Source: Eubacterium sp. (lineage in GTDB: Bacteria; Bacillota; Clostridia; Lachnospirales; Lachnospiraceae). Taken from it: DNA of 33,889 bases. The DNA lies in contig JAGAOE010000063.1 of the NCBI GenBank assembly GCA_017623885.1, forward strand, positions 1 to 33,889, in the 5' to 3' direction. Positions within the stretch are counted from its first letter, which is position 1. Every line of letters starts with the position of its first letter. Below, piece by piece: positions 1 through 33,889 of the stretch. Made by a program: the position numbers and the translations under genes. The notes under the pieces are model-generated. The model was given only the letters and a program-made list of their open reading frames with translations. It had not been told where the DNA came from and did not search any database.

Positions 1-479
1 ACCAGCTCTAACGCTTTGTCGCCGTCTACAGTCTTAGGCGCTTCAAACTCAAAGTATACGCCCTTATCGTCCACGCTGTAAGTTAGTGTACCTTTCCCGT
101 TCTTGCTGCGTGCTAAAATCAAATGCCATGCCAATCCGTACCCTCGTACACAACGCTTCAAAATTTGAGATGCAGGTTCAATATAATCATCACCATTCTC
201 ATAAAACAGTGCGAAGATTTCCATTCCAACAATTTCACCGTCTGTTTCTGCCACAAAAAAGACATAATGATCACCCTGCGCTTTTACACGCAGTTTCACC
301 AAATCATAAAAATCTCGCTTAAAGTAGCTTTCTCCATATTCGTCTCGGATGCATTCCAGCATACCGCTTTCATCGCCTTCCCGGTATGGGCGAAGGCAAA
401 ATTTCTTTTTTGCTTTTGTCGTCTGATGCTCCAAGTTTTTTTCCAGCATCGGAAACTGCATCTGCTCTTTTTTTAACAC
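1..479 (-). CDS. GNAT-like acetyltransferase, N-terminal part (cut by window edge)
   Basis: The minus-strand frame is open from about 479 to the first base of the window, so the C-terminus is missing. Translation shows a GNAT-type beginning (FCLRPYREGDESGMLECI), a strand reading YVFFVAETDGEIVGMEIF, and a glycine-containing RGYGLAWHLI segment that fits the acetyl-CoA-binding motif A. I prefer the GTG at 479 because AGGTGG lies 8 nt upstream; the in-frame ATG at 461 has only a weak AAAAGAG site. The family transfers acetyl groups from acetyl-CoA to amines, but the substrate cannot be read here. It follows the MATE-ATPase gene by 84 nt on the same strand and may be its last partner in the STAS promoter unit. 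Plus-strand frames over this stretch look like shadows. Confidence 0.6.
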   Translation of the reverse strand, partial: MLKKEQMQFPMLEKNLEHQTTKAKKKFCLRPYREGDESGMLECIRDEYGESYFKRDFYDLVKLRVKAQGDHYVFFVAETDGEIVGMEIFALFYENGDDYIEPASQILKRCVRGYGLAWHLILARSKNGKGTLTYSVDDKGVYFEFEAPKTVDGDKALEL

Positions 480-563
480 TTATTTAACCACCTATCTCCA
501 GTATCACAAAGCGCTTTTCCTTGCATCCGCTTCACGACTCACCATTTCTTATCCAACTGTTGC

Positions 564-2339
564 TCATAAAATGACAACCAGATTATTCACGCCTAGTGTA
601 CGCCGAAACGTCACTGACTTCGCAGCTTCCGTAATCATGCGAATTCCCAAAGACTCATCCATCAGCAAATCTTCTTCGCTCATTCCGGACGTTCGCTTTC
701 GATAATCCGCGATCGGATCAAAAAGTTTTCCACCGCATCGAATACGCAGCAATACTTCTTCTTTGCTGAGCATAATACGCACATCTGCATACATGGATTC
801 ATCCTGTTCAAAGCAATGTTCATTTACCAACACGAGCATTTCTTCTAATGCCAGCGGAAGCATCATGCTATAGCGCATATCCAATTCCTGTTGCTCACAA
901 AACTCACTGATTTTTGCCGATGCGCCCACCGCTCCTTCTGCACTTCCCGGTACAGAAAACGAAATATACTGTCCTTCCGATGCCTCATATTCCAATAGCA
1001 ACACACCCTTTAACTGCGGATGCAGCTTTCTAATCACAACCGTAAGAAGCAGACATGTGAGCAGCGTCGCCACCTCTCCACACACGAACGAAGCTAACAT
1101 CCACTGTTCCATATGTATCCGTGTAAAGAGCCATGCCAGTAATGAAACAAATCCAAACGAACGTAAAAATGTCAAAATGGATGCAAGCGAATGATAGTTC
1201 ATCGTCATATAATAGAAAATCATACAATTCACGACTGCAGCCGGTATCAGACTTAACATCATCCAACAAATTGCAATCGCAGTTTGACCTACCATCGTCC
1301 AGCTTCGCATTCCAAATGCATATGCCAACGGCACACATCCCACCAGCGACACACCAAATAAAGAACTCATCAATATCAGTGCATATCTCACGGAGCTGCG
1401 CATTAGCATCCGAATGCTCGTATCATCTCTCTCACCGTAAAACACACCCACAAGTGGCGCAACTGCCTGACCAACGCCTGCTACAAATGCCGTCGCAAAA
1501 TTTAGTACCGCACTCGCTACTGCAAACACACTGGCTCCGTCTTCACCGAGCGTGCGCAAAATCAATGCATTCAGCACGATTGTTCGAAGCATATTACACA
1601 AATTGTTCAAAGCGGCAGCCGCCCCTGCTCGAATGATAACGATGCTGTCTCTGATTGCGTGATGCGGTATGCATAACGTTAACTGCTTTCCTTTGCCCAA
1701 AAACAATATTCCGGCGCCGACAATATCCGCTATTACGGTACTGATTACGACTGCAAGCGCTACACCTGTAATTCCGAAACCAGCCTGATAAAATAGGAGC
1801 ACCAACACAAAGTCAAGGACGCCCATCATACCGAAAATAGGCATGGAATAGCGCGCTCTTCCGTCTACACGCAAAAAATTGAACGGATAGTACATAAATG
1901 TCGTACATACTCCACCAACCAGTATAATCCTGCCATAATCTTCACACAAAATGTACAAATTTCCACTTGCACCTAACAATTCCAAAATTTGAGGAAAAAA
2001 GAAAATGCCTACTGTCGAGAATACTATCGGTATTACAAGAGAAAGAAGTAAGGATAAGGTCGCATATGCGCTGACCTGTGCATCTTCTTCTTTTCCCATT
2101 GCAATAGATGCACTGGTAGAGCCGCCGATGCTTATCGAGCAGCCCAACATGGCAAATACAAACGTTATCGGATTGATAATGTTCATTGCCGCCAGCGCCT
2201 CCTTGCCATATAGGTTTCCCGTCAGAAGGCTATTTACAAATGTAATCATCGTTGTTCCTAAAATCGAGATGATTGTCGGTGTGAGATATTTTTTCAGGGT
2301 ATTTTTGATAAAATAATTGTTATTCTCTAGTTCCGTCAT
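564..2339 (-). CDS. MATE-family transporter fused to a HATPase-like domain
   Basis: The 591-aa protein has about 450 residues of multi-helix MATE-type membrane protein (early motif ISILGTTMITFVNSLLTGNL, then two similar six-helix halves), followed by a soluble domain from about residue 458 to the end. That tail has the layout of the RsbW/SpoIIAB-type ATPase fold: LALEEMLVLVNEH (N-box position), RCGGKLFDP (G1 position), SLGIRMI (G2 position) and an ending with LGVNNLVVIL. MATE proteins export drugs or metabolites using Na+ or H+ gradients. The ATPase-like tail sits naturally with the STAS protein encoded just upstream, so a partner-switch arrangement is inferred. Key residues look altered: Leu where the N-box Asn is expected and CGG where D-x-G is expected, so ATP binding is doubtful. 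The start has only a weak upstream ribosome binding site (GTGAG). Confidence 0.85.
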   Translation of the reverse strand: MTELENNNYFIKNTLKKYLTPTIISILGTTMITFVNSLLTGNLYGKEALAAMNIINPITFVFAMLGCSISIGGSTSASIAMGKEEDAQVSAYATLSLLLSLVIPIVFSTVGIFFFPQILELLGASGNLYILCEDYGRIILVGGVCTTFMYYPFNFLRVDGRARYSMPIFGMMGVLDFVLVLLFYQAGFGITGVALAVVISTVIADIVGAGILFLGKGKQLTLCIPHHAIRDSIVIIRAGAAAALNNLCNMLRTIVLNALILRTLGEDGASVFAVASAVLNFATAFVAGVGQAVAPLVGVFYGERDDTSIRMLMRSSVRYALILMSSLFGVSLVGCVPLAYAFGMRSWTMVGQTAIAICWMMLSLIPAAVVNCMIFYYMTMNYHSLASILTFLRSFGFVSLLAWLFTRIHMEQWMLASFVCGEVATLLTCLLLTVVIRKLHPQLKGVLLLEYEASEGQYISFSVPGSAEGAVGASAKISEFCEQQELDMRYSMMLPLALEEMLVLVNEHCFEQDESMYADVRIMLSKEEVLLRIRCGGKLFDPIADYRKRTSGMSEEDLLMDESLGIRMITEAAKSVTFRRTLGVNNLVVIL

Positions 2340-2396
2340 AACCCATTCTCACTTTTCTCTTTTTACTTTATACACGAAATTCAAATGAGCATCGAA

Positions 2397-2696
2397 CTAC
2401 TCAATCGTCAGTATTCCACTAAAACCTGACATCTGGAATACCTGCATAACTGCTTGCGGTACATTCGTGAGTGTCATACTTCCACCCTTTGAATTTGCAG
2501 TCTTTTGTCCGATTAACAATGCTCTCAATCCCGCACTGGAAACATATTCTACTTCTGTAAAATCCAAAATCAGCTTTGAGCCTTTCTGAAATGCCTGCAA
2601 AATCGCATTCTGCAACTGCGGGCTTGTCGTGGTATCTACACGTCCTTCTACCTTCAACTGTATGGATTCTTCGGTTCTGGTCTCTGTAATATTCAT
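2397..2696 (-). CDS. STAS-domain anti-sigma factor antagonist-like protein
   Basis: This is a complete 99-aa SpoIIAA/RsbV-sized STAS domain. The signature is LILDFTEVEYVSSAGLRALL (about residues 42-61), with Ser53/Ser54 at the site that partner kinases phosphorylate in this family. The N-terminal strand (IQLKVEGRVDTTTSPQLQN) is also typical. STAS antagonists bind an anti-sigma or HATPase partner and are switched by serine phosphorylation. The ATG at 2696 has AAAGGA about 10 nt upstream. A strong promoter lies at 2737-2764, so the gene does not depend on the CIS operon. Its likely partner is the ATPase-like tail of the next gene, 57 nt downstream. No sigma factor or PP2C phosphatase is visible in the window. 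Confidence 0.9.
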   Translation of the reverse strand: MNITETRTEESIQLKVEGRVDTTTSPQLQNAILQAFQKGSKLILDFTEVEYVSSAGLRALLIGQKTANSKGGSMTLTNVPQAVMQVFQMSGFSGILTIE

Positions 2697-2736
2697 AATC
2701 TGCGCATCCTTTCTGAATCAAATATCATCTAATTCC

Positions 2737-2764
2737 ATTATAGCAATTTTAAAAAGAATGGCAA
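2737..2764 (-). promoter_or_regulatory. Sigma-A-type promoter for the STAS-MATE unit
   Basis: On the minus strand, -35 TTGCCA (2759-2764) and a perfect -10 TATAAT (2737-2742) are separated by 16 nt, and TGC before the -10 makes it an extended -10. It ends about 40 nt before the STAS start codon. The -35 overlaps the loop of the AT-rich hairpin at 2751-2772. Confidence 0.75.
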
Positions 2765-2772
2765 TTCTTTTT
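2751..2772 (-). terminator. AT-rich hairpin after the CIS operon, possible weak terminator
   Basis: AAAAAGAAT (2751-2759) and ATTCTTTTT (2764-2772) form a perfect 9-bp stem with a 4-nt loop, starting 13 nt after the stop of the last CIS gene. On the minus strand the stem ends in five T, giving an intrinsic-terminator look, but the stem is almost all A/T. It overlaps the -35 of the next promoter. Confidence 0.45.
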
Positions 2773-2784
2773 TGTAATTCCATA

Positions 2785-3879
2785 CTACTTTAACGTCACC
2801 ACACCATCCATTACCTGTGATTCATCCAGACCCGCATTTTCCACTTCAAATACACGTGCATTCATATCCAGATAACTATGTGAATCCAGTACACCATCAG
2901 ACTTCAGATGTACGATATGAATGTGGCTTCTCAGTGGTTTGAACTGATTCAATACATACATTAATTGTGATTTCTCCAGCTCTGAAACCGGATGATCTAC
3001 CAGCATAATCACATCATAAATACTATTTCCGTATAAAGCAGTAATATCTTCTCTATCAGACAAATAATCCTTCATGATATTATGTTCCAAAATCAGGACT
3101 TCTTCACCCAACATGATTTCTGCTATTCTGCTAATCGCCTTTTTGGTTCCTTTTATTTTATTTAATTCATAAGCTTCCCTGACCAGCGTGCGCAAAATCT
3201 GCTCACTTTGTATATCGCATGCCAAATCAATTCCAAGCCACGATCCATATGTCGTGAGCAACTGAATCGGACATTTATCAATATCCAATAAATCCGGCAA
3301 GGATTCGATATCCTGCTGAAAATCAGTGTAAATGCTCGAAAATATAGATAAATAGCGATGGAAAAATTCACCCCGCGCATGATAAATTTCCGGAAACGTC
3401 TGCATAAAGCTGTCTCCTCTGCGGTCTACACGAATATTTCTCAGCCAACCGCTTCCTTCACCTACAAATTCAATCACAAGATATAAATATCGACCCGTCT
3501 GCTCATATAGCAGTATATCATTTTTATTTACATGCTTTTTTGCTTCAACACGCTCTAAAAATTCTCGTTTTATCTCGTATCCTTCTTCCGGATCACAGAG
3601 GAAATCATCAATGTTTTTTGGATAATCCGAGCGATAAAACATACTCTCATTTAATGCCTTCGCATAGACATAGCATGTCATATTCTCAGAATAGTCTGCC
3701 TCAAATGAGATACGTCCCCAGATTCCGTCCAACGTCGCACAGTCAAGTGCACGCAAATACAAGATGTGTCTGGCTTGTGATTCATCCATCGTCAACGTTC
3801 CGTCTTCCTGTAGCATAAATCCAACCGTCAAACCACTTTCTATTCGGTTTTTTCTAATAGAATAGCAAATACCAGCCAT
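2785..3879 (-). CDS. Baseplate tail protein I-like (CIS/phage tail protein domain)
   Basis: The 364-aa protein has, at about residues 160-300, the helical signature of phage tail protein I and its eCIS relatives: a run including FPEIYHARGEFFHRYLSIF and DLLDIDKCPIQLLTTYGSWLG, then an arginine/lysine-rich helix (EAYELNKIKGTKKAISRI). The family sits at the outer edge of contractile baseplates, joining wedges to fibres or the base of the spike. The first 150 residues are beta-rich and not recognised; they may contact neighbours or receptors. It is the last gene of the CIS operon, 24 nt after the gp6-like wedge gene, with a good ribosome binding site (GGAGG). No separate tail-fibre gene follows. 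Confidence 0.8.
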   Translation of the reverse strand: MAGICYSIRKNRIESGLTVGFMLQEDGTLTMDESQARHILYLRALDCATLDGIWGRISFEADYSENMTCYVYAKALNESMFYRSDYPKNIDDFLCDPEEGYEIKREFLERVEAKKHVNKNDILLYEQTGRYLYLVIEFVGEGSGWLRNIRVDRRGDSFMQTFPEIYHARGEFFHRYLSIFSSIYTDFQQDIESLPDLLDIDKCPIQLLTTYGSWLGIDLACDIQSEQILRTLVREAYELNKIKGTKKAISRIAEIMLGEEVLILEHNIMKDYLSDREDITALYGNSIYDVIMLVDHPVSELEKSQLMYVLNQFKPLRSHIHIVHLKSDGVLDSHSYLDMNARVFEVENAGLDESQVMDGVVTLK

Positions 3880-3903
3880 TGTACTCCTCCTTCTAACTGT
3901 CTG

Positions 3904-6000
3904 TTACTTCACAAATATATCTATTTCCAAAGAAATCTCACCCGGATATAACAGACAATTTTCTATCGGATATATATCTGCATCTTTTAGCTTTGCCTGA
4001 TTGGCATGCTGCGGCTGCAAAGATAAATCATACACAAATTCAACACAATCCAGATTTTCTATCGCATGAAAGACTTCATTAAACTTTAATTCTTCGCCAA
4101 AATTTTTGTCCGTATTGACGTAATCGATACTTTCGCGAAGTGCCTGTTCAATCTGTTCTCTGCAATTCTCATATGTCGGCTTGACATAAATAGTACCCTT
4201 TACATTTACCGGCTCATATACCGGCGGAACAATCTCTATTCGCGTCGTCAGCAATCTGCGTTGTTCCAATTCCTGCTCAATCACACTTTTATAAATCGCA
4301 GATAGCTTCGGGAACGCTTCATCTGTACCGGGCTTTACTGCAATGCGCACACGGTTGTTAAAATCATCCATGTATGCTTTTACTTTATGTATGCAAAGCT
4401 GCGGTGTCTTTTTTACAAGCACTTCATAATCGGATGCCGTAACAGCGACATACGGCGTATACAAGTCATCAACAAAACGCTTGCGAACTGCCGGAATGCG
4501 CTCTCGAAAGCAGCCGCCTGTTCCCGGACCCGGATTCGTAAAACGTACCTGCCCCGGCACATGTCTGGTCACAAACTCACTTCCGGTACGAATATTTCCG
4601 ATTTCTCCGTCTGTCGTACTGCAACCACCTAAAAACAATTCAGCACCTATAAAATCACCGGCATCTTCGATCTGAATGGTTCCTTCATATTCCGATAAAT
4701 GATAATATAAATTTCCCGGCTCACTGTGTTCCGGTCTCACAAAATCGTACATCGGCAAACCATCTTTATCATAACGCCGTGCAATAATAGAAAATGAATC
4801 CGAAACTATTTTCTGATAAGGCAATTTTAGTACCTGATTATCATATCCCAGAACGGTTCCTATCGTATAGGAACGCATCGCTTCTTCCGTATATGCGACA
4901 ATACGCACTGCATTTTTTACTTTTTCCGGGCCGTATCCGTGATTCTTTTTGTCGAAAGAATAGATATGCATTCCATAGCCTTCCTTCTCAAAATCAAAAT
5001 ATCGTCCCTTCAAGTCATGCTCCGGTGCATATTCGTATTTGCGATAAGAGCCACCCTTTTCCTCTCGCGCAAACACATGCACATAGCCTTCTTCTGCCAA
5101 ATCGCTGAACAAGCGAATCGCCCCTGTCTTGTGAAAGGTCGTACACATGCTGCGTGTCTGCTTCTGCCATACCTCAAACAAAAATCCTTCCACCTGTATC
5201 AGCTTCGGGCAAATATCATAGTCTGCCCGTTCTAATGTCGCACGAACCACATAACCGCCACTCGGCATTTCTGTACAAACCACACAAGCCTCCTGCGGCA
5301 TTCGAATACGAATTTCACCGCTTGTCATAAAACAGTTTGAGCAGTCTCTGGTATTTACTTCCACAAAACCATTTTCTGTAAAGCATTCCCATTTTAAGTT
5401 TGCAAAGGTGTTGCGCCCTTTCTCCGGAAATTCATTTCGATTATAACGATCCGCAACAGTGACATACAAAATCAGCTCTTCGCCCGGTTCCGGCATCTGA
5501 TTTGTAACAAAATAAACACTGTATCCTTTTTTTGGCGTTTCTCCGAATATATATCCGGGAACCCGCACCTCCTTTTCACACAGGAGACTGTAATCAAACC
5601 ATTCATCCTCACGTTTTCCAAACACTCCGGTCACTCGTCCATCTGTCAATGTCGTGACGCGATTGGTCTCAAAATTCATTTCACCGATTTGAAACTGCTG
5701 ATTGGCAGGCAGATAAATCGGTTCTTTGACATTTTCTGCCGCCAGCAACAATCTGGCACATTTTCCTTTCTTTGCCCGAAAACCAACCAGACGCAACAGA
5801 TTTTGCAAAACCTGCGGTGTAATCTGATCAATCATATCTGCCTGTAGCGTCTCAAATGCAGTCAGATTTTCCAAAATCGTGATACCCGGATCTGACGGAT
5901 TAAAATTGGTCCACTCATTTGTGTAGAGAGGAATCTGTAACAGTGCTTCATTATAGCGTTCTTCAAATGTTTTTATATTCAATTTCTTACTATTTAACAT
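3904..6000 (-). CDS. Second large baseplate wedge protein (gp6/Pvc12-like)
   Basis: The 698-aa product carries the eCIS wedge layout. The start KTFEERYNEALLQIPLYT is followed by NFNPSDPGITILENLTAFET and LLRLVGFRAKKGKCARLLL; a later gp6/J-type segment has FTNPGPGTGGCFRERIPAVR and YVAVTASDYEVLVKKTPQ. It should assemble with the preceding J-type protein into the hexagonal baseplate around the spike. I start at the ATG at 6000 because AAAGGAGGGG lies directly upstream. A longer in-frame start at 6066 would add 22 residues that overlap the previous gene and do not look like family sequence. It lies 17 nt after the J-type gene and 24 nt before the tail protein I gene. Confidence 0.85.
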   Translation of the reverse strand: MLNSKKLNIKTFEERYNEALLQIPLYTNEWTNFNPSDPGITILENLTAFETLQADMIDQITPQVLQNLLRLVGFRAKKGKCARLLLAAENVKEPIYLPANQQFQIGEMNFETNRVTTLTDGRVTGVFGKREDEWFDYSLLCEKEVRVPGYIFGETPKKGYSVYFVTNQMPEPGEELILYVTVADRYNRNEFPEKGRNTFANLKWECFTENGFVEVNTRDCSNCFMTSGEIRIRMPQEACVVCTEMPSGGYVVRATLERADYDICPKLIQVEGFLFEVWQKQTRSMCTTFHKTGAIRLFSDLAEEGYVHVFAREEKGGSYRKYEYAPEHDLKGRYFDFEKEGYGMHIYSFDKKNHGYGPEKVKNAVRIVAYTEEAMRSYTIGTVLGYDNQVLKLPYQKIVSDSFSIIARRYDKDGLPMYDFVRPEHSEPGNLYYHLSEYEGTIQIEDAGDFIGAELFLGGCSTTDGEIGNIRTGSEFVTRHVPGQVRFTNPGPGTGGCFRERIPAVRKRFVDDLYTPYVAVTASDYEVLVKKTPQLCIHKVKAYMDDFNNRVRIAVKPGTDEAFPKLSAIYKSVIEQELEQRRLLTTRIEIVPPVYEPVNVKGTIYVKPTYENCREQIEQALRESIDYVNTDKNFGEELKFNEVFHAIENLDCVEFVYDLSLQPQHANQAKLKDADIYPIENCLLYPGEISLEIDIFVK

Positions 6001-6017
6001 TTGTTCTTCCCCTCCTT

Positions 6018-9000
6018 TTAATAATCGTCTACCGTCAGATGAACCTGATGTACGCCACTTCGACAAACCATAAACGGATTTTCTTTCACCTCTGATAATT
6101 CTACCTCGTGTGTACCTTTTTCATCGGTATATTTTGCAATCAACAATAATTTTCTTACGATTGCCTTGTGTTTCAAAACGTTTAACTTCATCAACAACTG
6201 GTTCTTCTTTGGCATCGCACCAATCTTCCAGCCGACTCCGTTTTCACTTTTTACCGGATCTAAATAATTAGCCAGACATTCGGTCAGCTCACTTCTGATC
6301 TCAAAGCTGTCTTCCATCTGCATACTTTTTGCCCATACGTCAACACATACATCAACAAAAATCGGCTCTACGATATGTATATGTTCCGGTGAAATCGTCA
6401 ATTCGCAGGACTCCAGCAAATGATTTCTCAAATCATCGGCTAAATTGTGGAAGTTGTAGCTTCCCACACGATAATCCTTCAGCAGAACAACAAACGTAAC
6501 AGCGTCTGCATCAATTGCTCCGTCTATGCGCTTTCCGGTCACACATTTTACTTGCGATATCGTGTCCGAATATGCCAATATCTCACGTTCAAAATCACTC
6601 ACAGAAACCAGACGTTTTCGCGAACGCAAAATGTTCGCGCCTCGCGCCAATGCACTGTCCAGATTTTCCATGTTACTTCCGCCATAAGCTTTAAACGGAT
6701 TTGTAATAGAGTTCAAGAATAAAAATTGAGCCTGTGCATCATTTATCATGCCTGCTTCTACGTTTCCAATCGCTCCCTCACAGCAACGAATGCGTACTTT
6801 AAACGCCACATCGTCTGTCACACGTGGAATCTCCAGGTGAACACCGTCACCAAAAATAAGACGGTTATTCATTCGGTCAAGTATATATCCTTTGTCATAT
6901 GCGTCATCATCCAGACGTTCGAGCTCTCTCCACTTAATATATAAAGCTGAGATTTCTCCGCGTGTATCATATTCTACACGGACAGTATCCGGTGAAGTAC
7001 GCAGCATTTCTTTTACTTCATTTTTTGTATAGCGGTCTCGCTCATTCACCCACAAATCAATGTCCAGAATATGATCGGTTCCAAGCGTAAAGAACATATT
7101 CGGTAACACTTCATCCAAATAAAAATCCTGTTCTTCTTTTGTCTCAATATTAGACACTTGCACCGCATTTAACCGGATATCATTAATTTTAGGAAGCATA
7201 TCCTCCGGTTCGTCCACACGTTTTACACGGCTTCGTGTAATGCGAATCCAATACCGCGTTTTTCCTTCCAGCGTAACCGGTGACATATCCGGTTGCGGCA
7301 TAAACAGCACCGTTCCGGTTCTTGTAAAGTTCGCGGTATGATCTACGACTTTAATCTGGCGAAATCCGGTGCGTGAACTATACGCAAAGTGACAACGCAG
7401 ACCATCGTAATAATTGCCTTCTGCAATATCAAAAAACAGACTGACCGGCCCCATTTCCATACGGTTGCGAAAACCGATATAAACCGCATCTTCGCTATAA
7501 TTGCTGACTGCAAAAGCCACAAATCGGCGATGCTCCTTTAACGCCTTTGTACAGTTTACCTTGCGCGTTGTATTGACCGCTATAAGCTGTGTCGGCTCTA
7601 CAAAGTGTTCTTTATAGCAATAAGATATTTTCATGTCCGAAATATGCGGATAGTGATGTACACACGGTCTCATATAACAGTTGTCAGACTTCAGCAACTG
7701 AATCCGCAAGCATCTGCCGTCATATGCTCCGGTAGCAGTCGCCACCCAGTCTGACGGGCATATAAATGACAGCTCATATCTGCCCTTCTTTTCGCGCGCG
7801 AACATCATACGGTATTCCTGCCGGCTTTCCAGCTTTTTCCAACCAATTCCGTTAAAATATTCAATCGCAATCTCATCTGCATACGCATCTGCAGGCATAT
7901 CATTGAAAATTACCTTCGGCTTTCTCTTAATAATTCTCAAGTCTTCCTGCTCTTTCGGTCGTATTACATCAATCATATGTTCCGGATATGATACTTCAAA
8001 GCTCATCGTCACCAATGCACCTGCTTTTGAAAAATAGTTATCATGTCCGATATAGCATTCCTGATATACAGCAAGCGTATCTCCAAACAAATCAAACTCA
8101 CTTACATCCAAATCTGTCGAACCATTATGTACAAATTGAGGAAGCGCATTTCTTCCTTCAGAGGAAAACTCGACACGTTCCATCTCGATATTCTCCGTGA
8201 CCGGCTCACAAGCTTCCAACACGATCATCTGATAAGTTCTCGCATCGATATCTATGGTATCCATCTGAGGCATCTGATTATTTTTCACCAAACGGAACAT
8301 CTTCTGATCGTTCAAATACGTTACTTCTGTAAATTCGCAGAGTTCACCTTCGCCATAATAACTAAATTTGTAGGCACCTTCACGAATCTTTTGAATCAGC
8401 ATCTCATCGCCGCTAATTCGGATATACAAAGGATTATCCTCTGTATCAAACACGCTCTCATGATAAAACAATAAGGCATTCCTTGAAATACTCGGCATTT
8501 TTCCAAAAATATGAAACGGCTGAATACGGTTAGACTGTACTTCTGCCTCTGCCTGCTCCGCCAAATCTTCGGTATGTTCTGCCTTTGACGGTATGAATTC
8601 CGGTGCTTTATAGTTTCCGAGCAACGGCATCACCAGTCCATCTCTGCCGTGCGTCATAAAAGCGGTTTCTAACACTGCATTTGACACATAGATACTATTT
8701 GATGTCTCGAATATAATCGGGCGCTCCGCATCTTCCGGTTGTGCCATCAACTGTGTCCCTTTCGGCAATTCCACTCCCGGTACGGTATCATTCACCAAAT
8801 CCAACAACACCATTGCATTCGACGGCTTTGCAGGAAGCAATGAAATATCAAGCATATTTACAAATTCCGTGTGATATTTTTCTATCACCTCATTGTACAT
8901 GCCTATATTTTCGCTCATCTGCTTGGCAAAAATCTTTGCAATTGTCGCACCGATATCCGGATTGTCTTTGGAATACTGCCATTCCGGTGTATACGACTCT

Positions 9001-9104
9001 GCAAGCTCCTGTATACGAGCTTCAATCGCATTCGCATCACGCATATCAATTTGATCAATCACTGTCTTCATCATATTGTTCTGATTCATATTGCTCTGAC
9101 TCAT
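6018..9104 (-). CDS. Large baseplate J/gp47-like wedge protein (Pvc11-like)
   Basis: This 1028-aa protein is the largest structural component here. Near the N-terminus it has the eCIS wedge motif SYTPEWQYSKDNPDIGATIA, followed by helices ending in DISLLPAKPSNAMVLLDL. At about residues 760-880 it has the baseplate J core: FGDGVHLEIP, then ITNPFKAYGGSNMENLDSAL and a VSVSDFEREILAYSD segment. J-type wedges form the iris ring that opens to trigger sheath contraction. The ATG at 9104 is chosen because AGAGGA lies 8 nt upstream; in-frame ATGs at 9089, 9074 and 9071 are alternatives created partly by a tandem repeat. The first 50 nt overlap the end of the gp25 gene. Confidence 0.88.
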   Translation of the reverse strand: MSQSNMNQNNMMKTVIDQIDMRDANAIEARIQELAESYTPEWQYSKDNPDIGATIAKIFAKQMSENIGMYNEVIEKYHTEFVNMLDISLLPAKPSNAMVLLDLVNDTVPGVELPKGTQLMAQPEDAERPIIFETSNSIYVSNAVLETAFMTHGRDGLVMPLLGNYKAPEFIPSKAEHTEDLAEQAEAEVQSNRIQPFHIFGKMPSISRNALLFYHESVFDTEDNPLYIRISGDEMLIQKIREGAYKFSYYGEGELCEFTEVTYLNDQKMFRLVKNNQMPQMDTIDIDARTYQMIVLEACEPVTENIEMERVEFSSEGRNALPQFVHNGSTDLDVSEFDLFGDTLAVYQECYIGHDNYFSKAGALVTMSFEVSYPEHMIDVIRPKEQEDLRIIKRKPKVIFNDMPADAYADEIAIEYFNGIGWKKLESRQEYRMMFAREKKGRYELSFICPSDWVATATGAYDGRCLRIQLLKSDNCYMRPCVHHYPHISDMKISYCYKEHFVEPTQLIAVNTTRKVNCTKALKEHRRFVAFAVSNYSEDAVYIGFRNRMEMGPVSLFFDIAEGNYYDGLRCHFAYSSRTGFRQIKVVDHTANFTRTGTVLFMPQPDMSPVTLEGKTRYWIRITRSRVKRVDEPEDMLPKINDIRLNAVQVSNIETKEEQDFYLDEVLPNMFFTLGTDHILDIDLWVNERDRYTKNEVKEMLRTSPDTVRVEYDTRGEISALYIKWRELERLDDDAYDKGYILDRMNNRLIFGDGVHLEIPRVTDDVAFKVRIRCCEGAIGNVEAGMINDAQAQFLFLNSITNPFKAYGGSNMENLDSALARGANILRSRKRLVSVSDFEREILAYSDTISQVKCVTGKRIDGAIDADAVTFVVLLKDYRVGSYNFHNLADDLRNHLLESCELTISPEHIHIVEPIFVDVCVDVWAKSMQMEDSFEIRSELTECLANYLDPVKSENGVGWKIGAMPKKNQLLMKLNVLKHKAIVRKLLLIAKYTDEKGTHEVELSEVKENPFMVCRSGVHQVHLTVDDY

Positions 9105-9513
9105 AAGATTCTTCCTCTACATCTGCATTCAGATAAAATGGAAATACCAAATTATCTCTTTGATTTGTCGCGCTCACATAATAGTCAATATTTACAATCA
9201 AACAGCCTTCTCGCGTCTCTGTATCCATTGTAATCTCTATATCGCTTACACGCGGCTCCTGCTCCATAATCTGCTCCATAATCGTACGTCGCATCATATT
9301 TAAAGTCGTAGCATTTACATCCATAAATGTATAAGACATCAATGTGCTCCCATACCCCGGACGAACAAAACGCTCTGTTTTTTGTGTCATTAAAATCAGA
9401 TAAATCGATTCTTTTACACTTTGCTCCTCGGATGAGACCATAAATCTTCCCGTCGCAGGATTAATTTGTGGCGGAAATTTCATTCCGCTTCCCAAAAACT
9501 TTTTTTCCGGCAT
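9055..9513 (-). CDS. gp25/GPW baseplate wedge protein
   Basis: The 152-aa product matches the small gp25-type wedge (Pvc9-like). Visible features are INPATGRFMVSSEEQSVKES, the conserved RFVRPGYGSTLMSYTF block, MRRTIMEQIMEQEPRVSDIEI and NIDYYVSATNQRDNLVFPFY. gp25 joins the first sheath ring to the baseplate and primes sheath assembly. After the family core the protein adds an acidic tail of repeated YESEQ units. That tail is encoded in the 50-nt overlap with the next gene, which reads it in another frame. It follows the spike gene by 22 nt with a good ribosome binding site (AAAGGAGTAAAG). Confidence 0.9.
   Translation of the reverse strand: MPEKKFLGSGMKFPPQINPATGRFMVSSEEQSVKESIYLILMTQKTERFVRPGYGSTLMSYTFMDVNATTLNMMRRTIMEQIMEQEPRVSDIEITMDTETREGCLIVNIDYYVSATNQRDNLVFPFYLNADVEEESYESEQYESEQYDEDSD
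9075..9104 (-). repeat. Dual-coded 15-bp tandem repeat in a gene overlap
   Basis: Two near-identical 15-nt units (ATGARTCAGARCAAT) lie in the overlap of the gp25 and J genes. In the gp25 frame they read YESEQ-YESEQ; in the J frame they read MSQSN-MNQNN. Each unit supplies an ATG in the J frame, giving candidate starts at 9104, 9089 and 9074. Confidence 0.8.
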
Positions 9514-9535
9514 ACTTTACTCCTTTCCTACGACC

Positions 9536-10354
9536 TTAGCCAATCTTTATCGGTTTTCCTTCTACCGTAACAGGACCGCTGCTTCTGACGGTTGCCTTTG
9601 AGCTGCCTTCTGCGTTCAGTGTTGCACCAAACAGATTCACACTCTTATTTGCTTCTACTTTCACGCCATTCATCGCAGATACGCGAAAATCTTTTGTTTC
9701 CAGTTCTGTCACACCGCTGGAGCCGTTCATCGTCAATGTAATTGTTTCGCCCACTTTAATCGTCAATTTTGTCGCGGCTTTTATCTCCATTTGTCCGTTC
9801 GCGGTCTGCATTTCTATCATATTCATCTCGTCTTGATCTTTAATCGTGATGGTATGCTTTGCATTGTCCAGTGTAATGCTGTGTGAAGCACCCATATCGT
9901 CTCCCGCTGTTCGGATTGTAATTTTGTCAGATGCACCTTCTCCGGGATTATCCTCGATTTCAATCGCATTTCCGTTGTGTGTGACAATGCGCTTGTTTTT
10001 ATTGATAGAATCGGCTGTTTTTTTCAGAAACATATCGTTTGTTTTCGGAACTGCTCCTATCACATACGGACGCTCAATATTTCCCTGTTCGAATGCCACT
10101 AATACCTGATCTCCAATCTCCGGCATAAAATAAACGCCCCATTGCGATCCCGCATAAGGCATCACGAGTCTTGCCCAGCGCAATTGATTTCCCTCGTCTC
10201 GTGACGGTACAGATACGCACAAACGTCCCGGCATTGTGATGTCATAATTTTGAACAACCGTTCCGACTACCACACCCAACACACGATTATCTCCGGTATC
10301 TGTCTTTGTAATTTGTTTTTCAGCGATATCATCAATAATATCAAATAATGCCAT
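9536..10354 (-). CDS. Spike protein, gp5/gpV-like OB fold plus needle (C-terminal half of a VgrG)
   Basis: The 272-aa protein has an OB-fold of the Phage_base_V type at about residues 25-108 (VVVGTVVQNYDITMPGRLCV, WARLVMPYAGSQWGVYFMPE, GDQVLVAFEQGNIERPYVIG). It is followed by repeating short strands (ITLDNAKHTITIKDQ, MEIKAATKLTIKVGETITLT and others) that fit a trimeric beta-helix needle. In Afp/Pvc machines this part is fused to the gp27-like hub. Here the hub is the separate gene just upstream, overlapping this one by 14 nt. The needle should be capped by the DUF4280 tip protein encoded about 10 kb upstream. No toxin extension follows the needle. Confidence 0.9.
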   Translation of the reverse strand: MALFDIIDDIAEKQITKTDTGDNRVLGVVVGTVVQNYDITMPGRLCVSVPSRDEGNQLRWARLVMPYAGSQWGVYFMPEIGDQVLVAFEQGNIERPYVIGAVPKTNDMFLKKTADSINKNKRIVTHNGNAIEIEDNPGEGASDKITIRTAGDDMGASHSITLDNAKHTITIKDQDEMNMIEMQTANGQMEIKAATKLTIKVGETITLTMNGSSGVTELETKDFRVSAMNGVKVEANKSVNLFGATLNAEGSSKATVRSSGPVTVEGKPIKIG

Positions 10355-11714
10355 TTAACAGACCTCCTACTGATCCCAATCCATCTGCCACATCTCCAAG
10401 CGCATCCGCTGCTGCGCCCGCATTTCCTGCCACTGCAGCAACCGTTCCGCCAAACATACCTCCGATGCCACTGCCTCCGGCAGAATAGGAACCACCCAAT
10501 CCGGCAGCTTTTGCGGTAATTGTCGTAGAAAAACCCCGATTTCCATTCATCACATGTCGCACACTGACCACATAAAACAAGTTGTTTACCGGATCTCCCA
10601 TGCCAATCAGTTTGATAAATCTGCCTACTACGATATCCGGTATACCGATAATTTCTGCCTCAAGCGTGCCGAACCGATATGCAATATCTTCTGCCAGATA
10701 ATCGGCGCGATAACCGGCATCCAATTTACTGTCTGCCGTCGGATCAATATAAACTTTTGCAGAATTTTTCACTAAATTTTTCGCATATTTCCCTTTTGAA
10801 ATTTTATTATTTAATTTCACCGAGCTGGATATCTGCTGTGCCTTTCCGACATCCGTGCTTCGCACTTCGATTTCACCGACCAGTCCGGTCACATCGTATT
10901 CAACATCGATATTTCTCATACCTGTCGCCGGTGACAACTCCATTAGCACAGATGCATAGTTTTTCGCTTTTCGAAAATAAACCACACCACCGCTCACAAA
11001 AAATTCGTAATTGAATTTCTTTGCTGCCTTTACAACAAATTCATAATCACTTTCCGCTACCATCTCTACAGACTTGTCGGTAACCATTCCTACCGACGGC
11101 GTAGCAGCTCCCGGAATTCCGCCTGCCAATGCTCCACCAAAATCACCAGCCGCACTACCGCCCGCGATGCCTTCAAGTCCCATCTTATCAGGTGTATCTG
11201 TGATACTTACGCGTTTTATTACACCGCGATCCTGCATCTGTGTATAGCGCAATTGCGAAAATATAGAACTTACCGCATCGGAATAACACGTCGATGTCAT
11301 CTGCTTGGAATAACAGCTCGACATCATCATTCCCTTGATATCCATGCAAGTCACGCGCACACCGGGAATTTCATCTTCCTGAAAAAAGAAATTTACCTGT
11401 GAGATAAAACCACAAAAAACTTCTTTTACAACACTGCCATATCCAAGCGATATAGAAACCTGCGCACCAATCATGACATACTTTTTTATCTTGTCATATT
11501 CAAAGCTACACGTTAATCGATTATAGCAACCATAAACAACAAACGATGCGATTCCGGCCTCATAGCCGCTTGTGACGTCTATCTCTATCTCTCCAATCGA
11601 CAGCTTTGTTTTTGCCTGATTGATTACTTTGCCTTCCACTTCGACATGCGCAACCGGATTGGCAAAATTCTGATATTCTTTTTTCAAATTTTCAAAACTA
11701 ATTTCCGCTGCCAT
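10341..11714 (-). CDS. Baseplate hub, phage late control gpD/gp27-like
   Basis: The product has the gpD/gp27 hub layout: an N-terminal barrel (about residues 1-130, with GYEAGIASFVVYGCYN and VSISLGYGSVVKEVFCGFIS), a middle part with DYEFVVKAAKKFNYEFFVSG, and a C-terminal barrel with RYGTLEAEIIG-like sequence (YRFGTLEAEIIGIPDIVVGR). The hub forms the trimeric ring that carries the spike and joins it to the tube. The last 60 residues are Gly/Ala-rich low complexity, which is odd for the family. I start at the ATG at 11714 (457 aa) with GAAAGAG upstream; a TTG at 11729 would add five residues. With the next gene it makes up a split VgrG, in contrast to the fused Pvc8. Confidence 0.85.
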   Translation of the reverse strand: MAAEISFENLKKEYQNFANPVAHVEVEGKVINQAKTKLSIGEIEIDVTSGYEAGIASFVVYGCYNRLTCSFEYDKIKKYVMIGAQVSISLGYGSVVKEVFCGFISQVNFFFQEDEIPGVRVTCMDIKGMMMSSCYSKQMTSTCYSDAVSSIFSQLRYTQMQDRGVIKRVSITDTPDKMGLEGIAGGSAAGDFGGALAGGIPGAATPSVGMVTDKSVEMVAESDYEFVVKAAKKFNYEFFVSGGVVYFRKAKNYASVLMELSPATGMRNIDVEYDVTGLVGEIEVRSTDVGKAQQISSSVKLNNKISKGKYAKNLVKNSAKVYIDPTADSKLDAGYRADYLAEDIAYRFGTLEAEIIGIPDIVVGRFIKLIGMGDPVNNLFYVVSVRHVMNGNRGFSTTITAKAAGLGGSYSAGGSGIGGMFGGTVAAVAGNAGAAADALGDVADGLGSVGGLLNGII

Positions 11715-11738
11715 TCTATTCTCTTTCAACTCTTTTGC

Positions 11739-12611
11739 TTATTTGCTAAGATTCAAAATACTTCCTGCTTTCTGTCCGAAAGCAACTCCACTCTTGCTTC
11801 CACCGCCAAACGCATTCATATATGCGTCTTCCCAGTTTCCCATGCTGGAAGGTGATACCTCTGCATCTGCACAAATCAAAGACAATTGCACGTATGCACG
11901 CACCGGCTCACCTGCGCTGTTAAACATCGTATACTGTGAGGATACACGGTTTAGTACACCACAGTAGAGCATATTCCCCCAATAAAAAGTAATCGTTCTC
12001 GTATAAGGGGAGCGCAAGGCTGCAATCAAGCCTTCTACTTCCTGCTGTACACTCAGCTTTCTGTTCACTTTGCTAAGTGCCTTTCTCGCACCTGCCTTTA
12101 CGAAATCCGACGCAGCAATATTTGTTTTTGCATTTAAAAAACAGTCTGTAGGTTCCATTCGGTCAAACAACAATCTGACACTGAAATTGATACGCACCGG
12201 AGCCGGTTCATAGGAAATATTACCGGATATATCCTTGCTCTTGCTGTCTCCTTTATTAAATGCAGTCGTCTCGATACGACCACCACCATAACCTTCAACA
12301 TGGATATCGCTGGGGTTAAACTGAACCTCGAAGGTCTTTTTTACGCCTGCCATTGATGCCTCTGATAAATCTAATTTATCAATATTTTTGTTTCCGTTAA
12401 GTACATTTGAAATCGCATCACCGATTACTCCCGGAAACATTGCCGCTGTTGTATTATCCAAATTTCCAAATGCATTATCGGTAAGAGACGCAAGGCCACC
12501 CGGGGCACCATCGGATGCAGGCACGTTTTTTTTGACTACATCATCCAATTCTCGTAAATCCAGAATCTCGATAATCGCTTTTTCATTTACAAAAAAGTTT
12601 TTTACACCCAT
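11739..12611 (-). CDS. CIS tube/Pvc7-like baseplate adaptor, copy B
   Basis: The 290-aa protein has the CIS_tube (Pvc7 N-terminal) pattern: FEVQFNPSDIHVEGYGGGR, a SVRLLFDRMEP strand, RSPYTRTITFYWGNMLYCGV and SQYTMFNSAGEPVRAYVQLSL. It shares the opening MG-K-FF and the overall block order with the preceding gene, so the two are paralogues. Family members sit between the tube and hub/spike and usually carry a LysM domain, which I do not see here. The ATG at 12611 is preferred (AAGGTG 8 nt upstream, and the MGVKNFF start matches the MGAKDFF start of the paralogue) over a GTG at 12620. Confidence 0.82.
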   Translation of the reverse strand: MGVKNFFVNEKAIIEILDLRELDDVVKKNVPASDGAPGGLASLTDNAFGNLDNTTAAMFPGVIGDAISNVLNGNKNIDKLDLSEASMAGVKKTFEVQFNPSDIHVEGYGGGRIETTAFNKGDSKSKDISGNISYEPAPVRINFSVRLLFDRMEPTDCFLNAKTNIAASDFVKAGARKALSKVNRKLSVQQEVEGLIAALRSPYTRTITFYWGNMLYCGVLNRVSSQYTMFNSAGEPVRAYVQLSLICADAEVSPSSMGNWEDAYMNAFGGGSKSGVAFGQKAGSILNLSK

Positions 12612-12628
12612 AGCTATCACCTTTATGT

Positions 12629-12661
12629 TTCTATCAAATTTCTATCAAATTTCTTTCAAAT
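12629..12661. repeat. Three tandem 11-bp repeats between two paralogues
   Basis: Two exact copies of TTCTATCAAAT (12629-12639, 12640-12650) and one with a single change (12651-12661) fill most of the gap between the two CIS-tube-like genes. A degraded fourth copy may run into the stop of the upstream gene. They may be simple slippage. Confidence 0.8.
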
Positions 12662-12666
12662 TCCCA

Positions 12667-13515
12667 TTAAATATTCAGGTTTAATATCGAATTACTGGTT
12701 ATTTTTGACGCGGTACTTGCGCCCTTGGTCGTACTGGCAACGGCACTTGCTCCAAAAGCCTTCGTAAACGCTTTTTCCCAATACTTATTTTCGTATTTTG
12801 CGGTCGGATCTTCCGATTGGCGAATCGAAATCTGAATCTCGCCACGTACCGGATTTCCCCGCGTATTAAACATTTTATAATTCGAATTTACACTTGTAAG
12901 TTCTCCTTGAAAGCACATCTTTGCCCAAAAGAAGATGACATGTCGCGTCACAGGCATCGTCAGCAACGCCATGATACCGTCCATTTCATCTTTTACAGAA
13001 TAGTCGTTCACCTTGCTTTTTATCAAATCTGTCGCTACGCCTGCCGCATTTCCTATCGTTGGTGCCACATTTGATATCATAAACGAATCTTGCGCATTTA
13101 CCGCATCGAATAATAGCTGGACACTCAATGTCGTGGCAACCGGCTCTGTGTTCTGGCGAAGCTGATTATTTCCTGCATCACCCATTGATGTTGCTCTAAA
13201 ATTTTTCTGACTTCCTGCCACTGTTTCCATGTATATGCTGGACGGATTGTACGGTACCTCCAACGCAAGATAACCGTTCTTGTGAACGATGCTGTTTTCA
13301 GCACCTTGGGTAAGCGTCCGAAATGTCTGCATCACACTCGAACCGTCCGCACTCATTTTACTCAGCAAACTGTCTCTCAAATCATCCGATTTTTTTATCA
13401 TATCTTCAACAGAAAGCGTCCCTATTTTTTTCGGGTCCGGCACACATAATATCGCTTTTGGAATATTACCTGTCACCTGTCTGCCTAAATCATAAAAAAA
13501 ATCTTTTGCACCCAT
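12667..13515 (-). CDS. CIS tube/Pvc7-like baseplate adaptor, copy A
   Basis: The 282-aa protein has the same block order as copy B: LALEVPYNPSSIYMETVAG, TLSVQLLFDAVNAQDSF, MPVTRHVIFFWAKMCFQGEL and SNYKMFNTRGNPVRGEIQIS. These are the marks of the CIS tube protein N-terminal domain found in Pvc7-type adaptors. No LysM-like sequence follows; the C-terminus is a short Ala/Ser/Thr-rich tail ending SNSILNLNI, which resembles the GSILNLSK end of copy B. The role is inferred to be symmetry matching between tube and hub. It follows the Q/E-rich gene by 18 nt with a good ribosome binding site (GGCAGGTATAACGA before ATG). Confidence 0.82.
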   Translation of the reverse strand: MGAKDFFYDLGRQVTGNIPKAILCVPDPKKIGTLSVEDMIKKSDDLRDSLLSKMSADGSSVMQTFRTLTQGAENSIVHKNGYLALEVPYNPSSIYMETVAGSQKNFRATSMGDAGNNQLRQNTEPVATTLSVQLLFDAVNAQDSFMISNVAPTIGNAAGVATDLIKSKVNDYSVKDEMDGIMALLTMPVTRHVIFFWAKMCFQGELTSVNSNYKMFNTRGNPVRGEIQISIRQSEDPTAKYENKYWEKAFTKAFGASAVASTTKGASTASKITSNSILNLNI

Positions 13516-13533
13516 TCGTTATACCTGCCTTAT

Positions 13534-15594
13534 TTAATAGCCACGTCTACGTTTTTCAGTTTCTAAACGCTTTTCCAGCTTTGCATATATCTTCTCAGAT
13601 AATGCACCCAACTCTTTTTGCACACCCTGACGTACTAATTCCGAAACATTTTCTGTTTGCTGCACCATCCGATCCGTATTTATATTCTGATATGTGCGTT
13701 CCTTCTGCTCATAGTTTGTCACTGTTTCAGAAGTCGTTTTTACCGTCTGGTTCATCTGACGGTTTTGAATCAGCATCTGTTCAATATATTCTTCATCAAT
13801 CTGCTGTTCCTGCTGTTTATGTACAAACGTAACATTTGTGCGTTGTCTCTCATAAACTCTTTTCGGAGTCAGTTCTACCGGAATTTTGTCATTCCAGCGT
13901 TCAATCATCTCTTTGGTCTGTTCCTGTATCTGCTCCTGCTCCAAATGCACCATCTGTATTTGTTCCTGATGCGTTTGTACGTGATGAATGTCGCGGATTA
14001 AAACTCCCATGTCATTGCTCACACCTGACATTTGCCTGCGCAATTCTATCGGAGCCTCCAAATACTCTTTTACCGTCTCATAAACCAGCCGCGTCTCTTC
14101 CGGCAAAAGATTCATCGCCTTTTCTAATTCCTGCTGATGCAGTTCCTGTTGCTGTTGACCTTCCTCCTGAAGCTGCTGCAGCATTTCCTGCGGATGCTCT
14201 AAAGCCATCAGACTCTCTCTACGCATCTGCTCAGAAGTCTTTGTCTCTCCCGGTTGCTCAAACGATGCCTGTATATGCTGCATCATCTGAATATATCTGC
14301 TCTGGTTATTTATGTTTTCACGATTAATTCGAGATATTTCTTCTTCTACCACAGACAAATTTCTGGCATCTACCGTCTGCTGCTCATAATGTCTGTGTTC
14401 ATCCTGATAACGATATTCCTCTTGTGTTACATAATCCTCTTCAACGGTTTCATTCCATTGATTGATTAAGTTTTGTTTTTCAACATGCTGTATTTCTTTT
14501 TCCGGACGAAGCATCGCCTGAACCGTCTGATATTGCGGTGAGTGATAATTCTCAAAGAGTCGGTTCATGATATCTATCTCATGGCGGTCTGCACGGTTAT
14601 GCTGCACAATATAAGTACGATTATCATCCGTATGACGATCATACCTCGCATTCATCCGATTTTCAAAACGCTTCATCGTATTGTCTGCATTCTGATAAAA
14701 TGCACGCTCCATGTGATACCAGGTATCACCCGTTCGATGGTTGCGCTCTATTTTTGCCTGGTACACATTATCGATGAAATTCAGCAACGCTGCCGATTTC
14801 ACTTGTTGTAATACATGTTCTTCGTTCAGTTCTTCCTGTGATAACTGCTGTTCCTCATAGAAATTCTCATGTCGGTAAATAAGCGGTGATGCCTCACCCC
14901 GCGCCTCATTCTTCAGTTTGTTCAGCAAAATATTTTGCGTAATGCGGCGCTGATCTGACAATTGCAGTTCTTCGCTCGTTATCACCGTATCGCCCTGACG
15001 ACGACTGTTAAAATTCTGTACCGTCTGATATATCGCTGCCGTCTGCAATCGATTCATAATCGCTTCATGCAGATGAATTTCCTGTGTTTCTTCCTGTGTA
15101 TGATGCTGCAATGACCGGCTGTAAGATTCGCTTTTATAATTCTCTACGAGTTGCTTTAATTCACCGGCATGATTCCAATACAGCTTTACCAGCTCTTCCG
15201 TATTTTGCAGTTCCTCCGTCACATGAGACACCTGCTTCATAAATTCGTTTACATTCTGAATGCCGAATTTCTGCAGTACATTTGTGATATATACGCGATC
15301 CTGATAGGTCAGCTCCGCTGATTCGCGCACCAGAATACGATTTACCAGATTGTTCATGATTTCCAGCTTATTCTCCTGAACAGTGTTCACATTCATCTGC
15401 TGAAAAATATTGGTCTGATCACCATCGCCAAAATAATACTCCGGCGGTGTGGTCATTACATGCAACAAATCCTCCGGCTGAAGTCTCTGCTGAATCATCG
15501 AATAATTACCGGTGATTCTGTGAAAAAAGCTTTCTTGCGAAGCGGATGTCGGTGCTTTACATTTTAATTCTATTGGTGCTGTAATCGTTAACAT
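13534..15594 (-). CDS. Q/E-rich helical CIS protein of unknown function, possible ruler or scaffold
   Basis: I do not recognise this 686-aa protein. It is extremely hydrophilic, rich in Gln, Glu, His and Arg, with no signal peptide or membrane helix. Long stretches look like amphipathic helix or coiled coil (for example MLQQLQEEGQQQQELHQQEL at about two thirds). The last 40 residues (VRQGVQKELGALSEKIYAKL then ETEKRRRGY) form a basic helix. It lies between the repeat-tailed tube-like gene and the Pvc7-like genes, close to where eCIS clusters keep tube-length or hub-assembly factors. A tape-measure or scaffold role is only an inference from position, size and helicity. It has an excellent ribosome binding site (GGAGG 7 nt before ATG). 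Confidence 0.6.
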   Translation of the reverse strand: MLTITAPIELKCKAPTSASQESFFHRITGNYSMIQQRLQPEDLLHVMTTPPEYYFGDGDQTNIFQQMNVNTVQENKLEIMNNLVNRILVRESAELTYQDRVYITNVLQKFGIQNVNEFMKQVSHVTEELQNTEELVKLYWNHAGELKQLVENYKSESYSRSLQHHTQEETQEIHLHEAIMNRLQTAAIYQTVQNFNSRRQGDTVITSEELQLSDQRRITQNILLNKLKNEARGEASPLIYRHENFYEEQQLSQEELNEEHVLQQVKSAALLNFIDNVYQAKIERNHRTGDTWYHMERAFYQNADNTMKRFENRMNARYDRHTDDNRTYIVQHNRADRHEIDIMNRLFENYHSPQYQTVQAMLRPEKEIQHVEKQNLINQWNETVEEDYVTQEEYRYQDEHRHYEQQTVDARNLSVVEEEISRINRENINNQSRYIQMMQHIQASFEQPGETKTSEQMRRESLMALEHPQEMLQQLQEEGQQQQELHQQELEKAMNLLPEETRLVYETVKEYLEAPIELRRQMSGVSNDMGVLIRDIHHVQTHQEQIQMVHLEQEQIQEQTKEMIERWNDKIPVELTPKRVYERQRTNVTFVHKQQEQQIDEEYIEQMLIQNRQMNQTVKTTSETVTNYEQKERTYQNINTDRMVQQTENVSELVRQGVQKELGALSEKIYAKLEKRLETEKRRRGY

Positions 15595-15618
15595 CCTTCA
15601 TCCTCCGCTTCATACTTC

Positions 15619-17313
15619 CTAGTTTTTCTTTAAAAATTTCGCAACTTCGGCTGCGCTTCTTGTCGGCGGCCATTGTCTGGCTCGTTTCTGCATGATGGGT
15701 TTCTTGATTTCGAGCGGGTTTGTCACTGCACTCGTTCCCGTCGTTCCTGCATGTTTCTTTTCACGCTTACCGCCCGGCAAATAATAGCGCTTTGCACGCA
15801 TCGCCATCACATTTTTGCCCAGTTCGTTCGCATTTGTCTTTGCACTGGAACGAATCGTTCCCTTATAAGCACTCAACGATTTTGAACCGGCGATAAAATA
15901 CCTGCGTTGTCCCTGCGTCTCTTTCATCGCAGAGCTTCTTCCGCGTTTGTCAGCGCTCTGAGACTCCTCTGTTCCGTTATATTTTCGTTTTCCGGCAGTC
16001 TCTTTCATCGCAGAGCTTCTTCCGCGCTTATCCGAGCTTTGCGTTTCTTCTGTTCCGTTATAACGCACCGCTTTACGTTCCATCTCTGCTTTACTCAATT
16101 GCTGCTCATCTCTTGTCGCACTTGTCGCAACAGTTCCTGCATAAGTAGACACACTCTTGGAGCCAGGAAGAAAATAGCGTTTTGCTTTTTCCATCTGCTC
16201 GCTCTTTGACGTCATCTCCCTGCCACGCTTATCCGCACTGGCTGTGCTTTCCGTTCCGTCATATCTGCGCTGCCCCTGCGTCGACTGCATCGGCATCTTC
16301 GTCGCAATTCCGGGTACGCTCTTGTCACCAACCGTTGTAGTTCCGACTTTTGTACCTTTATACTGGCTGATATGTGTCGGAACATTATCCAAATCAGGGT
16401 CTACATACATGCGAGCCGCTTTTTCCATTTCACTCTTATTCATAGCTGCTGTACCGAGCAGCTTTTTCTGTGTCGTCGCGCTTGTTTCAGACACACCCTT
16501 ATACTCTGCTTTTGATACGGACTCGTCAAAAAAGAATCGTTTTGCTTCCTGCTCTAATTCACTTTGCGGTGTCATAACATTTTTTGTAGCAATACCGATT
16601 TTCGTCTCACCGGTCTTATAATTTTTCTTGCTCGAAATTTTTTTGCCGGGATAATTGATGATTCGAAGCGGCGTTTCTTTTACCTTGTCATCTACATACA
16701 TCTGCGCGCGTTCTTCCATCTCGCTCTTTGATAACATATTATCCGGTGAGCTTGCATATTTGTTCGTCGGTCTGCCGTCTGCATCCTTATCTTTCTTAAT
16801 GTCCCACATCGCCTTTGTCATACCGGTTGACGGATTATCCAAACAAATCATCTCACGGTATGCGATTGTCGTCGTCTCTACCAGAAGACCACCACGCTCT
16901 GCATTTAATTCACCGTATTCCTTTGCAATCACCGTGCATCCGGTAAAGGTATAGATGCGCTGCGGCTGTTCCCATCCTCCCGCTGCACCTTCGCCCTGAT
17001 AGCGACTGACAGATAAGAGCACCGGTAAAATCAAATCCGTACCTAACGCCAACGGATCAAACATATCGACACCGACATAGCGCTCTACCTGAAATGTAAA
17101 CGGATTTGATATCGGTTTTCGAAGCATATGCACATAATCATTCAATCCACCTTCCTGATAGTGCTCATACTCGTTTTGTCTCTGAAAAACGTGTACTGAC
17201 TTACACGGTAAATTGTATGCTCCTTCTACCTGCAATGTGAAATTGTAATTAACAAGCGGCGTCAAGCCTTTATTTTCCCAAACTGCAAAATCTAAACCTT
17301 GCCAAAAATCCAT
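15619..17313 (-). CDS. gp19/tube-like protein with a long basic repeat tail
   Basis: Residues 1-165 read like a second tube-type (gp19/Pvc5-like) domain: LVNYNFTLQVEGAYNLPCKS, FQRQNEYEHYQEGGLNDYVH, NPFTFQVERYVGVD and VIAKEYGELNAERGGLLVET. Such a domain would form the first tube ring on the hub. From about residue 190 to 564 there is a tail of roughly ten imperfect units of 24-37 residues. Many start like SKSEMEKAARMY or AMKETQGQRRY and end near Y-x-GT followed by S/T-rich sequence, with DKRGR recurring. The tail is strongly basic and probably disordered or bead-like. I start at the ATG at 17313 (AGAGGT 8 nt upstream); a TTG at 17319 adds two residues. It follows the frameshift region by 38 nt. 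Confidence 0.8.
   Translation of the reverse strand: MDFWQGLDFAVWENKGLTPLVNYNFTLQVEGAYNLPCKSVHVFQRQNEYEHYQEGGLNDYVHMLRKPISNPFTFQVERYVGVDMFDPLALGTDLILPVLLSVSRYQGEGAAGGWEQPQRIYTFTGCTVIAKEYGELNAERGGLLVETTTIAYREMICLDNPSTGMTKAMWDIKKDKDADGRPTNKYASSPDNMLSKSEMEERAQMYVDDKVKETPLRIINYPGKKISSKKNYKTGETKIGIATKNVMTPQSELEQEAKRFFFDESVSKAEYKGVSETSATTQKKLLGTAAMNKSEMEKAARMYVDPDLDNVPTHISQYKGTKVGTTTVGDKSVPGIATKMPMQSTQGQRRYDGTESTASADKRGREMTSKSEQMEKAKRYFLPGSKSVSTYAGTVATSATRDEQQLSKAEMERKAVRYNGTEETQSSDKRGRSSAMKETAGKRKYNGTEESQSADKRGRSSAMKETQGQRRYFIAGSKSLSAYKGTIRSSAKTNANELGKNVMAMRAKRYYLPGGKREKKHAGTTGTSAVTNPLEIKKPIMQKRARQWPPTRSAAEVAKFLKKN
15917..16026. repeat. 81-bp direct repeat inside the repeat-tailed tube-like gene
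   Basis: A 29-bp block is identical at 15917-15945 and 15998-16026, exactly 81 bp (27 codons) apart, within two adjacent protein units that both encode DKRGRSSAMKET. This is the best conserved pair of the repeat tail and suggests a recent in-frame duplication. Confidence 0.8.
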
Positions 17314-17351
17314 ATACAATTACCTCTCTGTCGAACTGTTTGCTGCTAGTA

Positions 17352-17570
17352 TCATCTGCTCGGTTTCATATCAAGAATACTTTTTTCTTTCGGTTTTTTG
17401 GAGGGATTCAAGTTCTTATTTATCTCTGATATCTCACTACACCATCGTCTGCGGCTCATATGGTCAAGCTGCATCACTTCATCCATGCCCCAGTGAAAAT
17501 AATACGAGATAAAAGACATTTCCCGATAAAGCTCCTCTTTCGGATATAACTTTATCCCTCCTCGGTAAAA
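17352..17570 (-). CDS. DUF6760-like small CIS protein, probably made by -1 frameshift
   Basis: In the -1 frame relative to the chaperone gene, translation from the slip site gives 72 residues: FYRGGIKLYPKEELYREMSF, then ISYYFHWGMDEVMQLDHMSR and RRWCSEI, ending in a basic tail (KKPKEKSILDMKPSR). The LYP..ELY.E....YYFHW..DEV..L.H..RRRW pattern matches DUF6760, a small family encoded after the tail assembly gene in many eCIS loci. No ATG, GTG or TTG lies before the conserved GG..LYP start. The first internal ATG (17519, 55 aa) would cut off the conserved LYP-ELYRE part. The frame opens at the slippery heptamer 17570-17576, so a frameshift fusion of about 187 aa is the favoured reading; reinitiation at 17519 is the alternative. 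Confidence 0.7.
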   Translation of the reverse strand, partial: FYRGGIKLYPKEELYREMSFISYYFHWGMDEVMQLDHMSRRRWCSEISEINKNLNPSKKPKEKSILDMKPSR

Positions 17571-17914
17571 TTTAAAGGCACCTGAAAAATCTCACCACAG
17601 GAAGGACATACGACTTCCATCATGGGCGGCTCGATATCGTTGATTCTCTGATACATATCCTGCAAAAAAGCAAGATCGGCAGTAAACAACTTCTCGATAA
17701 TATTTGCGCCAATCATCGGAATACCTTCCAGCTCAGTCACTACCTTGCTCAGAATCACAATCGTCAAATAAGAAGGATTGCTCAGTACACGCGGATCTCT
17801 GGTCGCACTTATTTCATCTCCTGCTGTCGCCAGACGCATCTTTCCGTGTCTATGAAGTTCTCCGTTACTGTCCATATATCCTTTCGGAAGGGTAAATTCA
17901 AATACTGTTTCCAT
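17552..17914 (-). CDS. Phage/CIS tail assembly protein (chaperone-like)
   Basis: The 120-aa protein matches the eCIS/phage tail assembly family placed right after tube genes: FEFTLPKGYMDSNGELHRHG, KMRLATAGDEISATRDPRVL, NPSYLTIVILSKVVTELEGI and LFTADLAFLQDMYQRIND. Near the end it has a VCPSCGEIF CxxC pair, possibly half a metal site. In phages, such proteins chaperone tube, tape-measure or hub assembly, often as a short form and a frameshifted long form. The start ATG has GAGGAG upstream. The last codons contain T_TTA_AAT in exactly the register needed for -1 slippage, and the -1 frame continues into the DUF6760-like sequence. Confidence 0.8.
   Translation of the reverse strand: METVFEFTLPKGYMDSNGELHRHGKMRLATAGDEISATRDPRVLSNPSYLTIVILSKVVTELEGIPMIGANIIEKLFTADLAFLQDMYQRINDIEPPMMEVVCPSCGEIFQVPLNFTEEG
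17570..17576 (-). promoter_or_regulatory. Candidate -1 ribosomal frameshift site (T_TTA_AAT)
   Basis: The minus-strand sequence CCT TTA AAT TTT contains TTTAAAT in the X_XXY_YYZ register of the zero frame, 19 nt before the zero-frame TAA. Slipping back one base after AAT opens the DUF6760-like frame with no stop for 72 codons. A small GGATA/TATCC stem lies downstream; no clear upstream Shine-Dalgarno stimulator was seen. Confidence 0.6.
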
Positions 17915-17967
17915 TTTGATCTCCTCGCTTTTTTGTTTTTATCTGATTTTTTCTACAAATGTTCCAA

Positions 17968-18033
17968 GTTTCCTGCCAAAACAGAGCAGTTTCTCTTCTC
18001 CGCTTTGGCAGGAAACCTGTAAACAGGTTTCCT
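17968..18033 (-). promoter_or_regulatory. Two mutually exclusive hairpins between tube and chaperone genes
   Basis: The middle segment around 18004-18019 can pair either with CAGGTTTCCT at 18024-18033 (10-bp stem, 4-nt loop) or with GTTTCCTGCCAAA at 17968-17980 (13-bp perfect stem, 23-nt loop). Neither stem is followed by a T tract on the minus strand, so they are not classic terminators. Placed 16 nt after the tube stop codon, they could protect or process the mRNA, or tune polarity between abundant tube and scarce baseplate proteins. Confidence 0.65.
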
Positions 18034-18048
18034 GTAAAGTCCGTATTT

Positions 18049-18546
18049 TTAGTTCGGAATAATCAATTCTTCGTAAGCAATTTCAACTGACTCGATTGCT
18101 ACTTCACTTGTTTTTGCATCAAGATCCGGTGCATTGTACTTGCTTACCCATGCATTTGTCAAAATCCATACACGTGTGCCGGTAATGCTGTCTACTCTTG
18201 TCTGAGGCGCGCCACCGTTAATGTCGATCATCTCGATCTGTACGTTATTACGAGGCATCTCACCACGAACCTCGCTCACACATTCCTGAATCCATGTCTT
18301 AAATGCGCTATCCAGTGTATAACCAAATTTCAAGGTTACATTTCCATGCTTTACAAGTCCGGGAATCTTAACCGGTGCAAGGCTGCTGGCATTTCCCTGA
18401 CGGAACTCAATTACATCTACACTAGCTTCCACGCCACTTACCTCACTAAACGCTGCGGTTCCACTCACACCGTCTACAGTGACGAGGAAGTTCATTTTAG
18501 TCAACGGATACGCAAGATTTTTTCCATCGCTTTCATATGTTGCCAT
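18049..18546 (-). CDS. Inner tube protein (gp19/Hcp-like fold)
   Basis: This 165-aa protein has the usual length and sequence of CIS/phage T4 gp19-type tube subunits: YPLTKMNFLVTVDGVSGTAA, FSEVSGVEASVDVIEFRQGN, the conserved KIPGLVKHGNVTLKFGY block, FKTWIQECV, and an ending NAPDLDAKTSEVAIESVEIA followed by YEEL. Hexamers stack into the tube that is driven through the target envelope. It follows the sheath by 39 nt with a strong ribosome binding site (AAAGGAGAG). The paired hairpins right after its stop may help keep its mRNA abundant. A second tube-like protein is encoded at 15619-17313. Confidence 0.93.
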   Translation of the reverse strand: MATYESDGKNLAYPLTKMNFLVTVDGVSGTAAFSEVSGVEASVDVIEFRQGNASSLAPVKIPGLVKHGNVTLKFGYTLDSAFKTWIQECVSEVRGEMPRNNVQIEMIDINGGAPQTRVDSITGTRVWILTNAWVSKYNAPDLDAKTSEVAIESVEIAYEELIIPN

Positions 18547-18585
18547 AAGTTATCTCTCCTTTACTCTTTTTCGTTTCGGCCTCTA

Positions 18586-20283
18586 TTACTCTTCTCCGCC
18601 ACTAGCTTCTGCTGTGTGCTGAGTTACACGGAAGATTACAAATTCTGCAGGACGAGACGGTGCAATACCGATGTTGCAGATTAACTTTCCGCTCATAATG
18701 TCATCTTTACTCATAGTAGAAGGTCCAATCTCTACAAAATATGCCTCTGAAGCAGATCCGCCTGCAAGCATTCCGGTTCTCCACATACCATCAAGGAAGG
18801 AAGAAATTGTCATGCTGACTCTCTGCCACAATGTCGCATCGTTGGGCTCGAATACAACCCAGTTTGTATTTGCCTTAATGCTCTCCTCCACATAGATGAA
18901 GAGACGGCGAACGTTAATATACTTGAATGCGCTGTTGCTGCTGGCAGTCTTCGCACCCCAAATACGGATACCCTGTCCAGGGAAGAAACGAATCAGGTTG
19001 ATTCCTTCCGGATTTAAGATATCCTGCTCTGCCTTTGTATAATTGGTCTTCAAACCGGTACAGAATACCGTCTCATTTGCCGGAGCTTTATGTACGCCGC
19101 GATTGATATCTGTTCTTGAATATACACCAAGTACAGCACCTGACGGCGGAATGAAATCTGCCTTGTTGGATGCGCGGTCAAATACCTGAATCCAGGGATG
19201 ATACATAGCAGCATATGTAGAATCAATCATATTTCTGTACTCAATCAGCTCTGCTGTCTTGTACATATCCTTCGGCATATCAATGACAGCCACACGGTTC
19301 TTTAAGCTCTCGCAATGTCCTACTAATGCTACGATTACTTCCGGAATTGTCACACCGGGAACTGCCATCATGCTTACCAGCTCATTTTCTACGAATGACT
19401 GGATACCGGTACGCTTTCCGGGACCACCATCTTCACCGATAAAGGTAGCTGCATTTACTTTGTTCATAGAACCATCGCTACCACCTTCAAGTGTAATCAT
19501 ACCGCTGCTCTGTCCCTCGCCGAGAATCGCTTCTACCGGATTTCCAACGGTTTTCATCACGTCAACGCTCACCTTTACGAGCTCGCTGGATGCTAACTTA
19601 GATCCGATATAGTTCGGAGAAGCAGTGTTAAAGCTTAACTCTGTATAATTCTCTGCTTCGTCATTGTAACGAACGCTTGCATCCACTGTAACCAGATATA
19701 ATACGGTCTTCGGAACAAGTGCATCGTCCACTACTTTTCCGGTAAACGGCTGCTCAAAAACAATCGCATTGTCAAAAATAGATTTAATCTTGTTATACTC
19801 GCCATTTACTACTACTAAGTCACCTTCACGGAATCCTTCTACAGATTTTGCGATGTAACCTTCACCGGCTTCTGATACTAACTGCATTTTCTTCTTTGTT
19901 ACGGTATTAAAGGACATTTGAATGCGATTTCCCCACTTACCTTCATTTGCAGCTTCGATGGTAAGGATACCTGCAGTCTTCTTAGCAACTTTTGCATCTG
20001 CAGGGATTACACGTGATACGAAACAACGAGTTCCTCCGTTTGCAAAGAACTGCTCTACGCTGTTCGCAAGATAACGATATTCGCCATGTGTAAACTCGCT
20101 CAAAAATCCGCCAAACTGCTTCGTAAAGCTCTTAAAGCTTGTCACCAGTAAGGGAGCTCCGATTGCAGCACCTTTTTCTGCAAGACCCACAAAACCTGCG
20201 GTACTTGTTCCTACTCCTTCAATGCTACGAGGGGAATTATCATATTCCTCGACATATACGCCAGGTGATAAATATTCAGCCAT
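18586..20283 (-). CDS. Contractile sheath protein
   Basis: This 565-aa one-piece sheath opens with the classic MAEYLSPGVYVEEYDNSPRS then IEGVGTSTAGFVGLAEKG. It closes with the sheath C-terminal fold: FFPGQGIRIWGAKTASSNSA, FKYINVRRLFIYVEESI, WVVFEPNDATLWQRV and a strand NIGIAPSRPAEFVIFRVTQH. The sheath contracts around the tube to drive injection. A middle insertion of about 250 residues is the variable outer domain. Only one sheath gene is present, whereas Afp and Pvc have three and T6SS has a two-protein sheath. Its ribosome binding site is strong (AAAGGAGAAA). The tube gene follows by 39 nt, the order typical of CIS loci. Confidence 0.95.
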   Translation of the reverse strand: MAEYLSPGVYVEEYDNSPRSIEGVGTSTAGFVGLAEKGAAIGAPLLVTSFKSFTKQFGGFLSEFTHGEYRYLANSVEQFFANGGTRCFVSRVIPADAKVAKKTAGILTIEAANEGKWGNRIQMSFNTVTKKKMQLVSEAGEGYIAKSVEGFREGDLVVVNGEYNKIKSIFDNAIVFEQPFTGKVVDDALVPKTVLYLVTVDASVRYNDEAENYTELSFNTASPNYIGSKLASSELVKVSVDVMKTVGNPVEAILGEGQSSGMITLEGGSDGSMNKVNAATFIGEDGGPGKRTGIQSFVENELVSMMAVPGVTIPEVIVALVGHCESLKNRVAVIDMPKDMYKTAELIEYRNMIDSTYAAMYHPWIQVFDRASNKADFIPPSGAVLGVYSRTDINRGVHKAPANETVFCTGLKTNYTKAEQDILNPEGINLIRFFPGQGIRIWGAKTASSNSAFKYINVRRLFIYVEESIKANTNWVVFEPNDATLWQRVSMTISSFLDGMWRTGMLAGGSASEAYFVEIGPSTMSKDDIMSGKLICNIGIAPSRPAEFVIFRVTQHTAEASGGEE

Positions 20284-20327
20284 TGTATATTTCTCCTTTC
20301 ATATTTACATTTTTTAATTCTTCATTT

Positions 20328-20720
20328 TTACGGTGTACGAACCATTGTCTGTCCGGGATAGGTAACTGATATCGCGCCCATCCCATTCGTACACATCACT
20401 TTGCAATCACTCGTCAGACACGGCTTTCCGTTTACTAAAACGGTCGGCTTTGTCGGTATCCACGTTCCGGCTGTCACCGGCATACACGGTTGCGGAGTCA
20501 GCACACCCAGCGCTGCCGCTGTCGCTGATGCAACCTGCGGATTGGCAAGTGACGAGCACATCCCGAACGGCGAAATGTTTACCATCGGCTGCGCATCCTG
20601 TATGGTCGCCACCGGCATACCTCCTGCAATTGTTAGTTGCTGCGACGATACTTGCAAAGTTGACGGTGTCGCTCCAAACGGACATTGCAACACCGCACCT
20701 GATACTACGATTTCTCCCAT
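20328..20720 (-). CDS. DUF4280 PAAR-like spike tip protein
   Basis: The 130-aa protein follows the DUF4280 pattern: MGEIVVSGAVLQCPFGATPS, an ISPFGMCSSLANPQVASATA block, LTPQPCMPVTAGTWIPTKP and VLVNGKPCLTSDCKVMC. These proteins fold as PAAR-like cones that sharpen the spike and often bind metal. Five or six cysteines lie in the expected places, though the usual C-x-C-x-W-G-G end is replaced by MCTNGMGAISV. It lies 10 nt after the unknown 247-aa gene and 44 nt before the sheath, far from its inferred partner, the spike gene at 9536-10354. The ribosome binding site is good (AGGAG). Confidence 0.88.
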   Translation of the reverse strand: MGEIVVSGAVLQCPFGATPSTLQVSSQQLTIAGGMPVATIQDAQPMVNISPFGMCSSLANPQVASATAAALGVLTPQPCMPVTAGTWIPTKPTVLVNGKPCLTSDCKVMCTNGMGAISVTYPGQTMVRTP

Positions 20721-20730
20721 GAACTTACTC

Positions 20731-21474
20731 CTATTCCAATTCGTTTTCTTTACAATTGTGAAAATCTACCGTTTGGAAACGCCATTCTCCGTTCACACAG
20801 TAACGAACCAAATACGATAGAATGGTCGCATTGTCTCTGACTCGAAGTAAGTATTTTCCATCCTCTGATACTTTTCCAAATATCACACGGGAAATCGGTG
20901 CATTCACCACGAATGGTTCCTGTAATGGTTGTTTCAGCTTTACCTCATCCGGAGGATTTTCTTTCAAAACCTCAAAATGTTCAAATCGTTTTCGGTCTCC
21001 ACTGATCAAACCATAGTGAACACTCTCCATATTTAATCTGCCCTGTGAAAGAAACAATTTCATCAATCGTTTTCTCTCATCAAATTCACTAATGCAGAAA
21101 TATGAGTGTGCGAGGTCTACTGCCTCTATTTCTTCCAGACCTGAAAGGGTACCGGTAAGCGAGAGGAGCTTTTCTCCTTTGCTGTAGTTCTCTGACGGTA
21201 TCAGGAACACTTGCTTTAGAGGCATCATTTCATCAAGCTTTTCGTACTCTACCAACATTCGGCATTCCTCATAACCAAATACTTTTAGCGTCAAAACGAA
21301 ATTTTCGCGCCCTGTATTAATGAAAACAAAGTTTCCACTTCCTCTTGGGATGGGTCTGATCTGATTGCCGTTCTTATAAAAGCGTACATCCTTTTCATCT
21401 ACAGTATTTCCGGTCGTTGTATCGACCAACTGAAGAATAAGGTCTAACTTGAAGCAAATCGTTGATGCATCCAC
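20731..21474 (-). CDS. Unknown CIS-locus protein, beta-rich
   Basis: I do not recognise this 247-aa protein. It has no signal peptide or membrane helix. The first 90 residues (LDLILQLVDTTTGNTVDEKD, FYKNGNQIRPIPRGSGNFVF, FVLTLKVFGYEE) look like a small beta-sandwich of the carboxypeptidase-regulatory kind, with a second beta-rich half after a charged middle. It lies between the Pvc16-like cap gene (10 nt) and the DUF4280 tip gene (10 nt), so a structural or assembly role is likely but unproven. The start is a GTG with AGGAGG 12 nt upstream, a rather long spacing; in-frame stops directly upstream exclude an earlier start. Confidence 0.6.
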   Translation of the reverse strand: MDASTICFKLDLILQLVDTTTGNTVDEKDVRFYKNGNQIRPIPRGSGNFVFINTGRENFVLTLKVFGYEECRMLVEYEKLDEMMPLKQVFLIPSENYSKGEKLLSLTGTLSGLEEIEAVDLAHSYFCISEFDERKRLMKLFLSQGRLNMESVHYGLISGDRKRFEHFEVLKENPPDEVKLKQPLQEPFVVNAPISRVIFGKVSEDGKYLLRVRDNATILSYLVRYCVNGEWRFQTVDFHNCKENELE

Positions 21475-21483
21475 TGAAACTCA

Positions 21484-22074
21484 CTACCTCCTTTCTTCGC
21501 CTGTAATGTGCAGATCGAACGAAGCTTCTGCAACGCGAGGCGTATTGATTACCACCTCACTGGACAGGAATACGGGTGCCGCCTTATAGAACAGGCTAAT
21601 CTGATATGGCTTATTGATTGCCTGCCACACCCTTACCTTTTCCTCCAAACTTATCTTCGCCTGAGACAGTGTAATCGGAGGTTCTTGTGTGTCCAGCCAC
21701 CTCTGCAACTGGTTTGGCAGAACAGAATTGTTATCATTTACAATCTGTGCTACTCTACCAATGATTTTTTGTATATCCGGTGCCTTTAATCCCATCTGGG
21801 AGGAACCGTTGATAAATACCATATAGTACACTCCATATGGTCTTGGCGGTCTTTGAAGCTGTACCTGACCTCTTTGCATAAGAGGCCGCTGTGTGACCTC
21901 ACTCTCTTCACGAACATCATACAAATACAATCCTACAATGTAATCCACATCCTGATCTGCTGGTGAAGAAATTTCTATATTGTTCGGAGAAGGAATCGGC
22001 TCCGGACACATTTTTTCTCGCAGTGTCCGGACGATATATGCACTTACATCCGAAATAATTGTATAATCTGCCAT
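21484..22074 (-). CDS. Pvc16/DUF4255-like tail terminator cap
   Basis: The 196-aa protein matches the Pvc16 N-terminal (DUF4255) family: DYTIISDVSAYIVRTLREKM at the start, DYIVGLYLYDVREESEVTQR, RPPRPYGVYYMVFINGSSQ, a KIIGRVAQIVNDNNSVLPNQ helix, and a C-terminal KPYQISLFYKAAPVFLSSEV. In Afp and Pvc this protein caps the end of sheath and tube away from the baseplate and fixes their length. Here it is the first of the structural genes, 20 nt after the exported helical protein gene, with GAGGTG six nt before ATG. Its cap end would face the membrane module if the particle is anchored, so it is a candidate contact point. Confidence 0.85.
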   Translation of the reverse strand: MADYTIISDVSAYIVRTLREKMCPEPIPSPNNIEISSPADQDVDYIVGLYLYDVREESEVTQRPLMQRGQVQLQRPPRPYGVYYMVFINGSSQMGLKAPDIQKIIGRVAQIVNDNNSVLPNQLQRWLDTQEPPITLSQAKISLEEKVRVWQAINKPYQISLFYKAAPVFLSSEVVINTPRVAEASFDLHITGEERR

Positions 22075-22094
22075 CTAGTTCACCTCGTCTGCTA

Positions 22095-24719
22095 TCATTC
22101 TCCGGCAAATGCCTTGTATAACTTCTCTGCCGCTTCCTTTATCTGTTTGGTCAGACATGCACCATAATTCGTATCAATCACATACTCTGCCTCACATTCA
22201 AAATACTGTTTTGCAGTCACTTCATCAATGTATGGTGTATCTTGGAACTCTATCTTATAAGTATCCATCTCTGCCTGCGTTCCGTCTGTAAATGTGATTT
22301 TATTGCTACCAACTAAGAAACGATATGTCGTTGCCCGTTTTGTCAGTGTCGCTTCCCGTCTCGAATCACTATATACATATCTGTATCCTGACGCATCTGC
22401 CATAACAGGTATCGGCAAAAACTGCATTTGCTTCTGTTCCTTAAACTGCGTATACACATACGGATGATTGTTCAGCTTGCATTGTGTAATATATTCTTTT
22501 GCCAATGCACTTGCATTTACATTGCTGTGCTTATCAAACAGCCAATCCAACGCAACCGCCGCAGCCAACTGACTATTTGCGTCTAATTCCTCAAACGAAC
22601 CGCCAAATACCTCTTCAATCAGATTCTTCAGCTCATTTGCAGTCAATGTAGCCGGTGTACCGCTCACGCCGCCGCTACCGGTTCCACTTCCTGTTCCGCT
22701 ACCGGCACCACTTCCTGTTGTGCTTGCGGCATTTGCTTTGTCATACAAGCTGCTTTCCTTGCTTGCTGCCAGAGCACTTTCCAACGTTTTTTGTGCGTTT
22801 TCCTTGTCCTTATCAGACAAGTTTGAATCTTTCAGCGCATCCTTAATCTGGTTCAGTGCATTTTCCGCTCCAAGAATACCAAGTGAATTCAAAGATTCTT
22901 CCAAACCGGACGTTTCATTATTATTTATCGCAGCCAATGCATCTTTTAAGATGTCATCAATATTACCGAGCAACGCTGAATTTCCTAACGCCACCTCTGC
23001 AGCCGCTTTATCCGCATCAGAAGCAGTCTCTGAGTCTAATATTGCATTTAAGCGCGCCTCTTCTGCTGCAATCTGCTTGCTGACATCCTCTGCAAGCGTC
23101 TTATATTGCGCTGCCAGCTCCAAATTATTATCATCCAAAGCTTCTGCCTGCTTATCCTCATATTCCTGCAATTTCTGCTTCAATCGTTCCAGCTCAGACA
23201 TCAGACTCGCGTCACCGTCTGCAATACCCTGTGCCAACTCATTCAGCCACTCGATATGTGCAGCTATCGAACCTTTTACATAACTTTCAAAGTCATCATC
23301 CGGAACATTTTTTTCCTGTGTATGAGACCACGAAATACGCTCCATTGTGTAATTCCATGCATCCGTTGATGACATTCTCGTCTTCTTCGCAAGTATCATC
23401 TGCTGTAAATCCGTACGCAGACTATCCAATGTCACCTGTTCGTTTTTCAGCATGTTTTCTAATAAAACACTCGACTTTCCGGCACTTTTTGCAGCCTTAT
23501 ACTCTGCCGAAGGTCCCGCTTTCATCGCATCCTCATAAGCTTTTTCGACTTGCGGTATAAACTCATTTTCAATCAGGCGTAATTCCTGCTCCTTATCGAG
23601 CACTACATCATTTTCAATATTCGTCGCATATTGAATCTCGCGAAGTAACGCAATCATTGCACTGTCAACCGTAATCACGCTCTCTCCGCTGGACTTACAC
23701 AAGTCAATCAATGCTTTATTCTTTTGATAGATATAATCACGTATAAGGGAACCGCCTTCTGCCAGCTGCTTCGACTGGTACTTTGTGTAACTCTTTTTAC
23801 ACTGCTCAAAACTGCTGGTCACTGCTTCTATCAGCATGGTATCTGCGATAAATGCAGCGTTCTCATAGTTGGCCGGCTGATAATTCGCTCCGTTCACATC
23901 GTTGAGCAGCGATTCCAAATAGCTTTTTTCCATCTCACTCAACTGACGAAAAACTTCCATTCTTCGCGTTGCATCCACAGATTCCATCAAAGTCGTAACA
24001 AGCTGCGCTTCCTCTGTCATACTTGCTGCGCATAACGCTTCATACAGCTTTTGCAGCTCCTGCAATGCTTTGTCACATTCTGTTGTTGTATCATTTCTGA
24101 CATTCGAACTGAAAAACGTTGTAAGCCGCTCATACAAATATTTGTATGCACCTTCACCCTGACTCAAATATTCGCTTTGATAATTCTGACGAATCGGGTC
24201 CAGCTCTGCTAATTCCATCAGCTTGTAAGGGTCCGGTGTATCAAACAAACATACCACAGCACCGGTCTTCGCATCCTTTGTCAAACCGTCTTTTCCGGTA
24301 TAATGCGTCACCCAAAGATCATCCAGCGCAGACTCTTCTATCGGTGTACCCGCCGCCGTAATATCCGAAAGTCCTTCCGCCTCTGTTATTTCAAACCAGA
24401 AACCGTCTGCCAGCTCAGATTTGTAATAAATGCTCTGCTGATTTGATTCTGATGCGGTCGTTACTGCCATTTCATACAATTCATCTGTCAGCGCCAGCAT
24501 ATGCACCAGATGTGTACCAATAAAAAGAACCGAATCCTCTATCGTATTCGACTGCCTATAGGCACGAAACCGGACTGCTTTGCTCTCATCGAAAACTGCG
24601 CTTGCCCGAATAGCCGGAATGCTCATCACAAGAACAACAACTGCTAAAGCAGATGCAACGATTGCCATCGTCTTCTTTTTTGTTTTTCTAATGTCTTTTT
24701 TCCTGCTCACTTCTCTCAT
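22095..24719 (-). CDS. Exported long helical protein with Gly/Ser linker and C-terminal beta domain
   Basis: The 874-aa product begins with a very basic start and one hydrophobic segment (about residues 18-40, MAIVASALAVVVLVMSIPAI then RASA), a signal peptide or anchor. The long middle part is Ala/Glu/Lys-rich helix, with strong coiled coil around ELERLKQKLQEYEDKQAEAL. A Gly/Ser/Thr linker follows at about residues 666-690, then a beta-rich end (about 750-855; GYRYVYSDSRREATLTKRAT, YRFLVGSNKITFTDG) that faintly resembles the copper amine oxidase-like stalk domain of Gram-positive surface proteins. The ATG at 24719 is preferred (AAAGGA six nt upstream) over the overlapping ATG at 24734. It probably works outside the membrane with the TolC-like protein encoded just before it. 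Confidence 0.65.
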   Translation of the reverse strand: MREVSRKKDIRKTKKKTMAIVASALAVVVLVMSIPAIRASAVFDESKAVRFRAYRQSNTIEDSVLFIGTHLVHMLALTDELYEMAVTTASESNQQSIYYKSELADGFWFEITEAEGLSDITAAGTPIEESALDDLWVTHYTGKDGLTKDAKTGAVVCLFDTPDPYKLMELAELDPIRQNYQSEYLSQGEGAYKYLYERLTTFFSSNVRNDTTTECDKALQELQKLYEALCAASMTEEAQLVTTLMESVDATRRMEVFRQLSEMEKSYLESLLNDVNGANYQPANYENAAFIADTMLIEAVTSSFEQCKKSYTKYQSKQLAEGGSLIRDYIYQKNKALIDLCKSSGESVITVDSAMIALLREIQYATNIENDVVLDKEQELRLIENEFIPQVEKAYEDAMKAGPSAEYKAAKSAGKSSVLLENMLKNEQVTLDSLRTDLQQMILAKKTRMSSTDAWNYTMERISWSHTQEKNVPDDDFESYVKGSIAAHIEWLNELAQGIADGDASLMSELERLKQKLQEYEDKQAEALDDNNLELAAQYKTLAEDVSKQIAAEEARLNAILDSETASDADKAAAEVALGNSALLGNIDDILKDALAAINNNETSGLEESLNSLGILGAENALNQIKDALKDSNLSDKDKENAQKTLESALAASKESSLYDKANAASTTGSGAGSGTGSGTGSGGVSGTPATLTANELKNLIEEVFGGSFEELDANSQLAAAVALDWLFDKHSNVNASALAKEYITQCKLNNHPYVYTQFKEQKQMQFLPIPVMADASGYRYVYSDSRREATLTKRATTYRFLVGSNKITFTDGTQAEMDTYKIEFQDTPYIDEVTAKQYFECEAEYVIDTNYGACLTKQIKEAAEKLYKAFAGE

Positions 24720-24733
24720 GCCTTTTCCTTTCA

Positions 24734-33889: not shown

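Follow-up and report, generated by a model that had tools for sequence, protein, structure and literature searches.

The stretch of DNA that we analysed (the window, 33,889 nucleotides) is one whole contig of a metagenome genome that is 76% complete and whose relatives are named Lachnospiraceae. Nearly all of its genes lie on the minus strand, as do all features given with coordinates in this and the next two paragraphs except the accessory region, and they form a single contractile injection system (CIS) operon. The operon begins with a CIS13-like protein (31391–33196; NCBIfam CIS13_fam, E 8e-25, under the cut-off), followed by membrane and secreted accessory proteins, by a Pvc16-type cap and a PAAR-like/DUF4280 protein with a 247-aa protein without assignment (together 20328–22074; Pfam), and by the sheath protein (18586–20283; Pfam). 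Then come a 165-aa tube protein of the gp19 fold (18049–18546; Pfam gp19, E 5e-31), a small 120-aa protein that is conserved in related loci (17552–17914), and a 55-aa DUF6760 protein (17352–17519; Pfam DUF6760, E 7.8e-14), a putative Pvc6/Cis6-type plug. Next to these lie a second gene with a tube fold and a repeat tail, here called gp19rep (15619–17319), and a Q/E-rich, mostly helical 686-aa protein (13534–15594). The last part of the operon comprises two CIS7-like CIS_tube (PF19266) proteins (11739–13515; Pfam), a VgrG-related hub, spike, gp25, two baseplate proteins and a Tail_P2_I/CIS12-like protein (2785–11729), and STAS and MATE genes that were named by eye from the sequence. The gene set in the window covers sheath, tube, spike, gp25, baseplate, cap and PAAR; an AAA ATPase lies beside the operon in relatives instead. 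Judged by gene content, the operon is a CIS of the Lachnospiraceae type, phage-tail related and eCIS-like.

The 686-aa protein has conserved ends and a variable middle, and by its position and shape appears tape-measure-like; it gave no PDB fold match and no convincing family match. Both tandem CIS_tube proteins end in S-I-L-N-L-like peptides, and their order is swapped in some relatives. The accessory genes upstream of the sheath gene (22095–30528) are conserved, are also present in the related loci L025, L029 and L030, and are syntenic across genera. Among the accessory genes of these loci and the window are a secreted-looking 879-aa protein with a weak match to a copper amine oxidase N-terminal domain, a TolC-like protein in a Clostridia genome, a MORN-repeat membrane protein and an 818-aa membrane protein. 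These genes may anchor the CIS in the envelope.

By the open reading frame list and by family and fold searches, gp19rep encodes a tube-fold protein of 566 aa when read from a TTG. An in-frame ATG at 17313, two codons inside this frame, lies about 9 nt past GAGAGG and is probably the start. The N-terminal part is a gp19/CIS5-like beta domain (residues 20–165 by alignment; 16825–17262) with 51–74% identity over nine aligned relatives, the strands of which reach an AlphaFold pLDDT of up to 93. A preliminary description had reported a repeat tail after this domain, and we found that the tail, the last 376 residues with ten unit heads (residues 191–566; 15622–16749), is real. Its best ungapped self-match scored 133, compared with 38 ± 5 for 200 shuffles that preserved composition (highest score 60). 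Heads of the form A/G-basic-basic-aromatic, a pattern written only once the heads had been seen, occurred 10 times, where 0.3 were expected and no more than 2 were seen in any of 1000 shuffles, and DKRGR and Y-x-GT occurred three and six times, respectively. Units of 24–37 residues had been described; the last six head-to-head intervals span 27–38 residues (29, 37, 28, 27, 37 and 38) and the first three span 43–54 (54, 43 and 49), so that the units are less regular. The 29 identical bases noted earlier are exact (first copy at 15998–16026, second copy at 15917–15945, 81 bp downstream). Tandem Repeats Finder detected no long array in the gp19rep DNA, so that, apart from the 27-aa duplication, the repeats are old and lie at the protein level.

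AlphaFold modelled the tail as disordered, with short helices predicted at several unit heads. The tail ends in a conserved terminal peptide, KPIMQKRARQWPPTRSAAEVAKFLKKN (residues 540–566; 15622–15702), which constitutes the last (tenth) unit head and was modelled with two short helices at a pLDDT of 65–82; its head recurs in degenerate form in the upstream units. The tail has a pI of 9.95 and a charge of about +31, and nearly all other proteins of the operon are acidic. No tail-like sequence was found elsewhere in the window's own genome.

In Foldseek searches with the AlphaFold model, the best PDB matches were Pvc5-type and Afp5 chains (E about 6e-7); tube and Hcp chains followed closely, and the margins between adaptor and main-tube chains were small. 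VIA-align of the domain to Hcp and CIS tube chains gave Z scores of 8–11, and in both comparisons the modelled domain has the gp19/Hcp tube fold. A sequence profile built from the domain reached Afp5 only at E 0.5. Against NCBIfam CIS5_fam (NF053770), gp19rep scored 21.6 bits (E 1.3e-4, over residues 20–68 only), far below the curated cut-off of 260 bits; among the 74 family members, CIS5_fam was matched weakly by 28 and CIS1_fam was listed for none. The better match of the 165-aa protein at 18049–18546 was likewise to CIS5_fam (E 3e-21), with CIS1_fam at E 6e-8 and neither reaching its cut-off, so sequence alone does not pick the main tube; the 165-aa protein, encoded next after the sheath gene, is presumed to be it. 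We infer that gp19rep forms a low-copy tube-fold ring, a CIS5-like inner-tube adaptor, because its gene adjoins the hub genes and because a tube of more than 20 hexameric layers would hold far more than 100 copies of a 42-kDa tail, too many for the lumen or for the space between tube and sheath. The ring is presumably hexameric, like its relatives, and would hence carry six arms. An extension beyond the tube domain had been called unusual, and solved CIS5 and tube chains are indeed about 140–153 aa long and end without such a tail.

Full-length gp19rep as a query of genome contigs returned no relatives, whereas an alignment of nine domains found 198, from which 80 related Clostridia loci were retrieved; no viral relatives were confirmed. 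Named isolates with a member of the family include Lachnospiraceae bacterium XBB2008 and Oscillibacter valericigenes An890. Tail length in the 80 loci ranges from 0 to 1054 aa and net tail charge over the family from +59 to −72. The tail had been described as basic, which is correct for gp19rep of the window and does not extend to the family. Lachnospiraceae tails are rich in aromatic residues and show a recurrent spacing, often of 27–38 residues, across otherwise dissimilar sequences. Most of them terminate with W-P-x-x-[KR]-[SR]-A and a short helix, a motif that was collected from 39 sequences although the tails are otherwise dissimilar. Other proteins of six related contigs lacked the terminal peptide, which thus names no partner. 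Oscillospiraceae tails are acidic and heptad-like, with coiled-coil family matches, and nine loci are tail-less. The same operon surrounds Lachnospiraceae-type, Oscillospiraceae-type and tail-less members, and each tail state needs several gains or losses on the tree. A partner gene gained or lost together with the tail was rejected, since the tail-less loci have the same synteny, and so was a charge match between tail and neighbour, the neighbour being acidic whatever the tail. Electrostatic binding to a negative lumen or to nucleic acid was also rejected as a general role, because the net charge flips sign across the family.

The suggestion that the tail changes length by gain and loss of repeats was confirmed in close relatives. 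The gp19 domains of L083 and L111 are 100% identical, and a single 60-aa block, equal to two 30-aa units, distinguishes the two tails. A 74-aa block separates the tails of L116 and L119, and the tails of L073 and L076 are almost unrelated, with domains that are 94% identical. Pairwise dN/dS was 0.03–0.41 for tails, compared with 0–0.12 for domains (0.3 in one low-count pair), indicating that the tail is functional and selected, yet tolerant in sequence and length. The repeat tail is genuine, lineage-wide and hypervariable, and is under purifying selection with fast sequence turnover.

The tail had also been suggested as a possible ruler for tube length. Tails do vary by whole units, and in the window's genus the lengths of tail and helical neighbour rise together over three complete loci (402/686, 448/747 and 462/775). 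Independent contrasts between tail and neighbour also gave r = 0.61, although their signs split 27 to 24, so that this value is driven by a few contrasts. However, the raw correlation of tail length with the adjacent tape-measure-like protein, used as a proxy for tube length, was rho = −0.06 (n = 57), and relatives that are nearly identical can have tails 60 to over 500 aa apart in length beside an unchanged neighbour. The relation had a negative sign when tails of up to 500 aa were taken and a positive sign when those above 300 aa were taken, and these opposite signs leave no rule linking the two lengths. Moreover, the nine loci without a tail keep the same operon. The neighbour at 13534–15594, with its conserved ends and variable middle, is a better candidate for a ruler. 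Because there is no overall length relation and tail-less operons exist, we consider a ruler function of the tail very unlikely. The extreme length variation, the tail-less homologues and the rapid turnover of units in L073 and L076 despite their similar domains would also fit a near-neutral spacer that grew by replication slippage and in which the end peptide alone is functional, but purifying selection along the tail and the recurrence of the spacing of about 27–38 residues in otherwise dissimilar tails make this quite improbable.

The remaining alternatives differ in where the tail would lie. CIS lumens are negatively charged (PMC8894135), the window's tail carries +31, and six such tails would by our estimate occupy about one third of a 3.6 × 90 nm lumen, so the tail could be imagined to fill or plug the tube as packing without specific docking. 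Against this, net tail charge is not conserved, by the same kind of estimate a set of six tails of the maximum length (1054 aa) would nearly fill a 90-nm tube, and a filler would not need a conserved end peptide. A lumen filler is physically possible but improbable, as precedent for this fold puts the C-terminus outside (PMC8718954). The C-terminal extensions of this fold are outside the tube in T5 and YSD1, and the C-arm lies on the outer sheet in 80alpha (PMC8718954); furthermore, in the CIS7-type tube protein the C-terminal LysM domain points outward and reaches the wedges (PMC8894135). These arrangements count against the lumen as the default and raise the prospect that the tail exits the ring outward and tethers the baseplate, the start of the sheath or the cell envelope through its end peptide, never entering the lumen. 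Conservation of that peptide across most Lachnospiraceae, whatever the spacer, would suit such a tether. However, the search for the peptide in other proteins of the six contigs identified no partner, the space between tube and sheath is tight, so that outer chains of 400–1000 aa would have to find a gap at the baseplate, and cargo association at the equivalent ring is known from Streptomyces CIS; we regard an outer tether as somewhat unlikely. Specialized Hcp proteins of the type VI secretion system (T6SS) are defined by C-terminal extensions over 60 aa (PMC8262886), and a tail that was itself an injected effector, like the toxin-bearing forms of these proteins, would travel with the tube tip. 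A Pfam scan of 74 family members found no toxin or enzyme domain, which led us to reject a toxin-bearing tube protein, and the tail is a low-complexity repeat; an effector role of the tail has little probability.

A tail that changes length fast and yet usually keeps its end peptide is suggestive of docking arms, with cargo as their most likely load, and not of a ruler. We tentatively favour the possibility that a low-copy tube-adaptor ring bears flexible docking arms that most plausibly capture cargo. Each arm would be a disordered tether on the tube ring that can expand by units, with six arms if the ring is a hexamer, and in Lachnospiraceae it would usually end in the conserved peptide. Since the upstream units of the window's protein echo the head of the terminal peptide, a single arm might combine several weak binding sites with a strong one. 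Most likely, the arms would capture cargo, of the DUF4157 type or other, and hold it during loading at the tube end that faces the baseplate. Docking arms seem the most likely mechanism, with cargo as the leading candidate for the partner.

Indirect support for a cargo dock comes from two Streptomyces CIS. In one of them the Afp5/Pvc5-type tube initiator SlpT2 co-eluted with the DUF4157 protein Sle2 (PMC13277306); in the other, enrichment of the DUF4157 effector Tme was accompanied by that of a probable tube initiator (PMC11126660). A DUF4157 protein is also encoded in the genome to which the window belongs (E 2.7e-17), and several related genomes carry DUF4157 genes immediately past the CIS operon. 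Median tail length was 497 aa in genomes with DUF4157 and 260 aa in those without (Mann–Whitney p = 8e-4, uncorrected for kinship), and tails of at least 600 aa were present in 7 of 15 genomes with DUF4157 compared with 1 of 59 without. This comparison was exploratory, being conceived after the data had been seen, and much of its signal came from a few clades; of eight independent pairs, five agreed, two disagreed and one was a tie. Most long-tailed genomes had no DUF4157 match, some perhaps through incompleteness, and the charges of tail and DUF4157 protein were not complementary (rho = −0.15, n = 11). The difference in tail chemistry between Lachnospiraceae and Oscillospiraceae and the unchanged operon of the tail-less loci also speak against a dock. 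The assignment to a CIS5 ring is weakened by the score of gp19rep under the curated cut-off and by the better CIS5_fam match of the other tube gene. A new class of CIS cargo-loading element, consisting of an adaptor ring with multivalent, fast-evolving arms and a conserved end peptide, the length of which would evolve with the cargo repertoire (longer where DUF4157 is encoded), is an idea that we put forward with considerable doubt.

Among known systems, the CIS5/Afp5/Pvc5 adaptor (NF053770; 6rao_F, 9qgl_5A and 6j0n_n) resembles gp19rep in its tube fold (residues 23–166, top Foldseek matches) and in its operon setting near DUF6760 and CIS7-like genes. Known members have about 148 aa and stop after the domain, whereas gp19rep adds a repeat tail and scores 21.6 bits against a curated cut-off of 260 bits. 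Specialized Hcp (Hcp-ET) of the T6SS also combines a tube-fold protein with a C-terminal extension (PMC8262886), but those extensions carry toxin domains and none was found in the gp19rep family tails. Lambda gpV, T5 pb6 and the extended gp17.1 of SPP1 have C-terminal additions to the tube domain that are dispensable for assembly in several cases (PMC8718954); these are folded Ig/FN3 domains on the main tube, in contrast to the predicted disordered repeats on a probable single ring in gp19rep. The Streptomyces tube initiator SlpT2 shares the same presumed ring, and DUF4157 proteins are found beside Clostridia operons as well; the available part of the SlpT2 report describes no repeat tail, which gp19rep has, and the link of gp19rep to cargo is predicted by analogy. 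What is already known is thus a CIS tube-adaptor-like ring, and what is added here is a genuine, selected and lineage-wide repeat tail.

Little is understood so far about how contractile injection systems select their cargo and retain it. Our literature search on CIS of gut and rumen Clostridia retrieved almost nothing, and these systems appear little studied. If the docking-arm reading is true, a tube ring with expandable arms and a conserved end peptide would provide a concrete, deletable and peptide-sized handle on loading.

Several genes near related clusters were recorded in addition. L159, L160, L161 and L162 have DUF4157 (eCIS_core) genes directly past the CIS operon, often as tandem copies, and in L159–L161 these genes follow an AAA ATPase. 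Upstream of the CIS cluster of genome G009, a 2005-aa open reading frame (L034:7132–13146) contains an ABC1-type kinase-like domain (E 1.5e-18). Upstream of the cluster of genome G050, a large open reading frame (L037:2–2605) has a terminal Novel toxin 11 (Ntox11) domain (E 1.4e-17) at its end and is a possible cargo protein.

Follow-up and report, generated by a model that had tools for sequence, protein, structure and literature searches.

In phage lambda the tail assembly chaperone (TAC) is made in a short and a long form, gpG and gpGT, through a -1 frameshift upstream of the tape measure gene, in a ratio of about 30:1, and the T domain connects the tape measure and the tube (PMC5009743). 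Phage P2 gpE and E+E' (PF06528, Phage_P2_GpE) involve a -1 shift with the annotated slip site TTTTTTG (T_TTT_TTG), and this TAC is encoded just before the tape-measure gene. Among actinophages, about a thousand annotated TAC frameshifts share the slip motif GGGGGAA, named "fivetwo" (PMC10885494).

The DUF6760 genes of eCIS clusters, as annotated by the NCBI pipeline (PGAP), encode the same protein family in the same gene order as the locus described here; unlike it, they are listed as free-standing genes with ATA, ATT, CTG, GTG or internal TTG starts, or are missed altogether. Neither a paper on DUF6760 nor a function for it was found in the searched literature, and within the same literature, outside which most subscription papers and preprints lie, no report ties injection systems to programmed frameshifting. 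The -1 frameshift of the TAC, known from phages, would here be found outside phages, joining the chaperone of a contractile injection system to DUF6760.

A contractile injection system gene cluster

The window, the whole stretch of 33,889 nucleotides of a Eubacterium sp. contig (JAGAOE010000063.1), contains an eCIS-like contractile injection system cluster. Its Pfam gene set comprises sheath, tube, Pvc16_N, DUF4280/PAAR-like spike tip, Baseplate_J and Tail_P2_I, and two CIS_tube proteins are encoded in the same minus-strand cluster. The features that bear on the argument, all on the minus strand, are the following.

17352-17567 (-): -1 frame extension, 71 codons (YRGGIKLYP...KPSR) then TGA; from the frame read and the junction and stop bases
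17382-17555 (-): DUF6760 domain (PF20546), homologue of P2 E' by profile; Pfam and hhalign
17552-17914 (-): predicted tail assembly chaperone, short form, 120 aa, ATG start, TAA stop; ORF, phrog_508 match and fold matches
17567-17573 (-): slippery heptamer A_AAT_TTT (AAATTTT), the conserved putative -1 slip site; X_XXY_YYZ register, 83 of 83 close relatives
17570-17576 (-): heptamer T_TTA_AAT, overlapping A_AAT_TTT and not conserved; in register in the window, and in 4 of 83 relatives
17579-17583 (-): AGGTG, Shine-Dalgarno-like, upstream of the slip site; weakly suggested as a stimulator by GAGG equivalents
17921-17926 (-): chaperone ribosome binding site, GAGGAG; seen in the sequence, 6 nt upstream of the ATG
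18049-18546 (-): tail tube protein (Phage_T4_gp19), directly upstream of the chaperone; Pfam E = 5e-31
18586-20283 (-): contractile sheath protein; Pfam Phage_sheath_1 and 1C

DUF6760 is followed by a gene (17319-15619, minus strand) for a 566-aa protein with a weakly gp19-like N-terminus (E = 5e-4), and then by one (15594-13534, minus strand) for a Gln/Glu-rich, probably helical 686-aa protein with no Pfam match. Neither was matched as a tape measure by Pfam in the window; the 686-aa protein is a candidate tape measure or scaffold. The 566-aa protein carries several degenerate repeats (RYFLPGSKS.., RYNGTEE..SADKRGR). The cluster of this Lachnospiraceae-type genome further includes a 685-aa exported protein (24734-26791, minus strand), TolC/efflux-like by eye without Pfam support, and a membrane protein with MORN repeats (26795-28027, minus strand; Pfam E = 1e-6).

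The chaperone and DUF6760 frames overlap

The chaperone, whose 120-aa short form carries a CxxC near its C-terminus, ends in GTG CCT TTA AAT TTT ACC GAG GAG GGA TAA. Within this stretch T_TTA_AAT (17576-17570) and A_AAT_TTT (17573-17567) overlap, both in exact X_XXY_YYZ register, and TTTAAAT does lie five sense codons before the stop, as the original prediction had it. The -1 frame, read as TAC CGA GGA GGG ATA AAG TTA TAT CCG onward, is open to the TGA at 17354-17352, and the segment matches DUF6760 with a Pfam E value of 2.3e-18. It contains no ATG, GTG or TTG before LYPKEELYRE; its first ATG (17519) falls inside the domain and opens a 55-aa ORF, the one that a gene finder would call. The prediction of an open -1 frame encoding a DUF6760-like protein with no usable start before its conserved part thus agrees with what is found. 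DUF6760 is present in a single copy in the source genome.

Slippage at either heptamer would give a long form of 116 + 71 = 187 aa, joined after F116 through the junction peptide VPLNF-YRGG. Since this peptide is the same for both heptamers, mass spectrometry cannot separate them.

Both halves have phage counterparts

Each of the 38 aligned chaperones (38/38) matches phrog_508, "tail assembly chaperone". The predicted model of the chaperone (pLDDT 87) aligns with Bacillus subtilis YqbN at Z 7.0 and with the HK97 tail assembly chaperone at Z 6.3; a Z below 8 is weak on its own, and the background of this fold is sparse, only 5 of 522 candidates reaching Z 2. In the comparison with viral models (BFVD), T4-like gp26-type baseplate-hub proteins match at E = 1e-6 and Mu FS-gp41 at E = 0.017; the T4-like gp26/gp51-type and Mu FS-gp41 TACs have the closest predicted folds (E = 1e-6 to 0.02). 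Mu FS-gp41 is, judging by its name, a frameshift product; for T4-like phages, Vladimirov reportedly proposed in 2022 a mechanism other than frameshifting. By its family match and modelled fold, the upstream protein is a tail assembly chaperone.

The DUF6760 model consists of three helices (pLDDT 76). Profile-profile comparison (hhalign) with the P2 E' family gives a probability of 87% and a score of 33.5 over 35 columns (FHWxxxE...L/M......W); the best of 200 column-shuffled controls scored 18.3 (0/200 reaching 33.5) and the reversed control 10.0. DUF6760 is thus, at the profile level, homologous to the P2 E' extension, from which it differs in its LYP motif and longer tail. The modelled chaperone fold together with the profile match provides phage counterparts for both the short form and the -1 extension. 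In P2 the counterpart of DUF6760 is likewise translated only after a -1 shift. The P2 TAC precedes the tape-measure gene; in the window the tube gene lies directly upstream of the chaperone, and the two genes that follow DUF6760 include a candidate tape measure. Unlike P2, a phage, the present locus belongs to a chromosomal injection system and uses A_AAT_TTT. Phage lambda differs in its slip site, G_GGA_AAG, and its non-contractile tail, and no match was detected between its T domain (PF06223) and DUF6760.

Other searches with these proteins were negative. Foldseek with the DUF6760 model, which is small and helical, gave no significant match, and sequence searches of solved structures with DUF6760 or the chaperone returned none that was meaningful. 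No phage relative of DUF6760 was found by tblastn with two queries against 50,697 phage records, nor in IMG/VR.

A conserved heptamer in close relatives

The overlap was read in register in 83 non-redundant loci, almost all from Lachnospiraceae, with some from other Clostridia (Oscillibacter, Gracilibacteraceae). The octamer TAAATTTT is invariant in all 83, and so is A_AAT_TTT, its three zero-frame wobble positions included. In the same ORFs, AAT accounts for 63% of Asn codons, TTT for 66% of Phe codons and A-ending codons for 19% of Leu/Ile/Val; from this codon usage, all three wobble bases would be expected to coincide in about 8% of loci (0.19 x 0.63 x 0.66). Just upstream, the codons of invariant residues are free at the third base (Cys T/C 44/39; Gly and Pro with all four bases), and past the zero-frame stop, found 5 nt ahead of the LYP codon in every locus, the variation shifts to the wobble positions of the -1 frame. 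Conservation extends to the -1 peptide KFYxGG (KFY..GGI), even though no start codon precedes it. In 49 of the 83 loci a -1 stop occurs at most three codons upstream, so in those loci the shift must take place at the slip site.

These figures have to be read with two limits. On average, about 21% of simulated synonymous recodings contain a heptamer in the correct register within the overlap; a heptamer in one locus therefore means little, and the weight lies in its invariance and in the distant loci, the conservation fractions of loci related by descent being neither independent nor to be multiplied. Furthermore, since NF and KF are both encoded across it, the heptamer is fixed in sequence, and its invariance is therefore evidence of -1 translation across it, not independent proof of slippage.

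The original prediction placed the shift at T_TTA_AAT. This is a classical slippery sequence and it stands in register in the window; however, it does so in only 4 of the 83 relatives, all of which also have A_AAT_TTT, and we consider it unlikely to be the site. The conserved element is the overlapping A_AAT_TTT (17573-17567), and T_TTA_AAT could add to slippage in the source genome. Of the two features that alignment of relatives was expected to show, the missing start codon is thus borne out (69/83 loci have no ATG, GTG or TTG between slip site and domain, and 47/83 have none anywhere in the -1 ORF), while conservation of TTTAAAT is not.

Alternatively, DUF6760 could be a separate translation product: ribosomes that terminate on the chaperone would reinitiate at its stop or close by, aided by the GGAGGG immediately ahead of the stop, on a non-standard codon (ATA, TTA, CTA). 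Nearly all Lachnospiraceae-type loci do have GGAGGG or AGAGGG ahead of the stop, and ATGA/GTGA overlaps occur in Streptomyces and Haloferax. The start codon is, however, not conserved at the stop overlap, where ATA is commonest (48 of 83 loci), followed by TTA (13), TTG (8), CTA (6), ATG (6) and CTG (2), and the Leu codon 7 nt after the Shine-Dalgarno-like run is CTT or CTC in 48/83. Reinitiation would also leave unexplained the invariant AAATTTT, the conservation of KFY upstream of the stop and the register that the T_TTT_TTN and G_GGG_GAN sites of relatives share, which makes it an improbable general explanation. A free DUF6760 could also be made by reinitiation where ATG or TTG overlaps the stop (14/83 loci) or where GTG or ATG does so in Streptomyces.

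Distant relatives and annotation

A distant set of 42 loci (L010, L011, L091-L097, L099-L131), sampled across phyla from plasmid records, covers other Bacillota, Actinomycetota, Cyanobacteriota, Pseudomonadota, Spirochaetota and one haloarchaeon; the overlap was read by hand in L102, L104, L109, L126 and L129. In 41 of the 42, a heptamer in the correct register precedes DUF6760, which is encoded in the -1 frame; the heptamer may be A_AAT_TTT, T_TTT_TTA, T_TTT_TTG, T_TTT_TTC, G_GGG_GAA, G_GGG_GAG or G_GGG_GGA. The P2 site T_TTT_TTG recurs in L101, and G_GGG_GAA, found in Actinomycetota, Cyanobacteriota and Pseudomonadota loci of DUF6760, is shared with the TACs of actinophages, which, in contrast, are phage genes. 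Most of the Streptomyces loci examined keep CTGGGGGAA despite a GTG or ATG overlapping the stop. A check of the relatives for loci that have an evident start but lack the heptamer turned up no bacterial case among those examined. The single exception is the archaeon Haloferax larsenii, on a plasmid of which (L114:1190-1205) DUF6760 lies in the -1 frame with an ATGA start-stop overlap and no recognised heptamer; in haloarchaea, reinitiation perhaps takes the place of slippage.

A sequencing error or a decayed gene can be dismissed almost with certainty: out-of-frame neighbours are, in general, common in broken genes, but no result here favours decay, and the same arrangement with both frames intact in 83 non-redundant and 41 distant loci rules it out. 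Slippage of RNA polymerase on a homopolymer run, leading to a mixed mRNA population, is conceivable for the T_TTT_TTN and GGGGGG sites of some relatives, which are short homopolymers. RNA polymerase slippage usually requires longer runs, however, and no run in AAATTTT exceeds four; moreover, the register would be irrelevant to the polymerase, yet it is always kept, and we regard this explanation as very improbable.

One distant locus is atypical. L131, from the Treponema succinifaciens plasmid pTRESU01 (86758-89913), has a weak DUF6760 match (E = 0.1) and a truncated chaperone with CTGGGGGAAGCATAA, and adjoins an ISAs1-family transposase; it is probably a spirochaete relative damaged by insertion, and may be a remnant.

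That the two proteins are usually annotated as separate eCIS genes, as originally stated, holds for PGAP, which lists DUF6760 as free-standing. The starts that it assigns are ATA in Nostoc, ATT in Pseudanabaena, CTG in S. cadmiisoli and an internal TTG in Rhodococcus, and in Brasilonema the gene is missing from the annotation. These odd or absent annotations of RefSeq/GenBank plasmids (L106:1207, L110:1207, L103:1231, L129:1204, L113) look like frameshift artefacts, and a frameshift would explain the erratic annotation of DUF6760 genes.

Proposed mechanism and its implications

Judging from the register, its invariance, the absence of a start codon, the phage TAC homology of both halves and the switching of heptamers between lineages, contractile injection systems very probably make 120-aa and 187-aa forms of the TAC by programmed -1 frameshifting. 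The proposal that -1 slippage fuses TAC and DUF6760 in such a system is strongly supported by the comparative data, well beyond the source lineage. It is likely, at a lower level of confidence, that TAC frameshifting is ancient and near-universal in the DUF6760-bearing contractile injection systems of bacteria, in at least five phyla, the heptamer having been swapped among at least three unrelated types.

We infer slippage, its rate and its role in assembly along the following lines. Most ribosomes would stop at the TAA and release the 120-aa short form, while some would slip back by one base on A_AAT_TTT, tRNA-Asn re-pairing on AAA and tRNA-Phe on UUU, and would continue in the -1 frame to produce the 187-aa VPLNF-YRGGIKLYP... 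protein carrying DUF6760. If the phage analogy holds, a tape-measure-like protein is probably coated by the short form, and the less abundant long form probably recruits tube subunits through its DUF6760 end during assembly of the machine.

Both a role and an expression mechanism are thereby proposed for DUF6760 from sequence comparison. The phage logic of tail length and tube initiation, frameshift included, would have been carried over into domesticated injection machines. If the near-universal reading is true, the annotated DUF6760 is not a free gene in most such systems. If frameshifting operates, codon optimisation or splitting of these clusters, and likewise their recoding or refactoring, would silently lose the long chaperone.

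Possible stimulators of slippage

The switching of the heptamer at one fixed place offers a natural test of which features a slip site needs in bacteria. In the Lachnospiraceae-type set no strong conserved downstream hairpin or pseudoknot was detected; the fold obtained was a 5-bp stem (RNAalifold -0.95 kcal/mol) with a z of about -2.7 on short windows, which was not seen on longer ones. On account of this weak fold and its loss on longer windows, downstream RNA structure is not claimed as a stimulator. Upstream, GAGG occupies the place equivalent to the AGGTG of the window in 50 of the 83 close relatives, and the spacing of the Shine-Dalgarno-like element is 7 nt to A_AAT_TTT, and 10 nt to the T_TTT_TTN and G_GGG_GAN sites of many distant loci; this element is not significant per locus against synonymous recoding.

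In L092, L094, L096, L097, L102, L103, L106, L118 and L119 the slip site's GGGGG has CCCC(C) a short way downstream, within the GYP codons (GGCTACCCCC), and these loci could therefore form a short hairpin that contains the slip site or follows it.
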